NCBI RefSeq assembly: GCF_020042345.1
Contig: NZ_CP083387.1
Span: 3,968,001-4,032,000, forward strand
From: Arachidicoccus terrestris
GTDB taxonomy: Bacteria; Bacteroidota; Bacteroidia; Chitinophagales; Chitinophagaceae
Length of the DNA: 64,000 nucleotides
Direction: 5' to 3'
Shown: positions 1 through 64,000 of the stretch, one piece after another
Numbering within the stretch: position 1 is the stretch's first letter
How the letters are laid out: the number at the start of each line of letters is the position of its first letter
Position numbers and translations under genes: made by a program
Notes under the pieces: generated by a model
Databases searched by the model: none
What the model was told of the DNA's origin: nothing
What the model saw: the letters and a program-made list of their open reading frames with translations, nothing else

Positions 1-680
1 TCATTTGCGGCATGCAGGGAAAGGGCTAATTTAAATTTAGCCTGATCATCACCCAGACGAGTGATCATCTTAGCGACCCCCGCAGTGGATACGGTAATTC
101 TCCTGGGACTCATACCCAGACCATCCGCAGCAGAAATGCGTTCTACTGCTTTGATGGTATTGGCATAATTGAGCAAGGGCTCTCCCATGCCCATAAATAC
201 GATATTGGTCAGCTTTTTCTGATAATTTTCCAAACTCTGATTATTGATCAAAGCCACCTGATCATAGATCTCATCGTAATGCAGGTTACGCTTGCGGTCC
301 ATAAAACCGGTCGCACAGAATTTGCAAGAAAGGCTACATCCGACTTGGGAGGAGACACAAGCTGTTTTTCTTTCATCTGTGGGGATCAGAACACCTTCAA
401 CCATATGGTGATCAACGGTCATAAACCGGCTTTTTAGCGTGCCGTCCTGGCTATGCTGGACCGTTTCTACTTGTAGTGCCGGCAGGGAAAAGCCTTCTTC
501 CAGCTTTGTTCTGAGCGATTTTCCAAGATTGGTCATGTGATCAAAACTTCTGGCGTGTTTGCTCCATATCCATTCATACACCTGTTTGGCCCTGAATTTA
601 GGCTCACCGGCAGCCTGAAAATATTGTTCCAGTTGGCTAAGGTTTAGATGCCGGATATTTTGTTTTCCCCCTTGGTTCAT
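1..680 (-). CDS. rlmN: 23S rRNA/tRNA adenine-C2 methyltransferase RlmN, C-terminus cut by window edge
   Basis: Radical-SAM enzyme that methylates C2 of an adenine in 23S rRNA (and some tRNAs). Read from an ATG at 680 down to base 1, it stays open for 226 codons, so the 3' end lies outside the window. Seen in the translation: the N-terminal RNA-binding region (KFRAKQVYEWIW), the radical-SAM cluster motif CSLSCKFCATG (CxxxCxxC), the GMGEPLLNY motif and the SAM-binding STAGVAKMI region. These are diagnostic of RlmN. The start is supported by TATCTTTGC, which ends four bases before the ATG. The gene diverges from clpS. The missing part should hold the second catalytic cysteine. Confidence 0.95.
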   Translation of the reverse strand, partial: MNQGGKQNIRHLNLSQLEQYFQAAGEPKFRAKQVYEWIWSKHARSFDHMTNLGKSLRTKLEEGFSLPALQVETVQHSQDGTLKSRFMTVDHHMVEGVLIPTDERKTACVSSQVGCSLSCKFCATGFMDRKRNLHYDEIYDQVALINNQSLENYQKKLTNIVFMGMGEPLLNYANTIKAVERISAADGLGMSPRRITVSTAGVAKMITRLGDDQAKFKLALSLHAAN

Positions 681-684
681 CCTG

Positions 685-692
685 CAAAGATA
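685..692 (-). promoter_or_regulatory. Bacteroidota -7 promoter element of rlmN
   Basis: On the minus strand the bases read TATCTTTG, an exact match to the Bacteroidota -7 consensus TAnnTTTG. Only four bases separate it from the ATG of rlmN, so transcription probably starts at or next to the start codon. No clear -33 TTTG is seen. Confidence 0.65.
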
Positions 693-732
693 GACCCTTA
701 ATTTGTTAATTTGATTTATTATCAGGGGATTT

Positions 733-770
733 GCCGGTAATTCTGCGATAGCCATCCTTTGGATGCTACC
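733..770. repeat. Dispersed hairpin repeat, copy 1
   Basis: A block starting GCCGGT and TGCG, followed by an imperfect hairpin: arms GATAGCCATCC and GGATGCTACC around a TTT loop. A closely related block lies at 8719-8767, in the batD/response-regulator gap. Both have the same order of motifs: GCCGGT, an AT-rich bit, TGCG, TAGCC(A/G)TCC, TTT(T), GGATG and CTA(T)CC. It looks like a small dispersed intergenic repeat. Its family is not known to me. Confidence 0.5.
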
Positions 771-992
771 TGATAGCTTCAACGGCTAAGGCGGGCCGTT
801 CAAATTCCGCAAAGAGCAATGAGCACAAATGAGAAATATTCGTATAATAATTACACTGATTACTAGCGACTTGTATAGTTTATTTGTTAGGGGGCTTTTT
901 ATAGCATTGCGATGTTTTGGCAGTTATAAGCTGGCTCGCCCCGCTTGATAACACAAGATGCAAATTTGAATCTTTGTTCACTTTTATTTTTT

Positions 993-1000
993 TACCTTTG
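993..1000 (+). promoter_or_regulatory. Bacteroidota -7 promoter element of clpS
   Basis: TACCTTTG matches TAnnTTTG exactly. A TTTG at 973-976 could be the -33 element. Four bases separate the element from the ATG at 1005, so the clpS mRNA should start at or very near the start codon. Confidence 0.65.
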
Positions 1001-1004
1001 GGAA

Positions 1005-1313
1005 ATGAAAGAACAGGGTCATATTTTAAGTGAAGTTAAGCCTTGGGAACAAGCCGGGACAGATACTTTGGTTGCAACGAATAGCCCACTGCAACTCATC
1101 ATATGGAATGATCATTTTAATACTTTTGAATGGGTCATTACGACGTTGATTGAAGTTTGTGGTCATACGGAGGAACAGGCGGAACAATGCGCTTTTATCA
1201 TTCATACCAAAGGTAAATATGCCGTCAAAAAAGGAGATTATGATACCTTAAAACCAATGTGTGACAATATTACGGACAGAGGTATAGGGGCGACAATTGA
1301 AGCTGTTGTTTAA
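1005..1313 (+). CDS. clpS: ATP-dependent Clp protease adaptor ClpS
   Basis: ClpS binds proteins with destabilising N-terminal residues and hands them to the ClpA/ClpC-ClpP protease in the cytoplasm. The 102-residue product has the family core: the LIIWNDHFNTFEWVI stretch (canonical form vxlxNDdxtpmefVv), which contains the Asn-Asp pair that contacts the substrate's N-terminus, and an AFIIHTKGKYAV stretch matching the conserved MxxVHxxGxxxv region. The reading frame is open from a TTG at 945, but the ATG at 1005 is chosen: it gives the normal family length and sits four bases after a perfect -7 box. aat follows 83 bases downstream on the same strand, so the two probably act in one degradation pathway. 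Confidence 0.93.
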   Translation: MKEQGHILSEVKPWEQAGTDTLVATNSPLQLIIWNDHFNTFEWVITTLIEVCGHTEEQAEQCAFIIHTKGKYAVKKGDYDTLKPMCDNITDRGIGATIEAVV

Positions 1314-1396
1314 TCAATTTTTATAAACTGGTAGATGTTAATTAATTATATAATTTTTAATTACATGCTTTATTCTCCGTATTTATTTATTTAAGC

Positions 1397-2071
1397 ATGT
1401 CTTTACCGATTCTTACTGACAGATTATGGTTTCCTCCTGTCTCGGCAGCACTGTCGGATGGGTTACTCGCTTTGGGCGGCGATCTTTCTGCGCAGCGGTT
1501 GCTGCTGGCCTACCAAAACGGAATCTTCCCCTGGTTTGAAGGCGAAATGCCTATGTGGTGGGCTCCTAATCCCAGATTTGTCTTATTTCCCGAAGATTTA
1601 CGGGTGAGTAAGTCAATGAAAGCCGTTTTCAGAAAAAATACCTTTCAGTTTAGTATTAACAGGGCTTTTGATTCGGTCATTCGTTGTTGCCAGCAAATTG
1701 AAAGACCTGACCAGGACTCTACCTGGATTACGGATAAAGTTCTGAGGGGCTATACAGATTTGCATAGAGGGGGCTATGCCTTGAGTGCTGAGGCCTGGCA
1801 TGAGAATCAGCTCGTTGGCGGACTCTATGGTGTATGGATCGGGCATGTTTTTTTTGGTGAAAGTATGTTTGCGCGTCAGAGCAATGCCAGTAAATTTGCT
1901 TTTATCAGTCTTGTGGAGAAATTAAAAACCCAAGGTGTGAAAATCATTGATTGCCAGGCCCATACTAATCATTTGGAAAGTCTGGGTGCCAAAATGATTC
2001 CCCGTTTCGAGTTTATGGAAATCCTAAGAAAAGAAACAACAAAAACCGGGAACCTGACTGACATGGAGTAG
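1397..2071 (+). CDS. aat: Leucyl/phenylalanyl-tRNA-protein transferase
   Basis: Transfers Leu or Phe from aminoacyl-tRNA to the N-terminal Arg or Lys of proteins, which marks them for ClpS. The 224-residue product carries the family's N-terminal FPPVSAALSDGLLALGGDL, the NGIFPWF and MWWAPNPRFVL motifs, a central GGLYGVWIGHVFFGESMF block and a C-terminal DCQAHTNHLESLGA block. Length and motif order fit Aat throughout. It lies just downstream of clpS, so the transferase and the adaptor that reads its product are neighbours. No separate promoter is obvious in the 83-base gap, so co-transcription is likely. Confidence 0.96.
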   Translation: MSLPILTDRLWFPPVSAALSDGLLALGGDLSAQRLLLAYQNGIFPWFEGEMPMWWAPNPRFVLFPEDLRVSKSMKAVFRKNTFQFSINRAFDSVIRCCQQIERPDQDSTWITDKVLRGYTDLHRGGYALSAEAWHENQLVGGLYGVWIGHVFFGESMFARQSNASKFAFISLVEKLKTQGVKIIDCQAHTNHLESLGAKMIPRFEFMEILRKETTKTGNLTDME

Positions 2072-2159
2072 TGTGAGTTTGAAAAAGCAGTGTTCTGCCA
2101 AGGCTACCTTCTCCGGTTCAAACGATAGTCTACACCGTTTATCCTTTCATGAGCATCCG

Positions 2160-2555
2160 TTATTGGCTTTTTTCTTTTATCGCTATTTTAGGTAATAATG
2201 CCATCACAATCATGATGAAACAAAAAAGCAGTAAAAGGTATATGCCAAATCGTTTCTCCTGACAATCACCTGCAGGACACATTGAATAGAGCATAAAATT
2301 TTTAAGGCCCCAGGCAAGGTTAATAGCGCAGATGAAAATATTTGTGCGCTTGCTCCAGATACGGGGGATCAAAAATAATATGAAAGCAAGACAAGAAAAT
2401 GCGATATGCAGAATACCGGGCTTACCAAAGTGCGTTCCGGTCGTATTCATCCCAGTGATTGTAATATCCAGAGAAGGAATATAACTCCAGGGGAAAAAGC
2501 AATTAACAATGATCAGTAAAGCCAGAACCGCTCCTATTTGTTGTGAATATTTCAT
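2160..2555 (-). CDS. Small four-helix membrane protein of unknown function
   Basis: A 131-residue protein I cannot assign to a named family. It has four hydrophobic stretches at about residues 7-26, 47-66, 74-92 and 104-124, joined by short polar loops. A PxxDITITG-like loop follows helix 1 and a CPAGDC loop with two cysteines precedes helix 4, so a disulfide or metal site there is possible. The gene converges on aat and is followed upstream by a 339-base gap before rocD. Codon use looks like that of its neighbours, and the ATG at 2555 is the only sensible start. Probably a real, conserved hypothetical inner-membrane protein. Confidence 0.7.
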   Translation of the reverse strand: MKYSQQIGAVLALLIIVNCFFPWSYIPSLDITITGMNTTGTHFGKPGILHIAFSCLAFILFLIPRIWSKRTNIFICAINLAWGLKNFMLYSMCPAGDCQEKRFGIYLLLLFCFIMIVMALLPKIAIKEKSQ

Positions 2556-2894
2556 TTTTTGAGTTTAATTGGCCCGTTTTTGACCCGGTTAGCCTGACTA
2601 TAATGGCCGAACCCCTATTGCTGGCAAAAGTAATAAAATTGGCGCTCAGTTATCTGCTTTTGATCCTCTAATTCCAGATGTTATTTTGCCGGTTAATAAT
2701 TTCTTAGTATCTTGCAGGCCATGCGAGAATTATTCTTACATAACTTTCTTGATTACTTGAATCATCCCTTGGGGTAACTATTAGTATCCCTTCTGTCCGG
2801 TTTATTTACTTACTTGGCTCTAATTTTTTTCAGTCATCCCAGGGAGTGCCTGTGGCGGGCCAATATCCTATCACTTTTATTAATACAGAATAGC
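2556..2894. other. Intergenic region before rocD
   Basis: 339 bases between the small membrane protein gene and rocD, which diverge. It is AT-rich. TATCTTGC at about 2710 resembles a -7 promoter element, which would give rocD a long leader. The rocD frame is open from a TTG at 2814, but that stretch does not resemble the enzyme. No RNA gene is recognisable. Confidence 0.4.
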
Positions 2895-4133
2895 ATGTCT
2901 GAAAATATACAGGCTGATACAGAGCTGTCAGCAAAATCGGCGCATTATTTAGCTCTAGAAGATAAGTATGGAGCCCATAACTACCACCCGTTGCCTGTTG
3001 TCCTTGAAAAAGGAGAAGGTGTTTTTGTATGGGATGTAGATGGTAAACGTTACTATGACTTTTTAAGCGGATATTCCGCGATGAATCAAGGTCACCGCCA
3101 TCCCGACATCATGAAAGCGCTGACTGACCAGGCGTCTAAGCTGACTTTGACATCACGCGCTTTCTATAACAATATATTGGGTGATTTTGAAAAATATATC
3201 ACCGGGTATTTTGGTTATGATAAAGTATTACCTATGAATACCGGTGCTGAGGCAGTAGAAACAGCACTAAAGCTTGCACGTAAATGGGCGTATAAGGTAA
3301 AAGGCATCGAATCAGATAAAGCTGTTATACTGACAGCTTCTGAGAATTTTCACGGTAGAACGATTTCCATCATCTCGTTTAGTACAGATCCTGTATCAAA
3401 AAATGATTTCGGTCCTTTTACACCAGGATTTGTCACCGTCGAGTACAATAATATTGAGGCGCTGGGCAAAGCACTCGAAGATAAGAATGTGGCAGCCTTT
3501 CTGGTAGAACCTATCCAAGGTGAGGCGGGGGTGCATGTTCCTGATGATGGCTATCTTTCAAAGGCTGCTGCATTGTGTAAAGCAAATAATGTATTATTTA
3601 TAGCAGACGAGATCCAGACAGGCCTCGCTCGTACCGGAAAAATGCTGGCATGTGATCATGAAAATGTTCGCCCTGATATAATCATATTGGGCAAGGCTTT
3701 AAGTGGCGGTGTGTTGCCCGTAAGTGCTGTTTTAGCTGATGATGAAATCATGTTGACTATTTTGCCTGGCGAACACGGTTCCACTTATGGGGGGAATCCG
3801 TTGGCCTGTGCTGTGGCCATTGAGTCTCTCAAAGTCCTGAAAAGAGAGCATATGGCTGAACACGCAGAAGAAATGGGCAAGCTTTTCAGAGAGAAGATCC
3901 GTGAATTGAAGCACCCGGTGATTAAAGAAATCAGAGGTAAGGGGCTTTTAAATGCCGTGGTTATTGACCATATGGATAAAGACGCGGCCTGGAATATCTG
4001 TCTTAAATTGAGGGATGCGGGGCTTTTGGCTAAACCCACACACGGTGACAAAATCCGTTTTGCGCCCCCGCTGGTCATTACGAAGGAGCAAATCCTGGAA
4101 TGTGTGGACATTATTGCCGGCTGCCTGGACTGA
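2895..4133 (+). CDS. rocD: Ornithine aminotransferase (PLP-dependent, class III)
   Basis: Converts ornithine and 2-oxoglutarate to glutamate-5-semialdehyde and glutamate, linking arginine breakdown with proline synthesis. The product from the ATG at 2895 has 412 residues, the usual length. Visible are the N-terminal [20 protein letters not shown], the cofactor-phosphate site [17 protein letters not shown], the FHGRT motif, EPIQGEAGV, the [12 protein letters not shown] motif with the PLP-binding Asp, and [17 protein letters not shown], whose Lys should form the Schiff base. The upstream extension from a TTG at 2814 is rejected because it is hydrophobic and unlike the family. The gene ends at a strong bidirectional terminator shared with pcm. 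Confidence 0.95.
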
Positions 4134-4170
4134 TCGTCAGCTGGCCGGAACGCCATTTCTGTAAAAAAAG

Positions 4171-4215
4171 CTAAATCCCCCGGCTTATTCGATCGAATAA
4201 AACCGGGGGATTTAG
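4171..4215. terminator. Bidirectional terminator between rocD and pcm
   Basis: Perfect 13-bp arms CTAAATCCCCCGG and CCGGGGGATTTAG enclose a second self-complementary stretch, TTATTCGATCGAATAA, so the hairpin can extend nearly to its tip. A run of seven A at 4163-4169 gives a U-tract for transcripts coming from pcm. The genes on both sides converge on it. Confidence 0.85.
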
Positions 4216-4236
4216 TTGTATTGGCCTTGCAATAGG

Positions 4237-4911
4237 CTATTTATTGCCCTGGTCGCTGCTGCCTTCCAGCATAGGTACAAATGAAAAATGGTCAAAGGTC
4301 TCTTCTTCCCATGTGCCGTCGTCATTTTTAGTGATGCGCATCATGGTCTGAAACTCTTCCTCATCTTGTACCGGCAAGACCATTTTGCCGCCGATCTTGA
4401 GTTGGGCCATAAGCTTTTCGGGAATATAAGGCGCTGCCGCAGTAATGATGATCTTATCAAAAGGTGCATAATCCGGTAGCCCTTTGTAACCATCTCCATA
4501 AAAGAAATGGATATTGGGGAACCTGTCTTTAAGCGGAAAATCCTTTCCGGCTTCAAAGAGTTTGTGCTGCCTTTCGATAGTGAATACATCGGCACCCATA
4601 GCCGCAAGCACACTAGCCTGATAGATACTGCCCGTACCAATTTCCAGAATACTGTCCGTAGGTCTTACTTCCAGCAGTTGAGATTGGTAGGCTACCGTAT
4701 AGGGCTGGGAAATAGTTTGCCCCTCTCCTATGGGAAATGCCCTGTCATCATAGGCAATTCTGTCAAAAGCTGAGTCGAGGAAAAAATGTCTGGGCACTTG
4801 ATTCATGGCTTCCAGCACCCGGTTATCCCGAATACCTCTGACTTCCCTTAGGTAAGTAACCAACTGTTTTCTTAACCCCTTGTGCAGGTATGTATCTTCA
4901 TATCTTCTCAT
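4237..4911 (-). CDS. pcm: Protein-L-isoaspartate O-methyltransferase
   Basis: SAM-dependent repair enzyme that methylates isoaspartyl residues in aged proteins. From the ATG at 4911 it has 224 residues, normal for the family. The PCMT signature is clear: the AFDRIAYDDRAFPIGEGQTIS region (the substrate-binding gate), YTVAYQSQLL, and the SAM-binding LEIGTGSIYQASVLAAMGADVFTIER. Motif I is usually GTGSGYQ, and here the second Gly is Ile (residue 96), which is unusual next to the cofactor. A TTG four codons upstream is also in frame, but it lies inside a -7-like element, so the ATG is preferred. It converges on rocD across a shared terminator. Confidence 0.93.
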   Translation of the reverse strand: MRRYEDTYLHKGLRKQLVTYLREVRGIRDNRVLEAMNQVPRHFFLDSAFDRIAYDDRAFPIGEGQTISQPYTVAYQSQLLEVRPTDSILEIGTGSIYQASVLAAMGADVFTIERQHKLFEAGKDFPLKDRFPNIHFFYGDGYKGLPDYAPFDKIIITAAAPYIPEKLMAQLKIGGKMVLPVQDEEEFQTMMRITKNDDGTWEEETFDHFSFVPMLEGSSDQGNK

Positions 4912-4920
4912 AATCGGCTG

Positions 4921-4927
4921 CAAATTA
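4921..4927 (-). promoter_or_regulatory. Probable -7 element of pcm
   Basis: The minus strand reads TAATTTGC, one T short of the TAnnTTTG consensus. It lies nine bases before the pcm ATG. Confidence 0.35.
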
Positions 4928-4993
4928 CAGCAATAGCATTATGCGTTTTTATGTTGTGGATAAAATTAGAGATCTGTTCTCTATAATGAATAT

Positions 4994-5713
4994 TTATGCA
5001 CTGGGTTCCAGTGTCTCCGGCTCAGGAATATTATTTGGTAGCAACCACCTATAGACACCGCCTGCCAGGATGGCGCCTATAATAGGTGCTGCCCAAAATA
5101 GCCAGACCTGTCCAAGTGCCCAGCCGCCCTGGAAAATAGCCGGAGCTAAAGACCGGGCAGGATTGACTGAGGTGTTGGTAACCGGGATGCTGATCAGATG
5201 GATAAGTGTCAGCGCCAGGCCGATGGCAACACCAGCAAATGCGCCCGATGCTTTTTTATGGGTGGCCCCCATGATCACCATGACAAACATAAAGGTCATG
5301 ACAACTTCACAGATAATGCAGGCGGCCATATTATAACCACCGGGCGAATGCTCGCCATAGCCATTAGAAGCAAAATCACCTATAGACGTAAAATCAGATT
5401 TGCCTGTAGCGATCACGTATAAAATCGCAGCACCCAGGATACCACCCAGTACCTGAGAGATAATATAAGGCACTACTTCTTTGCCCGCAAAGCGCCCGCC
5501 GGCCCATAGACCGATAGAGACTGCAGGGTTGAAGTGGCCGCCGGAGATATGCCCGAAGGCATAGACGCCGGTAAGTACGGTAAGTCCAAAGGCAAGCGCA
5601 ACACCCACAAACCCAATACCCAATTCAGGGAAAGCTGCTGCAAGAACAGCCGCACCGCATCCACCGAGTACCAACCACATGGTACCGATTAATTCAGCAA
5701 TGTACTTTTTCAT
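4994..5713 (-). CDS. aqpZ: Aquaporin Z-type water channel
   Basis: Inner-membrane channel for water. From the ATG at 5713 it has 239 residues, as in other AqpZ proteins. Both NPA half-helix motifs are present: GGHFNPAVS (Asn 62) and TSVNPARS (Asn 184). The selectivity-filter residues Phe 42, His 172, Thr 181 and Arg 187 fit a water-specific aquaporin rather than a glycerol facilitator (inferred by matching to the E. coli AqpZ pattern). Six hydrophobic helices are evident. An upstream in-frame ATG at 5752 would add 13 polar residues and is not favoured. It diverges from the ComB-like gene across 114 bases. Confidence 0.95.
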
Positions 5714-5815
5714 AAATTTTAAAGTTTTAGGTGAAAAAATCAAACCAGACACAAAAAAAGCATCAGATTCGTGTATTGAAAATACAATATATTATGCTTA
5801 TGCTCAAAAGTTCTT

Positions 5816-5823
5816 TATTTTGC
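5816..5823 (+). promoter_or_regulatory. Probable -7 element of the comB-like gene
   Basis: TATTTTGC, one T short of TAnnTTTGC, ends four bases before the ATG at 5828. The same sequence is seen before pyrH. Confidence 0.45.
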
Positions 5824-5827
5824 AGCC

Positions 5828-6565
5828 ATGGAAAAACGAAGTCTATATACTGTCCTTTCACCAAGACTACTGGATCTGTATACGCTAAATGGAGCTATTG
5901 TAGTGATCATTGATGTTTTCAGGGCCACTTCCACCATTGCAACGGCATTAAGTAACGGCGCCCGGGCGGTTTACCCGGTTGCCGATGTAGATGGGTGTAA
6001 GACCCTGGGTGCAGCGCTGGGTGCTATTACTGCTGGCGAAAGAAATGGTCAGGTCATTGAAGGGTTACTGCATGGAAATTCACCCGCGGAATATCCTCCT
6101 GCCTTTATAAAGGGCAAGGAACTGGTCTTAACCACGACCAATGGTACAAAGCTACTGCATATGGCTTTGCAGCAAGGAGCCGCCGAGGTTGTTACAGGAT
6201 CTTTTGTTAACCTGAACAGTGTGTCTCAATATTTGCTGAAAGGCGATAAAGACGTGATACTGGCCTGTTCTGGCTGGAAGGACAGATTTAATCTGGAGGA
6301 TACGCTGTTCGCCGGTGCTGTTGTGAATCAGATCGGTCAGTATTTTTCTGTTAATTGCGACAGTGCTTTAATGGCCAAAGAAATGTATCTGTTACATCAA
6401 CATGATATAAAATCTTTTATTCGAAACACTTCCCATTGGCATCGGCTCAAAGCCTTTGGGTTAGAAAAGGATCTGGAGTTCTGTGTCACAGCGGGAGCTG
6501 CAGAGGTCTTACCGTTTTATGACCGGAAATCGGGCGCATTAACTGCCCTGGGAGCATCCTGCTAA
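5828..6565 (+). CDS. comB: ComB-like 2-phosphosulfolactate phosphatase
   Basis: ComB removes phosphate from 2-phosphosulfolactate to give sulfolactate; in methanogens this is a step in coenzyme M synthesis. The 245-residue product has the family's motifs in order: IIDVFRATSTIATAL with the Asp-Arg pair, the GARAVYPV strand, AGERNGQVIEGLLHGNSP, LTTTNGTKLL, and LACSGWKDRFNLEDTLFAGAVV. The match is strong across the length. Bacteria with ComB do not make coenzyme M, so the true substrate here is uncertain; a sulfonate or sulfonolipid role is only a guess. No ComA, ComC or other sulfonate gene lies nearby. It diverges from aqpZ. Confidence 0.85.
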   Translation: MEKRSLYTVLSPRLLDLYTLNGAIVVIIDVFRATSTIATALSNGARAVYPVADVDGCKTLGAALGAITAGERNGQVIEGLLHGNSPAEYPPAFIKGKELVLTTTNGTKLLHMALQQGAAEVVTGSFVNLNSVSQYLLKGDKDVILACSGWKDRFNLEDTLFAGAVVNQIGQYFSVNCDSALMAKEMYLLHQHDIKSFIRNTSHWHRLKAFGLEKDLEFCVTAGAAEVLPFYDRKSGALTALGASC

Positions 6566-6635
6566 CTGTTAACAAAGTATTTCAAAAGTATTCCCAATCT
6601 TTACAAACAAGATTTTTTAAAACTTCAGAGGTGAT

Positions 6636-6643
6636 TAAATTTG
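6636..6643 (+). promoter_or_regulatory. Bacteroidota -7 promoter element of the batD-like gene
   Basis: TAAATTTG fits TAnnTTTG exactly and lies six bases before the ATG at 6650. It supports that start over the in-frame TTG at 6641, which overlaps the element. Confidence 0.6.
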
Positions 6644-6649
6644 GACACC

Positions 6650-8692
6650 ATGTGTAAGCGGTCGATTCTCGTTTTATTCATATCCGGACTCTTTATCTGC
6701 GGGCTGATGGCGCAGCCCTCCGTTCAGCTGCATATCTCAGATAAAAGCATTGGCTCGAAGGATCAAGTCTCGGTCACCTATGAATTTAAGAATATCAGCC
6801 GACCGAACCTGCCGGATATTACCTTTAACGACTGGGATGTCAATGGGCCTTCATTTAGCCAGAGCACACAAATTTATAATGGGAATGCGACCTCTTCAAT
6901 TTCCTATACTTTTACGCTTTATCCCAAACATATCGGTACTTTAAAGGTGCCAGGTATAACGATTGATTATAACGGTAAGAAACTGAGCTGTCACGATGGT
7001 ACTGTCAAAGTCCTGCAGAAGGAACATGTTCAAAGAAAGTCAGCTGGCAGTGGCAATTCTCCGTTTGGATCAATACTGCAGGGGATGCCGAATATGGGTT
7101 TCCCCTCTGACATCTTCGGGACGCCCGACCCTACACCCCCGCCTGTATCCGGAGTTATCGTACATCCGGGACAGAGTTATGACCAGGCAGCGGCCCATGA
7201 TTTTTTTATAAAAATCACACCCTCCAAGTCCAGCTTCTATGTGGGTGAACCAATTTTGGTGGATTATGAATTTTTTGGCGCAGCAAACTGTAACTGGCAG
7301 CCAGAAAGATTCCCCTCTTTTAATGGGTTCAGTGTAACGGATATTGAACGAAAATTATATCCTTATAGAGTTAAAGTCGATGGTCGGGATTATAGAGTCG
7401 GAGGGATCCGTAAAGTACAGTTAGTTGCTTTAAAGACAGGCACACTCCCCTTAGACTCTTCTTCTGTCAGCGTACAAACGACTTTTATCGATGCGTCCAA
7501 TCCGGCCGACCGCAATACGGCTTCAGCATTAATCAAAAGCAAACCGCAGATGGTGACAGTATTGCCACTACCAAAAGACGGGCAGCCGGATGTCTTCTCC
7601 GGAGCAATCGGTCAGTTCCAGATCCGAGCGACGGTGGATAATAATAAATTACCTGCCGGAGAGAATAACCGCTTGCATATTCACATTACGGGTACCGGAA
7701 ATTTGGATGGGGTTACCGTGCCAGACATAAAATGGCCTGACGGTGTCCAGGCGTATGACGCGAGAGACAGTCAATCGGTCAATAAAACGAATTTTCCGAT
7801 GGAACGGTCCCTGGATTTTGAGATCCCTTTTATTGGCAATAAGGAAAGCGGCGTTATTATACCGCCAATCACATTTAATTTCTTTAATCCTGATACAAAA
7901 AAATATGTAACTGATTCTACTGATGCTATTCAGATACAATTTACCGCGCCGTTAAAGGACAATGGTCTTGCGGCGGGGCTGTCTCAGCATCACCGCACCA
8001 ATCGCGACTATCTATGGATTGTAGCGGGTATTGCTCTTGTTGTGGGAGGCATATTTGGGTTTGCCGAATGGAGGAAAGCAAAAAGCCAAAAGAAAAATAG
8101 GAAAACAGGCCTTGTGTCAGATCCTGATCCTGTAAAAAAACACGAAGCGTCTTATAGGGGCGCGGACAGGTTAGCTGCGAGCGCCGACGCAAGGATGAAA
8201 TCCGGAGATTCTTCGTCGATAAGATCCGTTGACAAAAAAAAGGAGCATGTCAAGAGTACTGGCGAACCTTTACCGCACGTGGCAGATCATTTGCAATACC
8301 TGCCCGAAGGATTGAGTAATAGGATCAAGGCAAAAAACGGGCCGTATCAAACGACAGCAGAAAATGTAGGGTCCGATGAGCAACCCGTATCGCCTTCAAA
8401 AACCAGAGAAGAATTACGGCAGGAAGCCATTCGGGAGCTAAAGCAGCGACAAGATCCCAAAGAATTCTTTGTACTCGCAAAGGCCTTCATAGTTGAACAG
8501 TTGCAGTACTTGCTGAATACATCTGAGACGGATGAGAAACGCCTGCTACAAGCCCTGGCGGATAGCCGGCCCGAATTACACGGGGATTATAGTTCACTGA
8601 TTAACATCTGTAACAAGGCGCTTTACTTGCCGGTAGCCTCTGAAACGTCCAGAACGCTGGTGTTGGATAAGATAGAGACAATGAAAGCATAG
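6650..8692 (+). CDS. BatD-like protein (oxygen tolerance family), surface-anchored
   Basis: 680 residues with a signal peptide (ILVLFISGLFICGLMAQ), then a long exported region of beta-sandwich-like repeats, a transmembrane helix near residues 455-473 (LWIVAGIALVVGGIFGF), and a charged cytoplasmic tail of about 200 residues ending in a helical block (EELRQEAIRELKQRQDPKEFFVLAKAF). This is the layout of BatD, including its opening PSVQLHISDKSIGSKDQVSVTYEF. A low-complexity Gly/Pro/Met stretch near residues 130-170 separates two exported domains. BatD usually sits with moxR, a DUF58 gene and batA/batB/batC, but none of these is in the window. Function is poorly defined in the whole family. Confidence 0.85.
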   Translation: MCKRSILVLFISGLFICGLMAQPSVQLHISDKSIGSKDQVSVTYEFKNISRPNLPDITFNDWDVNGPSFSQSTQIYNGNATSSISYTFTLYPKHIGTLKVPGITIDYNGKKLSCHDGTVKVLQKEHVQRKSAGSGNSPFGSILQGMPNMGFPSDIFGTPDPTPPPVSGVIVHPGQSYDQAAAHDFFIKITPSKSSFYVGEPILVDYEFFGAANCNWQPERFPSFNGFSVTDIERKLYPYRVKVDGRDYRVGGIRKVQLVALKTGTLPLDSSSVSVQTTFIDASNPADRNTASALIKSKPQMVTVLPLPKDGQPDVFSGAIGQFQIRATVDNNKLPAGENNRLHIHITGTGNLDGVTVPDIKWPDGVQAYDARDSQSVNKTNFPMERSLDFEIPFIGNKESGVIIPPITFNFFNPDTKKYVTDSTDAIQIQFTAPLKDNGLAAGLSQHHRTNRDYLWIVAGIALVVGGIFGFAEWRKAKSQKKNRKTGLVSDPDPVKKHEASYRGADRLAASADARMKSGDSSSIRSVDKKKEHVKSTGEPLPHVADHLQYLPEGLSNRIKAKNGPYQTTAENVGSDEQPVSPSKTREELRQEAIRELKQRQDPKEFFVLAKAFIVEQLQYLLNTSETDEKRLLQALADSRPELHGDYSSLINICNKALYLPVASETSRTLVLDKIETMKA

Positions 8693-8718
8693 CCTGACCT
8701 GAAATAGGCAGAATGATG

Positions 8719-8767
8719 GCCGGTTAAATATGCGCCGGCGGTAGCCGTCCTTTTGGATGGGCTATCC
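8719..8767. repeat. Dispersed hairpin repeat, copy 2
   Basis: Related to the block at 733-770: it begins GCCGGTTAAATATGCG, then has hairpin arms GGTAGCCGTCC and GGATGGGCTATCC around TTTT. This copy carries about nine extra bases between TGCG and the hairpin. It lies between the convergent batD-like and response-regulator genes and could also act as a terminator. Confidence 0.5.
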
Positions 8768-8812
8768 CGGGAGCATTTCGTCTCGCTCTTTCGTTTAAGA
8801 TGGTCCTTACGT

Positions 8813-9523
8813 TTAAAGATCAGTAAACTTGTACCCTACCCCCCTCACCGAATGGAAATAAGTGGGGTTGCGACTGTCTTTCTCAAAATATTTCCGGAAG
8901 TTTAAAATAAAGTTATCAATTGTTCGTGTAGCTGGGAATACATTATAGCCCCAGACCACTTGAAGTATCTTTTCCCTGGGTACAACTTCGTTTCTATTTT
9001 CAAAAAGAAGTTTCAGTAACATTGTCTCTTTTTTACTGAGTTCAATGGTTTTTCCCTCCCATGTAATAGCCTGTTGCGCATTAAACAGGATTTGATTACT
9101 GCCAAAGCTAAAAGAGTCGCTTATTGTTTCCCTGTCTTGCAGTTTTTTGTTTTTTTCGATTAGTTTGTAGACTCTGAGTAACAACTCTTCCAAATCAAAA
9201 GGCTTCGTCAGGTAGTCATCTGCACCTTTTTTCAGGCCAGTTACCTTGTCCAGAGAGGTGTTTTTGGCACTAAGGATGAGGATCGGCGTCTCTATATTCT
9301 GAATACGGATTCGTTCTGTAGCGCTGATCCCGTCCAGTTCAGGTAACATGACATCCATTATGATCAGATCAAAATATTCATTTTCCACCGCTTTGAGGGC
9401 CTTATTGCCATCATAGGCGGAAGTGACACTGTAACCCTCTAGTTCCAGATTGAGTTTTAAAGTATCATGGAGGTTCTCTTCATCTTCTACCAGTAATATA
9501 TTGCCATTATTTGCTGTTGTCAT
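8813..9523 (-). CDS. OmpR-family response regulator
   Basis: 236 residues. The receiver domain spans about residues 8-120, with the acidic pair Glu 13/Asp 14, the phosphorylated Asp 57 (LIIMDVMLPELDG), and the conserved Ser/Thr and Lys positions in ILSAKN and LTKPFDLEEL. The C-terminal winged-helix DNA-binding domain spans about 135-236 (LSKKETMLLKLLFENRNEVVPREKIL, then TRTIDNFILNFRKYF and VRGVGYKF). It is the second gene of a two-gene unit: its ATG overlaps the stop of the kinase gene in ATGA, so the two are translationally coupled. It resembles the RprY/PhoP type. The regulated genes cannot be told from the sequence. Confidence 0.95.
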   Translation of the reverse strand: MTTANNGNILLVEDEENLHDTLKLNLELEGYSVTSAYDGNKALKAVENEYFDLIIMDVMLPELDGISATERIRIQNIETPILILSAKNTSLDKVTGLKKGADDYLTKPFDLEELLLRVYKLIEKNKKLQDRETISDSFSFGSNQILFNAQQAITWEGKTIELSKKETMLLKLLFENRNEVVPREKILQVVWGYNVFPATRTIDNFILNFRKYFEKDSRNPTYFHSVRGVGYKFTDL

Positions 9524-10503
9524 ACTTTCGGTTTTAGTATCGGAAACTGTAATGTAAAAATAGCGCCATTTGGCTGATTATCCATAATCTGGATCTGACC
9601 ACCATGTTCTTGGGTAATGCGCTTACAAAGATAAAGGCCCAGTCCGGTACCTTTGGTCTTACGTACTGACTCATTGCCGGCGCGATAAAATTTGTTGAAA
9701 ATCTTATTTTTCTCCGATGTGGCAATGCCCGGTCCCAGGTCAATGAATTTCAGTAAGGCATATTTGCCTTTAAAAGTTGCTATACTCGCGTATATCGGAT
9801 CCGGACCCGGTGCATATTTGACGGCATTTTCCAATAGGTTACTGATCAACAGTTCCAGCAGCAATTGCTCTCCTTTAACCCAGATATCGGGAGACACCTC
9901 ACCCTGAAAGATCCTATTCGGGTAACGCACCCGGAACTGCATGAGCTGCTCCCCCAATAATTCGGAAAGGTTAACTTCACCAGCGTTGAGGGTGTGCTGA
10001 CCGCTTTCCAATTGTGCCGTTGTCAGAATGTTGCTGGTTAATGTATTGAGCCTTTTTGTTTCGCTTAGCGTATTTTCCAGCAATTTTCGGCGTTGGTCAG
10101 GATTTAGACTTCGCTTGAGCATGGTCTCCAGATTCAACCGGGATACAGCAATCGGGGTCTTGAGCTCATGGGTGATGGCCATCATGAAGTTTTGTTGTTG
10201 ATCGGCCTGTTTGATTTCCTGACGAATAGTTCTATAAACATAAGCCGCACCGATCATAATTAATATAAAGAAAGTCATACCCTCTCCTATGTACTGCAAG
10301 GATTTTCGATGGCGTGCGTCTTTTAAAGCTGCTATTTTATCCTGGTATTGAAAATCATCTGTACGTAGCTGCTCATATCTGTAGAAATACATTTGCCTGT
10401 TTTGTGCTTCCAAAGAAATGAACCACCATACTAATGCGGACACTATATAGAGTAGTAAAAACCAATAGGTAAAGGAAATAAAATAAAACTTATGTTTTTT
10501 CAT
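9520..10503 (-). CDS. Membrane sensor histidine kinase
   Basis: 327 residues. Two transmembrane helices (about 9-28 and 72-91) enclose a small exported sensor region of roughly 43 residues. Next comes the phosphoacceptor domain with His 112 in ITHELKTPIAV, and an HATPase domain with the N box (ELLISNLLENAVKYAPG), G1 box (FIDLGPGI), and F and G2 boxes (FNKFYR; GTGLGLYLCKRI). It pairs with the overlapping response regulator downstream. There is no PAS or HAMP domain, so signal sensing must rely on the short exported loop or the membrane helices. It diverges from yicC. Confidence 0.95.
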   Translation of the reverse strand: MKKHKFYFISFTYWFLLLYIVSALVWWFISLEAQNRQMYFYRYEQLRTDDFQYQDKIAALKDARHRKSLQYIGEGMTFFILIMIGAAYVYRTIRQEIKQADQQQNFMMAITHELKTPIAVSRLNLETMLKRSLNPDQRRKLLENTLSETKRLNTLTSNILTTAQLESGQHTLNAGEVNLSELLGEQLMQFRVRYPNRIFQGEVSPDIWVKGEQLLLELLISNLLENAVKYAPGPDPIYASIATFKGKYALLKFIDLGPGIATSEKNKIFNKFYRAGNESVRKTKGTGLGLYLCKRITQEHGGQIQIMDNQPNGAIFTLQFPILKPKV

Positions 10504-10577
10504 GTCTAAATAGGGCTAATTTTGCCACTTGAGCCGACCCTTAATTTGAATTTACAGGCAATTTAGCTAAAATTAAG

Positions 10578-10585
10578 TAGGTTTG
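10578..10585 (+). promoter_or_regulatory. Probable -7 element of yicC
   Basis: TAGGTTTG matches TAnnTTTG exactly and lies 19 bases before the yicC ATG, giving a short leader. Confidence 0.45.
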
Positions 10586-10604
10586 TTTTAAAATTTATTA
10601 ATAT

Positions 10605-11480
10605 ATGCTTCTTTCAATGACAGGCTATGGCCGTTCGGAACAATTAATCGGAGACAAAACGTTTTTAGTAGAGATTAAATCTCTGAATGGGAAGCAATAT
10701 GATATCCGGCTTAACCTCCCGGCATTACTGAAGCCTTTTGAATTTAAAATCCGTAACCTGATTTCTGATCAGCTCATTAGAGGTAGTGTTGAATGCACGG
10801 TTACCATCAAACAAAACGGGGCCGGCAAGTCCGTTGCTCTAAATGCTGATTTGGCCAAGCATTTTTATATCTCTGTGGAGAGGCTGGCCAGGGAATTGAA
10901 TGCCAGCACTGAAAATCTGCTGGGCTCTGTATTGAAGCTTCCGGAGGTAATTTCCAGTTCTACAGAAGTACTCACGGATGAGCAATACGGCGACTTCGAA
11001 AGAATTTTGCAAGATGCGCTGAATGCGATTGAAAAGCATAGAGAAGATGAAGGTGCCGCTCTGGAGCAAGACTTATTACTGCGAATAGCAAATATTGAAA
11101 AGTATCAGCCACAGATCGCCGGCAAAGAAGTGAATCGCAAGGTACGTATTAAAGAGCATCTGATGAAGATACTGGAAGAGCATGTGGGTAAGGAGGCTTA
11201 TGATGCCCATAGGCTGGAACAGGAGTTGGTATATTACATTGAGAAGATTGATATCAGTGAAGAACAGGTTCGCCTAAAGACCCATTGTGCCTATTTTAAG
11301 GAAATTGTGCTGGAGGAAGGTAAATCCAAGGGTAAGAAACTTGGTTTTGTTCTGCAAGAGATTGGAAGGGAAATCAATACCACCGGATCCAAAGCCTATG
11401 ACCTGGATATACAGCGTTATGTCGTTCAGATGAAAGATGAACTGGAAAAGGCCAAAGAACAAGTACTTAATGTTCTTTGA
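10605..11480 (+). CDS. yicC: YicC-family endoribonuclease
   Basis: 291 residues with the family's hallmark start (MLLSMTGYGRSE), SLNGKQYDIRLNLP in the N-terminal domain and the C-terminal block EQELVYYIEKIDISEEQVRLKTH followed by KGKKLGFVLQEIGREINTTGSKA. YicC proteins are endoribonucleases in E. coli and are found in most bacteria. The length is typical. The first ATG is at the very start of the conserved domain, which fixes the start. gldH follows 57 bases later on the same strand, so the two may be co-transcribed. Often gmk comes next to yicC in other genomes, but not here. Confidence 0.95.
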   Translation: MLLSMTGYGRSEQLIGDKTFLVEIKSLNGKQYDIRLNLPALLKPFEFKIRNLISDQLIRGSVECTVTIKQNGAGKSVALNADLAKHFYISVERLARELNASTENLLGSVLKLPEVISSSTEVLTDEQYGDFERILQDALNAIEKHREDEGAALEQDLLLRIANIEKYQPQIAGKEVNRKVRIKEHLMKILEEHVGKEAYDAHRLEQELVYYIEKIDISEEQVRLKTHCAYFKEIVLEEGKSKGKKLGFVLQEIGREINTTGSKAYDLDIQRYVVQMKDELEKAKEQVLNVL

Positions 11481-11537
11481 TCTGATGGTAAATTTATTTA
11501 AGACTTTATTACAGAAAGGTATTAAAACGCGACAGGT

Positions 11538-12194
11538 ATGATCCGCCAAATCGATTTTACTTTTTGTTCCATTATTAATAAGATAGGTACGCGAGCGGGC
11601 AAACACTGTTTTATAACCAATCTGGCAGGTACGCTTGCCTGCATATTGGCTTTTGTAGGTTGTTTGAGCAGCTGTTCAAATCAGATTGTTAAACAGGAAA
11701 GACTGGTATCGATTCCTAATCAGGCGTGGGCGCAGTCATATCAGCCCTGGGTTCATTTGGATGTTCAGGATTCAACTCACCCCTACAGGATTTATGCGGT
11801 TATCCGTCATAGTCAACAATTCAAATACGACAACTTATTGTTAAGATACGGTTATATAGCTCCGGGGGATAGTGCCATATTTCATGAGGTAAATCTGCCG
11901 CTGGCCAAAAATGACAGGTGGCTGGGTGATACGCTAGGCACTGTTGTTGAAACCAGAATCAAGCTGGGACCGGCGCCTCAAAAGTTACCGATTGGAGACA
12001 ACGTCTTTGTAATGGCCCACCTTATGCCTGATGAACCGCTTATTGGCGTGTTACAAGTGGGTATCCGCATTGAAGTTGCGGATGACGGCATATCCGATGG
12101 GGCCGGCCCGGCAAAAAATTCCGGCGGAGGTAACACTGCAGATACAACCGCAAAATCTTCAAGGTCTGCGTCCCCCCGAACATCTGCAAAATAA
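11538..12194 (+). CDS. gldH: Gliding-motility-type lipoprotein GldH
   Basis: 218 residues with a signal sequence and a lipobox at LSSC (Cys 46), so probably a membrane-anchored lipoprotein. The middle matches GldH: the YRIYAVIRHSQQFKYDNLLLRYGY region, LAKNDRWLGDTLGTVVETRI, and MPDEPLIGVLQVGIRIE near the end of the domain. GldH is needed for gliding in Flavobacterium, but homologues occur in non-gliding Bacteroidota too. Two things are odd: a long N-terminus of some 25 residues before the hydrophobic core, and a Ser/Gly/Lys-rich tail of about 35 residues after the domain. No other gld gene is present here. It converges on the GH3 gene with only 21 bases between the stops. Confidence 0.8.
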   Translation: MIRQIDFTFCSIINKIGTRAGKHCFITNLAGTLACILAFVGCLSSCSNQIVKQERLVSIPNQAWAQSYQPWVHLDVQDSTHPYRIYAVIRHSQQFKYDNLLLRYGYIAPGDSAIFHEVNLPLAKNDRWLGDTLGTVVETRIKLGPAPQKLPIGDNVFVMAHLMPDEPLIGVLQVGIRIEVADDGISDGAGPAKNSGGGNTADTTAKSSRSASPRTSAK

Positions 12195-12215
12195 CCTATA
12201 TTTTTCGTGCTCAAC

Positions 12216-13976
12216 CTACCGCCTGTTTTCGCCTGCTTTAACAATTAGGCCTTTTCCATAAGGCATGCCTGGCGTTACAGTTACGGGTAATTTTCCTTTT
12301 GCACCTGTCTCTCCTGTTAGAAAATCGGCCACGGCCTGTTGAAATACATCACCATTTTCATAACTTACCAACAGATTATTAAAGGTTGTGAAATTTTTCA
12401 GGGCATAGGGATTACCCATGACAATTAAAGTCGATCCGGTATTATAATCATGCACATTTTGGATAAGTTTCAAGGCCTGCTGGCTGATTTTGAAATTATC
12501 AGCCGGCCTTTTACTAAACCCCTCTATACTAATAATGATTCTGTCGAATCCGCCTTCCTTTATTTTCTGTAGAATATCGGTGGCCATTGCGTTTTCGTCG
12601 TTAAAATCAAAATAGAAATTCTCGGCCTGAACTGTTTGTCTGAGTATGCCGGAAAGCAGGTTCTTAGGTTGCCCGCCCACCTGTAAATAGGCGATCTTTT
12701 TGCCCGTTTGTAAAGGCTTAAATTTATCTTTCTCCAATTTTACCGCCGTAAGGCTGCGGCGGGCTACCTGAGCGCTCAATGGTGTCACTTCCTCATTGAG
12801 ATCTTCCAGCAGGTGGTCGGGCCTGATGTTTTCAGGATCAGGCTTATTGAGGCCCAGGTGGTATTTTGCATATAAGACCTTTTTTATCCTAGATTCCAGA
12901 TCCACCCAGTTAAGATCGCCATTTGCGATGGCCTGATTGATCTTCTCAATACTGAGTCTCACGTCACCGGGTAAACAAAGCATATCATTACCGGCTTTGA
13001 GAGACAGCACAGCTACCTGGCCTTTTGGGAAATATTTGGCCACTCCTTCCATCTCCAGCGCATCTGTAAATGAAAGACCTTTGAATCCTATTTTTTTTCG
13101 CAATAGGTCCGTCACAAATTTATGAGATAAAGAGCTGGCCAAATGGGGAGTATTGTCGATTTTAGGAATAGATAGATGTGCAATCATGACCGAACCAATA
13201 CCTGCTTTAAAAACCCGTTTAAAGGGAATCAGTTCTAACTTTTCAAGTTCAGACAAGGATTTGTTGATCACAGGCAGATCAAGATGAGAATCAACCGAGA
13301 CATCTCCGTGCCCGGGAAAGTGTTTGGCACAGGCCATGACGCCTTGAGCCTGCATACCCTTCATGATCGCTACTCCATAGGTGGATACAATATTCTTGTT
13401 TTGTCCGAATGATCTATATCCAATAACAGGGTTGGCGGGGTTATTATTAATATCCACGACCGGCGCGTAGTTTACCTGGATACCCATTCTTTTACATTGT
13501 CGGGCCATTGCCTCTCCAATCTTATAAACGAGATCTTTGCCGTTTCTGATGGCGCCTATGGTTAATTGATCAGGGAATTTCGCTACGCCATCCATGCGCA
13601 TTCCCAGTCCGGTCTCACCGTCAATGCATACCATTAAGGGGGTTTTTGCAGCCTTTTGCAATTTTTTTAAGACAACTGCCTGATCCGCCGGCGCTCCCTG
13701 AAATAAACAAACTGCACCGACATTGTAACGTTTTACCAAATCCAGCACTTTTTCTGTATAGATATCAGGCTTCCCGTCTTTAATGCCACTTTCCCGGACA
13801 ACCATCAGCTGTGCCAGCCTTTGGTCTGGCGTTAACGACTGATAAACGCTGTCCACCCAGCTGGAGGCAGCCGTGGTGTGTTGGAAAAATTTTTGGCTAC
13901 GGGCAAAGCCTGATAGCAGAATGCCTATGAGTAATAAAGAGAAGAACTTGGTATTAGATGTTTGCGTCATATGCAT
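12216..13976 (-). CDS. Secreted glycoside hydrolase family 3 (beta-N-acetylhexosaminidase-like)
   Basis: 586 residues with an N-terminal signal peptide (FFSLLLIGILLSGFARS). The GH3 catalytic domain shows the NagZ-type signature KHFPGHGDVSVDSH (residues 218-231), whose His acts as general acid/base in this subgroup, and the nucleophile Asp 305 in LSFTDALEME. A smaller C-terminal alpha/beta domain follows (about 410-586). Being exported, it probably trims N-acetylglucosamine from peptidoglycan or chitin-type fragments in the periplasm. Many Bacteroidota relatives carry an added beta-lactamase-like domain; this one stops without it. A terminator separates it from the ECF sigma gene upstream, so it has its own transcript. 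Confidence 0.9.
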   Translation of the reverse strand: MHMTQTSNTKFFSLLLIGILLSGFARSQKFFQHTTAASSWVDSVYQSLTPDQRLAQLMVVRESGIKDGKPDIYTEKVLDLVKRYNVGAVCLFQGAPADQAVVLKKLQKAAKTPLMVCIDGETGLGMRMDGVAKFPDQLTIGAIRNGKDLVYKIGEAMARQCKRMGIQVNYAPVVDINNNPANPVIGYRSFGQNKNIVSTYGVAIMKGMQAQGVMACAKHFPGHGDVSVDSHLDLPVINKSLSELEKLELIPFKRVFKAGIGSVMIAHLSIPKIDNTPHLASSLSHKFVTDLLRKKIGFKGLSFTDALEMEGVAKYFPKGQVAVLSLKAGNDMLCLPGDVRLSIEKINQAIANGDLNWVDLESRIKKVLYAKYHLGLNKPDPENIRPDHLLEDLNEEVTPLSAQVARRSLTAVKLEKDKFKPLQTGKKIAYLQVGGQPKNLLSGILRQTVQAENFYFDFNDENAMATDILQKIKEGGFDRIIISIEGFSKRPADNFKISQQALKLIQNVHDYNTGSTLIVMGNPYALKNFTTFNNLLVSYENGDVFQQAVADFLTGETGAKGKLPVTVTPGMPYGKGLIVKAGENRR

Positions 13977-14045
13977 ATGCTATTTTATTATTAAAACTAT
14001 GGATCGTCCGTGAAGTTAGCCATTTGTGCCTGAATAGAAAACAAA

Positions 14046-14076
14046 ATCCCGCCTGTGATAAGTCATAAGGCGGGAT
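14046..14076 (-). terminator. Terminator after the ECF sigma gene
   Basis: Arms ATCCCGCCT and AGGCGGGAT (9 bp, perfect) enclose a 13-base loop. On the minus strand the hairpin is followed by TTTTGTTTTC, a U-rich tail. Confidence 0.8.
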
Positions 14077-14098
14077 AAAATATAGGGATGCTTTTTTG

Positions 14099-14692
14099 TC
14101 AGAGCTCTATTTGGTAGGTGGCCATGAGTTTACGTAAATTCAGTAAGCCGTAACGCATTCTGCCCAATGCTGTATTAATACTGCAGTCGGTCAACCGAGC
14201 AATTTCTTTAAAGCTCATGTCACCATAATGGCGCAATACGAGTACCTCTCTTTGGGACGCAGGCAGATGGTCCAACAGCATACTGACCAGTTGGTAGGTT
14301 TCCTGACGAATTCGTTTGGTTTCAGCATTCTCATTGTGATGGACACCCACTACATCAAAGATATCCCGCATGTCATTTTGATCCGTGTTTACAAGGGGAA
14401 CTCTTTTGAGTTTACGAAAATGATCTACACAAAGGTTATGGGCAATCCGCATAATCCAGGGCAGTACCTTACCTTCCTCATTATACCTCCCACTGCGTAA
14501 TGTGTCAATCACACGTATAAAGGTTTCCTGAAAGATGTCCTCTGCCAGATATTTGTCTTTTACCAGAAAGAAGATGGAAGTGTAAATTTTGTCTTTATAC
14601 TTCTCAATCAGCTGCTCCAATGCGTTTAGGTCTCCGTTTTGGAAGCGGGATACCAACTGTGTATCCGTTGGGTAATCATTATTACTCATCAT
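14099..14692 (-). CDS. RNA polymerase ECF-type sigma-70 factor
   Basis: 197 residues. Region 2 is at about residues 24-95 (ALEQLIEKYKDKIYTSIFFLVKDKYLAEDIFQETFIRVIDTL, then WIMRIAHNLCVDHFRK), and region 4 is at about 135-190 (LPASQREVLVLRHYGDMSFKEIARLTDCSINTALGRMRYGL), with the helix-turn-helix at the end. No anti-sigma gene is next to it, which is less common for this class. Upstream lies a 277-base AT-rich gap to uvrA. Target promoters cannot be named from the sequence. Confidence 0.94.
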   Translation of the reverse strand: MMSNNDYPTDTQLVSRFQNGDLNALEQLIEKYKDKIYTSIFFLVKDKYLAEDIFQETFIRVIDTLRSGRYNEEGKVLPWIMRIAHNLCVDHFRKLKRVPLVNTDQNDMRDIFDVVGVHHNENAETKRIRQETYQLVSMLLDHLPASQREVLVLRHYGDMSFKEIARLTDCSINTALGRMRYGLLNLRKLMATYQIEL

Positions 14693-14969
14693 GGTTAGTT
14701 CATTTTAATGGAATAGGCGCAGTTCTGATAAGCAGCCCGGTTTCCAAATGAATATATTAGTTCAGAGTAAAAATGCTCAATAGGCGTATAAAGTTTTAAT
14801 AGGACAAAAATAAGGTATTTGTTAAATGATTTCCAAATTAAAGACCTCCTTTTTTTGAAATTATATATATATAAATTAACGTGAGTGATGTGTTTTGGGA
14901 TTTTTTGCTACATTTTTAAGAAAAAAAATATTTTTTTACATCTTTCTATTAGTAACTTTATCCTCAATT

Positions 14970-17903
14970 ATGCAAACCGAGAATTCATCCAGTCGTTCAA
15001 AAGCCGCCAAGAATAAGCAGGCGAATATATTAGAAGTGTCTAATTCAAACAAAAAGAAAGTAAATAATGCTGCTAAAAAAGTGAAGACAAATAACGAAGT
15101 CATATCTCAACCAAGAACAAAAGATCAGGATATATTTATTAAAGGCGCCCGGACGCACAATCTAAAAAATGTGTCGGTTGCTTTTCCCAGAAATAAATTT
15201 ATTGTAGTCACAGGTGTATCCGGCAGTGGGAAGTCTTCCCTCACGATTGACACTTTATTTGCAGAAGGGCAAAGACGTTATGCAGAGAGCCTGAATGCCT
15301 ATGTCAGGCAGTTCATGGCCAGAATGGATAAACCCGATGTCGATTATATCAAAGGCTTATGCCCTGCCATTGCCATTGAGCAGAAAGTGACCACCCGTAC
15401 ACCACGAAGCACTGTCGGTTCCATGACTGAAATATATGACTATCTGCGCCTTTTATTTGCAAGGATAGGTATTACGGTCTCTCCTGTCAGTGGTCGGGAG
15501 GTAAAAAAAGATGATGTTGCTGATGTATTGCAAACAGTTCAAAACTGCAAGGATGGCGCTCGGTTGTATATCATGAGTCGTTTTAAAGAACAGGCTGGCA
15601 GAGATAGCCGGGAAGAACTGGAGATCCTGATTCAAAAAGGGTTTTCCCGGATTTGCCTGCTGCCAGTTGACGAAGCTGCTGAATTGCTGGCAATAGATGA
15701 ATTATTACAGCTAACAGAAAAGGAACTCAAGAAAAAATTGCTTAAAAAATCAGTTTACGTCCTGATTGACCGAATAAAGAAACGCGAATTCACGGAAGAA
15801 GACATACACAGAATTACTGATTCCATTGAAACTGCTTTTTATGAAGGTGAAGAAGAAATGACACTGTTAATTGATGAGAAAACACTTAATTTTAGCCGCA
15901 AGTTCGAGCTCGATGGCATTGTGTTTGAACCGCCTGTTCCCAACTTATTTTCTTTTAATAATCCCTATGGTGCCTGCCCGACTTGTGAAGGGTTTGGCCA
16001 GGTATTGGGTATTGATAAGGATCTGGTAATTCCCGATCAGAGACTCAGTGTATTTGAAGGAGCAGTAGCTCCATGGAAGGGAGAGAAAATGGTATGGTGG
16101 AAAAAGCAATTTATAAAACACGCGAACAAGTTTGATTTTCCAATTCATAAGCCATACCAGGACCTGACAGAAAAGCAAAAACGCTCCTTATGGAACGGTG
16201 ATGTCGACGCCTATGGTATCAATGATTTTTTTAAAGATATTCAGCAAAACCTGTATAAAATCCAATACAGGGTATTGCAGAGCCGCTATCGCGGCAGAAC
16301 GGATTGTCCGGACTGCGATGGCTATCGGTTAAGACCCGAAGCCCTATATGTGAAAGTAGGTGGGCTGCATATCGGTGAACTCTGCCGGATGCCGGTGGAA
16401 GAACTAAAGCCCTGGCTGGATAGTTTGGTCGCTAACCTGTCGGAACAGAATAAAAAAATAGCCGCCAGATTATTATTGGAGTTACAACAAAGATTGCAGA
16501 CTTTGCTGGATGTGGGTCTGGGGTATCTGACGCTGGAACGCATGGCCTCTACACTTAGTGGAGGGGAAAGCCAGCGTATACAATTAACCAGGAGCCTGGG
16601 CAGTAATCTGACAAATTCTCTGTATATATTAGATGAGCCTTCCATTGGCTTACATCCCAGAGATACTGACCGCCTGATTGGCGTATTAAAGCAACTGAAA
16701 TCATTGGGCAATACTATCGTGGTGGTTGAACATGATGAAATGATCATGCGAGAGGCAGATTATATTATTGATATGGGGCCGCTTGCTGCACACCTAGGCG
16801 GTCAGGTGATCGCCATGGGTACTGCTGATGAACTTATGAAAAATACCGAAAGCCTTACCGGTCAATATCTGAGTGGGGCCCTGAAAATTGACGCACCTAA
16901 AAAGGTTCGCTCTTTCACCAATAGTATTCAAGTGAAGGGAGCTCGTCAGCATAATTTGAAGAATATAGATATAAAATTCCCTCTGAATGTGATGTGTGTG
17001 GTAACCGGGGTATCAGGAAGCGGTAAAACGACGTTGGTAAAGCAAATACTGTATCCGGGTATTATGAAGCAAAAAGGTGGTACAACTGAAAAAGTGGGAC
17101 TGCACCAGTCCATAACCGGAGACCTTAGCCAGATAGGTCATGTTGAGATTGTTGACCAGAATCCGATTGGTAAATCTTCCAGAAGCAACCCGGTCACATA
17201 TATCAAGGCCTATGATGATATCCGACAGTTATATGCCAGGCAGTATCTTGCAAAAGTAAGAGGCTATACGGCCGGTTATTTTTCTTTTAATGTCGATGGC
17301 GGTCGGTGTGATGCCTGTAAAGGTGAAGGAGAACAAACCGTAGAAATGCAATTTCTGGCAGATGTCCATTTGGTCTGTGATGTCTGCAAGGGAAAGCGAT
17401 TTAAGCAAGAGGTGCTGGAAGTGACTTATAAAGAAAAGAGTATCCATGATGTACTGGAAATGAGCGTAGATGAGGCTGTTGAGTTTTTCAAAGATGAGAA
17501 GAATCTGGCAACTGCGCTCCTACCCCTTCAGCGTGTTGGCCTGGGGTATATTAAACTGGGACAACCTTCTAATACATTGAGTGGTGGCGAGGCACAGCGT
17601 GTTAAACTGGCCAGTTTTTTGAGTAAGAATAAGGCAGAAGATCATACATTATTTATTTTTGATGAGCCAACAACAGGACTTCATTTCCATGATATCCGTA
17701 AACTGCTTGATGCGTTTAATGCCTTAATTGATCAGGGGCATTCCCTGATCATTATCGAACATAATACGGATGTTATCAAATCCGCTGATTGGGTTATCGA
17801 TCTGGGGCCAGAGGCCGGGCAAAGAGGGGGACAGCTGGTATTTGAAGGGAAGCCGGCGGATCTTAAAAAAGTGCCTGCCAGTTATACAGGTAAATATCTT
17901 TGA
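14970..17903 (+). CDS. uvrA: Excinuclease ABC subunit A
   Basis: ATPase of the UvrABC nucleotide-excision repair complex that finds DNA lesions. From the ATG at 14970 it has 977 residues. Two ABC modules are visible: Walker A GVSGSGKSS near residue 80 and GVSGSGKTT near 679, and signatures LSGGESQRI (about 528) and LSGGEAQRV (about 870). Zinc-binding cysteine groups occur at CPTC, CPDC and CDAC...CDVC. The first 45 residues are a Lys/Asn/Ser-rich extension before the usual start (IFIKGARTHNLKNV). The frame is open to a TTG at 14895, but those codons encode a hydrophobic stretch unlike UvrA. TAACTTTA before the ATG resembles a -7 element. Confidence 0.96.
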   Translation: MQTENSSSRSKAAKNKQANILEVSNSNKKKVNNAAKKVKTNNEVISQPRTKDQDIFIKGARTHNLKNVSVAFPRNKFIVVTGVSGSGKSSLTIDTLFAEGQRRYAESLNAYVRQFMARMDKPDVDYIKGLCPAIAIEQKVTTRTPRSTVGSMTEIYDYLRLLFARIGITVSPVSGREVKKDDVADVLQTVQNCKDGARLYIMSRFKEQAGRDSREELEILIQKGFSRICLLPVDEAAELLAIDELLQLTEKELKKKLLKKSVYVLIDRIKKREFTEEDIHRITDSIETAFYEGEEEMTLLIDEKTLNFSRKFELDGIVFEPPVPNLFSFNNPYGACPTCEGFGQVLGIDKDLVIPDQRLSVFEGAVAPWKGEKMVWWKKQFIKHANKFDFPIHKPYQDLTEKQKRSLWNGDVDAYGINDFFKDIQQNLYKIQYRVLQSRYRGRTDCPDCDGYRLRPEALYVKVGGLHIGELCRMPVEELKPWLDSLVANLSEQNKKIAARLLLELQQRLQTLLDVGLGYLTLERMASTLSGGESQRIQLTRSLGSNLTNSLYILDEPSIGLHPRDTDRLIGVLKQLKSLGNTIVVVEHDEMIMREADYIIDMGPLAAHLGGQVIAMGTADELMKNTESLTGQYLSGALKIDAPKKVRSFTNSIQVKGARQHNLKNIDIKFPLNVMCVVTGVSGSGKTTLVKQILYPGIMKQKGGTTEKVGLHQSITGDLSQIGHVEIVDQNPIGKSSRSNPVTYIKAYDDIRQLYARQYLAKVRGYTAGYFSFNVDGGRCDACKGEGEQTVEMQFLADVHLVCDVCKGKRFKQEVLEVTYKEKSIHDVLEMSVDEAVEFFKDEKNLATALLPLQRVGLGYIKLGQPSNTLSGGEAQRVKLASFLSKNKAEDHTLFIFDEPTTGLHFHDIRKLLDAFNALIDQGHSLIIIEHNTDVIKSADWVIDLGPEAGQRGGQLVFEGKPADLKKVPASYTGKYL

Positions 17904-18044
17904 AATTGACTATATTTAATCAGTAATTAAAGGGAAACGTCGTAAAGTCGGAAGGAACAAATCGTTTTTTGTTTTAATGACTGTCTAGGTAATACATATT
18001 AGGATGTAACGTTTTCAATTCGATAACCTCAAACCGATAAATAT

Positions 18045-19454
18045 ATGAACATGAACCTGACTTTTCATGGAGCAGCCAGAACTGTAACCGGCTCTAAACA
18101 CCTGATTGAACTTAAAAACGGGAAGCAAATCCTTCTGGATTGTGGGATGTTTCAGGGAATGGGTAAAGAGACGGATGAGTTGAATGCAAATCTGGGATTT
18201 GACCCCACACAGATCACGTATATGTTTCTTTCCCATGCGCATATTGATCACTCTGGATTAATCCCTAAACTGGTTAAAGACGGGTATCAGGGAAAGATCT
18301 ATTGTACGGCAGGGACCAAGGACCTGGCGGCTATTTTACTGAGAGACTCCGCTAAAATCCAGATGGATGATGCCAAGTATTTTAATAAACGCCGTGCAAA
18401 ACAGCATTTACCGCCCGTGGAAGCGTTATATAATGATGAGGATGCAGAAAATGCGATTCCTCACTTAACAGCGGTAGATTATGATAAATGGCACAAAATC
18501 GATGATCAGATTGAAGTGATGTTTGCTGACGCAGGACATATCATTGGATCTGCTTCGGTGCATGTCAGGATAACTGAAGAGGGCAAGACAGAACAGATAT
18601 CTTTTAGTGGCGATGTGGGAAGGTATCGCGATATTATTCTAAAATCACCTGAGGCATTCCCGCAGGCTGATTATATTATTATCGAGAGTACTTATGGCAA
18701 TAGCCTGCATGATGCTGTATTTAACACGCCGGAACAGTTGTTGGGTTTTGTGCAGAAGACCTGTGTGGAGAAAAAAGGAAAATTGATTATTCCGGCCTTT
18801 AGTGTGGGTAGAACGCAGGAACTGCTGTATTTTCTTAATCAGCTTTCCAACGAGAAGTTATTACCTAAAGTGCCTGTATATGTAGACAGTCCGTTGAGCC
18901 GGGAGGCCACAAAAGTAACAGAGGCGCATGAAGAAGGCTTTAACAAACGAATTCGTAAGATGATGGACGTAGATGAGGATCCGTTTGATTTTGAGGGCCT
19001 GAAGTTTATCCAGTCAGTAGAAGAAAGTAAGGCACTTAATGATAACCATCAGCCGATGATTATTATTTCTGCCAGTGGGATGGCTGATGCGGGCAGAGTG
19101 CAACACCATATCCTCAACAATATTCTGGATCCTAAAAATACTATTTTGATCGTCGGATATTGTGAGCCTCATTCGCTGGGCGGACGGCTGATGCGCGGCG
19201 CACAGCAAGTTCGTATTTATGGAGACGAATATGATGTCAAGGCTGAAGTTGGTGTCATGCGCAGTATGAGCGCACATGGAGATTATGATGACTTAAGTCA
19301 GTTTCTGGCTTGTCAGGACCCGGCACAGGTAAAAATGACGTTTATTGTTCATGGAGAATACGATGTGCAGCAGGACTTTCAAAAGAGTCTGCAGAAAAAA
19401 GGCTTTAAGGAAGTATATGTGCCAGATATGCATCAGAAGTTTAACTTGCAATAA
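18045..19454 (+). CDS. MBL-fold/beta-CASP RNA-processing hydrolase
   Basis: 469 residues. The metallo-beta-lactamase motif HAHIDH is at residues 64-69 (LSHAHIDHSGLIPKL), with further metal ligands in ADAGHIIGSA and FSGDVGRY. The beta-CASP features follow: ESTYGNSLH, IPAFSVGRTQELLYFL, ISASGMADAGR and a C-terminal SAHGDYDDL with the last His. This is the family of CPSF73-like and YSH1-like nucleases, common in bacteria and archaea. An RNA substrate is likely but not shown. Start: ATG at 18045; a second ATG two codons later is equally possible. It ends at a clear terminator. Confidence 0.92.
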   Translation: MNMNLTFHGAARTVTGSKHLIELKNGKQILLDCGMFQGMGKETDELNANLGFDPTQITYMFLSHAHIDHSGLIPKLVKDGYQGKIYCTAGTKDLAAILLRDSAKIQMDDAKYFNKRRAKQHLPPVEALYNDEDAENAIPHLTAVDYDKWHKIDDQIEVMFADAGHIIGSASVHVRITEEGKTEQISFSGDVGRYRDIILKSPEAFPQADYIIIESTYGNSLHDAVFNTPEQLLGFVQKTCVEKKGKLIIPAFSVGRTQELLYFLNQLSNEKLLPKVPVYVDSPLSREATKVTEAHEEGFNKRIRKMMDVDEDPFDFEGLKFIQSVEESKALNDNHQPMIIISASGMADAGRVQHHILNNILDPKNTILIVGYCEPHSLGGRLMRGAQQVRIYGDEYDVKAEVGVMRSMSAHGDYDDLSQFLACQDPAQVKMTFIVHGEYDVQQDFQKSLQKKGFKEVYVPDMHQKFNLQ

Positions 19455-19482
19455 GCAAAGCGTCAAACTAAAATATCTACCG

Positions 19483-19514
19483 AAGGAGGTGTCAATTATT
19501 GGTACCTCCTTTTT
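19483..19514 (+). terminator. Terminator after the MBL-fold hydrolase gene
   Basis: Arms AAGGAGGT and ACCTCCTT with a 13-base loop, followed by a T-run (five T, 19510-19514). Confidence 0.85.
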
Positions 19515-20015
19515 CGTTGTATCGCACATATGATATGGGCAATATTGATGGATATTTCAATACGTTCAATGTGTATCGAATTTATTTACCGGGATCTTCC
19601 TGGAGTACCTTATTCGGTGTAGATCGCATATGGAAGAGTCAGTTTAGGTAGTGAAAAATCAATTATAAAAATTTAAATTTCTTACGCCCGAATAAACACA
19701 ACGCTTGTTTGAATCTTCCTAGCTTATGAAAGTATGGATAAATTAAGTTTTCTTTAAAAAAAGGAATCTTACAGCGTAATTGCGTTAATAAAAACATTCG
19801 TCTTTACCTCCTTTTCTACAAAAAACTTGTCATAAGCAGTAATTTTAGACAAAAGTGGCTATCTTAGCCACGATTGGCATGTTCTGATGCCGTTTTTGAT
19901 CAGGCCCTGTCCATGTTCACCTTTGACTGGTGATGGCCATTTACAGTTGGGCCGTACATTTTCCCTTTGCATCTGCAAGTTCGTTTTTGTTTCAGGGGAA
20001 TAATACATTTTTGTT
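19515..20015. other. Long leader/intergenic region before the amino-acid permease
   Basis: About 500 bases without a coding frame. The left half is AT-rich and shows nothing clear. The right part (19855-19980) holds several hairpins: GTGGCT/AGCCAC at 19855-19871 around a 5-base loop; GGCAT/ATGCC at about 19875-19890; and CACC/GGTG around TTTGACT at about 19919-19933, flanked by GGCC blocks. It could be a structured mRNA leader, but I do not recognise a known riboswitch. Confidence 0.35.
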
Positions 20016-21470
20016 ATGGAAAATCATAAGCAGGACGCACCACAAAATGGTGCACTGGTTCGTTCGTTTGGGCTAAAAATGGCCATTATTATCGTAATGA
20101 GTGCCATTATTGGTTCCGGGGTATTTAAAAAAGTGGCCCCTATGTCGGAGGTACTTCATTATCCCTGGATGGTTGTACTTGCCTGGGTGCTTGCCGGTAT
20201 CATAATATTATTCGGTGTATTCAGCATTGCAGAATTAGGGACAATGTTTCCACGTTCAGGCGGTCCTTTCGCGTGGCTGGAAGAAGTTTATGGGAAATTG
20301 GTTTCTTTTCTGTATGGGTGGTCTTGTTTTACAGTGATTCAGACAGCCGCTATTTCTTCAGTTGCCTTTGTCTTTGCAGGTGCCTTGGCAAGTTTTGTAC
20401 CTCTCCCCCAGTTACCGGCTCATATAGCGTCCATTAATATATTAGGATTAACACCGTTCTCTAATTTTGGCGGGAAATTAATAGCGAGTTTACTGATAAT
20501 AGGCCTTACGGTAGTTAATATTAGAGGCACTAAAAAGGGCGGCCATGTCAGTCTGGTATTTACTTTTTTAATCACACTGGCTATTTTGACTATTGTATGT
20601 CTTGCCTTCGGCTCCAAAACAGGAAGTATGGCAACGTTTGAAACTGTTGGTTCATTACTGCCTCCTGAAGGTTTTTCGATATTGACCTTTATTATGGCCA
20701 TGTTTATCGCTATGCGTCATGCCTTCTGGGGATATGAAGGATGGGTGGCACTCGGATTTATAGGAGAAGAACTGCATCACCCTAAAAAGAATCTGCCCAG
20801 AGCAATGATAATCGGTATAACACTTATTATATTATTATATGCGCTCCTGAATGCTGCTTACTTATACGTAATGCCTATTGACGAAATGCTGGCCGCCGTC
20901 AATGTTAATGAGAATACGATTGCCGCAGTCGTTGTTGTAGATAAGTTGGTGGGTGACGTCGGTGTATATGTTGTCAGTGGTATGATACTTATTTCTACGT
21001 TTGGCTGCACAAATGCGACAATTTTACTGTCTTCCAGAATTTACTATGCGATGGCCGGTAGCGGACTTTTCTTTAAGAAAGCCGCCAGGTGTCACCCCAA
21101 GAGAAATACGCCGGTCGGCGCACTTACATATCAGGGCATTTGGGGGGTTATTCTGGTCTTTTCCGGATCGTTTGATATGTTAACCGATCTGCTGATTATC
21201 GCCGCATTTGTTTTTTATGGATTGATCGTACTGGGAGTAGTTATCCTCAGGTACCGCAAGCCGGCTTTACCCAGACCGTATAAAACCTGGGGGTACCCAG
21301 TTGTGCCATGGGTGTTTCTGGTTTTTTGTGGGACGCTTTTAATCGTTTCCCTGATTGAGTCACCCGTTAAATCATTGATTGGCTTCTGCCTTATATTTTC
21401 AGGGCTGCCCTTCTTTTATTATTGGAGAAAGCAATTGAATATAAAAGCAAAAAAAGTCAAGACAGATTAA
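20016..21470 (+). CDS. APC-superfamily amino-acid permease
   Basis: 484 residues with about 12 hydrophobic helices. The first helix carries the substrate-binding signature IIGSGVFKK (usual form GxGIF), followed by a conserved WVLAGIIILFGVFSIAELGTMFPRSGGPFAWLEEVYG stretch typical of the LAT/basic amino-acid-polyamine group. Helix 6 has a conserved aromatic/Gly-rich part (MRHAFWGYEGWVALGFIGEE). It is an inner-membrane transporter; the exact amino acid cannot be told. It is preceded by a long leader with several hairpins and converges on the TonB receptor gene 23 bases away. Confidence 0.92.
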   Translation: MENHKQDAPQNGALVRSFGLKMAIIIVMSAIIGSGVFKKVAPMSEVLHYPWMVVLAWVLAGIIILFGVFSIAELGTMFPRSGGPFAWLEEVYGKLVSFLYGWSCFTVIQTAAISSVAFVFAGALASFVPLPQLPAHIASINILGLTPFSNFGGKLIASLLIIGLTVVNIRGTKKGGHVSLVFTFLITLAILTIVCLAFGSKTGSMATFETVGSLLPPEGFSILTFIMAMFIAMRHAFWGYEGWVALGFIGEELHHPKKNLPRAMIIGITLIILLYALLNAAYLYVMPIDEMLAAVNVNENTIAAVVVVDKLVGDVGVYVVSGMILISTFGCTNATILLSSRIYYAMAGSGLFFKKAARCHPKRNTPVGALTYQGIWGVILVFSGSFDMLTDLLIIAAFVFYGLIVLGVVILRYRKPALPRPYKTWGYPVVPWVFLVFCGTLLIVSLIESPVKSLIGFCLIFSGLPFFYYWRKQLNIKAKKVKTD

Positions 21471-21493
21471 CTCCGGTTCGGATAAATCATGGG

Positions 21494-23668
21494 TTACAGC
21501 CTGACCTGTATGCCGGTGAAATAATTGCACCCTGGCGCCGGGTTAAAGTAGCGACCTCCATATGCATTAATGTCATTGCCCAGGCTATAAACCTGATCCA
21601 GTATGTTATCCACACCAAAATATAGGTCAAACGACGTCTTATGGACATTAAAGCGATAACCTATTTTAGACTGCAGTAGCTGGTAGGCATCTGCATATAC
21701 TGAGGCGGCGTCATTTAGTGAAATCCGGCTTGTGGCGTTTAGTACAGTGTGTAGGTAAAAACCCTGTTTACTTTCGACATTTAGTCTAAATACCGCAATA
21801 TTTTTGGGCACTCCTGTCAGTGGGTTTCCGTTATAGATGTTATCCTCTATCTGGTAGTTTAAAAAATGATAAGGTTGATAGCTATAGCTACCACTTATCT
21901 GAACCTGACTGATCCAGCTTTCAGGCTGGTTGCCGGCAAATAATCGATATCGTACCCAGAGTTCAGCACCTTTTTGACTGGTGACGCCGGCGTTGACGTA
22001 ATATTCCATATTGTCCTGATCTGCCCTGCGTACAATGGCGTTTTTTAGTTTGAAACTGTAGATACTACCTTCAAAGTCTACATGGTTGTTAAAGGCATGC
22101 CCTCTTACCCCTCCTTCCAGATTCCAGCCTCGTTCTGCCTGAAGGTTTTGTTCAAAACGTCCGTCAGAGGGATGTATTTCGGCTAGTGTCGGCGTTGAAA
22201 ATCCCTTTGCGGCAGTTGCGTAAATGGCAAGTGTGGGCCGTATTTTATAAGTCAGCCCTATTTTAGGAGACCATAAATAATCGGTTTTTGCAATCGCATC
22301 TTTTAATTGCCCGGGGTCAGTCAATCGGTGGTATCGCAGTTTTTGCTGGTTTGTACTGATGCCGGCCTGTAGATGCCATTTGTTTTGGGGGTCAAGGTCT
22401 GCAGAGAACTGGACAAAAAATGATTTTCTCTGCAAGACTAATCTGTCTTTGTATTGAACCGTATCCGGGACACCTTTATTGTTGCCAAAATTATCTATCC
22501 TGGATCTCCCTGCTATCCATTCCATCCCGGCAAGGAGCTTCCAATTGCTGATGGCGTCATTATTATGGACTGAAAAAACGGTTCTTCCTCCATAATTGCT
22601 CTCCTTTCTTTTCTCATAATTGGTCGTGAACGGATTTTTGAAATCAGTGTGGCTCCAGAGGACAGCTGTTTCATTATTTATATAATTATTGATTTTTGAT
22701 TTAAGGCTGGCGCCACCAAAAATAGTACGGTTGAATATGGCTGCCTGTTGTTCTATAGACCGCGGATAGGCGGTCGTGTCTGTCCCAAGTTGACTTTTGG
22801 TTATGCCTCCCGGTGTCTGATAATGCAGGTAACTGTAGAACCCGATCAAGTCAAGCTGTAACGCACCCGAGAGCTTAAATTGCGAGGAATAATTGACAAT
22901 TGACCGCCCGGCCGTGTCCTGGGCCCTGTCTCCTTTGGAGTAAAAATGGCTTGCGCTGATATAGGTATGGCTCTTCTTACCGGAATGTTCCCAGCTGCCC
23001 GTAGGGTTAATGCGGCCGAAACTTCCCATTGTATACCCTAGTGTCAAGTTGTTTTGTGTAGAATCTTTAAATCCTGCCGGCGAATGCAATAACACCGCTC
23101 CGCCTGTTCCCGCTCCATATAAGCTGCCTGCAGGTCCTTTAATAATTTCTGCTGCGTGAATCTGTTCGGGACCGATGGATTGAAGGTAAGTATTGCCGCC
23201 GGCATCTGTCAACGGAATGCCGTCCAGATAGAATTTTATGCCTCTTACGCCGTACGGAGACCTCAGTAAACTGCCCCTGATGGAAAGCCTTAAACTTCCG
23301 GGAGATCTCTGCTCCAGTCTGACTCCCGGAGTGGTATTAAAGGCAGACACAAAAGAGCTGTTGTCAATAAACTGCAGATCCTCATTATTGAGGGAAAAGA
23401 GTGAGGCGGCCACGTCCAGGCCGTCGCCTCGCCCCTGAAATGCAGTGATCGTAACAGTTGATAAATTATGGGGAAGACTGTCTACACTGACTGAAGGCAC
23501 ATTTTTGGAGGTCGTATCCTTTTTAACTGGCATAGGCTGCGCTTTTGCATTAGCTATAGACAGCCCCGTGCTGACCAATAGTGTCAAAATTATACACCGG
23601 CTTACCGGTTTGTTGATGCACATTAATCTCTTACTTGGATTTCTTTCGTACCGCCCGCGATTTTTCAT
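21494..23668 (-). CDS. TonB-dependent outer-membrane receptor
   Basis: 724 residues. A signal peptide is present (CIILTLLVSTGLSIANAKAQ), followed by a short linker, a plug domain from about residue 70 to 190 (VSAFNTTPGVRLEQRSPGSLRLSIRGS, IKFYLDGIPLTDAGG, IIKGPAGSLYGAGTGGAVLL) and a 22-strand-type barrel with many aromatic girdle residues. There is no N-terminal carboxypeptidase-like domain and no SusD partner next to it, so it resembles siderophore, metal or cobalamin receptors more than SusC. The C-terminal end is GIQVRL. An alternative start at the ATG at 23623 gives a neater signal peptide. Ligand unknown. Convergent with the permease gene. Confidence 0.92.
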   Translation of the reverse strand: MKNRGRYERNPSKRLMCINKPVSRCIILTLLVSTGLSIANAKAQPMPVKKDTTSKNVPSVSVDSLPHNLSTVTITAFQGRGDGLDVAASLFSLNNEDLQFIDNSSFVSAFNTTPGVRLEQRSPGSLRLSIRGSLLRSPYGVRGIKFYLDGIPLTDAGGNTYLQSIGPEQIHAAEIIKGPAGSLYGAGTGGAVLLHSPAGFKDSTQNNLTLGYTMGSFGRINPTGSWEHSGKKSHTYISASHFYSKGDRAQDTAGRSIVNYSSQFKLSGALQLDLIGFYSYLHYQTPGGITKSQLGTDTTAYPRSIEQQAAIFNRTIFGGASLKSKINNYINNETAVLWSHTDFKNPFTTNYEKRKESNYGGRTVFSVHNNDAISNWKLLAGMEWIAGRSRIDNFGNNKGVPDTVQYKDRLVLQRKSFFVQFSADLDPQNKWHLQAGISTNQQKLRYHRLTDPGQLKDAIAKTDYLWSPKIGLTYKIRPTLAIYATAAKGFSTPTLAEIHPSDGRFEQNLQAERGWNLEGGVRGHAFNNHVDFEGSIYSFKLKNAIVRRADQDNMEYYVNAGVTSQKGAELWVRYRLFAGNQPESWISQVQISGSYSYQPYHFLNYQIEDNIYNGNPLTGVPKNIAVFRLNVESKQGFYLHTVLNATSRISLNDAASVYADAYQLLQSKIGYRFNVHKTSFDLYFGVDNILDQVYSLGNDINAYGGRYFNPAPGCNYFTGIQVRL

Positions 23669-23761
23669 TATCCAAATTTAAACAACAGAGGATGATTCAC
23701 AAGGCTTTTATGTAATTATATATCCGAGAACTCATGTACATATCTTCATTAAAAGATTGCT

Positions 23762-25327
23762 TTAAGCCGGAAAAAGAATATGCCTTTTGTCTCTCAATTT
23801 CAGGAACGCTTTGGGTAAACAGTCAATTAAGTCTTGAGCAATCAATGATTCAGCAGCTCCTTTTTTGATGTAGTAGTCTCCTGCCAGACCATGCAAATGC
23901 ACACCCAGAATAGCCGCTTGCGTGGGTGGATACCCTTGTGCCATTAGTGCAGTAATAATACCTGTCAGAACATCGCCGCTCCCTGCAGTGGCCATTCCGG
24001 CATTGCCACTTAAGTTATAGTGAATATTTCCATCCGGCGTGCAGATAGCAGTTCGGTGCCCTTTAAGTACGATGACCAGATGCCATTGCTGTGCTTTCCT
24101 TTTTGCCAGTTCGACTTGCTCTAAAGAGTCTTTGCTATTACCGAATAGTCTTTGAAATTCGCCAGGATGCGGTGTTAAGATACTACTTGCCGGAATTAAT
24201 GCTAAAATAGCTTCTGGATCTGTCGCAATAATATTCAATGCATCTGCATCCAATACTAATGCATCTTTTCTGGTTTTCAGGAAAGCCTTTAATGCGCTGA
24301 CAGATTCAGGATGTGTATCCATTCCCGGGCCGATTCCATAAGTTGCTTTTCTGATGGGATCAATATCAGATACATAGCTATCGCCAGCTGGCTCAAACAT
24401 GGCTTCAGGGGCGTTGATTTGCAGAATCTCGTAACCGCATTTGGGGGCCTGTATAAATACCTTTCCCACACCTGCCCGAAGCGCGGCCCTGGCGGAAAGA
24501 GAAATGGCTCCTATTTTGCCATAACTGCCACCTACTAAAACAACGGTGCCAAAATTTCCTTTGTGCCCGAATGAATGCTTTGATCTGGGCTGATAGAATT
24601 GAGCGGCTGCTTTTATATCAATAGCATAAATATTTGAACTTTCCTGTTGGGTAAAAGACGCACTTAGGCCAATGTCTAACAGGTGAACCTTCCCGGTATA
24701 CTTTGCTGATTCAGGATGCAAAAAACTTCGCTTATATGCCTGAAAAGAGAGTGTATAGGCTGCCTGGATGATATTTAGGTTGTCGTCCTCTCCGGGCGGA
24801 AGGTGGTCAGGTGTTAATCCACTGGGTAAATCGATGGCAATAGTCGGTTTGTCTGCATTGGATAGGAATTTGATAAGTCTGTTAATCACTTCGTTGCTTT
24901 TACCGGGGTTATAGCCGGTGCCTAAAAGCGCATCGATTATGACCAGCGGTTTCGGCGTCTTTAAAGGAATTAATAGATCGGTTTTATCAAAAGCAACGAT
25001 CGCGTTTTCTGCTGTTTTAGGGAACTCCCTGCTCAGATAGTTCCAATGATCCAGCGTTGCTTTCCGGAACTCCGCTGGCGGGTTGGAAAGTATAATTTTT
25101 ACCTGATAGCCGGCATGTAATAAATTTCTGGCGATTACGATACCGTCTCCTCCATTGCCCCCTTTGCCGCAGACAATATAAAATTCGACTGACTGATCGA
25201 ATTTCTTTTTAATCCAGCGAGCACAGGCGTCGCCCGCCCGCTGCATCAGCGTTGTTTGAACAATGTTTTCACCAGCCATCGTTGCCTCGTCCCATTTTTT
25301 AATTTGGCCGGCATTAAATATTTTCAT
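23762..25327 (-). CDS. nnr: Bifunctional NAD(P)HX epimerase/ADP-dependent dehydratase
   Basis: Repairs hydrated NADH and NADPH. The 521-residue product is the fused form. The N-terminal epimerase (YjeF-N type, about residues 1-215) has VCGKGGNGGDGIVIARNL, which includes the GNGGDG motif, and IDALLGTGYNPG. The C-terminal ribokinase-like dehydratase (about 230-521) has HKGNFGTVVLVGG, a PHPGEFQRL motif and the catalytic GNAGMATAGSGDVLTGII near residue 450. Length and domain order are normal. dnaE lies 53 bases upstream on the same strand, so read-through from dnaE is possible. Confidence 0.95.
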   Translation of the reverse strand: MKIFNAGQIKKWDEATMAGENIVQTTLMQRAGDACARWIKKKFDQSVEFYIVCGKGGNGGDGIVIARNLLHAGYQVKIILSNPPAEFRKATLDHWNYLSREFPKTAENAIVAFDKTDLLIPLKTPKPLVIIDALLGTGYNPGKSNEVINRLIKFLSNADKPTIAIDLPSGLTPDHLPPGEDDNLNIIQAAYTLSFQAYKRSFLHPESAKYTGKVHLLDIGLSASFTQQESSNIYAIDIKAAAQFYQPRSKHSFGHKGNFGTVVLVGGSYGKIGAISLSARAALRAGVGKVFIQAPKCGYEILQINAPEAMFEPAGDSYVSDIDPIRKATYGIGPGMDTHPESVSALKAFLKTRKDALVLDADALNIIATDPEAILALIPASSILTPHPGEFQRLFGNSKDSLEQVELAKRKAQQWHLVIVLKGHRTAICTPDGNIHYNLSGNAGMATAGSGDVLTGIITALMAQGYPPTQAAILGVHLHGLAGDYYIKKGAAESLIAQDLIDCLPKAFLKLRDKRHILFPA

Positions 25328-25380
25328 GGCTTGCTGTTTAATATGAATAATTGGAGATCAGAGATGGAATCTTGCATCTG

Positions 25381-28300
25381 TTAACCGGTAAGGCCTATCT
25401 GAACGTGTATATCCGGATGGCTATTCAGGTAGTCAATCAGTTCATCATTCAGGCTGATTCCTTTATCCAGTGTATATAGGTTGACGGATGCCTGTTGCTC
25501 AAAGTCGATCACCTTGAATTTAAGGGTAGCGTTTCCGGGGTGTTTATTAATGTTCTCCTCTAGGAAATTGACCAGGTCATGAGTGACTTCTTTTAATGGC
25601 ATCTCCATATCCAGCGATTTTGTGAGCGCTGATTTAAGGGACTCCATCAGGCTTATAGAAGATATCTTAAATTCATATTGGCCTGTGTTGAATCTTTGCT
25701 TAAAATGTCCGGTTATACTGAGCATAAGCCCTGGCTCGACAAAATTTTTGAAGTTGAGATAGTCTTCCCGCCAGAGCATAAGCTCTGTTTTGCCGGAATA
25801 ATCCTCAAGAGCCAGTACGCCGAAGTCCATCCCCTTTTTTGTCTGCCGGTGTTGTGCGCCAACCACCATGCCAGCAATTCTGAAATTGACACCTGTTTTT
25901 GGATTGGCATCCATGCGCATGGCTTCAAAATCATTGAGTGGCATAATACCATAATGTTTCATTTCGAACCGGAAATTGTCTAATGGATGTCCACTGATAT
26001 AAATACCCGTTACATCTTTTTCATGCTCTAATTTTTCAATTAATGACCACTTGTCACAAGGTAATATTTTCGGCGTAGCGATTTCCGGCATGGTGGCTTC
26101 ACCAAATAAACTGCCCATGGAGCTTGTTTTACTGGTCTGAACCACGTTGCCAAATTTAATGATCCTTTCCAGGTTATTAACGACCTCCCCTGTCTGCACC
26201 GCAAAATATTGACCTCTGTGCAGGTCGGAGAAACAATCAAAGGCGCCTGCATATACCAGGCTTTCCAATGCTTTTTTATTGACAACTCTTTGATTAATGC
26301 GCTGGATAAAATCGAAGATATCTTTATAGGGGCCGTTTTGTGTTCTTTCCTCAATAACTCCGTCAATGGCGGCGTCTCCCATACCTTTCAAGCCGCCAAA
26401 TCCAAAGCGGATCTCTCCGTTTTTATTTACGGCAAAGCCTTTTTGGGATTCATTAATATCGCATCCCAGAACACCAATGCCCATCCTTTTACATTCCTCC
26501 ATAAAAAAGGTGATCTTGTCGATCGCACCCGCATGGTTGAGTACGGCGGCCATATATTCACTCGGATAGTGTGCTTTTAAATATGCTGTCTGATAAGCCA
26601 CGAAAGCGTAACAGGTAGAATGTGATTTGTTGAAGGCATATTGCGCGAAAGCTTCCCAGTCTTTCCAGATTTTGTCTAATTTGTCCTTGGGATGTCCTTT
26701 TTTGGAAGCCCCTTCAACAAACTGCGCTTTCATTTTGTCCAGAACAGAAATCTGCTTTTTACCCATGGCTTTACGCAGAACATCTGCATCCCCTTTAGAG
26801 AAGCCGGCCAGTTTCTGGGAGAGCAGCATTACCTGTTCCTGATAGACAGTAATGCCATACGTATCGGCCAGATATTCTTCCATCTCAGGGAGATCATAAG
26901 TGATTTCCTGTTCTCCATGTTTACGTTTGATGAAATCCGGTATATAGGCAATCGGACCCGGACGGTATAAGGCATTCATCGCGATCAGGTCGGCGAAAAC
27001 GTCCGGTTTAAGCTCCCGGAGATTCTTTTGCATGCCGGCACTTTCAAATTGGAAGATAGCATTGGTCTCCCCTTTCTGGAAAATCTCAAATGTCTTCTCG
27101 TCATCCAGCGGAATATAATCAATTTCAATATCTCTATCATAATTCTGCTTGATCAGGTTTAAAGCAGTCTTAATGATGGACAGGTTTTTAAGGCCCAGGA
27201 AGTCCATCTTAATAACCCCGGCGGATTCAATACTACTTCCTTCGATCTGTGTTACCCATAGGTCGGAATCTTTGGCTACGGATACAGGAATCAACTCTGT
27301 CAGATCTTTTGGTGCAATAATGATACCTGCCGCATGGATGCCTGTATTACGTACACTTCCTTCCAACCTTTCAGCTTCATGTAATACTTGTGCCCTTAAA
27401 TCATCACCGTTATATATCTCCCGGATCTTTTTGATATTCTCGATATCTTCCGGTGCATATCCTTCTTTTTCTGCGAGTGATTTTTGTCCATCCTTTGCTT
27501 CTGCTGCAGTGATCGGCGCCTTTAGAACACGACTGAGCTTGGTGCCGGGTTTATCAGGCACCAACTTTGCCAGCGTATTGGATTCAGCAAGCGGGAGATC
27601 CAACACTCTGGCGACGTCCTTGATAGACATTTTGGCTGCCATTGTACCATAAGTAATAATCTGAGCTACCTGTTGTTTAGAGTATTTCTCTACGACATAG
27701 TTGATTACTTTCTGTCTGCCCTCATCATCAAAATCAGTATCGATATCCGGCATGGATTTACGATCCGGATTTAAAAAACGCTCAAAAAGAAGATTATATT
27801 TGATCGGATCTATATTGGTAATGCCAATACAAAACGCGACCACACTGCCAGCAGCAGAGCCACGGCCGGGGCCGATAAATACGCCCAGGTCTCTGCCTGC
27901 TTTGATAAAATCACTTACGATTAAGAAGTAACCCGCAAATCCCATTGTTTTAATCGTAAATAATTCAAAATCGAGCCGCTCACGGATTTCCTCGGTAATC
28001 TCGCTGTAACGTTGTCTGGCTCCTTCATAGGTAAGATAATGCAGATAGTTCCACTGATTAATATTACTGTCCTGTGTTGTTTTAAACTCTTCCGGAATGG
28101 GGAACGCCGGAAGCAGAATATCTTTTTTAAGATTTAGCACTTCAATTTTATCCACAATGCCCTGGGTATTCTCCAGTGACTGAGGGATGTCCTTAAAGAC
28201 CTGCTCCATTTCTGCAGTTGTCTTAAAATAAAACTGGTCATTGGGAAATTTAAATCTTCTGTTTTTAATGATAGCGTCATCATTGACAAAGTCATCGAAC

Positions 28301-29052
28301 CCCGGCGTGGTTTGCTTTTCTCCTGTATTAATACAAAGCAGAATATCGTGGGCATTGGCGTCTTCCTGATTGGTATAGTGGCTGTCATTAGTACAGATGA
28401 CCGGTACGTTGTATTTTTTAGCCAGTTTCAGCAATACCAGGTTTACTTTATCCTGTTCAGGTATGTTGTGACGTTGCAGCTCTACATAGTAATCATCACC
28501 AAATAGGTCCAGCCACCATTTAAACTCCTTCTCGCCTTCTTCTTCTCCACCGGTCAAAATAGCCTGAGGCACGGAAGCGCCCAGGCAGCAAGTAGTGGCA
28601 ATTAATCCCTCATGATGTTTCGCGATCAGACTTTTATCGACCCTGGGATACTTGCCGTACAACCCCTCAATAAAGCCCATAGAAGTGATTTTGATCAGGT
28701 TGCGATAACCCAGATCATTTTTGGCCAGTAGAATCTGGTGATAACGGCGGTCCTTCTTTTCTTTCGTAAAAGTCTTCTGGAACCGGTCTTCCACAACATA
28801 GAGTTCACAACCTACAATCGGTTTGATTTTTGGGGTTACAATGTCTTTCCCGTTGGCATCCTTTCCAATGACTTTTGTATTGTTCCAGGCCTGGGCGACG
28901 AACTCAAAAGCACCGAACATGTTCCCATGATCGGTGAGCGCCAATGCTTTCATGCCGTCAGACTCCGCTTTTTTATAGAGATGTCCGATTGAGGCGGCTC
29001 CATCTAATAGAGAATATTGAGAATGAACATGTAAGTGCGAAAATTGAGGCAT
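25381..29052 (-). CDS. dnaE: DNA polymerase III alpha subunit
   Basis: Replicative polymerase, 1223 residues. The N-terminal PHP domain is intact (FSHLHVHSQYSLLDGAAS and LALTDHGNMFGAFEF keep the metal-binding His and Asp residues), so proofreading-like phosphoesterase activity is possible. The polymerase core has GPGRGSAAGSVVAFCIGIT and the catalytic MPDIDTDFDD near residue 440, then QIITYGTMAAK and RNTGIHAAGIII. The C-terminal half has a helix-hairpin-helix region, an OB-fold (NFRIAGMVVGAQHRQTKKGMDFGVLALED) and the tau/beta-binding tail. Length is usual for DnaE1 of Bacteroidota. It lies downstream of the giant glucan synthase gene, separated by 438 bases. Confidence 0.97.
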   Translation of the reverse strand: MPQFSHLHVHSQYSLLDGAASIGHLYKKAESDGMKALALTDHGNMFGAFEFVAQAWNNTKVIGKDANGKDIVTPKIKPIVGCELYVVEDRFQKTFTKEKKDRRYHQILLAKNDLGYRNLIKITSMGFIEGLYGKYPRVDKSLIAKHHEGLIATTCCLGASVPQAILTGGEEEGEKEFKWWLDLFGDDYYVELQRHNIPEQDKVNLVLLKLAKKYNVPVICTNDSHYTNQEDANAHDILLCINTGEKQTTPGFDDFVNDDAIIKNRRFKFPNDQFYFKTTAEMEQVFKDIPQSLENTQGIVDKIEVLNLKKDILLPAFPIPEEFKTTQDSNINQWNYLHYLTYEGARQRYSEITEEIRERLDFELFTIKTMGFAGYFLIVSDFIKAGRDLGVFIGPGRGSAAGSVVAFCIGITNIDPIKYNLLFERFLNPDRKSMPDIDTDFDDEGRQKVINYVVEKYSKQQVAQIITYGTMAAKMSIKDVARVLDLPLAESNTLAKLVPDKPGTKLSRVLKAPITAAEAKDGQKSLAEKEGYAPEDIENIKKIREIYNGDDLRAQVLHEAERLEGSVRNTGIHAAGIIIAPKDLTELIPVSVAKDSDLWVTQIEGSSIESAGVIKMDFLGLKNLSIIKTALNLIKQNYDRDIEIDYIPLDDEKTFEIFQKGETNAIFQFESAGMQKNLRELKPDVFADLIAMNALYRPGPIAYIPDFIKRKHGEQEITYDLPEMEEYLADTYGITVYQEQVMLLSQKLAGFSKGDADVLRKAMGKKQISVLDKMKAQFVEGASKKGHPKDKLDKIWKDWEAFAQYAFNKSHSTCYAFVAYQTAYLKAHYPSEYMAAVLNHAGAIDKITFFMEECKRMGIGVLGCDINESQKGFAVNKNGEIRFGFGGLKGMGDAAIDGVIEERTQNGPYKDIFDFIQRINQRVVNKKALESLVYAGAFDCFSDLHRGQYFAVQTGEVVNNLERIIKFGNVVQTSKTSSMGSLFGEATMPEIATPKILPCDKWSLIEKLEHEKDVTGIYISGHPLDNFRFEMKHYGIMPLNDFEAMRMDANPKTGVNFRIAGMVVGAQHRQTKKGMDFGVLALEDYSGKTELMLWREDYLNFKNFVEPGLMLSITGHFKQRFNTGQYEFKISSISLMESLKSALTKSLDMEMPLKEVTHDLVNFLEENINKHPGNATLKFKVIDFEQQASVNLYTLDKGISLNDELIDYLNSHPDIHVQIGLTG

Positions 29053-29490
29053 AATGGGATGATATCTAACGGTTGATTATTATAATATTTTTCCAGGCAC
29101 AAATTTCGCCAAAAATTAAGGAACAAAAAAGCCAAATGTCCGATTGGGGAAAACTAATTGACGATTTATATTATTATATAATTTATGTGTATTGCATATA
29201 CAATCAATATAATGCATCCATTCTGAACAACTTTTTGTAAATGGCGCTAAACAGATTCTGGCCAGATATCTCAATTATGATGCATCTTCAAGAATTCTGA
29301 AGGGCACATCCAAAGATGCGATTTCCAAAACAAAGTTAATGACGTAATTCTAAAATGTGCTGACATAGCCGTCAAAACTGCAGATCAGTTTATCAAGTTG
29401 ATGCAACCCTGGCTAAATGCCCAAAAAACGGTATCTATTGAACTTATTGGCAACCAGCAACCGATAGTACTAAAAATTAAGTCCTGATGA
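29053..29490. other. Intergenic region with a possible decayed reading frame
   Basis: 438 bases between dnaE and the glucan synthase gene. On the plus strand, codons at about 29226-29344 and then, shifted by one frame, up to the TGA at 29485-29487 translate into protein-like sequence (ending TVSIELIGNQQPIVLKIKS) with no start codon. It may be the remains of a small gene, but the family is not recognised and chance cannot be ruled out. The part next to dnaE is AT-rich and should hold its promoter. Confidence 0.3.
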
Positions 29491-32400
29491 CTATTTCACT
29501 TGAACCTGATGTGACTGACCGTCGTCTACCATTGAGATATAGGGTTCCTCTTGTTGAACACCATCGACAATATAGGTGCTTGGTATATCGCTGCCGGGGA
29601 ATATTTCTATATGGTAGAGGGTTGCCTCTCCAAATCTATAATCTACTGTATAACGTTTCCAATTTTCCGGTGTACAGGGTTTAAAGGAAAGCTTGTTGCC
29701 ACTGCGTCGTATGCCCAGAATGAAACGGAACATAAATTGTTGCATCCAGCCGGCAGAGCCGGTGTACCAAGTCCACCCACCTCTCCCCTTATGCTGCGGA
29801 GAATTGTATACATCTGCAGCCATTACATAGGGCTCTACTTTATATGTTTCAAGAGCTTGCCTGGTGAGCGTATGAGAAACCGGGTTGATCATGGAAAACA
29901 GCTCCCAGACTTTATTTCTTTGTCCCATTTCTGCAAAGGCCATCATCGCCCAGACTGCTGCATGGGTGTATTGGCCACCATTTTCCCTTACGCCCGGCGC
30001 ATATCCTTTGATGTACCCCGGGTTTAAATCAGATTTATCAAATGCAGGATCCAGTAGCAGAATGATGCCTTCTTTGGGCCGGACAAGGTGCTCATTTAAA
30101 GATGTCAGCGCCCTTTGTTTTTTGTCGTCGTCCCCCGCTCCAGACAGTATAGACCAGCTTTGTGCGATGGAATCGATCCGGCATTCTGTATTTTGTCTAG
30201 AGCCGAGTGGTGTGCCATCGTCAAAATAAGCCCGACGATACCAATCTCCGTCCCAACCGTATTTATTGAGGTTGTCTTTTAATCTTTCTGCTTGCTCCAG
30301 ATATCTGACTGCTGTTTCATGATCCATTACTCTTGATGCGATTTCCTTAAATTGCATGAGTACGCTATATAGGAAAAAGCCCAGCCATATGCTTTCGCCT
30401 TTGCCTTTCTCTCCTACTTTATCCATGCCATCATTCCAGTCACCGGTACCCATCAGCGGTAATCCGTGCTCTCCCATTCTAAGTCCATGGTCGATGGCTT
30501 TTAAAGCGTGCTGATACAGGCTTTCTGTTTCTTCTGTCACAATAGGTAGATCATAGTAGGAGTCCTCGTTCTCATTAAGAGGTCTACCGTCTAAGTAGCT
30601 GGCCTGTACATCCAAAACTGCTTCGTCACCTGTTGTAAATATATATTGGGCCAGCACAAATGGCAGCCATAAATAATCATCCGAACAATGTGTCCTGACG
30701 CCCCTGCCAGTAGGCGGATGCCACCAGTGTTGAACATCTCCCTGTCTAAATTGTCTGGAGGCGGATAACAGGAGCTGATTTCTGGCAATATCGGGTCTGG
30801 TTGCCATTAGGGCCATGACATCTTGTAATTGGTCTCTGAAGCCAAATGCTCCTCCTGATTGATAATAACCACTTCTGCCCCATATTCTGCAGCTTAATGT
30901 CTGGTAGATCAGCCAGCCCCCAGCCAGAAAATTAAGCGCAGAGTCAGGCGTTTTTATGCTGGTCTGCCCCAGGATCTGATTCCACTGTTCATGCACCTGA
31001 CTGAGTGCCCGGGATGGGAATTCGACCTCATTGGACTTTCCGATCAGCTCAATTGCATTGGCTTTATCCTGTCCGCAACCCAACCTGAAATTCACTTCGG
31101 TTTGCTGATCTGTATATAATTGTAGTTGTATCTGGATTGCAGCACATGGATCGAGCGCGGCGCCGGTCTTGCCAGATAGTCGGGTACGTTTCATACCCGC
31201 TGGTGTACGCATTGAACCAGACCGGCCGATGAATGCCTCTCTGTCTGCTGTAAGGCTGTAGTCAATTCCTGATACTGCGTAAAAGCAGACGTTGCCCGGG
31301 TAGCTTCCGCTATAACGGTTGTATGCAAGGATTGCGGCCTCATCTGGCACCTTTTCCGTGACAATATATGGTGTCGTTTTGCCAGACTGGTCCCCTAATA
31401 TCCATTGTACATATCCCGTTATGGAGATCTTTCTTCCTCTGCCGCTGATATTATGGAGTTTCAACCATTGATAACGAACAGGCAGCGTCACATCTACAAA
31501 TATCCATAATTCACTGTGAATACCATTTTCGGTATGCTCAAAGACGCTGTATCCAAACCCGTGCCGGGTAATAAAATCCCCCTTGGTTATTGTGGGTAAT
31601 GGTGTAGGCGACCAGAAGGCGCCAGTCTCATCATCCCTTATATAAATAGCTTCTCCGCAATTGTCTTGAATCGGATCGTTTTTCCAGGGTGTGAGTCGGT
31701 ATTCATGCGCATTGCCGCACCATGTATAACTGCTGCCGCTTTCAGTAATGACCATACCCAGTTCTGGATTTGCGATGACGTTGGACCAGGGCATAGGTGT
31801 TCTTTGCCCGGCAGAGCTACGAATGATATATTCTTTTCCATCCTTTGTGAAACCACCGATACTATTATTAAAAACCAGTCCTTCCGGTAGAAGTTTTCTG
31901 GTGGAGATAACTGTTTTTTCCTCTCGGGTACTTTGAGTAGCAGATTTGGTCAGTTCAGGAGGCAGCAACTTTGTTTTCTGACTGCTATTGATCTGTTCTT
32001 CCAAACTTCCCAATTGGTCATCTATAATGATACGGGCCACGGTCTGCATCAGGATCCGGTCTTCCATCGGTATCTGATCTGCTGAGCGCAGGTAGATACC
32101 TCCGTATTGTGCATTGATTGAAACACTGTTTGCCAGTGCAATCAGGCTCTGGATCTGTTCATGGAGATCTTGTCTGTAAGAACTGAAATTCTCATTCCAT
32201 ATAATGAGATCTGCTTTTATTCCTTTTAGCCTCCAATAGGTATGTGCATTGATTAGTTGCCGGATCAGGCTAATATTTTCCTCGCTCTGTACACGAAGCA
32301 ATACAATGGGAAGATCCCCGGAGATCGCATAAGCCCATAATCCTGACTGGGTTTTAACGTTACTGGCAATAACAGAAGGGGCGGCTCTGAGCGCTGCGTT

Positions 32401-35400
32401 TGGATACAGGATAAAACCTGCCATTTTGCTGTAAAGTTTTGCTTCGGCCTCGGTGGCATTGATCTGACGAAGCAACACCTGGCTGTGTGTCCAAGATAGT
32501 TCAAAAGCCCTGTTTTTCAGGTGTCGGTCCTGATATTTATCTAGCAGCGCTTCACAAACTGCTTTTTCTGCAGCAACGCCAATGATCAGATCAATGGTCG
32601 CTGTCTGCCCCGCCTTAAGCTCGAACTGGTGGCGAATAGATACAATAGGATCCAATACAGCGCCTTCACTGTCGGATAAAGGGCCTGCCTTGTCCATTGC
32701 TATTGGATTAGCGGTGGTTCTGGCCCTGCCGATAAAACGTGCTCTGTCTGTTTCATAGGAAATATTGCGGCTGGTGATGCCGCTGACAGACATCAGGTGG
32801 AACATCCAGGGTGGCTGTTCATCAGATGATCTAGGTCTTCTGGTACATAGGATTGCCTGCTCCTCCTTAAGAATACTGGTTTCTACAAACAAGTTACTGA
32901 AGGCCGGATGCGCTTCATCAGCACTTTGCGGTGCTAACACCACTTCTGAATAGCTGGTCACTTCCAGTGTTTTTGAGCTGGATCCTCTGTTTGTTATCCT
33001 TATTCTTCTTACTTCCACATTGTCTTCCGGGGAAACAACGATTTCTGTCCTGGTTTCAATAGCATCATCCTTTCTTCTAAATTCTGCATGCCCCTGTGAA
33101 AAAACTGCTTCATAGACATCTGTCATTCCCAGCACCGGCTGATAGGTATTTGACCAGTACTGGCCTTCCTGAACATCTTTGATATAGCAGAAAGTGCCCC
33201 AGTTATCCATGGTGCCGTCTTCTCGCCACCGGCTGATCGCCAGGTCGTTCCACCGGCTGTACCCACCACCCGCATTAGAGATCATGACGTGATAATGACC
33301 ATTGGATAGCAGCTTGATCTCAGGATGTCGGGTAAAGGGTGTCCGGATAATTTCCATACTGGCTTGTTCGGTTACAGGACCGGTTTGTGCGTTATCCGGT
33401 GTATGTGCATAGAATATAGTGGCTTTAGGGATTTTCTCCTGTAGCAATAAAAGAGAAGATTGCAAGGTGGGGTCTGTTTCAAAGCGTTGTTGCATTTTCC
33501 CCTGGCGTAATAGGCAGGCCAGGGCTAAAAAACTCATGCCCTGATGATGCACCATAAAAGAGCGGATAACCGCCTCCTCTCCTCCGCGGGGTAATCTGGA
33601 CTTTGTAAAATCAATCGCTTCATAAAAACCATAGTGTCCGCTATACCCTTTTTCCGCCATTCGTCTCAGATTGCTGGTCGCCAGTCCCGGCCGGATCATA
33701 AGTGCCAGCATCGTCGCATAAGGGGCAATGACCAGGTCCTCTCCCAGCCCCCTTTTCAACCCCAGCCCTGGAACACCAAATGCACGATATTGATAGTTGA
33801 GATTTGCATCAACTGTATTATAGCCGGATTCCGATATGCCCCAGGGAACATTTCTGGAAGCAGCAAAAGATATTTGCTTCTTTATTAACCCTTTACTGGT
33901 CTGCTCTATTAAGGTGTTTTCGTAGGTAGGCATGACGAGTTGGGGCATCAGATATTCGAACATAGAGCCACTCCAGGATAGCAATACCGGTGTTTTTCCA
34001 GCGCCAGTTAGTAGCCTGCCAAGCGCGAACCAGCTTTCTTGCGGAATTTTCCCTTGTGCAATAGCCACATAGACCCCCAATCTTGCCTCTGAGGCCAGCA
34101 AGTCATAATAACTCTTATCTGCTTGTCTGTCCTGTACATTATAGCCGATACGCAATAGATGTTTAGAGCTGTCATATAAAAAACTATATTCCATATCAGC
34201 CATTCTTTCGCAAGTATCAGAAAGGTCGATAGACTGATCAATCAGATCTATTGCGGCCTTTGCTCCCCTGAGAACAAGTTCTTTTATCAGATCCGGGGAA
34301 ATTCGTTGACCCATAGCGGGGTTATTGTTGCCCGTAGCTATGTTTTCCGTTTGATCAAGAGCAGTTAATTTTTTGGGATAACCTTTGATGCGGTACAGAT
34401 GCGTGTTATTGACCAGCCACGGATACTGTTGCAGCAATATCTCTAGTTCGTTTTGTGATAAATTGTCCATAAAAGAGATCCAGGGTGCTACTGTGCTAAT
34501 CTGATCAATAAGCACCATCAATTGCCGGTGAAGGCAGATAATGCCACTTGCCGGAATAACCTGCATAGGGCTGGTCTTGGCCTCAGATTTTGTCTCCTGC
34601 AATATAGCCGCTGCCTGTGGGGCATTGGGCTCAAGAGCCGGTTGGGTCTTAGTGCGGCTGATCTCCTCCAGTTTTTCTTTTATTTCAGCTGGTTTTTCTT
34701 CATGGATCAGGGCTTCACAAAGTGTGGTCAGTTCCAGAAAACTACGATAATAGAAAAGCAGATCGTTTTGCAGCGCATCAACTGTTGCCATACAGGCGCT
34801 TAATCTGTTTTGAACGGAGATAAACCGATCATTATTTTGATTGCTATCCTGGTCCAACAATAAGGTGTCTCTTAGACCTTCAAATATATTGCTGGGAATC
34901 AGCGGGGCAAAGCTTAACTGTAATAGGCCCTGTCTGAGTGTGATGAGATGCCCTGCCAGATTGCCGCTGTCTACTGAAGAAACATATCTTGGAGGCAAGG
35001 GCTCCAGCGTCAGCGTATTATACCAATTGTAAAAATGCCCCTGGTATTTTTCCAGTCTGTCCATCGTTTGCAGCGTGTTGGCAGTCCTTGTGAGCAGTTC
35101 CACCATGGAAATATAAGCAAAGTCGTAGGCGGACAAGGTAGCCAGTAAAGACAGCCCCATATTGGTCGGTGAAGTACGATGGGCAATGACTGATGTAGGT
35201 TCCTGCTGATAGTTATCCGGCGGTAAATAGTTTTCTTCTTTGGTAACGAAGGTCTCAAAAAAAGACCATGTCTGACGACTCAGGTGGTGCAGAAAGGCCC
35301 GGTCCTGTTCAGATAAAACATCTGTATTTTGTCTTTTTGGCTGATTGGTGCGCCATACCAAAGCAGGTGCCAGCAACCATAGTAACAGAACGGGTAGTGC

Positions 35401-38382
35401 TACTAGAAATGAATCAATGGAATGTAGATATAAAAATACGCCTATGATTAGCGTAGTGACAGTGGCTGTCCACATAGCACTATAAGTACCCGTAAGTGAT
35501 GGCCTTTTTTTTCTCGCCAACAGCCCTGAGGGTACCCACTGGAGTAAGTGTTTTTTGGAAACGGTCATACGCCAGATGGTGCGTCCAATGGCATCCAGAT
35601 GTTGCCAGGCTTCATATGGCAGGCAGGCAATATAGAAAAGTTCTGTTAGAAAATTCTCCCAAGTCTTCCAGGCAAATTCCCTGAGATGTGGTTGCATATC
35701 CACATCCTTGGGCTTATGTAGTAAATGCCATAAAGAATTAAGCAGAATGGGGATAATAAAAACGGCAATGACACAACTCGTCCAGAGCCATGGGTAGGGT
35801 AACATCATCCAGCCCATACAAAGCAGGATGACTAAACAAGGTGCAACTAAAGAGCGCCGGATATTATCGGCTATTTTCCATTTGGATAGCAGCGAAAGTG
35901 GATTCTTTTGTAATCGTCCGTTGCCTGCCGGCGCCCATGGCATTGCCCAGGAGGCGATCTGCCAATCTCCCCGGATCCACCTGTGTTGCCGACCGGTGTC
36001 CAGTAAATAGCGGTCCGGATAATCCTCAAATAAAGCCACATCACTGATAAGCCCCGAACGCAAGTAGCAGCCCTCTAAAAGATCATGACTTAGAATTCTG
36101 TTCGTGGGTAGCCTGCCTGACAGGGCTCTTTCAAAAACATCAACTTGATAAATGCCTTTTCCGATAAAAGAACCTTCGCCATACAGGTCTTGATATACAT
36201 CAGAGCTGACCCGGGTATAGGGGTCTAATCCCGAGTCCATACTATGCATCCGGACAAACAAGGAACTCGTTGATTTTGGAAGCGTGACGGCTACCCTGGG
36301 TTGTAATATGCCATGGCCGGCGATGACCCTGCCCCGGGTCAGATCATAGAGCGGATGGTTGAGTGGGTGGGCCATCGTTGCAATCATCTGCGCAGCGGCC
36401 TCTCTTGGCAGCTTTGTATCTGCATCCAGTGTGATGACATATTTGATGGCCGGAAGTGTCTTGAAATCGCCTGCAATGGTCGCAAATGCACCGGTGTACT
36501 CTTCTTGCCCGTCCAGCTGTTTCTTTTCAGCTATTTCAATCCTTTTAAGTAAGAATTGATTGAGGTCGCCTAATTTTCCTCTTTTCCTTTCTCTGCCCAT
36601 CCATATTTTTTCTCCCGGGGACCACTGTCTGTTGCGTTGAAAAAGATAAAAGATATCGGCATTTCCTTGGCTGTATTTCTTATTAAGCGCTTCAATATTT
36701 TTCACGGCATGATGCAGTAAAGTGCTGTCTTCTTCTAAAACGGCCCTGTCGGCGTCTTTATAATCTGCCACCAGGCTATAAAAGAGATTTTTATGGGGAT
36801 TTGCCAGATACCGGACTTCGAGCGCTTCTATTAGTTCTTCTATTCCACTGAGGCTGGTCAGCATACAGGGCACGGCAACAAGGGTAGCGTTGTCGTCCGG
36901 TATGCCACCGCTAAAATCCAGTTTAGGGAGCAACCGTGGTTTAATGGCTCTTGTGACAATCCAGTTAGCCAGGGAAATGGCCAACTGGCTACCCCCTATG
37001 AAACTTAGAATAAAGACCAACAGGATGAGCGTATAATGCACATGATGGCTGTAGGCAAATATGCAGACAGCCATACATAAGACAAGGGTGCCGATGAGAA
37101 TTCCGACGCTATAATAAAAAAGCTTATGACTCAGAAAGAAAGCCTTTATTTTATCTGTAAAACTACAGTCCATTCTTGCCTCTTTTTGGGTCTGGGCGAT
37201 GCCTTTATCGATCAGGTAGTACCCCACATGCCTTCTTCGGTAATCTTCCAGATTATCTTTGCTGGCCGTAGCGAGCCGGATGGCGATGCCGGCAATATCT
37301 GCCTCAGAAATGGGACTCTTTTGAGCGATAGATTCGATTACATGTCTGTAAGTATCCCTGGTTGTAAAATCCATTTGAGTATATACAGGATCCTCTTTTA
37401 ATATCTGATCGACCGAACTTATACTTTCAACAAAGTCACGCCATTCAGTCGTTCTCAGTAATCTAAGGCTTTCAATACTGTTACGCATGGAGACCTGATC
37501 TGCTGCCTGGGATTGATTCTCTATGTGAATTAGTTCCGAGCTCGTATATCCGGTTTCCACCAGTTGCTGGTCTACCCAACTGAGCGGCAGGGTCAGTCCG
37601 GCCCCTTTTCCCTGCAAACGTCGGGTAAACTCCGCTACGAAACAGCTGGACAGAACGGGGCCGGTTCTGGCCATATCTGCCACGGTCAGGATGATATTTT
37701 TTGGCTGATTCTCGGCATCCTCTAAAAGGCGGCCCGCCCAATAGCCGGCGATATTCTGATCAATACGATCTAAGGCAATACTCACTGATACCCTTCTTAA
37801 GTTTTCAATGAGTGCCAGTCTAAGCATAATCGGAATGGCCCAGAGTTCTCCCAGGGTTAGGTTGGTTTGCTTTTGATAGGCGTTAATAAAACTGCTCAAG
37901 TTGATCAGATCCACACGCCCGTCACTGTGAGATATGATTTCCAGGGCAATATCGTACACTCTGGGAAAACCTGCATTAGCTCCGGAAGTCAGGTGTGGCA
38001 GATTCTGACTATATCCCTTGGGGAGGTGTTTACGCCCAATGGAGATCTGTTCCTCAATCAGATAAAAGTTATCTAAAAGCCATTCACTGGCAGGCGTTAA
38101 AGGCAGTTTGTCTTTTACTGCTTCTACCAACAGATCCCGTACCTGTAATAACACATCCTCGTTCTGATCCAATCTTTTTAAGAGCTTATCACTGTTCTTA
38201 CCAGACATGACCCGGTGGCTGGCCGCGACTTTAGTACCATGTCGCCTCATTTGCCAGGCACTGAAAAGCTCAGAACGTAGTGGTTGTTCTTCTTTGTAGG
38301 GTTTCTTTAAAATGCTCTCTCCCTGAAAATAGGAACGCATACGTAAGAGCAGGCTACTGGCCGTGTTAGTGATTTTCTTCAT
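29491..38382 (-). CDS. Cyclic beta-1,2-glucan synthase (NdvB/ChvB/Cgs type), giant membrane protein
   Basis: 2963 residues, close to the 2800-2870 of known cyclic glucan synthases. These enzymes polymerise UDP-glucose into beta-1,2-glucan, close it into rings and trim its length. Domains seen: transmembrane pair at about 420-475; GT84 glycosyltransferase with the UDP-binding TLDADTKLP (Asp 653, Asp 655) and GRQHRW (Gln 799, Arg 801, Trp 802); further membrane helices at about 845-885 and 960-1010; a glycoamylase-like (cyclisation-type) domain at about 1460-1600 (SGSMFEYLMP, PWGISESGYN, LGLKRGLGEDLVIAPYAT); two GH94 N-terminal beta domains near 1700 and 2190; and a GH94 phosphorylase domain with GDWNDGMDKVG (2647-2657) and GRGGWTWYTGSAGW. 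No frameshift. The substrate assignment is by homology; other linkages remain possible. GGAG precedes the ATG. Confidence 0.9.
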   Translation of the reverse strand: MKKITNTASSLLLRMRSYFQGESILKKPYKEEQPLRSELFSAWQMRRHGTKVAASHRVMSGKNSDKLLKRLDQNEDVLLQVRDLLVEAVKDKLPLTPASEWLLDNFYLIEEQISIGRKHLPKGYSQNLPHLTSGANAGFPRVYDIALEIISHSDGRVDLINLSSFINAYQKQTNLTLGELWAIPIMLRLALIENLRRVSVSIALDRIDQNIAGYWAGRLLEDAENQPKNIILTVADMARTGPVLSSCFVAEFTRRLQGKGAGLTLPLSWVDQQLVETGYTSSELIHIENQSQAADQVSMRNSIESLRLLRTTEWRDFVESISSVDQILKEDPVYTQMDFTTRDTYRHVIESIAQKSPISEADIAGIAIRLATASKDNLEDYRRRHVGYYLIDKGIAQTQKEARMDCSFTDKIKAFFLSHKLFYYSVGILIGTLVLCMAVCIFAYSHHVHYTLILLVFILSFIGGSQLAISLANWIVTRAIKPRLLPKLDFSGGIPDDNATLVAVPCMLTSLSGIEELIEALEVRYLANPHKNLFYSLVADYKDADRAVLEEDSTLLHHAVKNIEALNKKYSQGNADIFYLFQRNRQWSPGEKIWMGRERKRGKLGDLNQFLLKRIEIAEKKQLDGQEEYTGAFATIAGDFKTLPAIKYVITLDADTKLPREAAAQMIATMAHPLNHPLYDLTRGRVIAGHGILQPRVAVTLPKSTSSLFVRMHSMDSGLDPYTRVSSDVYQDLYGEGSFIGKGIYQVDVFERALSGRLPTNRILSHDLLEGCYLRSGLISDVALFEDYPDRYLLDTGRQHRWIRGDWQIASWAMPWAPAGNGRLQKNPLSLLSKWKIADNIRRSLVAPCLVILLCMGWMMLPYPWLWTSCVIAVFIIPILLNSLWHLLHKPKDVDMQPHLREFAWKTWENFLTELFYIACLPYEAWQHLDAIGRTIWRMTVSKKHLLQWVPSGLLARKKRPSLTGTYSAMWTATVTTLIIGVFLYLHSIDSFLVALPVLLLWLLAPALVWRTNQPKRQNTDVLSEQDRAFLHHLSRQTWSFFETFVTKEENYLPPDNYQQEPTSVIAHRTSPTNMGLSLLATLSAYDFAYISMVELLTRTANTLQTMDRLEKYQGHFYNWYNTLTLEPLPPRYVSSVDSGNLAGHLITLRQGLLQLSFAPLIPSNIFEGLRDTLLLDQDSNQNNDRFISVQNRLSACMATVDALQNDLLFYYRSFLELTTLCEALIHEEKPAEIKEKLEEISRTKTQPALEPNAPQAAAILQETKSEAKTSPMQVIPASGIICLHRQLMVLIDQISTVAPWISFMDNLSQNELEILLQQYPWLVNNTHLYRIKGYPKKLTALDQTENIATGNNNPAMGQRISPDLIKELVLRGAKAAIDLIDQSIDLSDTCERMADMEYSFLYDSSKHLLRIGYNVQDRQADKSYYDLLASEARLGVYVAIAQGKIPQESWFALGRLLTGAGKTPVLLSWSGSMFEYLMPQLVMPTYENTLIEQTSKGLIKKQISFAASRNVPWGISESGYNTVDANLNYQYRAFGVPGLGLKRGLGEDLVIAPYATMLALMIRPGLATSNLRRMAEKGYSGHYGFYEAIDFTKSRLPRGGEEAVIRSFMVHHQGMSFLALACLLRQGKMQQRFETDPTLQSSLLLLQEKIPKATIFYAHTPDNAQTGPVTEQASMEIIRTPFTRHPEIKLLSNGHYHVMISNAGGGYSRWNDLAISRWREDGTMDNWGTFCYIKDVQEGQYWSNTYQPVLGMTDVYEAVFSQGHAEFRRKDDAIETRTEIVVSPEDNVEVRRIRITNRGSSSKTLEVTSYSEVVLAPQSADEAHPAFSNLFVETSILKEEQAILCTRRPRSSDEQPPWMFHLMSVSGITSRNISYETDRARFIGRARTTANPIAMDKAGPLSDSEGAVLDPIVSIRHQFELKAGQTATIDLIIGVAAEKAVCEALLDKYQDRHLKNRAFELSWTHSQVLLRQINATEAEAKLYSKMAGFILYPNAALRAAPSVIASNVKTQSGLWAYAISGDLPIVLLRVQSEENISLIRQLINAHTYWRLKGIKADLIIWNENFSSYRQDLHEQIQSLIALANSVSINAQYGGIYLRSADQIPMEDRILMQTVARIIIDDQLGSLEEQINSSQKTKLLPPELTKSATQSTREEKTVISTRKLLPEGLVFNNSIGGFTKDGKEYIIRSSAGQRTPMPWSNVIANPELGMVITESGSSYTWCGNAHEYRLTPWKNDPIQDNCGEAIYIRDDETGAFWSPTPLPTITKGDFITRHGFGYSVFEHTENGIHSELWIFVDVTLPVRYQWLKLHNISGRGRKISITGYVQWILGDQSGKTTPYIVTEKVPDEAAILAYNRYSGSYPGNVCFYAVSGIDYSLTADREAFIGRSGSMRTPAGMKRTRLSGKTGAALDPCAAIQIQLQLYTDQQTEVNFRLGCGQDKANAIELIGKSNEVEFPSRALSQVHEQWNQILGQTSIKTPDSALNFLAGGWLIYQTLSCRIWGRSGYYQSGGAFGFRDQLQDVMALMATRPDIARNQLLLSASRQFRQGDVQHWWHPPTGRGVRTHCSDDYLWLPFVLAQYIFTTGDEAVLDVQASYLDGRPLNENEDSYYDLPIVTEETESLYQHALKAIDHGLRMGEHGLPLMGTGDWNDGMDKVGEKGKGESIWLGFFLYSVLMQFKEIASRVMDHETAVRYLEQAERLKDNLNKYGWDGDWYRRAYFDDGTPLGSRQNTECRIDSIAQSWSILSGAGDDDKKQRALTSLNEHLVRPKEGIILLLDPAFDKSDLNPGYIKGYAPGVRENGGQYTHAAVWAMMAFAEMGQRNKVWELFSMINPVSHTLTRQALETYKVEPYVMAADVYNSPQHKGRGGWTWYTGSAGWMQQFMFRFILGIRRSGNKLSFKPCTPENWKRYTVDYRFGEATLYHIEIFPGSDIPSTYIVDGVQQEEPYISMVDDGQSHQVQVK

Positions 38383-38762
38383 GCTTCTCCGTTTCTTTTT
38401 TCTACTATACGGTTCTCAGCCTGACGGGTAGTGCTCCTAGGGGTTATTAAGGCTGGGACAAAAAGTTTATGTCAAAATTTGCCTTACATAAACTATTAAT
38501 TAAGTGAAATTTACGAAAGAATTAGAATATGGGCAAGGGAGTATGATAGATTAACAAAATATATAAGGCGTATAGCATGATTGCTTTCAATGTTTAGAAA
38601 ATTGAAAGGGGTAATTACTAGGTCATTAGAAAATGTTTCGGGGTATGATTGCCCCATTTTAATCTAGAAATCGATTTTAGCAGATCTTTGGATAAAGTAA
38701 ATGTGAGGAGATCTCAACTCTTTTTCTGCTGAAAGCTAGATAAGAAGGAATAAATGAAAATA
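38383..38762. other. Upstream region of the glucan synthase gene
   Basis: 380 gene-free bases between the glucan synthase gene and the end of the MFS carrier gene, both on the minus strand. It contains a 31-bp inverted repeat at 38464-38494 and a weak GGGG/CCCC hairpin at about 38640-38655. No coding frame or RNA gene is seen. Confidence 0.45.
38464..38494. promoter_or_regulatory. 31-bp inverted repeat, operator candidate for the glucan synthase gene
   Basis: Perfect 9-bp arms AGTTTATGT and ACATAAACT flank a 13-base centre (CAAAATTTGCCTT). It begins about 82 bases upstream of the start codon. The symmetry and place suit a regulator binding site or an mRNA hairpin; no regulator is known. Confidence 0.4.
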
Positions 38763-40034
38763 TTAATGAGGTGCCTTTAGCAAGACTTCTTGCTCCTTGC
38801 TTCCGGCTATCGATTTAGCTTTGAATATAAAGGGAAAGACCAGTGCCAGCACAAGAGCATAGGCTGCAAAAGTCATCCAGATGCCTGTCCACTGTTTGGT
38901 TCCATCCGCCAAAGTAAAGAAATGATCGATCAACAGACCACTGCCAAAACTCCCCAGTAATGCGCCGAAGCCGTTGACCATCATCATAAACAGACCCTGT
39001 GCGGAGCCCCGGATACCAGGATCGGTCTGAGTCTCGATGAATAAGGACCCGGATATATTAAAGAAATCAAAAGCCATCCCGTAAATAACGCAGGAAAGAA
39101 TAATCATCCATAAACCATCGTCCGGGTTTCCGGTGCCTAATAGCCCAAATCTTAAAACCCAGGCGACCATACTGATGAGCATGACGTATTTGATGCCGAA
39201 CCGCTTTAGAAAAAAAGGTATAGCCAGGATAAACAAGGTCTCTGAGATTTGGGAAACGGACATGATAATAGCTGGGTATTTCACCGCCAACGTATCCTTG
39301 TAGGCAGGTATTTTTGCAAAGTCATGGATATATGTATCACCATAGGCATTGGTAAGCTGTAGCGCCGCTCCCAACAGCATGGCAAAGAAAAAAAATACGG
39401 CCAGATTTTTGTCTTTAAATAGCCTGAAGGCGTGTAGACCGAGTGCTTCCGAGAAGCTCTTTCCTTTGGTATGTTTGCCCAGGGGCGGGCAGTCCGGCAA
39501 AGTGAATGCGTAAATACCCAATAAAAAGGATGTCGCACTGGCGATATAGAACTGGTTTTCGGAAGCCTCATTATGGGTCAGGCTTACCACCCATAAAGCA
39601 GCAATAAATCCGATCGTCCCCCAGATTCTGATCGGTGGGTAATCTTTTACCACATCCATGCTTTCTTTTTTCAATGCGTTATAGGCTACTGTAATGGATA
39701 GCGAAATGGTTGGCATATAAAAAATCATGTTGATCAATAATACCCAGAAGAAGAGACCTGGCGTATTGATCTGTGGAATCATCAGCAATGTACAGGCTCC
39801 CAGAAGGTGCATGACCCCATACATCTTCTGGGCAGGGACGAAGCGGTCCACAATGATCCCGGTAAGGGCAGGCATAAAAACAGAGGCGATACCCATGGTG
39901 GAAAATATGGCGCCAAAATCGGTACTGGACCAGTGTTTATGTTGGAACCAATAAACACCGATGGTAATCAGCCAGGCGCCCCAGATAAAATACTGGAGGA
40001 AATTCATCAATATCAACCGCAGTTTTATGCCCAT
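38763..40034 (-). CDS. MFS nucleoside permease (NupG/XapB-like)
   Basis: 423 residues from the ATG at 40034, with about 12 hydrophobic helices. The start MGIKLRLILMNFLQYFIWGAWLITIG is typical of the nucleoside:H+ symporter group, as are the central MRGSAQGLF-like stretch (GIRGSAQGLFMMMVNGFGALLGS) and the long cytoplasmic loop near residues 190-205. The frame is open further upstream to 40079, but the extra 15 residues do not fit the family. It probably imports nucleosides; sugar specificity is not shown. It is followed by a long gene-free stretch; the flippase gene lies 119 bases upstream. Confidence 0.85.
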   Translation of the reverse strand: MGIKLRLILMNFLQYFIWGAWLITIGVYWFQHKHWSSTDFGAIFSTMGIASVFMPALTGIIVDRFVPAQKMYGVMHLLGACTLLMIPQINTPGLFFWVLLINMIFYMPTISLSITVAYNALKKESMDVVKDYPPIRIWGTIGFIAALWVVSLTHNEASENQFYIASATSFLLGIYAFTLPDCPPLGKHTKGKSFSEALGLHAFRLFKDKNLAVFFFFAMLLGAALQLTNAYGDTYIHDFAKIPAYKDTLAVKYPAIIMSVSQISETLFILAIPFFLKRFGIKYVMLISMVAWVLRFGLLGTGNPDDGLWMIILSCVIYGMAFDFFNISGSLFIETQTDPGIRGSAQGLFMMMVNGFGALLGSFGSGLLIDHFFTLADGTKQWTGIWMTFAAYALVLALVFPFIFKAKSIAGSKEQEVLLKAPH

Positions 40035-40153
40035 AATCGATCGTATTATTATAGTTCCGGAGCTTTTCCCCGCCCCCAACCTGGATCTCTTTATATTTTA
40101 CAAAGGAAATACAACACAAAGCCACAGCAATTTAACCAAATAGTTGTTAGGTA

Positions 40154-41644
40154 TTAAGATTTACGCAGGATTTTCTGCACAATGTTTTTATACATGGCAG
40201 TAATGTCCTCTGAAATATTAAAATATAGCACAGCCGGAACATATAACAGGGCAAAAGTGGCACATCTTAATACCGCATCGGCATATAAGTTGCCTATAAA
40301 CGGAATTAGACAGGTGACAAAGATCGCCGTTCCTGCAATGAGAAGTGTATATAATGTCTTTCGGTCGAAAGGTTGCAATTTGAACAGCCACCATAGAAGG
40401 GAAAAACGGGTCATATTGTAGAAGATCAGCGCTATGGCACTGCCATAGGCAGCTCCCATCAGACCATAGGTTCTGATCATAAAATAGTCCAGGATGATAT
40501 TGATCACGATAAAGAAGACACTGGAGTAAAAATCCATTTTCCAGTACTTGGACAACAGCAGTATCTGTGCATTCATACCCATACCCAGATCAATGAGCTT
40601 TGCCAGCCCCGCCACGATAAAAATAGCTTTAGCCATACTATAATCAGGATTGAATCTGACCAGATTGTCTAAATTGGGCATAAGGAGCCCAAAAATGGCC
40701 AGTCCCAACACCAGCAAATTGAGGGACGTCTTATGATAGAGCTCCCTGATCTTTTTTATGTCCTTATTCTTCCAGGCCTCGGCAATCAACGTTGTGGTAA
40801 TGCCCTGCATACTTCTAAAGGGCACATCCATGATACTGGCCAGATAAACGGGAATACTGTAAACGGCAAGATTTTCCAGGCCTTTGTCTGTGAGACCGGC
40901 GATCAGTATCCCGTCAACAGTTTTCGGCAAAACGCCGATCAGTAATCCGGAATAATGGTAGGTGACAAATACCAGGATTTTTTTATAGAGCCTTTTAGTC
41001 GCCCGGCTGATCCTGGCGTAAATAGTTAATCCGCCGTTTTTATAAATAACATAAATAAGGACCAGAAGCGCCGGTACATATGAATAGGCAAAAAGGACAA
41101 AGAATGTCTCCAGTGTGACCCAGTGCAACACATAGAGTAAAATAAGAATCGTAGTCGTGAGCCGGTAAAAAAGCTCTTTTACAATATTTGAGATAATGGT
41201 CCTTTTAATGACCCAACAGTATGCCTCTAGCATCATGAGCATGGTGTAGGAGATCGTAAAGGGAATTACCAGTCGGTAATGAACAACAAAAAGTGGCGAA
41301 TTACTGCCAAACTTCCTTTCCAGAAATGGCTCAAATACAATGGCAGCTATTAAGAAGAGCACAGATCCCAGTATATTCACCATCAGCGTCAGATACGGAA
41401 GGTCATTTTTGCCTTTAGGCAAAAAGTCTCTGTAGAATGGATTGAATTTATACAGGGCGCTCAGACTCCCGAGGGTCGACAGTGCAGAAAAAAACAGCGA
41501 GAACTCGATCATGATCCGGGTCAGGCCAAATTCTTCCTTGCTGAAAAAAATGGGAAAAAGTACGATCGTATTAATAGCGCCAATGGCAAACCCCAAATAG
41601 GTAAAGATGGTGGAATAGGTACTTTGTCTACGTACGATGCCCAT
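40154..41644 (-). CDS. Polysaccharide flippase (Wzx/MATE-like, MOP superfamily)
   Basis: 496 residues, with some 12-14 hydrophobic helices and no large soluble domain. The N-terminus (STIFTYLGFAIGAINTIVLFPIFFSKEEFGLTRIMIEF) and the paired helices around 320-480 fit polysaccharide biosynthesis membrane proteins that move lipid-linked oligosaccharides across the inner membrane. No glycosyltransferase cluster surrounds it, so its cargo is unknown. The glucan synthase gene lies close by but makes its own product and is not known to need a flippase. The start ATG at 41644 is the first in the frame and suits the family. Confidence 0.85.
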   Translation of the reverse strand: MGIVRRQSTYSTIFTYLGFAIGAINTIVLFPIFFSKEEFGLTRIMIEFSLFFSALSTLGSLSALYKFNPFYRDFLPKGKNDLPYLTLMVNILGSVLFLIAAIVFEPFLERKFGSNSPLFVVHYRLVIPFTISYTMLMMLEAYCWVIKRTIISNIVKELFYRLTTTILILLYVLHWVTLETFFVLFAYSYVPALLVLIYVIYKNGGLTIYARISRATKRLYKKILVFVTYHYSGLLIGVLPKTVDGILIAGLTDKGLENLAVYSIPVYLASIMDVPFRSMQGITTTLIAEAWKNKDIKKIRELYHKTSLNLLVLGLAIFGLLMPNLDNLVRFNPDYSMAKAIFIVAGLAKLIDLGMGMNAQILLLSKYWKMDFYSSVFFIVINIILDYFMIRTYGLMGAAYGSAIALIFYNMTRFSLLWWLFKLQPFDRKTLYTLLIAGTAIFVTCLIPFIGNLYADAVLRCATFALLYVPAVLYFNISEDITAMYKNIVQKILRKS

Positions 41645-41770
41645 TAAAACGAAGTTTAATTAACGTGGTTAATTTGGCATTGCTGCCGAAACTGAAAGGT
41701 AGTGATTTTATTAAAATAGGGCCTGCCGCTTCTGAATTGGTCCTTATTAACAATACACATGGAATGAGCA

Positions 41771-44035
41771 CTAATTCCCGTATTCCACCAGGAACTTAAT
41801 CCGCATAATCTTTAACTGCTCCCAATTATAATCACTGTCTTCCAGTTCTTCTCTGGCTAAGTCCAGGGAAGAGGTTTCGCAGCTGCGAAAATAATCCATT
41901 ACCTCATCCTGTTCGTCTTCATCCAGCATATCATCAATGGCATAATCCAGATTCAGCCGGGTTCCGCTCGCGACAATGGTTTCCATCTCCTCCAGAAGTT
42001 CATCCAGACGGAGATCCTTGTTTTTGGCGATGGTGTCCAGTGGTATTTTCTTATCTACATTCTGTATAATATAGATCTTATTACTTTTTTTATTGACGAC
42101 GCTTTTCATCACGAAGTCATCGGGGCGAGTGATGTCGTTTTCTTCAACGTATTGGGCGATTAACGTAACAAAAGGTTTACCGTATTTGATCGCCTTTCCC
42201 TTGCTGACGCCGGAGACCTTTTCCAGTTCTTCGAGTGTTGTCGGATAAAGGGTAGCCATATCATGAAGTGAACTTTCAAGGAAAATCACAAATGGCGGCA
42301 GGCTTTTTTTCTTAGCTTCTTTTTGCCGCAGATCTTTCAGCATTTCAAAAAGATGCTCATCCGCTGCGTGGGCTCCCTGGCTTCCTGTTTCCGTTTCTTC
42401 ATCATCTGCAACGGCGTCATCAAAGTTATTATTGAGCACAATTTTGAAGCTGGTAGGTTTTTTCAGGTACTTTTCCGCTTTCGGGGTGAACTTCAGGACG
42501 CCGTAGTCTTCAATATCCTTTCTTAAGATATCTTCCAATAGCAACTGACGGATCAGACTGTTCCAGAAATGGGCATCTTTATCCTTGCCCAGGCCAAATT
42601 CCGGAAGCTGCTCATGTCGATACATCGTAACAGTCGGAGTCAGCCTGCCGGTCAGGATATTGACCGTATATTCTATGTTAAAGCGTTCATCCAGGGCCTT
42701 AACTACTTTCAGGACATTCACGGCTTCTTTCTTGGCTTCAATTTTTTCTTTGGGATTCAGGCAGTTATCGCATTGCCCACAGTTTTCTTCATGCCATTCT
42801 TCTCCAAAGTAATGCATCAGTACCTTACGACGGCAAACAGAAGTTTCTACAAAGGCCAGGGTTTCATTGATCAGCTGTGCTCCTACTTCTCTTTCTGAAA
42901 GAGGCTTGTCACGCATCAGATGCTCCAGTTTGGCTACATCTTTATGGGAATAATACAGGATACATTTGCCTTCCAGTCCGTCTCTGCCGGCACGTCCGGT
43001 TTCCTGATAATAGTTCTCAATGGACTTGGGTACGTTGTAATGTATAACGAATCGGATATCGGGTTTATCAATACCCATACCGAAGGCAATGGTTGCCACA
43101 ATTACCTGGACATCTTCTTTGAGGAAGGCGTCCTGCCGGTTGGCCCTGAGTTTGGCGTCTAATCCTGCATGGTAGGCCACCGCCTTGATATTATTGGCCA
43201 TCAGGATATCGGCAAGCTCTTCAGTGGTCTTGCGGTTAAGCGTATAGATAATGCCGCTTTTACCTTTGTTTTGGGAGATAAAGCGAACAATACTTTTAAT
43301 AGTCTGATCCAGTTTTATTTTGGGCTGGATCTCATAATAAAGATTTTTACGGTTAAAGGACGAGATAAATACATTGGGCTGCTTCAGGCCCAGATTTTTG
43401 ATAATATCGCTTTGAACTTTAGGCGTCGCCGTGGCCGTGAGTGCAATAACCGGTAATTCCGGATCGATCATATCCATCATTTCTCTAAGGCGCCGGTATT
43501 CCGGCCTAAAATCATGGCCCCATTCAGAAATACAGTGCGCCTCATCTACTGCAAAAAATGAGATCTTGGTACTCCTGAAGAAATCAATGTTTTCCTGTTT
43601 AGTGAGCGTCTCAGGAGCAACATAGAGTAATTTTGTCTTACCACTTGTCAGATCGTCGCGGACTGCTTTAATCTGGCTTTTATTTAGTGAGGAGTTTAAA
43701 AAATGGGCTACATTCTCATTTTCGCTATATCCCCTTACCAGATCTACCTGATTTTTCATCAAAGCGATCAGGGGACTGACAATAATGGCACATCCTTCCA
43801 GTATCATGGCAGGCAACTGATAACAAAGGCTTTTCCCGCCGCCGGTCGGCATGATGACAAAAGTGTCATGTCCATCCAGTAAACTGTGAATGGCTTCTTC
43901 CTGCCGGCCTTTAAACTGATCAAACCCGAAGTTTTGCTGTAAACCGGTAGCTATATCATGAGAATGTTTTTGCTTTTGAGTCTTAATTGCAGTACTTGTT
44001 GCCTTCTTCCTAGAAGTCGTTGTGCTTTTTGCCAT
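41771..44035 (-). CDS. recQ: ATP-dependent DNA helicase RecQ
   Basis: 754 residues. The helicase core has Walker A MPTGGGKSLCYQ, the Walker B/aromatic loop VDEAHCISEWGHDFRPEYRRL, IALTATATPKVQ, VATIAFGMGIDKPDIRFVIHYN and QETGRAGRDG. The zinc-binding part follows (CRRKVLMHYFGEEW, then CGQCDNCLNP), then a winged-helix domain and an HRDC domain at about 600-670. An extra C-terminal stretch of about 80 acidic residues completes the protein. RecQ unwinds DNA during recombination repair. The N-terminal 20 residues are Lys/Thr-rich and probably disordered. Divergent from kdsD across 320 bases. Confidence 0.96.
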   Translation of the reverse strand: MAKSTTTSRKKATSTAIKTQKQKHSHDIATGLQQNFGFDQFKGRQEEAIHSLLDGHDTFVIMPTGGGKSLCYQLPAMILEGCAIIVSPLIALMKNQVDLVRGYSENENVAHFLNSSLNKSQIKAVRDDLTSGKTKLLYVAPETLTKQENIDFFRSTKISFFAVDEAHCISEWGHDFRPEYRRLREMMDMIDPELPVIALTATATPKVQSDIIKNLGLKQPNVFISSFNRKNLYYEIQPKIKLDQTIKSIVRFISQNKGKSGIIYTLNRKTTEELADILMANNIKAVAYHAGLDAKLRANRQDAFLKEDVQVIVATIAFGMGIDKPDIRFVIHYNVPKSIENYYQETGRAGRDGLEGKCILYYSHKDVAKLEHLMRDKPLSEREVGAQLINETLAFVETSVCRRKVLMHYFGEEWHEENCGQCDNCLNPKEKIEAKKEAVNVLKVVKALDERFNIEYTVNILTGRLTPTVTMYRHEQLPEFGLGKDKDAHFWNSLIRQLLLEDILRKDIEDYGVLKFTPKAEKYLKKPTSFKIVLNNNFDDAVADDEETETGSQGAHAADEHLFEMLKDLRQKEAKKKSLPPFVIFLESSLHDMATLYPTTLEELEKVSGVSKGKAIKYGKPFVTLIAQYVEENDITRPDDFVMKSVVNKKSNKIYIIQNVDKKIPLDTIAKNKDLRLDELLEEMETIVASGTRLNLDYAIDDMLDEDEQDEVMDYFRSCETSSLDLAREELEDSDYNWEQLKIMRIKFLVEYGN

Positions 44036-44355
44036 TTCTTAATCAATATTGAATGATTGAGCAGTAATCTACGAAGATTATCTCAGATTTCCTCGGAATA
44101 ATGGATATTACTTTGACTACGCTCGCCTGTTTTAAGGTAGGCGAAGTTAATACAGATTAAGGTAATTTCTCATTGTATATATATATTTTAACACTGACGA
44201 ACAGTTGTTGCTATGGCCTTGAGGTTATGTTGCTAAAAAGGCAATAAAACGAATTGATAAAGATATGTTATCGACAAAATGTAGCCAACTTTACATCTGC
44301 ATTAAAATTCAGTTACCTTTCCCAGCTTGTCAGGCGGATTTCCTAATTTTGCCTC
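44036..44355. other. Divergent intergenic region recQ/kdsD
   Basis: 320 bases. It contains a small inverted repeat TCGCCT/AGGCGA at 44123-44144, an AT repeat around 44176-44190, and the kdsD -7 element at its right end. No coding frame or RNA gene is visible. Confidence 0.45.
44344..44351 (+). promoter_or_regulatory. Bacteroidota -7 promoter element of kdsD
   Basis: TAATTTTG is an exact match to TAnnTTTG. Four bases separate it from the ATG at 44356, the same spacing as in rlmN and clpS. Confidence 0.6.
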
Positions 44356-45342
44356 ATGACGCAAAAGCTGGAAATGCAACAGGATAATATCAAAGAAGTT
44401 GCAGTAAATGCCATCAAGGCTGAGTTATCTGCAGTTGAGGGCTTGTTGGCTCAAATTGACGAGGGCTTTGAAAGCACCGTACATGCGCTTGCTGCCTGCA
44501 CAGGGCATATTATTGTGAGCGGAATCGGCAAAAGCGCCATTATCGCTCAAAAGTTGGTTGCTACCTTTAATTCCACCGGCAGCAAAGCGACTTTCCTGCA
44601 TGCTGCCGATGCCATTCACGGGGACATGGGTATGATCGGAAAGCAGGACATGGTATTGCTGATCAGTAACAGCGGTGAAAGCGCAGAGATTAAGGTACTG
44701 GCCCCGCTTGTAAAAGATCTTTGTAGCGGCTTGATTGCTTTGGTCGGTAATAAATCTTCGTTTTTGGCCACACATAGTGACTATATTATCTGTACCGGTC
44801 CGCTAAAGGAAGCTTGTCCGCATAACCTCGCCCCCACATCCAGTACAACGGCGCAACTCGTGTTGGCAGACGCGTTGGCTGTCTGCCTGATGGAGCTTAA
44901 CGGATTTAAACCGTCTGACTTTGCCAGACTACACCCGGGAGGGGACCTGGGTAAAAAACTGCATTTAAAGGTATCCGATCTTTATCTCCAAAATGCGAGG
45001 CCGGCCGTTTACCCCGATACGGATCTGAAAGCGGTTATTTTTGAAATTACCAAGGGGCGTGTTGGAGCGACCGCTGTCTTAAATGATCAAAAGAAGGTGA
45101 TCGGGATTATTACGGATGGAGATGTAAGAAGAATGCTGGAACGCACTGATACACTGACAGGGATTGTTGCATCAGATATCAGTTCAACACAGCCAAAGAC
45201 CATTACTGAAGACATGCTGGCTATCAATGCGATGGAAATGATCACCAGATGGGATGTAGGACAGTTAATTGTAACCGACCCCGGTGGAAGCTATCTGGGT
45301 TTTTTACATGTACACGACCTGATCCGGGAAGGTATTTACTAA
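44356..45342 (+). CDS. kdsD: D-arabinose-5-phosphate isomerase (KdsD/KpsF/GutQ family)
   Basis: Converts ribulose-5-phosphate to arabinose-5-phosphate, the first step towards Kdo for lipopolysaccharide. The 328 residues consist of an SIS sugar-isomerase domain (about 15-195: VSGIGKSAIIAQKLVATFNSTG, FLHAADAIHGDMGMI, LISNSGESAE, APTSSTTAQLVLADALAVCL, FARLHPGGDLGKKL) and two CBS domains (about 205-328: VGATAVLNDQKKVIGIITDGDVRRM). Length and order are those of the family. The start is supported by a -7 box four bases away. A FucP-like sugar carrier follows 124 bases downstream, perhaps on the same transcript. Confidence 0.94.
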   Translation: MTQKLEMQQDNIKEVAVNAIKAELSAVEGLLAQIDEGFESTVHALAACTGHIIVSGIGKSAIIAQKLVATFNSTGSKATFLHAADAIHGDMGMIGKQDMVLLISNSGESAEIKVLAPLVKDLCSGLIALVGNKSSFLATHSDYIICTGPLKEACPHNLAPTSSTTAQLVLADALAVCLMELNGFKPSDFARLHPGGDLGKKLHLKVSDLYLQNARPAVYPDTDLKAVIFEITKGRVGATAVLNDQKKVIGIITDGDVRRMLERTDTLTGIVASDISSTQPKTITEDMLAINAMEMITRWDVGQLIVTDPGGSYLGFLHVHDLIREGIY

Positions 45343-45466
45343 GCACTGAAAGCTGCAGCGGCTATGGCTCAGGTATATCAATCGTTTGCATAAAATTACT
45401 TGTATCAGAAGGTCGCGAACCTGCCGGAAATTAATTAAGTTAGCATTTCAATAGTAAAATGTTAAC

Positions 45467-46741
45467 ATGCAACAAAACTCCTCCAAAAGTTACCTGATCC
45501 CGACCCTCATCATTGGGGTGCTTTTTTTTGTATTCGGGTTTATTACCTGGGTCAACAGTACATTGATTCCTTATTTACAGACTGCCTGTGAACTAACACC
45601 TAATCAAGCCATCCTGGTCACGTTCGCCTCCTATATTGCATATGCAGTGATGGCGTTTCCTTCTGCCGGTATCCTCAAATACACGGGCTTTAAAAAAGGA
45701 ATGATGCTGGGGCTTGGCGTTATGGCCCTTGGTGCATTGCTTTTTATACCGGCGGCCAACTCCCGGACTTTCGCCATGTTTTTGACAGGATTGTTTGTCA
45801 TGGGTATAGGTATGGCGCTGTTACAGACAGCCGCAAATCCTTACATCACTATTTTGGGGCCTATTGAGAGTGCTGCCAAAAGAATGAGCGTTATGGGCAT
45901 CTGTAATAAAGGAGCCGGTGCTATTGCACCGCTCATCATGGGAGCCCTTCTTTTAAATGGAATGGATGCGTATTCCAGTGATAACCTGAAGCACTTGCCC
46001 CTGGATCAAAAAAATGCTTTACTGGATCAGCTGGCCGGCAAGATCGTTGGACCTTATATCTTTATTGCCGTCGTATTTGTGATACTGGCCGTTGCAATTT
46101 ATTTCTCCAGCCTGCCAGATATCAAAAATGAGGAAGAAACGAATCCGGAACACCAGACAAAGGACAGAGGCAGCATCTTCAAGTATCCTTATTTGTGGTT
46201 GGGTTTTGCTACGATATTCCTATATGTGGGTGTAGAAGTCATCGCTGGCGATACCATTCAGATGTACGGTATTACCGGACTTCATATTCCGGTTGAAGAG
46301 GCTAAGCACTTTACCTCCTTTACGATGATCGGTATGCTGATCGGTTATCTGGCGGGTATTGTCCTTATTCCTAGGTATATTAATCAGGCGACAGCGCTCA
46401 AAATCTCAGCTATCTTAGGGGTGATATTTTCTTTAGGTGTTATTTTCCTGCCTGGCTATTATTCGATTGCCTCTTTGGCATTATTGGGATTGGCGAATGC
46501 ACCTATGTGGCCTTCTATCTGGCCGCTGACTATTGACGGATTGGGTAAATATCTGAAAACCGGATCCGCCCTCCTTATTGTGGGTATTGCGGGCGGTGCC
46601 ATAATTCCCAAAATCTGGACCATGATCAGTACCAGTACCGGTATGCAATCTGCATTCTGGATCTTAATTCCTTGTTATCTATTCATTCTCTATTTTGCGA
46701 TCAAAGGTCATAAAGTTGGTCAGAAAGTTGGAAACGAATAA
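45467..46741 (+). CDS. FucP-type sugar:H+ symporter (MFS)
   Basis: 424 residues with 12 hydrophobic helices. The start SYLIPTLIIGVLFFVFGFITWVNSTLIPYLQ and the GMALLQTAANPYITILGP motif are characteristic of the FucP group, whose Asp and Gln/Asn pairs are used for sugar binding and proton coupling. A further block, GLANAPMWPSIWPLTIDGLGKYLKTGSALLIVGIAGGAIIP, is also typical. It imports a sugar (fucose, glucose/galactose and others are known substrates), but which one cannot be decided here. It is followed by a strong terminator. Confidence 0.9.
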   Translation: MQQNSSKSYLIPTLIIGVLFFVFGFITWVNSTLIPYLQTACELTPNQAILVTFASYIAYAVMAFPSAGILKYTGFKKGMMLGLGVMALGALLFIPAANSRTFAMFLTGLFVMGIGMALLQTAANPYITILGPIESAAKRMSVMGICNKGAGAIAPLIMGALLLNGMDAYSSDNLKHLPLDQKNALLDQLAGKIVGPYIFIAVVFVILAVAIYFSSLPDIKNEEETNPEHQTKDRGSIFKYPYLWLGFATIFLYVGVEVIAGDTIQMYGITGLHIPVEEAKHFTSFTMIGMLIGYLAGIVLIPRYINQATALKISAILGVIFSLGVIFLPGYYSIASLALLGLANAPMWPSIWPLTIDGLGKYLKTGSALLIVGIAGGAIIPKIWTMISTSTGMQSAFWILIPCYLFILYFAIKGHKVGQKVGNE

Positions 46742-46786
46742 GATATAATATCCGGCTTCATGCGAATGGATATATGGATATATCGC

Positions 46787-46831
46787 AGTCCGTTCTGGTG
46801 TATGCATGTCATACAGCAGAACGGACTTTTT
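46787..46831 (+). terminator. Terminator after the FucP-like gene
   Basis: Arms AGTCCGTTCTG and CAGAACGGACT (11 bp, perfect) with an inner TGTATG/CATACA stem, followed by TTTTT at 46827-46831. Confidence 0.9.
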
Positions 46832-47236
46832 CGATGTTAAACCCTAGTCTTTGATCACATTTGCCGCGGTTACTGTACCTGTTTAAGTCTAGCCCGCTCC
46901 TGCTGAAAGAATCACTAAACACTTGCTATTTTTCTTTGCCTGCCGCTCCTTACCGAGTATACGCCGCCGTTTGTCGAATATTTACACCCGTTCACTTAAT
47001 AATCATAGGCTATTATGGATATTGCCCCTATTTTTACGCCAAATTAGAGGTAGCCGGCAGAACAGAAGAAGGCCTGCCTTGTCAACAACCGTCATTAATG
47101 GTAAATGTTTATTGAAACGGTGTAACATGATGATGGTAAGTGAATCAGCGTGAGTGTGAAAAAAAAGAATCCAGTACAGGAGCAACAGAAATATTTATAT
47201 GATATATAAAATTTTAATAATCAATCGAAGACTTTT
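46832..47236. other. Gene-free region upstream of the RND efflux operon
   Basis: About 400 bases after the FucP terminator. Short frames exist on both strands but none resembles a protein; in particular no TetR, MarR or two-component gene, which often controls such pumps, is present. The promoter of the efflux operon should be near its right end, which is AT-rich. Confidence 0.45.
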
Positions 47237-48583
47237 ATGAAGCACCTTCTCAAAACACTGGTTCTTGCCGGTTGTTGCTTGATCTTAACTCAAAACACTT
47301 TTGCACAGGTAACGGATACCAGTACCACACATGAATTTACCTTGCAGGAAGCGTTGGATTATGGCCTTCGCCATAATGTACAGGTAAAAAACGCCTTACT
47401 GGATATTCTTATACAGGAGCAGACTAACCGGGGGGTTGCGGCGGCGGCTCTGCCTTCCGTTAATGCCAGCGGCTCGCTGACCGACAACCTGAAATTGCAA
47501 ACCACACTCCTTCCGGGTGAATTTTTAGGGCAACCAGCCGGAACCTTTGTGCCGGTTACTTTTGGCACTAAGTATATCACTAGTGCGGGGGTAGACTTGA
47601 ATCAGGTTCTTTTTGACGGGCAGGTATTTATAGGGTTAAAGGCCAGGAAGACTTCTATGGACTGGAAAAACGCTCAGGCGGAAGTCACCAAGGAACTCAT
47701 CCGGACCAATATTTACAAAGTCTATTATCAACTGGTTGTCAGTCGCACGCAGATGGAACTCATCAATGCCAACATTGATATGATTGCCAAGTTAAAACAT
47801 GACACTAAATTGATGTATGAAAATGGCGTTGCAGAAAGGCTGGATGTGGATAAAAGTGATGTACAGCTGACCAATCTGGAGACGGAAAAGCAAAAACTGC
47901 TGGTGACGATCGCCAATGGATACAATGGTCTTAAGGTCCTGTTAGGCATGCCGGTTACCGATAAGCTGATACTCAGTGACACGCTCAGTGAGGACCAGAT
48001 TAAGTCTGGTATTCTGATCAGTGATGACTTTGATTATGCACAGCGTAATGATTATAAATCCCTGCAGTTAACCAAGAAATTAGATGAGTTTAATGTGAAG
48101 CGGTATAAATATAGTAAAATGCCGACCTTGAATTTAGGCGCCTCTTACAGCAAGCAGTCCCAGGAAAATGAATTCAAATTTACCGGTGACTGGTATACCT
48201 CTGCTTTTGTCGGCCTTACATTGAAAGTGCCTATTTTTGCCGGTTTCGGAAAAAACGCTCAGATTAAACAGGCGGAATTTGAAGTACAGAAAGTAGACAA
48301 TCAACTTTATGATCTCCGTCAGAGCATCGATAATGAGATCACTACTGCAAAGAATAATTTTACGTCTGCCATCTCTATTATGGATTATCAGAAAAAAAAC
48401 ATGGCTCTCGCTCAAAAAGTTTATGACCAGACCAAAAAGAAGTATGAAGTTGGCGCTGGCTCTCAGACAGAAATCAATACCGCACAGACAGACCTGAAAG
48501 CGGCACAGACAAACTATATCAGTGCGCTCTATGATGCGGTTGTGGCGAAGATCGATTTTTTGAAAGCTACTGGCAAATTATAA
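47237..48583 (+). CDS. TolC-family outer-membrane efflux protein
   Basis: 448 residues with a signal peptide (HLLKTLVLAGCCLILTQNTFAQ). The two repeated TolC domains are visible as long helices with Leu/Gln/Asn-rich repeats, starting FTLQEALDYGLRHNVQVKNALLDILIQEQ and, in the second half, LKKFMTR-like coiled coils (QKVYDQTKKKYEVGAGSQTEINTAQTDLKAAQ). It forms the outer-membrane channel of the tripartite pump encoded with the next two genes. Only 25 bases separate its stop from the adaptor gene, so the three form an operon. No lipobox is seen. Confidence 0.93.
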   Translation: MKHLLKTLVLAGCCLILTQNTFAQVTDTSTTHEFTLQEALDYGLRHNVQVKNALLDILIQEQTNRGVAAAALPSVNASGSLTDNLKLQTTLLPGEFLGQPAGTFVPVTFGTKYITSAGVDLNQVLFDGQVFIGLKARKTSMDWKNAQAEVTKELIRTNIYKVYYQLVVSRTQMELINANIDMIAKLKHDTKLMYENGVAERLDVDKSDVQLTNLETEKQKLLVTIANGYNGLKVLLGMPVTDKLILSDTLSEDQIKSGILISDDFDYAQRNDYKSLQLTKKLDEFNVKRYKYSKMPTLNLGASYSKQSQENEFKFTGDWYTSAFVGLTLKVPIFAGFGKNAQIKQAEFEVQKVDNQLYDLRQSIDNEITTAKNNFTSAISIMDYQKKNMALAQKVYDQTKKKYEVGAGSQTEINTAQTDLKAAQTNYISALYDAVVAKIDFLKATGKL

Positions 48584-48608
48584 AAAACATTATCTAAATA
48601 AACGACAG

Positions 48609-49862
48609 ATGAAAAATAAGTGGATACAACAACTTGGATTGGGTGCTAGCCCTCGCTCTCTTTCTTTCGCGCTCTACTTTTCTGCCATGTTCTTAATGGC
48701 CGGCATTATACTTACCGGCTGCGGTGGTGACAGCAAGGGGAAGGAAGCTAAAGTCCTGCAGGAGAAGAAAGCAGAACTCACAAAATTGCAAGGACAGCAA
48801 GATGCGCTGACAGCTCAGATTGATAAACTGCAAAAAGAAATTAAGGCGATCGATCCGAATGCTGTTGAGGCAAAACGTAAACTGGTCGCCCTTGACACAA
48901 TTGCTATCAGTACCTTTGATCATTATATTGATCTTCAGGGTAAAATTGATGCCCAAAATGTTGCTTATGTAGCCCCTAAAGGCCAGGGAGGTGTGGTTAA
49001 AGCGATCTATGTGAAACAAGGTGATCATGTTTCAAAAGGACAGTTGCTGTTAAAACTGGATGATGCATCACAACGGCAATCTGTGATAGCCGCTCAGCAA
49101 CAGGTGGCTGGTATCGCTGCTCAGATGGAGCAGGCAAAGACAGTCTTCGAAAGGCAGCAAAATCTCTGGAAAGAAAATATTGGTACAGAGTTGCAGGTGC
49201 TGAATGCCAAGACTTCTTTGGAAAGCTTGCAGAGTCAATACAAGGCTGCTAAAGCCAACGAAGAAATTGCTGAAGAACAAGTCAATAATACAGCCGTTCG
49301 CGCAGGAATCAGTGGGGTGGTTAATACATTGACAGTAAAAGTCGGCGAATTTTTTACAGCTGGCAATCAGGTCCAGATCGTCAATAATGATGACCTGAAA
49401 GTGACGGTCAATGTACCGGAAAATTATTCGGGCAAAATAAAAATGGGAAGTGTCATGCATGTAACATTGCCGGATGTCGGCGGGAAAGATCTGTTGACTA
49501 AAGTAAATGTTGTTGGCAGATTAATCGATCCGGTTAGCCGTACTTTCTATATTGAAGGTAAAGTACCTGAAGATCCTGTATTACGACCCAATCAGGTGGC
49601 TATGGCCAGGATTAAAGACTATTCAGATCCGAAAGCCATTACCATCCCTACCAATACCATTCAAAACGATGAAAAAGGTAAATTTATAATGGTCGCGACG
49701 GGTCAGGGAAATAAATTGGCTGCCAAAAAGAGGTATGTCACTGTTGGACAAATGTATCATGATCAGCTGGAAGTCAAATCAGGCCTGAAACCTGGAGATG
49801 TGATTATCAGCGAAGGTTTCCAGAACCTGTATGACGGACAACCCATCATGGTTGGACTATAA
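48609..49862 (+). CDS. RND efflux periplasmic adaptor (membrane fusion protein), lipoprotein
   Basis: 417 residues. A lipobox LTGC places the lipidated Cys at 38, after a long N-region. Next comes a coiled coil from about residue 40 to 80 (KVLQEKKAELTKLQGQQDALTAQIDKLQKEI), unusual for being before the lipoyl domain; then the lipoyl half-motifs (YVAPKGQGGVVKAIYVKQGDHVSKGQLLLKLDD and VRAGISGVVNTLTVKVGEFF) around a hairpin coiled coil, a beta-barrel domain, and the membrane-proximal domain at the end. It links the RND pump to the TolC channel and lies between their genes, 39 bases before the permease. Confidence 0.93.
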   Translation: MKNKWIQQLGLGASPRSLSFALYFSAMFLMAGIILTGCGGDSKGKEAKVLQEKKAELTKLQGQQDALTAQIDKLQKEIKAIDPNAVEAKRKLVALDTIAISTFDHYIDLQGKIDAQNVAYVAPKGQGGVVKAIYVKQGDHVSKGQLLLKLDDASQRQSVIAAQQQVAGIAAQMEQAKTVFERQQNLWKENIGTELQVLNAKTSLESLQSQYKAAKANEEIAEEQVNNTAVRAGISGVVNTLTVKVGEFFTAGNQVQIVNNDDLKVTVNVPENYSGKIKMGSVMHVTLPDVGGKDLLTKVNVVGRLIDPVSRTFYIEGKVPEDPVLRPNQVAMARIKDYSDPKAITIPTNTIQNDEKGKFIMVATGQGNKLAAKKRYVTVGQMYHDQLEVKSGLKPGDVIISEGFQNLYDGQPIMVGL

Positions 49863-49901
49863 GGGGAACGGTCAATTCTTATCTATTATTAATTCTACAT
49901 T

Positions 49902-52900
49902 ATGCCATCGTTAGAGAAATTAACAGGAAACTTCAAGCAGTTTAAGCCGACCAGCTGGAGTATCAAAAATAAGACATCGATCTACCTTCTGATGCTCTTT
50001 GTATCCATTTGGGGGATCGTACAGTTTGTTACATTACCCAAGGAGCAATTCCCTGATATTGTCATTCCTACCATCTATGTACAGACGATCTATGTAGGGA
50101 ATTCTCCTAAAGATATTGAGAATCTGGTCACCCAGCCGATCGAAAAGCAGATTAAGGGAATCACCGGAGCGAAGATCAATAAGGTAACCAGTACGTCCGT
50201 TCAGGACTATTCAGCAATAGTAGTAGAGTTTGGCACGGATGTCAAAACCGATGTTGCTTTACAAAAAGTGAAAGACGCGGTGGACAAGGCGAAACAAGAT
50301 TTGCCCACTGATCTGACGGAGGAGCCTACGACAATGGAGGTTAGTTTCTCTGACCAGCCTATCATGTATGTGAATGTAAGTGGCAATTATGACATGATGA
50401 GGCTAAAAGAATATGCTGATGAATTGCAGGATCGCCTGGAAGAGCTACCAGAAATTAATCGGGTGGATATGGTAGGCGCACCGGAAAGGGAGTTTCAGAT
50501 CAACGTTAATAATCTGAAAATGCAGGCTGCAGGTGTTACCTTTAGTAATATTGCTACTGCGGTTCAGGGAGAAAACTTAGATATATCCGGTGGCTTGCTC
50601 AGAGTAGGCAATATGAAAAGAACTTTACAGGTTAAAGGACAGATCAAGACCGCCGAAGACCTGAGCCATATTGTGCTGCGTAATTCCAAAGGAGCGCCGA
50701 TTTACCTGAAAGATATTGCTGATATCAAAGACACCGTTAAAGAGCACGAGAGTTATGCACGTCTGGATGGTAAAAATGTTATTACTTTAAATATCATTAA
50801 AAGATCCGGTGAGAATCTGATCGAGACTTCTGATCATGTAAAAGAAATTACCGATCAGGTAAGTCAGGAGATTTTCCCACGAGACCTGGATGTGCGCATT
50901 ACCGGGGATCAAAGTAATACGACAAGAACTTCTTTTACTGACCTGGTAAATTCAATTGTGATTGGTTTTGTGCTGGTATTGATTATTTTGATGTTCTTTA
51001 TGGGGGTAACCAATGCCTTCTTTGTTGCCTTATCAGTACCGCTCAGCATGTTTGTGGCCTTTGTGTTTCTGCCCGGAGCTAACCTGATTGTCGGTTCTGC
51101 GGTGACGCTCAACTTTATTGTACTTTTTGCCTTGCTGTTCGGTCTGGGCATTATTGTGGATGATGCTATTGTGGTCATTGAAAATACCCATAGGATCTTT
51201 TCTGAAAATAAGGGTAAAGTGTCAGCTGTGAAAGCGGCAAAGATGGCGGCCGGGGAAGTATTTATCCCTGTATTGGCAGGCACACTGACGACACTTGCAC
51301 CATTCTTTCCGCTATTATTCTGGCCCGGGATTATCGGCAAGTTTATGATTTATCTACCCACCATGCTAATCTTCACATTAGCGGCTTCCCTGGTGGTAGC
51401 CTTTATCATGAATCCAGTGTTTGCGGTTGATTTTATGAATCATCCGGAAACTGAAAACAAGCCCCCTAAATCCGCTATCTTCAAGCAGCCGGTTTTTTGG
51501 GTTGCCCTGGGCGTAGGTATTATTTTAGATGTGGTGGGACAGCCTTTTATAGGCAATCTTATCATCTTTATTGTGTTGCTTACCATACTGAATAAGTATG
51601 TCTTGGATGATTTGATTCATTCGTTCCAGCATAAAGTGCTTCCCGGAATTATGCACAGTTATGAAAAGTTGCTCCGTTGGGCATTGAAAGGTTGGCGCCC
51701 GGTCTGGCTGCTGGTCGGTACATTTGTTCTGATGATTGTTTCCTTTCTCTTTTTTGGCGCGCGTAATGTACCGGTAGTCTTTTTTCCCGATAGTCAGCCT
51801 AACCAGATCTATGTCTATCTGAAAATGCCGGTGGGTACCGATGTCGATTATACCGATTCTGTAACCAAAACCCTGGAGAAAAAAGTCTATCATGTATTGG
51901 GTATGGAAAACGGCAAGACCAATCCGGTCGTAGAAAGTGTCATCACCAATATTGCCATCGGCGCAGCGGATCCCACCAGCGGGGACAGAAGCACCCGTCC
52001 GGAACTCGGGAGGATTCAAGTATCTTTTGTTGAATTTGGCAAACGTAATGGCGTATCTACCGCTCCTTATCTGGATTCGATCCGGGCGGTTGCAAAAGGA
52101 ATTCCCGGTGCAGAAATTACCGTCAATAAAGAACAGAATGGCCCGCCGACAGAACCTCCCATTAATATCGAAGTAGCCAGTGAAAACTTTGACGATCTGA
52201 TCAGTACGGCTGTGGCCCTGAAAAATTATCTGGATTCTATTCAGACACCCGGTGTTGAAGAATTGAAAATGGATGTCGATTTGACTAATCCTGAAATCAG
52301 TTTTACGGTAGACAGAGAAAGAGCCATGAGGGAGGGGGTGTCTACGGCACAGGTTGGTCAGGCTATAAGGACGGCATTGTTCGGTCTGGAAGTTTCCAAA
52401 ATCAAAGACGGAGAAGATGAATATAAAATACAACTCCGCAATGAAGAGACGCAGCGTAATAACCTGAGTGACCTGCTCAATATGAATATCAGCTTTATGG
52501 ACATGGCATCGGGTCAATTTAAGTCAATACCGATCAGCTCTCTGGTTAAAGTAGATTATACCAATACATTGGGGAGTGTAAAAAGAAAGAACCAGAAAAG
52601 AGTGATTACACTAACATCCAATGTGCTCACAACCCAGGGGTATACACCGACTGCTGTCAATCAGGAACTCGCGAAACATATTCAACAGTTCAAGCATAAA
52701 CCCGATGGCGTCACCATTCGCCAGACAGGTGAGGGAGAGCAGCAGGCAGAAACAGGCGCTTTTTTAGGAAGTGCACTGCTAGTCGCCCTGATGATTATTA
52801 TTTTCCTTTTGGTGTTGCAGTTTAATTCTGTGAGCAAATCGGTTATTATTCTGACAGAGATACTCTTTAGTGTAATTGGCGTTATATTAGGCTATGCGAT

Positions 52901-53486
52901 AACAGGTATGGAAGTCTCCGTGGTGATGACGGGGATCGGTATCGTCGGCCTTGCAGGTATTGTCGTGAAAAACGGCATCCTGGTCATTGAGTTCGCAGAT
53001 GAACTCAGAGGTAGAGGACTTAAGACCCATGAGGCGGTTGTACAGGCGGGTAAAACCCGTATTATCCCGGTGATGCTCACCGCGCTGGCGGCGATCCTGG
53101 CACTGATCCCGCTGGCAGTAGGATTTAATATTAATTTTGTGACCCTGTTCTCCGAACTTAATCCGCATATCTTTTTTGGGGGTGATAATGCATCGTTCTG
53201 GAAGCCGCTGTCCTGGACAATAATATTTGGTCTGGCCTTTGCATTTTTTATGACCCTCTTTATTCTTCCAGGTATGTATCTGATCGCAGAGAGATTGAAA
53301 AGACCTATGCGCAGACATTTTGGAGGAACATGGGTGTCTTTTATGGGGATTCCGCCACTTACAGTTTTGTTCCTGCCCATGATATTCTACACTATGTTTA
53401 AACATAGAAGAGAAGTGCGTAGAAGAAAGGCCAGAATGACTGGTAAGAAGACCGTCAATGAAGCATTCACCGGCAGCTGGTTCTAA
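49902..53486 (+). CDS. RND efflux permease (HAE family inner-membrane pump)
   Basis: 1194 residues, proton-driven drug/toxic-compound exporter. It shows the first helix (about 25-43), two large periplasmic loops (about 45-340 and 610-950), helices 2-6 (about 345-505) with the proton-relay GIIVDDAIVVIENTHR (Asp pair near 419), and helices 8-12 (GIGIVGLAGIVVKNGILVIEFADEL). Between helix 6 and helix 7 there is an added hydrophobic pair (about 527-566: VFWVALGVGIILDVVG and LIIFIVLLTILNKYV), so 14 rather than 12 helices may be present. Third gene of the efflux operon; a terminator follows. Substrate unknown. Confidence 0.95.
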   Translation: MPSLEKLTGNFKQFKPTSWSIKNKTSIYLLMLFVSIWGIVQFVTLPKEQFPDIVIPTIYVQTIYVGNSPKDIENLVTQPIEKQIKGITGAKINKVTSTSVQDYSAIVVEFGTDVKTDVALQKVKDAVDKAKQDLPTDLTEEPTTMEVSFSDQPIMYVNVSGNYDMMRLKEYADELQDRLEELPEINRVDMVGAPEREFQINVNNLKMQAAGVTFSNIATAVQGENLDISGGLLRVGNMKRTLQVKGQIKTAEDLSHIVLRNSKGAPIYLKDIADIKDTVKEHESYARLDGKNVITLNIIKRSGENLIETSDHVKEITDQVSQEIFPRDLDVRITGDQSNTTRTSFTDLVNSIVIGFVLVLIILMFFMGVTNAFFVALSVPLSMFVAFVFLPGANLIVGSAVTLNFIVLFALLFGLGIIVDDAIVVIENTHRIFSENKGKVSAVKAAKMAAGEVFIPVLAGTLTTLAPFFPLLFWPGIIGKFMIYLPTMLIFTLAASLVVAFIMNPVFAVDFMNHPETENKPPKSAIFKQPVFWVALGVGIILDVVGQPFIGNLIIFIVLLTILNKYVLDDLIHSFQHKVLPGIMHSYEKLLRWALKGWRPVWLLVGTFVLMIVSFLFFGARNVPVVFFPDSQPNQIYVYLKMPVGTDVDYTDSVTKTLEKKVYHVLGMENGKTNPVVESVITNIAIGAADPTSGDRSTRPELGRIQVSFVEFGKRNGVSTAPYLDSIRAVAKGIPGAEITVNKEQNGPPTEPPINIEVASENFDDLISTAVALKNYLDSIQTPGVEELKMDVDLTNPEISFTVDRERAMREGVSTAQVGQAIRTALFGLEVSKIKDGEDEYKIQLRNEETQRNNLSDLLNMNISFMDMASGQFKSIPISSLVKVDYTNTLGSVKRKNQKRVITLTSNVLTTQGYTPTAVNQELAKHIQQFKHKPDGVTIRQTGEGEQQAETGAFLGSALLVALMIIIFLLVLQFNSVSKSVIILTEILFSVIGVILGYAITGMEVSVVMTGIGIVGLAGIVVKNGILVIEFADELRGRGLKTHEAVVQAGKTRIIPVMLTALAAILALIPLAVGFNINFVTLFSELNPHIFFGGDNASFWKPLSWTIIFGLAFAFFMTLFILPGMYLIAERLKRPMRRHFGGTWVSFMGIPPLTVLFLPMIFYTMFKHRREVRRRKARMTGKKTVNEAFTGSWF

Positions 53487-53529
53487 GACTTTAGTCAATT
53501 GATTTCAGCCATATATTATGATAGGGCTC

Positions 53530-53558
53530 AAGCCTCTGGTTAGTCGCCGGAGGCTTTT
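53530..53558 (+). terminator. Terminator after the RND efflux operon
   Basis: Arms AAGCCTCTGG and CCGGAGGCTT (10 bp, one G-T pair) with a 7-base loop, then TTTT. Confidence 0.8.
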
Positions 53559-53631
53559 GCATGAGAAGTTCCGGGTAGCGGACACAGTGGCAGGGTTTAT
53601 GTGGTAACAGAACAGATTTTAAAAGTATATT

Positions 53632-54162
53632 ATGCAGACAAGAAAAAACAATATCCGTAATACACTGGCCTGTGGTGCATTTTTATTGGCGGGCAGTCTT
53701 TTGATATTTAGTTGTGGCCCTACCAAATCCTCGACCCATTCAAACGGGGGAAATGTAAAAACGAAAGGACCATTTACGCTGCAAGCAGCCATGCATGATG
53801 CGGATACGGTCCGTATCCGACAGTTTTTAGCCGGTAATTGGATCTTGGACAGAACTTGCAGATCCACATTTACGGGACTGAATTGTGATACTTCTGTTAA
53901 ACAGAGCTGGCAGCTGGATTCTCTGGCAGGCATAAGCTGGACGACAGAGGGAGATAATGCGGGGTCTGATAAGTATCATTTTGTACCCCGGGACGGAGCC
54001 CAGGCGGGGTCTACGAAGGGAGATTCTGTTTGGGTGATGTATTTGAACAAAGCCCGGAGAGGCTACCTGATCCGGACACTGACTAAAGACTCTTTGTCAT
54101 TATCTGAATATCCGTTGATTATGGACAATACAACAACCTACTATCTAAGCCGGCAGCAATAG
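53632..54162 (+). CDS. Lipoprotein of unknown function, lipocalin-like
   Basis: 176 residues. A signal sequence ends in a lipobox LIFSC (Cys 28), followed by a polar linker and a compact beta-rich domain from about residue 60 to the end (FLAGNWILDRTCRSTFTGLNCD..., then GYLIRTLTKDSLSLSEYPL). The pattern W-x-L-D-x...short strands resembles small lipocalin-like lipoproteins that are frequent in Bacteroidota, but I cannot name a family with certainty. Two cysteines (in TCRST and LNCDT) may form a disulfide. Own transcript, ending at the bidirectional terminator before the sigma gene. Confidence 0.7.
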   Translation: MQTRKNNIRNTLACGAFLLAGSLLIFSCGPTKSSTHSNGGNVKTKGPFTLQAAMHDADTVRIRQFLAGNWILDRTCRSTFTGLNCDTSVKQSWQLDSLAGISWTTEGDNAGSDKYHFVPRDGAQAGSTKGDSVWVMYLNKARRGYLIRTLTKDSLSLSEYPLIMDNTTTYYLSRQQ

Positions 54163-54218
54163 ATTTGGATGCCAATGTCAATCCATGCGAGTGAAAAATA
54201 AAGGTGATGCTTTAACAA

Positions 54219-54249
54219 AAAAGCTTCCGCGAATATTGCGGAAGCTTTT
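54219..54249. terminator. Bidirectional terminator between the lipoprotein and sigma genes
   Basis: Arms AAAAGCTTCCGC and GCGGAAGCTTTT (12 bp, perfect), loop of 7 bases. Both outer ends are A/T runs, so it can stop transcription from either side. Confidence 0.9.
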
Positions 54250-54286
54250 GCTTTTATGCTGTTTATTCCTTTATTCAGTATAAATT

Positions 54287-55144
54287 TTATCCTAAATAGG
54301 ACTTTAAGGCACCGCTATAGCGGGCTTTCTGTAAGCGTTTAATCGCTCTTTCCTTGATCTGGCGGATGCGTTCTTTGGTCAGATCGTATTTTTGACCGAT
54401 CTGTTCAATGGTAATGCCATTTTCTCCTTCCAGACCAAAGTAAGCATTGACGATCTCTGCTTCCCTGGGACTGAGTGATTTGAGTACCCTGCGGATTTCT
54501 TCTCTCAGAGAATCTTTCATGACATCATCATCTGTGTCATCAGCACCTTCCAGCAGATCCCCCATGGCCACATCCTCTGCCTCGTGCACTGGTGCATCCA
54601 GAGATGTATGTCTGGTGTTACTTTGGAAAATGTTGTTGATTTCTGTCTCGCTCATTTCCAGGATACTGGCTAATTCTTCCGTACTTGGCTCCCGCTCATG
54701 TTCCTGTTCGAATGCCATGTAGGCTTTGTTAGCCTTGTTATACGTGCCAATTTTGTTTTGAGGCAGGCGGACTAGTCTACCCTGCTCTGCCAACGCCTGT
54801 AAGATGGACTGGCGAATCCACCATACCGCGTAAGAGATGAATTTGAAACCTTTGGTTTCGTCAAAGCGTTGTGCCGCTTTAATTAAGCCGAGGTTACCCT
54901 CGTTGATAAGATCGCTAAGTGATAAGCCCTGATGTTGGTACTGCTTAGCGACAGATACCACAAAGCGCAAATTGGATTGAACCAATTTGTCTAAAGCCCA
55001 TTGATCACCCATCTTGATTCGTTGAGCCAAAGTGGTTTCTTCCTCAGGTGTAATCATCGAAATCTTGGAGATTTCCTGAAGGTATTTTTCCACGGCCTGC
55101 GAATCACGGTTAGTGATCTGTGTGGCAATTTTAAGCTGCCTCAT
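54287..55144 (-). CDS. rpoD: Primary sigma-70 factor (Bacteroidota type)
   Basis: 285 residues, starting MRQLKIATQITNRDSQAVEKYLQEISKISM, the usual start of the short Bacteroidota housekeeping sigma. Region 1.2 is followed by region 2 (ALDKLVQSNLRFVVSVAKQYQHQGLSLSDLINEGNLGLIKAA, then KFISYAVWWIRQSILQAL), region 3, and region 4 with the helix-turn-helix TIEQIGQKYDLTKERIRQIKERAIKRLQ. Region 1.1 is absent, as in the phylum. This sigma recognises TAnnTTTG -7 elements, which are found before several genes of this window. The gene is single, with a terminator downstream; its own promoter lies in the 236-base gap to the yceI-like gene. Confidence 0.95.
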   Translation of the reverse strand: MRQLKIATQITNRDSQAVEKYLQEISKISMITPEEETTLAQRIKMGDQWALDKLVQSNLRFVVSVAKQYQHQGLSLSDLINEGNLGLIKAAQRFDETKGFKFISYAVWWIRQSILQALAEQGRLVRLPQNKIGTYNKANKAYMAFEQEHEREPSTEELASILEMSETEINNIFQSNTRHTSLDAPVHEAEDVAMGDLLEGADDTDDDVMKDSLREEIRRVLKSLSPREAEIVNAYFGLEGENGITIEQIGQKYDLTKERIRQIKERAIKRLQKARYSGALKSYLG

Positions 55145-55339
55145 ATTGATTTATGGCTTTAATGATAGATATAAAACGTACCTTTTGGTGGATTTGTTTC
55201 AAATTTATTATTAATTTTCAATATTATAACATAATTCTCCACAAATTCGGCGGCAAAGTTACGATTAAAAGCCAGCTTAGACAAATAATGAACTGATTAA
55301 ACGGTCTTTCAAAGGAAAAATTATGAAAAAATATAGATT

Positions 55340-55368
55340 AATGGTCTTAAATACGCTTAACGACCATT
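55340..55368 (-). terminator. Probable terminator after the YceI-like gene
   Basis: AATGGTC and GACCATT arms with an inner TTAA/TTAA pair. On the minus strand the hairpin is followed by a U-rich stretch (AATCTATATTTTTTC). Confidence 0.6.
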
Positions 55369-55380
55369 TGTATTGAAAAG

Positions 55381-56088
55381 TTATTTTCCTGCTTCAATAT
55401 TGATCTGAAAATCAATGTTTTTGCTAATAATTTTGTCTCTGATTGAATTTTCTGACCCATATGTTATTCCCCAATTTGTTCTGTCGATAGCAAAAGCTGC
55501 CGTAAAGCTTACAGAACTGGAGTCCGCGTGGATCTCTGCCGGGAAGGTAATTGATTTAGCAATACCCTTGATCGTCATATTACCCGTAACAGTGGTATTG
55601 GACTTTATACCTGCTGCTTTAGCGTCCTTGCCGCTGTCTGGGGTCGCATTGACAGATTGCTCAGCTCCCTTTTCTATTTTAGTGATTTCAAAAGTGGCTG
55701 TAGGGAACGAGTCAACGGAGAAAAAATCCGAAGATGACAAATGCGCTTTTAGTTTTCCGTTGCTCTCGGCGTCCTGATCAGTAGGCTGAAGGCCTTTCAA
55801 ATCGATCACTATTTTGCCGCCACTGACCTGATCACCTGTTACACTGACCTGACCTTCCGCAATGGGGGCAAAACCAGAATGTGCGCTTCCGACCAATTTG
55901 GAACCGGTCCATAATACTTTACTCGCACTGGTGTCGACGTTCAGCATATGGCCCTGGTCTGTACGCTGAGAAATCGCTTGCGCTGCCGAGGTTTTTGCTT
56001 GTTCATTGCCCTGGGTGTTGCCGCAGGAAGACAATACGATAAACCCTGTACTGAGCAGCAGCGTTACTGAATGGGATAATAATCTCAT
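55381..56088 (-). CDS. YceI-family lipoprotein
   Basis: 235 residues from the ATG at 56088, with a signal sequence and lipobox LSSC (Cys 22). The YceI domain spans about 50-235: it opens MLNVDTSASKVLWTGSKLVGSAHSGFAPIAEGQVSV, runs through KLKAHLSSSDFFSVDSFPTATFEITKI and GNMTIKGIAKSITFPAEI, and closes with FAIDRTNWGITYGS. This family forms a lipocalin-like barrel that binds polyprenoids or other amphiphiles in the periplasm. The linker after the Cys is Gln/Thr/Ala-rich. An upstream in-frame start at 56136 would put polar residues before the signal sequence and is not favoured. Confidence 0.9.
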   Translation of the reverse strand: MRLLSHSVTLLLSTGFIVLSSCGNTQGNEQAKTSAAQAISQRTDQGHMLNVDTSASKVLWTGSKLVGSAHSGFAPIAEGQVSVTGDQVSGGKIVIDLKGLQPTDQDAESNGKLKAHLSSSDFFSVDSFPTATFEITKIEKGAEQSVNATPDSGKDAKAAGIKSNTTVTGNMTIKGIAKSITFPAEIHADSSSVSFTAAFAIDRTNWGITYGSENSIRDKIISKNIDFQINIEAGK

Positions 56089-56263
56089 GTGTATGTTATT
56101 AAATGGGTAAGGTACTGATAAAAAGTATTTTATCAACCGGGCAAAAATAAGCTCTTGTCTGAATTCAATTAGAGGACAACTGCCACAAAATTGTCATTTA
56201 ACAATAAATTGAAGAATACTTGCTTCTGTCAGAGCACAGGTTTTTCAATCTGAACTATTTTAC

Positions 56264-56271
56264 TATTTTTG
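56264..56271 (+). promoter_or_regulatory. Bacteroidota -7 promoter element of the S9 peptidase gene
   Basis: TATTTTTG fits TAnnTTTG exactly and is followed by C. It lies 70 bases before the ATG at 56342, so this mRNA has a real leader, in contrast to rlmN, clpS and kdsD. Confidence 0.5.
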
Positions 56272-56341
56272 CCTCCCGGCTAACAAGCAATAGGTTTACA
56301 GATATACACTTGTCTTGCTTAGCCATCACAAAATTTTCAAT

Positions 56342-58261
56342 ATGAAAAAATTATTATTCACTTTAGCCGCATTTACAATGTTACAGGCCACTGCACAAAA
56401 ATCTCCACTGACCCCCGAGGGACTATTATCTCTGGGCAGGGTCAGCGCCCAGGGAATCAGTAAGGACGGGAAGTCCCTTATCTATAAGGTTTCTACGCCC
56501 GATATACAGGAGAATAAGATAGCCGCCGTGTTTTATGCTGTTCCGCTGACAGGTGGAGTGGCCACGAAGCTCTCCAAAGAAGAAAAAGACGCTCAACTAG
56601 CTAATGACCGTATTTCCCCGGATGGAAAATATCTGTTGAGCGCCGAGGCCGTAAAACTGGAGAAAGTGCTGGGCCGTGACCGTTATCCGGAGTTGACCAA
56701 AACGTCCGCTCAGGTTTATACTTCCCTCAACTACCGTCATTGGGATAAATGGTTTGAAGGCAGCTTCGATCATGTCTTTTATGCCCCATATGCAGATGGT
56801 AAAGCGGCAGAACAGAAAAAAGATATTATGCCCGATGAGCCTTATTTCTGCCCGCAGCAACCCTTCGGCGGTCCTGAGGATTACATTTGGAGTCCTGATA
56901 GTAAAAAAATTATTTATGTATGCAAGAAAGCATATGGTACTGCTTATGCAGAAAGCACCAATACAGACATCTATGCATATGACATTGCGTCGGGTAGAAC
57001 GCAGAATCTGACTGAAGAAAACCTGGGGTATGACCTCTCTCCTGCTTTTAATAAGAAAGGTAAGATGGCCTGGTTACAGATGAAGACCGCCGGTTATGAA
57101 GCTGATAAAACCGATCTGGTGGTGCGCACGGCTGAAAGCACTGTGAATCTGACCGGTTTTAATGACCAGATTAATGTAGCCTCCTTTAAATGGGGTGATG
57201 ATGATAGAACGCTTTTCTTTGTCGCACCTATTGACGGAACAATGCAGGTGTTTTCAGTTCAGGACATAGGTCTGACAAAAATGTTGCCTCAGATCCGTCA
57301 GATCTCTAAAGGCGATTTTGATGTAAAATCTATCGTCGCACAGGTGGGCGATCATCTGATCGTAGAGAAAGAAGACATTTCCAGGGCTGCTGAAGTCTAT
57401 TCGCTCAATATCAAAACAGGGACACTCAAACAATTAACCCACGTAAATGACGAAGCTTATAAAGCATTGGCCCCGGTGACGACAGAGCGCAAATGGATTA
57501 CTACTAAAGATGGGCATAATATGATGGAATGGATCGTCTATCCGCCGAACTTTGATAAACGTAAAAAATATCCCACTTTATTATATTGTCAGGGAGGGCC
57601 GCAGTCTGCCACTACACAATTCTTTTCTTATCGCTGGAACTTCCAGTTGATGGCTTCTCAGGGCTATATTATTGTTGTGCCGTGCCGCCGCGGCATGCCG
57701 GGATATGGTACTGAATGGAACGCTGCTGTCAGCAAGAATTGGGGTGGTCAGGTCATTCAGGATTATCTGGATGCCATCGATGATATTTCTAAAGAATCCT
57801 ATGTTGATACCGCACGCAGAGGTTGTGTAGGTGCTAGTTTTGGCGGTTACTCCGTATTTGAACTGGCAGGTAAACATGAAGGACGCTTTAAGTCTTTTAT
57901 TGCTCATGACGGTGTCTTTGACTTTGTGGCCATGACAGGAACAACCGATGAGCTTTGGTTTGAAAAATGGGAGAAAGGTGGATATTACTGGGAAAAAGAC
58001 AATAAGGCTGCTCAGAACTCCTATGCGGCTTCTCCGGTCAACTTTGTCGCTAACTGGGACACGCCTATTATGATCGTTCAGGGAGGTATTGACTACCGTG
58101 TCCCGATCGAACAGGGGCAGGGAGCCTTCCAGGCAGCGCAACTCAGAGGAATAAAAAGCAAGTTTTTATATTTCCCCAATGAAAATCACTGGGTGCTACA
58201 GCCGCAAAATGCGATGGTCTGGCAAAAAGAGTTCTTCAGCTGGCTAAAAGAAACGCTATAA
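56342..58261 (+). CDS. Secreted S9-family prolyl oligopeptidase (DPP-IV/DAP-like)
   Basis: 639 residues with a signal peptide (MKKLLFTLAAFTMLQATAQ). An N-terminal beta-propeller of WD-like blades (about 30-390) is followed by the alpha/beta-hydrolase domain. The catalytic triad is Ser 499 in GASFGGYS, Asp 584 in QGGIDYRVP and His 616 in NENHWV. WIVYPPNFDKRKKYPTLLYCQGGPQS marks the start of the hydrolase domain. It is a periplasmic peptidase cutting dipeptides or short peptides. The frame extends upstream to a TTG at 56315, but the ATG at 56342 starts the signal peptide properly. A bidirectional terminator follows. Confidence 0.94.
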   Translation: MKKLLFTLAAFTMLQATAQKSPLTPEGLLSLGRVSAQGISKDGKSLIYKVSTPDIQENKIAAVFYAVPLTGGVATKLSKEEKDAQLANDRISPDGKYLLSAEAVKLEKVLGRDRYPELTKTSAQVYTSLNYRHWDKWFEGSFDHVFYAPYADGKAAEQKKDIMPDEPYFCPQQPFGGPEDYIWSPDSKKIIYVCKKAYGTAYAESTNTDIYAYDIASGRTQNLTEENLGYDLSPAFNKKGKMAWLQMKTAGYEADKTDLVVRTAESTVNLTGFNDQINVASFKWGDDDRTLFFVAPIDGTMQVFSVQDIGLTKMLPQIRQISKGDFDVKSIVAQVGDHLIVEKEDISRAAEVYSLNIKTGTLKQLTHVNDEAYKALAPVTTERKWITTKDGHNMMEWIVYPPNFDKRKKYPTLLYCQGGPQSATTQFFSYRWNFQLMASQGYIIVVPCRRGMPGYGTEWNAAVSKNWGGQVIQDYLDAIDDISKESYVDTARRGCVGASFGGYSVFELAGKHEGRFKSFIAHDGVFDFVAMTGTTDELWFEKWEKGGYYWEKDNKAAQNSYAASPVNFVANWDTPIMIVQGGIDYRVPIEQGQGAFQAAQLRGIKSKFLYFPNENHWVLQPQNAMVWQKEFFSWLKETL

Positions 58262-58286
58262 TCTTTATAACTATTCAAAGGCATTA

Positions 58287-58327
58287 AAAGCCGTGTATGA
58301 GGTCTTAGCAGGCCAGTACACGGCTTT
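58287..58327. terminator. Bidirectional terminator between the S9 peptidase and rhomboid genes
   Basis: Arms AAAGCCGTGTA and TACACGGCTTT (11 bp, perfect) with a 19-base loop. Both convergent genes can use it. Confidence 0.85.
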
Positions 58328-58352
58328 GTTGTAATACTTGGCACCTCGCCCT

Positions 58353-59855
58353 CTATTGAAATGTCCAGGGGGTATATGAAAGATCCTCTAACATATTGTC
58401 AAGTATATAGTCGCAATCTTGAATGCTGTCTACATAACCATGTATATCCCGGTTATGCAAGATCCAAAGTAGTTCAAAGCTTGCTTTTTTTACCTGCATA
58501 AAGACGAAATTACGCATTTGTTGCACTCTTGTATGTCCACTTTTTCCAATACTAAGCTGATCTAATTGATCCAGTACATCTGCATTTTGCTTCCAGAAGC
58601 CCAGCGTTTGATATTGAATTTCCCGTATAATGGCCTCGTCTGATGCACTGCCCAACATTTTTATATAACGTAAAGCCATTGCTGTGTTGCGGCTGAACTG
58701 GCCGATATGCTGGCGGAAGCGATTAGGCTGATTGGGCATTTTCTTGAGCGCGAAAGTGACGGCGAGTGCTGCAACAAGGATGATGACGGCCAGTCGCTTT
58801 ATTGTCCGTGAGGTGTTTTCCGTTCTAATAGCAGAGATGGCAGTTCTGCCCAGTATAAAGCCGGTAACCAGTCCCCCAATATGGGCGCTGTTGTCTATGG
58901 TTGCTTTAAGCCCGGCTAAGAGCTGCAGGCAAATAAAAAATAATAGGGTGGATAATATCGCTTTACGGGCGTGTTTTTCTATCAGATCAGTGGTAAGCAG
59001 TGCCAGGAACACACCGTACATACCCAATATTGATCCTGATGCTCCTACTGATCCTCTAAAGGGGTGGCTGTATATACTAAGCAGGCCGCCTGCCATCCCG
59101 CAGATGAGATAGAACAGTAAAAAACGTGCCCTACCCAGTAATGGTTCTAAATATACGCCAATCATCAGCAAGGCGAACATATTGCCGATCAGGTGTATGA
59201 ATCCTTCATGCATAAACTGATAGCTAAGCAGTCGCCACCATTGACCATGTGTTTGGGTTAAATCTGCCGCATTTGCACCAAAATATTCAAATCCATGGAG
59301 GTTATAAGGGGCAAATCCGGCGCCTGCCAGACCTATTAAAAAAAAATAGAAGATATTCAGGTTGATCAGTATAGGGGTAATGAAATATCCCGGTTTGGGA
59401 TTGAAAATCGACATAAATCCAGATATTTTACTGGCGGACGCTACAACGCTTCGGAATCGCCCCGATCCACCGCCCTGCCGCTCACCTGCGATAAATTCAG
59501 CACTGGCCTTCATATAGGTTTGTTGCAGTTCTTCATTTGCGCAATTTTCCATTAACAAGTTCAGGTTACGGCCCAGGCGCCTGATATTTCGCTTGTTTTT
59601 GCCGATGCTCCAGAGCTGGGGCATAAGACAGGTGCTTGTGACCTCTACAATGTCTTGATTGATCTCCAGATGAATTACTTCTCCAAAAGAAGTAAGAGAG
59701 AACTTCGCATACGCGGTTATGGTGGTTTCTGTCACTGTTCCCCTTGACCAGCCCATTGCCTCAATGCCTTTTAAAAGCAATGCATAAAGCATTCTGGATG
59801 AGGTACCCTGAAAATGGAGTTGCTCGCTATAACTGGCGTTAATTTGAAATGACAT
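58353..59855 (-). CDS. Rhomboid-family intramembrane serine protease with extra soluble domains
   Basis: 500 residues from the ATG at 59855. Residues 1-150 form a soluble domain of unknown function; the rhomboid core spans about 160-375 with six or more helices. It shows HEGFIHLIGNMFALL (His 221, conserved Asn), the catalytic Ser 273 in GASGSILGMYG and His 325 in AHIGGLVTGFILG. A C-terminal helical domain of about 125 residues follows. Bacterial rhomboids of 200-250 residues usually lack such additions. It cuts membrane proteins within the bilayer; substrates are unknown. An in-frame TTG at 59930 is a less likely start. Confidence 0.92.
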   Translation of the reverse strand: MSFQINASYSEQLHFQGTSSRMLYALLLKGIEAMGWSRGTVTETTITAYAKFSLTSFGEVIHLEINQDIVEVTSTCLMPQLWSIGKNKRNIRRLGRNLNLLMENCANEELQQTYMKASAEFIAGERQGGGSGRFRSVVASASKISGFMSIFNPKPGYFITPILINLNIFYFFLIGLAGAGFAPYNLHGFEYFGANAADLTQTHGQWWRLLSYQFMHEGFIHLIGNMFALLMIGVYLEPLLGRARFLLFYLICGMAGGLLSIYSHPFRGSVGASGSILGMYGVFLALLTTDLIEKHARKAILSTLLFFICLQLLAGLKATIDNSAHIGGLVTGFILGRTAISAIRTENTSRTIKRLAVIILVAALAVTFALKKMPNQPNRFRQHIGQFSRNTAMALRYIKMLGSASDEAIIREIQYQTLGFWKQNADVLDQLDQLSIGKSGHTRVQQMRNFVFMQVKKASFELLWILHNRDIHGYVDSIQDCDYILDNMLEDLSYTPWTFQ

Positions 59856-60045
59856 GGGTATAAACAGGCCGTCAGATTTGGGTTTGCTACGTCGGCATGA
59901 CAATATTAAATAATTATCTGAACCTGTCAAAGTATTCTACCTGAAACAGTTATCGTGAACAGACTTTTCCACAATTTCTGCACGATGGTTATTTTTGACC
60001 AGGACAGTCTGGCCTTTGCAGTTGGCATTAAAAAAAAAATCCCGT

Positions 60046-60053
60046 TATTTTGC
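60046..60053 (+). promoter_or_regulatory. Probable -7 element of pyrH
   Basis: TATTTTGC, one T short of the consensus, with TTG at 60022-60024 as a possible -33 element. It lies 20 bases before the pyrH ATG. Confidence 0.45.
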
Positions 60054-60073
60054 ACTGAAACAAATTAACCACC

Positions 60074-60790
60074 ATGCTCCCAAAATATAAGCGTGTCTTA
60101 CTCAAGCTGTCCGGTGAATCGCTGAAAGCCGAGAATAGTACAGAACCATTTGATCCCAAAATTATTGAACAATACGCCAATGATATTAAAAGTATCACGG
60201 ATATGGGGGTGCAGGTAGCTGTTGTGATCGGAGCGGGAAATATCTACCGGGGGATGAACGAGGCGGAAAGTGGAATTGAAAGAGCGCATGGTGATTATAT
60301 GGGCATGTTAGCTACCGTCATCAACGGAATGGCTATGCAGGCGATGTTAGAGAAAATAGGCATTTTTACGCGTTTGCAGAGTGCCCTTCAGATGGATCAG
60401 GTTGCTGAACCGTATATCCGTAGAAGAGCGATCCGCCACCTGGAAAAAAACAGGGTAGTTATCTTTGGTGCCGGAACCGGTAATCCCTATTTTACTACAG
60501 ATACCGGTGGCTCTCTGCGCGCAATAGAAATCAAGGCAGACGTAATCCTGAAAGGCACGCGGGTAGATGGTATCTATACGGCGGATCCCGAAAAAGATCC
60601 ATCTGCCGTTAAATACGAAACGATTGGGTACAAGGAGTGCATTGATAACAATCTTAAAATCATGGATATGACGGCCTTTACGCTTTGTATGGAAAATAAG
60701 TTGCCGATCATTGTATTTGATATGAACAAGCCAGGTAACCTGCGTGCCGTTATTGAGGGCAAGAATGTAGGCACACTGGTTACACAATAA
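60074..60790 (+). CDS. pyrH: UMP kinase
   Basis: Phosphorylates UMP to UDP in pyrimidine synthesis. 238 residues, the normal size for the bacterial hexameric enzyme. Motifs: [13 protein letters not shown] at the start, [36 protein letters not shown], the [38 protein letters not shown] block with the UMP- and ATP-binding loops, and [23 protein letters not shown]. In many genomes frr follows, but here the gene ends at a bidirectional terminator shared with gltD. Confidence 0.97.
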
Positions 60791-60815
60791 GGTTGCGAAA
60801 GATAGTTGGTTACAA

Positions 60816-60856
60816 AAAAATCCCCTTCAATGATTATTTATTCTTAGGGGATTTTT
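60816..60856. terminator. Bidirectional terminator between pyrH and gltD
   Basis: Arms AAAAATCCCC and GGGGATTTTT (10 bp) with a 21-base loop. A/T runs at both outer ends suit use by both convergent genes. Confidence 0.85.
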
Positions 60857-60884
60857 CTTTTATTAGATTTGAATCGCTGTCAGG

Positions 60885-62390
60885 CTATGACACATTATTA
60901 ACGATCAGGTTTGCATCTTTGCTTTCCAGAACAGAGTGCCCCATCAGGAACTCATCTACTTTTCTGGCGCATTCCCTACCCTCGCTGATGGCCCATACGA
61001 CCAGAGATTGACCACGACGCATATCCCCGCAAGCGAATATCTTAGGAATAGAAGTAAGGAACTCCTTTTCTGTCGCTTTGACATTCCCTCTTTCATCGAG
61101 CTCTACACCAAGCTCGTCGATCATGCCAGCCTGCAATGGATGCAAAAAGCCCATGGCCAGTAAGGCTAACTCACAGGGTAGCTCTCTTTCGCTGCCTTTG
61201 ACTTCCAGAAATTGTGACGGCCGGCCATTTTCTGACTTCCACTCCAGATCGACCACCTTGATGGCTTTGAGGTGTCCATTGTCATCTCCGATGAATTCTT
61301 TTGTCGCGATGGCCCAATGACGCTCAGCCCCCTCTTCATGGGAAGAAGTTGTTTTAAGGATCATTGGATAGGTCGGCCAGGGCATAAACTCCGTTCTTTC
61401 TTTAGGTGGCACCGGCATCAGTTCAAATTGTGTGATTGATGTAGCCTGTTGCCTGTTGGAAGTGCCCACGCAGTCACTACCGGTATCACCACCACCGATG
61501 ACAATTACATTTTTCCCGGAAGCGGTAACATTTTCAGAAAGGATGTTGCTTTCAATTTCGGGGTTAGCAAGAGGATCTTTGCCAGCCACCCGCTTATTTT
61601 GCTGTTTTAAAAATTCCATGGCATAATAGATCCCTTTAAGGGTGCGACCATGTACAGGAAGGTCTCTGGGAACAGTAGACCCACCGGCCAGTACAACAGC
61701 ATTATATTCTCTCAGAATATCATTTAATTTGACATTGACGCCTACGTTAGCATTAAATTTAAAGGCGACGCCCTCTTGCTCTAAGACTGCCACACGGCGG
61801 TCAATGATGTTTTTTTCCAACTTGAAATCTGGGATACCGTATCTCAGAAGGCCTCCGGGTGCGTCATCTCTTTCGTAGACCGTTACAAGATGACCTGCGT
61901 TATTTAACTGTGTGGCAGCGGCAAGTCCCGCAGGGCCGGAACCGATTACTGCGACTCTTTTGCCGGTACGTACAATAGAGGTCCGGGGCTTGACCAAGCC
62001 CAGCTCGAAAGCTTTCTCTATGATATGTTTTTCGATCTCTTCAATAACAATAGGAGGCTGATTGATTCCCAGCACACATGCACTTTCACAGGGTGCCGGA
62101 CAGATTCTCCCCGTAAATTCCGGAAAATTATTCGTAGATGATAAAATGTCGTAAGCTTCTTTCCAGTCCTCACGGTAGACCGCATCATTGAATTCAGGGA
62201 TCAGGTTACCTAAAGGGCAACCATTATGACAAAAAGGAACCCCACAATCCATACATCTGGATGCCTGCTCTACGAGTTTATTATCTTTGTAGAGATTATT
62301 AAACTCTTTATAATCTTTGACACGCTCCGCTACACTTCTTTTCTCTGGCAGTTCACGCGTGTGTTCTAAAAATCCTGTTATTTTTCCCAT
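60885..62390 (-). CDS. gltD: Glutamate synthase small subunit
   Basis: 501 residues. It passes electrons from NADPH to the large subunit, which makes glutamate from glutamine and 2-oxoglutarate. The N-terminal iron-sulfur domain has CMDCGVPFCHNGCPLGN and GRICPAPCESACVLGIN (the cysteines for two [4Fe-4S] clusters). The FAD-binding GSGPAGLAAATQL follows near residue 150, then the NADPH site GGGDTGSDCVG. Near the C-terminus IFACGDMRRGQSLVVWAISEGRECARKV is typical. The gene follows gltB by 69 bases, so both belong to one transcript. Confidence 0.96.
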   Translation of the reverse strand: MGKITGFLEHTRELPEKRSVAERVKDYKEFNNLYKDNKLVEQASRCMDCGVPFCHNGCPLGNLIPEFNDAVYREDWKEAYDILSSTNNFPEFTGRICPAPCESACVLGINQPPIVIEEIEKHIIEKAFELGLVKPRTSIVRTGKRVAVIGSGPAGLAAATQLNNAGHLVTVYERDDAPGGLLRYGIPDFKLEKNIIDRRVAVLEQEGVAFKFNANVGVNVKLNDILREYNAVVLAGGSTVPRDLPVHGRTLKGIYYAMEFLKQQNKRVAGKDPLANPEIESNILSENVTASGKNVIVIGGGDTGSDCVGTSNRQQATSITQFELMPVPPKERTEFMPWPTYPMILKTTSSHEEGAERHWAIATKEFIGDDNGHLKAIKVVDLEWKSENGRPSQFLEVKGSERELPCELALLAMGFLHPLQAGMIDELGVELDERGNVKATEKEFLTSIPKIFACGDMRRGQSLVVWAISEGRECARKVDEFLMGHSVLESKDANLIVNNVS

Positions 62391-62459
62391 CGTCCCCTAA
62401 TTATAAAATAATATTATTATTGGTAATTTGTCCGCTACTTACGTTTCCGTTATTGCCTA

Positions 62460-64000
62460 TTATTTATTCACCATGGCTTTCTCTTTTGCTGCCAGAAGTA
62501 CTTTTTTATAATCACGCGGCATAGCTTTGACAAAATTTTTCAGCTGATTTTCCCAATCACTGATGATAAAGGCAGCGACCTTACTATTTGTGTAGCTCAG
62601 ATGCTTTTCGATCATTGACCTGAGTAGAGTGATGTCTTCTTCATCCAGTGACTCTAAGTCTGCCATCTCTCCATTAAACATAGAGGGAAGATTGCCTTTG
62701 ACATCGTAAATATAAGCGATACCGCCACTCATACCTGCGGCAAAGTTTCGTCCTGTCTCACCCAGGATTACAGCGACCCCTCCCGTCATGTATTCACAGC
62801 CATGGTCTCCAACTCCTTCCACGACGACTTTGGCACCCGAATTTCTGACACAAAAACGCTCACCTGCTTTGCCCCGTATATAAGCCTCTCCGGAAGTAGC
62901 TCCGATAAACGCGGTATTACCAATGATAATATTGTCTTCCGCTACAAAGGCCGATTTGCGGGAAGGATAAACGATGATCTTTGCACCGCTCAGGCCTTTA
63001 CCTATATAGTCATTGGCATCTCCTTCTAATTCCATAGTGACACCACGGGTATTGAAGGCGGCAAAGCTCTGGCCGGCGGTTCCGGTAAAATGTAATTTAA
63101 TAGTATCTTCCGGTAAGCCTTCGGCTTTATATTTTTTGGTGATTTCATTAGAGAGAATGGTTCCTGCCGTACGGTCGATATTTCTGATAGTAAAAGAAGC
63201 TTCGACAGGTGTCCCATTTTCCAAAGCCGGTTGTACTGCTTTAAGCAGCTGCCAGTCCAGGACGTCTTCCAGTCCGTGATCCTGTGCTTCAGTCTGATAG
63301 AGACCAGTGCAGGTTGCATCTGTGGGTTGTTTGTACAGTATTGGCGAGAGATCCAGCTGTGAAAATTTCCAATGGGTGATATTGTCTCTCTTTTCGAGAC
63401 AATCTACTTGTCCCACCATTTCATTAATCGTTCTGAAACCTAATTCTGCCATAATCTCTCTTAAATCCTGCACCAGGAATTTAAAGAAGTTAACGACATG
63501 GTCCGGATTGCCGGAAAAACGTTTTCTTAAAGTTTCATTTTGTGTCGCTACACCAACAGGACAGGTATTCAGATGACATTTACGCATCATAATGCAACCT
63601 TCTACGACAAGTGCAGCTGTGGCCACTCCCCATTCTTCAGCACCCAGTAAGGTCGCAATGGCAATATCCAGGCCTGTTTTCATTTGTCCGTCTGCCTGTA
63701 CAACTACCCTGCTTCTAAGATTGTTTTTAACGAGCGTCTGATGCGTCTCTGCCAGACCTAACTCCCATGGCAATCCTGCATGCTTGATAGAACTAATAGG
63801 TGACGCACCTGTTCCACCATCAAAACCAGAGATCAACACCACATCTGCCTTGGCTTTGGTAACACCTGCTGCAATGGTGCCCACGCCTGCTTTAGATACC
63901 AGTTTAACATTGATCCTGGCACCGCGATTGGCATTCTTCAGGTCATAAATCAGCTGCGCCAGATCCTCAATGGAGTAGATGTCATGGTGTGGCGGAGGAG
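62460..64000 (-). CDS. gltB: Glutamate synthase large subunit, N-terminus cut by window edge
   Basis: Only the C-terminal part is present: the frame is open to the window edge at 64000, with no start codon inside (a GTG at 63884 is internal). It shows the end of the FMN domain ([50 protein letters not shown]), the iron-sulfur cysteines in [15 protein letters not shown], and the C-terminal GxGxG beta-helix ([65 protein letters not shown]). The glutaminase domain lies outside. About 513 codons are in the window of an expected 1,500. Confidence 0.96.

Follow-up and report, generated by a model that had tools for sequence, protein, structure and literature searches.

Cyclic beta-1,2-glucan synthases (CGS) have been characterised in rhizobia, Agrobacterium and Brucella; in these bacteria, the rings are carried to the periplasm by a dedicated exporter. 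The best solved relative of the Arachidicoccus terrestris enzyme considered here is Cgs (ChvB) of A. tumefaciens (8rf0, 8rf9). We also compared the cyclisation domain of T. italicus (8wy1), the founder of GH189, which is treated alone in the available text of PMC10834661, and NdvB of S. meliloti (CP090106.1), a member of the same enzyme family. The plasmid ndvB of Enterobacter sp. 638 and Pantoea is likewise a CGS, with 47% identity to the A. terrestris protein; it differs in belonging to the Enterobacterales branch of the tree described below, where it is placed via two other plasmids (L106 and L107). Searches of titles and abstracts, with subscription journals mostly outside their coverage, found no study that characterised a Bacteroidota CGS biochemically, and no paper on the missing exporter of CGS carriers was recognised among them. 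NdvA is not mentioned by name in the available portions of PMC2869309 and PMC3505739.

Reading frame, domains and active sites

The window, by which we mean the whole stretch of 64,000 nucleotides that was analysed, contains a frame of 2963 codons with an ATG start and 0 internal stops at 29491-38382 on the reverse strand, exactly the single frame described in the first-pass annotation. Pfam assigns it GH94_b-supersand in two stretches (4.8e-165), Glyco_hydro_94 (3.5e-119) and, within the region aligned with GH189 cyclases, PF10091 Glycoamylase (2.1e-15). Using phmmer against solved structures, we found A. tumefaciens Cgs as the best match (2022 bits, residues 69-1160 and 1387-2914) and the T. 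italicus cyclisation domain at 441 bits. As sequence matches, these scores are far above chance level.

The predicted domains follow the order known from A. tumefaciens Cgs (all coordinates on the reverse strand). An N-terminal helical domain (residues 1-415, boundary approximate, 37138..38382) aligns with Cgs from residue 69 and is helical in the structural model. It is followed by two membrane segments (TM1-2, residues 425-469, 36976..37110), predicted by hydropathy and represented by model helices 420-445 and 450-479, by the GT84 glucosyltransferase domain (residues ~485-835, 35878..36930), and by four further segments placed by hydropathy and model (TM3-6, residues 844-1009, 35356..35853). 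The GH189 cyclisation (transglycosylase) domain, recognised by alignment and residue mapping, spans residues 1023-1653 (33424..35316). The GH94 supersandwich domain has its best stretch at residues 1687-1935 (32578..33324), Pfam counting a second one, and the GH94 phosphorylase catalytic domain, located by Pfam and mapping, lies at residues 2467-2890 (29713..30984). Unlike A. tumefaciens Cgs, the A. terrestris enzyme has about 100 more residues between query positions 1160 and 1387, and identity between the two is 33% over the N-terminal third. With the S. meliloti enzyme, identity is 39% over the C-terminal half.

Functional residues were taken from PMC10901819, PMC10834661 and PMC11842490 and mapped through aligned rows. 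All 10 mapped A. tumefaciens residues are kept: D527, R586, D624, D626 and Y694 correspond to D540, R599, D653, D655 and Y722, and D739, R773, R776, D2393 and D2528 to D767, R801, R804, D2517 and D2651. The eight N-terminal positions are invariant in 35/35 aligned sequences; they include the GT84 set (D540, D653, D655, D767, R801) and Y722 (36217..36219), the equivalent of the primer tyrosine Y694. D653 and D655 had been proposed as the UDP-glucose site from the sequence and do map onto D624/D626. The motif reported there as QxxRW reads RQHRW (R798-W802), as they do in A. tumefaciens Cgs. The GH94 catalytic aspartate is found as D2651, together with D2517; the mapping of these two relies on the 8rf9 and 8rf0 chains being offset from each other by 19 residues, since the letters misfit otherwise. 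The A. tumefaciens cyclase residue D1104 was left out of the mapping.

In the cyclase domain, 13/13 mapped T. italicus residues are kept, among them the nucleophile E1442 (here E1518), the acid/base E1356 (E1432), E1400 (E1476) and H1536/H1537 (H1612/H1613); G1104 and W1109 of the A. terrestris enzyme are also among the conserved cyclase positions. The T. italicus chain offset was picked to fit the named letters, and one offset alone fitted. These residues bear on whether the enzyme could make a linear or differently linked glucan. Identities of only ~33-39% to the characterised enzymes would allow for it, and we know of no Bacteroidota CGS product. However, retention of E1518, E1432, E1476, H1612 and H1613 along with the GT84 and GH94 residues makes such a product very improbable.

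An AlphaFold2 model of residues 1-1020, built from the alignment of 35 sequences, has a mean pLDDT of 85.5 and predicts the A. tumefaciens fold for the N-terminal third. Compared with 8rf0, it aligns over 932 residues with Z 32.7, rmsd 5.2 and 33% identity, and Foldseek matches it to 8rf9 with E 2.3e-54. Three Cgs entries are its top solved matches, followed by cellulose synthases at Z 22.4 and below. Ten overlapping hydropathy windows, merged by eye, give six hydrophobic segments (425-443, 451-469, 844-862, 870-888, 968-986 and 991-1009), as many as the Agrobacterium enzyme has, and an additional export channel within the protein itself was not found by hydropathy. According to the available text of PMC10901819, the membrane part of Agrobacterium Cgs consists of six helices and has no export channel; nothing here therefore suggests that the A. 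terrestris enzyme exports its own product.

Together, the frame, the Pfam and structure matches, the active-site mapping and the N-terminal model support a complete CGS in a Bacteroidota genome, in agreement with the first-pass annotation. By homology to the mechanism given in the available text of PMC10901819 and PMC10834661, a glucan chain would be primed on Y722, elongated from UDP-glucose by the GT84 domain, trimmed by the GH94 domain and closed to a ring by the GH189 domain, with all of these steps on the cytoplasmic side. That the enzyme makes a cyclic glucan ring is, in our judgement, very likely.

Distribution, tree and gene neighbourhood

The available data support the view that the gene is an ordinary member of a known and widespread family. 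CGS had been introduced as best known in alphaproteobacteria; its occurrence in Bacteroidota holds, but a rarity elsewhere does not, as relatives are found in Bacteroidota, beta- and gammaproteobacteria, Verrucomicrobiota and others, and on enterobacterial plasmids. Among 395 Bacteroidota genomes, 74 had some match and 24 had both CGS halves (one split over two contigs); most of the others among the 74 were GH94 phosphorylases or fragments. Scanning GTDB genomes yielded 361 stretches that encode a relative, from which 79 loci were kept, spanning Bacteroidota, Burkholderiales, gammaproteobacteria, Verrucomicrobiota and others. A plasmid collection contained 119 records in which a match covers 80% of the query or more.

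Some of these occurrences deserve mention in their own right. The plasmid genes come from Klebsiella, Enterobacter, E. coli, Salmonella, Pantoea and Serratia, and 26 of the 40 plasmid matches listed are labelled only 'glucoamylase family protein'. A long CGS of bacterial type was also met in a MAG labelled Methanogenium (L030); its presence in this archaeal bin is probably due to misbinning.

Presence is patchy closer to A. terrestris. At a threshold of E 1e-150, a match was found in 37/195 genomes of its own family, and three of four genomes sampled from the genus had one, a pattern more in keeping with an accessory than with a core function. The closest named relative is the enzyme of A. rhizosphaerae (76% identity); outside the genus, the best identities are ~50-59%, depending on the segment.

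A phylogeny, suggested earlier for the GT84 domain, was run on the GH189/GH94 half and not on GT84 alone. The tree was built with FastTree from the C-terminal half (query 1387-2914), with local SH-like supports and a midpoint root. From 139 fragments, 133 of them long enough, 98 rows were used. Rows were excluded because they were too short or split (L062, L064, L067, L045, L058, L136), because the genome was already represented by another row (L091-L095, L101, L135), or because they were a fragment or came from a doubtful bin (L006, L018, L030), and 25 further rows were hand-picked for removal to thin the Burkholderiales. The A. terrestris enzyme groups with that of A. rhizosphaerae (support 100); next to join are Niabella and a further family member (99). 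The Bacteroidota rows are accounted for by 5 changes on the tree, 4 of them forced by well-supported branches: besides a main Chitinophagaceae-Cytophagales group, Dysgonomonas stands beside Verrucomicrobiota, a Bacteroidales MAG falls among other phyla, and there are one or two deep groups. This scatter fits some transfer between phyla. The fast tree method, the long branches of L077, L117 and L118, and possible misbinning of MAGs weaken that reading.

Downstream of the CGS gene, after a gap of 438 bases, follows a frame that we take to be dnaE from its sequence (25381..29052, reverse strand), with no sign of a functional link. Upstream, 380 bases away, is a gene of the nucleoside:H+ symporter family (38763..40079, reverse strand), which adjoins CGS elsewhere in A. 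rhizosphaerae only among the 79 loci compared. In that species CGS is flanked by the same genes on both sides. CGS thus sits beside dnaE in these two members of the genus; it is ~0.77 Mb from dnaE in G745 and was not found in G904, and the dnaE regions of the two other genus members examined lack the upstream neighbours of the A. terrestris gene. Clustering of the flanking proteins of the 79 loci and the window for conserved partner genes gave a largest cluster of 17 loci, the window not included; examples in the large clusters, among those listed, are mostly Burkholderiales.

Since the immediate neighbours in the window recur only in A. rhizosphaerae, the neighbourhood provides no exporter candidate. 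S. meliloti is different in this respect, as ndvB there has both the glucan ABC exporter and a gene of the OpgC family within 5 kb; neither is found among the neighbours of the A. terrestris gene.

Two other features of the window were recorded. A 496-aa protein at 40154-41644 (reverse strand) has no Pfam or NCBIfam match and is conserved at 79% beside recQ in A. rhizosphaerae. An RND efflux set at 47237-53486 (forward strand) consists of an outer-membrane factor, an HlyD-type adaptor and an AcrB-type pump.

Decay is one conceivable explanation for the distribution. A silent or decaying copy acquired by transfer would account for the patchy presence, the different locus within the genus and the scattered Bacteroidota rows. 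It is hard to reconcile with an open frame of 2963 residues with conserved active sites, and with a 76% identical gene at the same place in A. rhizosphaerae, so that we regard it as extremely improbable.

The NdvA/ChvA exporter

Exporters were searched with the NdvA/ChvA model TIGR01192, which has a curated cut-off of 585.4 bits and gives 1181 bits for the S. meliloti control. In the complete, single-contig genome of A. terrestris, no protein exceeds the cut-off, the best of 43 matches scoring 260.6 bits with 63/63 candidates scored. Seven of its NdvA-like ABC proteins have frames of about 590-626 aa. This distinguishes it from A. tumefaciens, and agrees with the earlier observation that the window lacks such an exporter: the sole match there, a frame at 14895-17903, is UvrA-like by Pfam.

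The missing NdvA is not peculiar to A. terrestris. Scoring the best 17 candidates per genome, we tested 62 CGS carriers outside Rhizobiales (the 24 Bacteroidota genomes with both CGS halves, and those holding 38 of the 79 GTDB-scan loci) and found 60 below the cut-off. None of the 40 CGS-carrying Bacteroidota genomes passes at this depth (highest score 352 bits), and the one Bacillota row, Clostridium aestuarii (L077, G428), reaches 324 bits at best. The question of the export route, raised earlier from the window, holds and extends beyond this one genome. The two that pass are Rudaea (617 bits) and Dyella (611 bits). Their ABC exporters (G420:C79:94051-95784, a Rudaea MAG, and G426:C30:6390-8105, Dyella) are barely over the cut-off and belong to the second of two score groups, at 529-617 bits.

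These groups are evident among 299 Pseudomonadota genomes, for which the best 4 candidates per genome were scored and 32 NdvA matches were obtained at E 1e-130. Thirteen genomes score 942-1086 bits and 19 score 529-608 bits, 11 of the latter passing the curated cut-off. All 13 high-group genomes carry CGS, with NdvA and CGS less than 3 kb apart in 10 and on different contigs in the other three. At the same depth, 25 of 38 CGS-matching genomes have no high-group NdvA, and four of these 25 have a second-group protein. A CGS match is present in 4/19 second-group genomes (G527, G571, G586 and G623, the last with the GH94 part only) versus 21/267 of the other genomes that lack a high-group protein; the excess is weak (p 0.07, or 0.21 if G623 is not counted). 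The other 15 second-group genomes have no CGS match. In our judgement, the second score group is a different ABC family. If it exports the ring too, NdvA-like export would be somewhat wider, and still absent from the Bacteroidota tested.

On the CGS tree, high-scoring NdvA goes with one rhizobial clade. At a threshold of 900 bits, its distribution (12 rows with, 67 without, 19 rows lacking an NdvA score) requires one change. The tree omits low-identity CGS genomes both without high NdvA (G515, G519, G607, G678) and with it (G475, G511), and given these six genomes, one change may be too few. The curated cut-off gives 4 changes, and a threshold of 500 bits gives 5.

This pattern raises the main alternative, namely that the ring is retained in the cytoplasm, where it would serve as an internal osmolyte or glucose store, NdvA being a rhizobial addition that made the glucan periplasmic. 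The single clade and single change of high-scoring NdvA, the 0/40 Bacteroidota carriers, the low score of Clostridium aestuarii and the Agrobacterium Cgs without export channel (in the available text of PMC10901819) would all be in keeping with it. The four changes at the curated cut-off, in place of one, are not.

The family of Lysobacter, which we take to include Xanthomonas, is informative in this regard. Among its 149 genomes, 36 match CGS, 34 of them with both halves, and none has NdvA over the cut-off when the best 8 candidates per genome are scored. One CGS carrier (G954) has an NdvA-like protein at 557 bits, slightly under the cut-off at this depth, and some CGS carriers may thus have a diverged NdvA. 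The available text of PMC3505739 cites a cyclic beta-1,2-glucan that X. campestris has outside the cell; with 0/149 in its family, a different export route is conceivable in principle, and this argues against a ring confined to the cytoplasm.

A broader form of the idea is that CGS began, and in most lineages remains, without a dedicated exporter, the ring elsewhere staying inside or leaving by an undescribed route, and that NdvA was added once, in rhizobia, making the glucan periplasmic. The A. terrestris genome would then combine a ring synthase that has no exporter of its own with a surface system for recovering beta-1,2-glucan. We put this forward tentatively and consider it doubtful.

A beta-1,2-glucan breakdown locus and the fate of the ring

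A search of the genome for GH144, proposed along with the initial description, was positive. Outside the window, at contig C1 ~4427648-4439730 (L163:3648-15730), lies a predicted beta-1,2-glucan utilisation locus that encodes a Reg_prop regulator (whose LuxR-type match is below threshold), SusC, SusD, GH144 and GH3. SusC, SusD, GH144 and GH3 side by side are presumably the mark of such a locus, and the set is present here. The GH3 enzyme scores 1124 bits against 3u48 and 1029 bits against 5xxl, which we take to be a B. thetaiotaomicron enzyme. The GH144 enzyme (contig ~4435346-4436926) is, besides CGS, the only protein in the genome with PF10091 and scores 655 bits against the C. pinensis endo-beta-1,2-glucanase 5gzk, which is CpSGL in the available text of PMC10834661. 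A GH3 beta-glucosidase of B. thetaiotaomicron prefers beta-1,2-glucans, as stated in the available text of PMC11842490. Close relatives of CpSGL (5gzk, 5gzh) and of the GH3 beta-glucosidases (3u48, 5xxl) thus occur together in one SusCD locus. Unlike CGS, these systems serve breakdown and not synthesis, and the locus is 0.43 Mb away from the CGS gene.

Judged by its sequence, A. terrestris is probably able to make beta-1,2-glucan and also to feed on it. Read by eye, the N-terminus of GH3 resembles a signal peptide, and GH144 carries a lipobox-like TLSC. Enzymes with such export signals could not reach a cytoplasmic ring, a further point against its retention in the cell, which we hold to be unlikely. 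On the other hand, the GH144 locus may serve to eat foreign glucan and need not act on the organism's own product.

Ring synthesis combined with export by a route other than NdvA is in our view the probable course of events. The ring would leave the cytoplasm by a route not of the NdvA/ChvA type, most likely through a general or unrecognised exporter, because the enzyme shares the six-helix part of the Agrobacterium protein, which has no export channel. With no exporter candidate and no recurring neighbour beyond A. rhizosphaerae, this step is a guess. Outside the inner membrane, beta-1,2-glucan of its own or of neighbours would be taken apart by the SusCD-GH144-GH3 system. Activity, linkage, ring size, export, a periplasmic or extracellular role and any link between the two loci are what we infer here.

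CGS is common enough in Bacteroidota to be no surprise; the wider exporter gap is the point of note. The textbook exporter was found in none of the Bacteroidota carriers tested (best 17 candidates per genome) and in a minority of the Pseudomonadota carriers sampled (best 4 candidates per genome). Whether and how the ring crosses the membrane in carriers of this kind becomes a direct question, for which Arachidicoccus, Niabella and Dyadobacter would be convenient test organisms.
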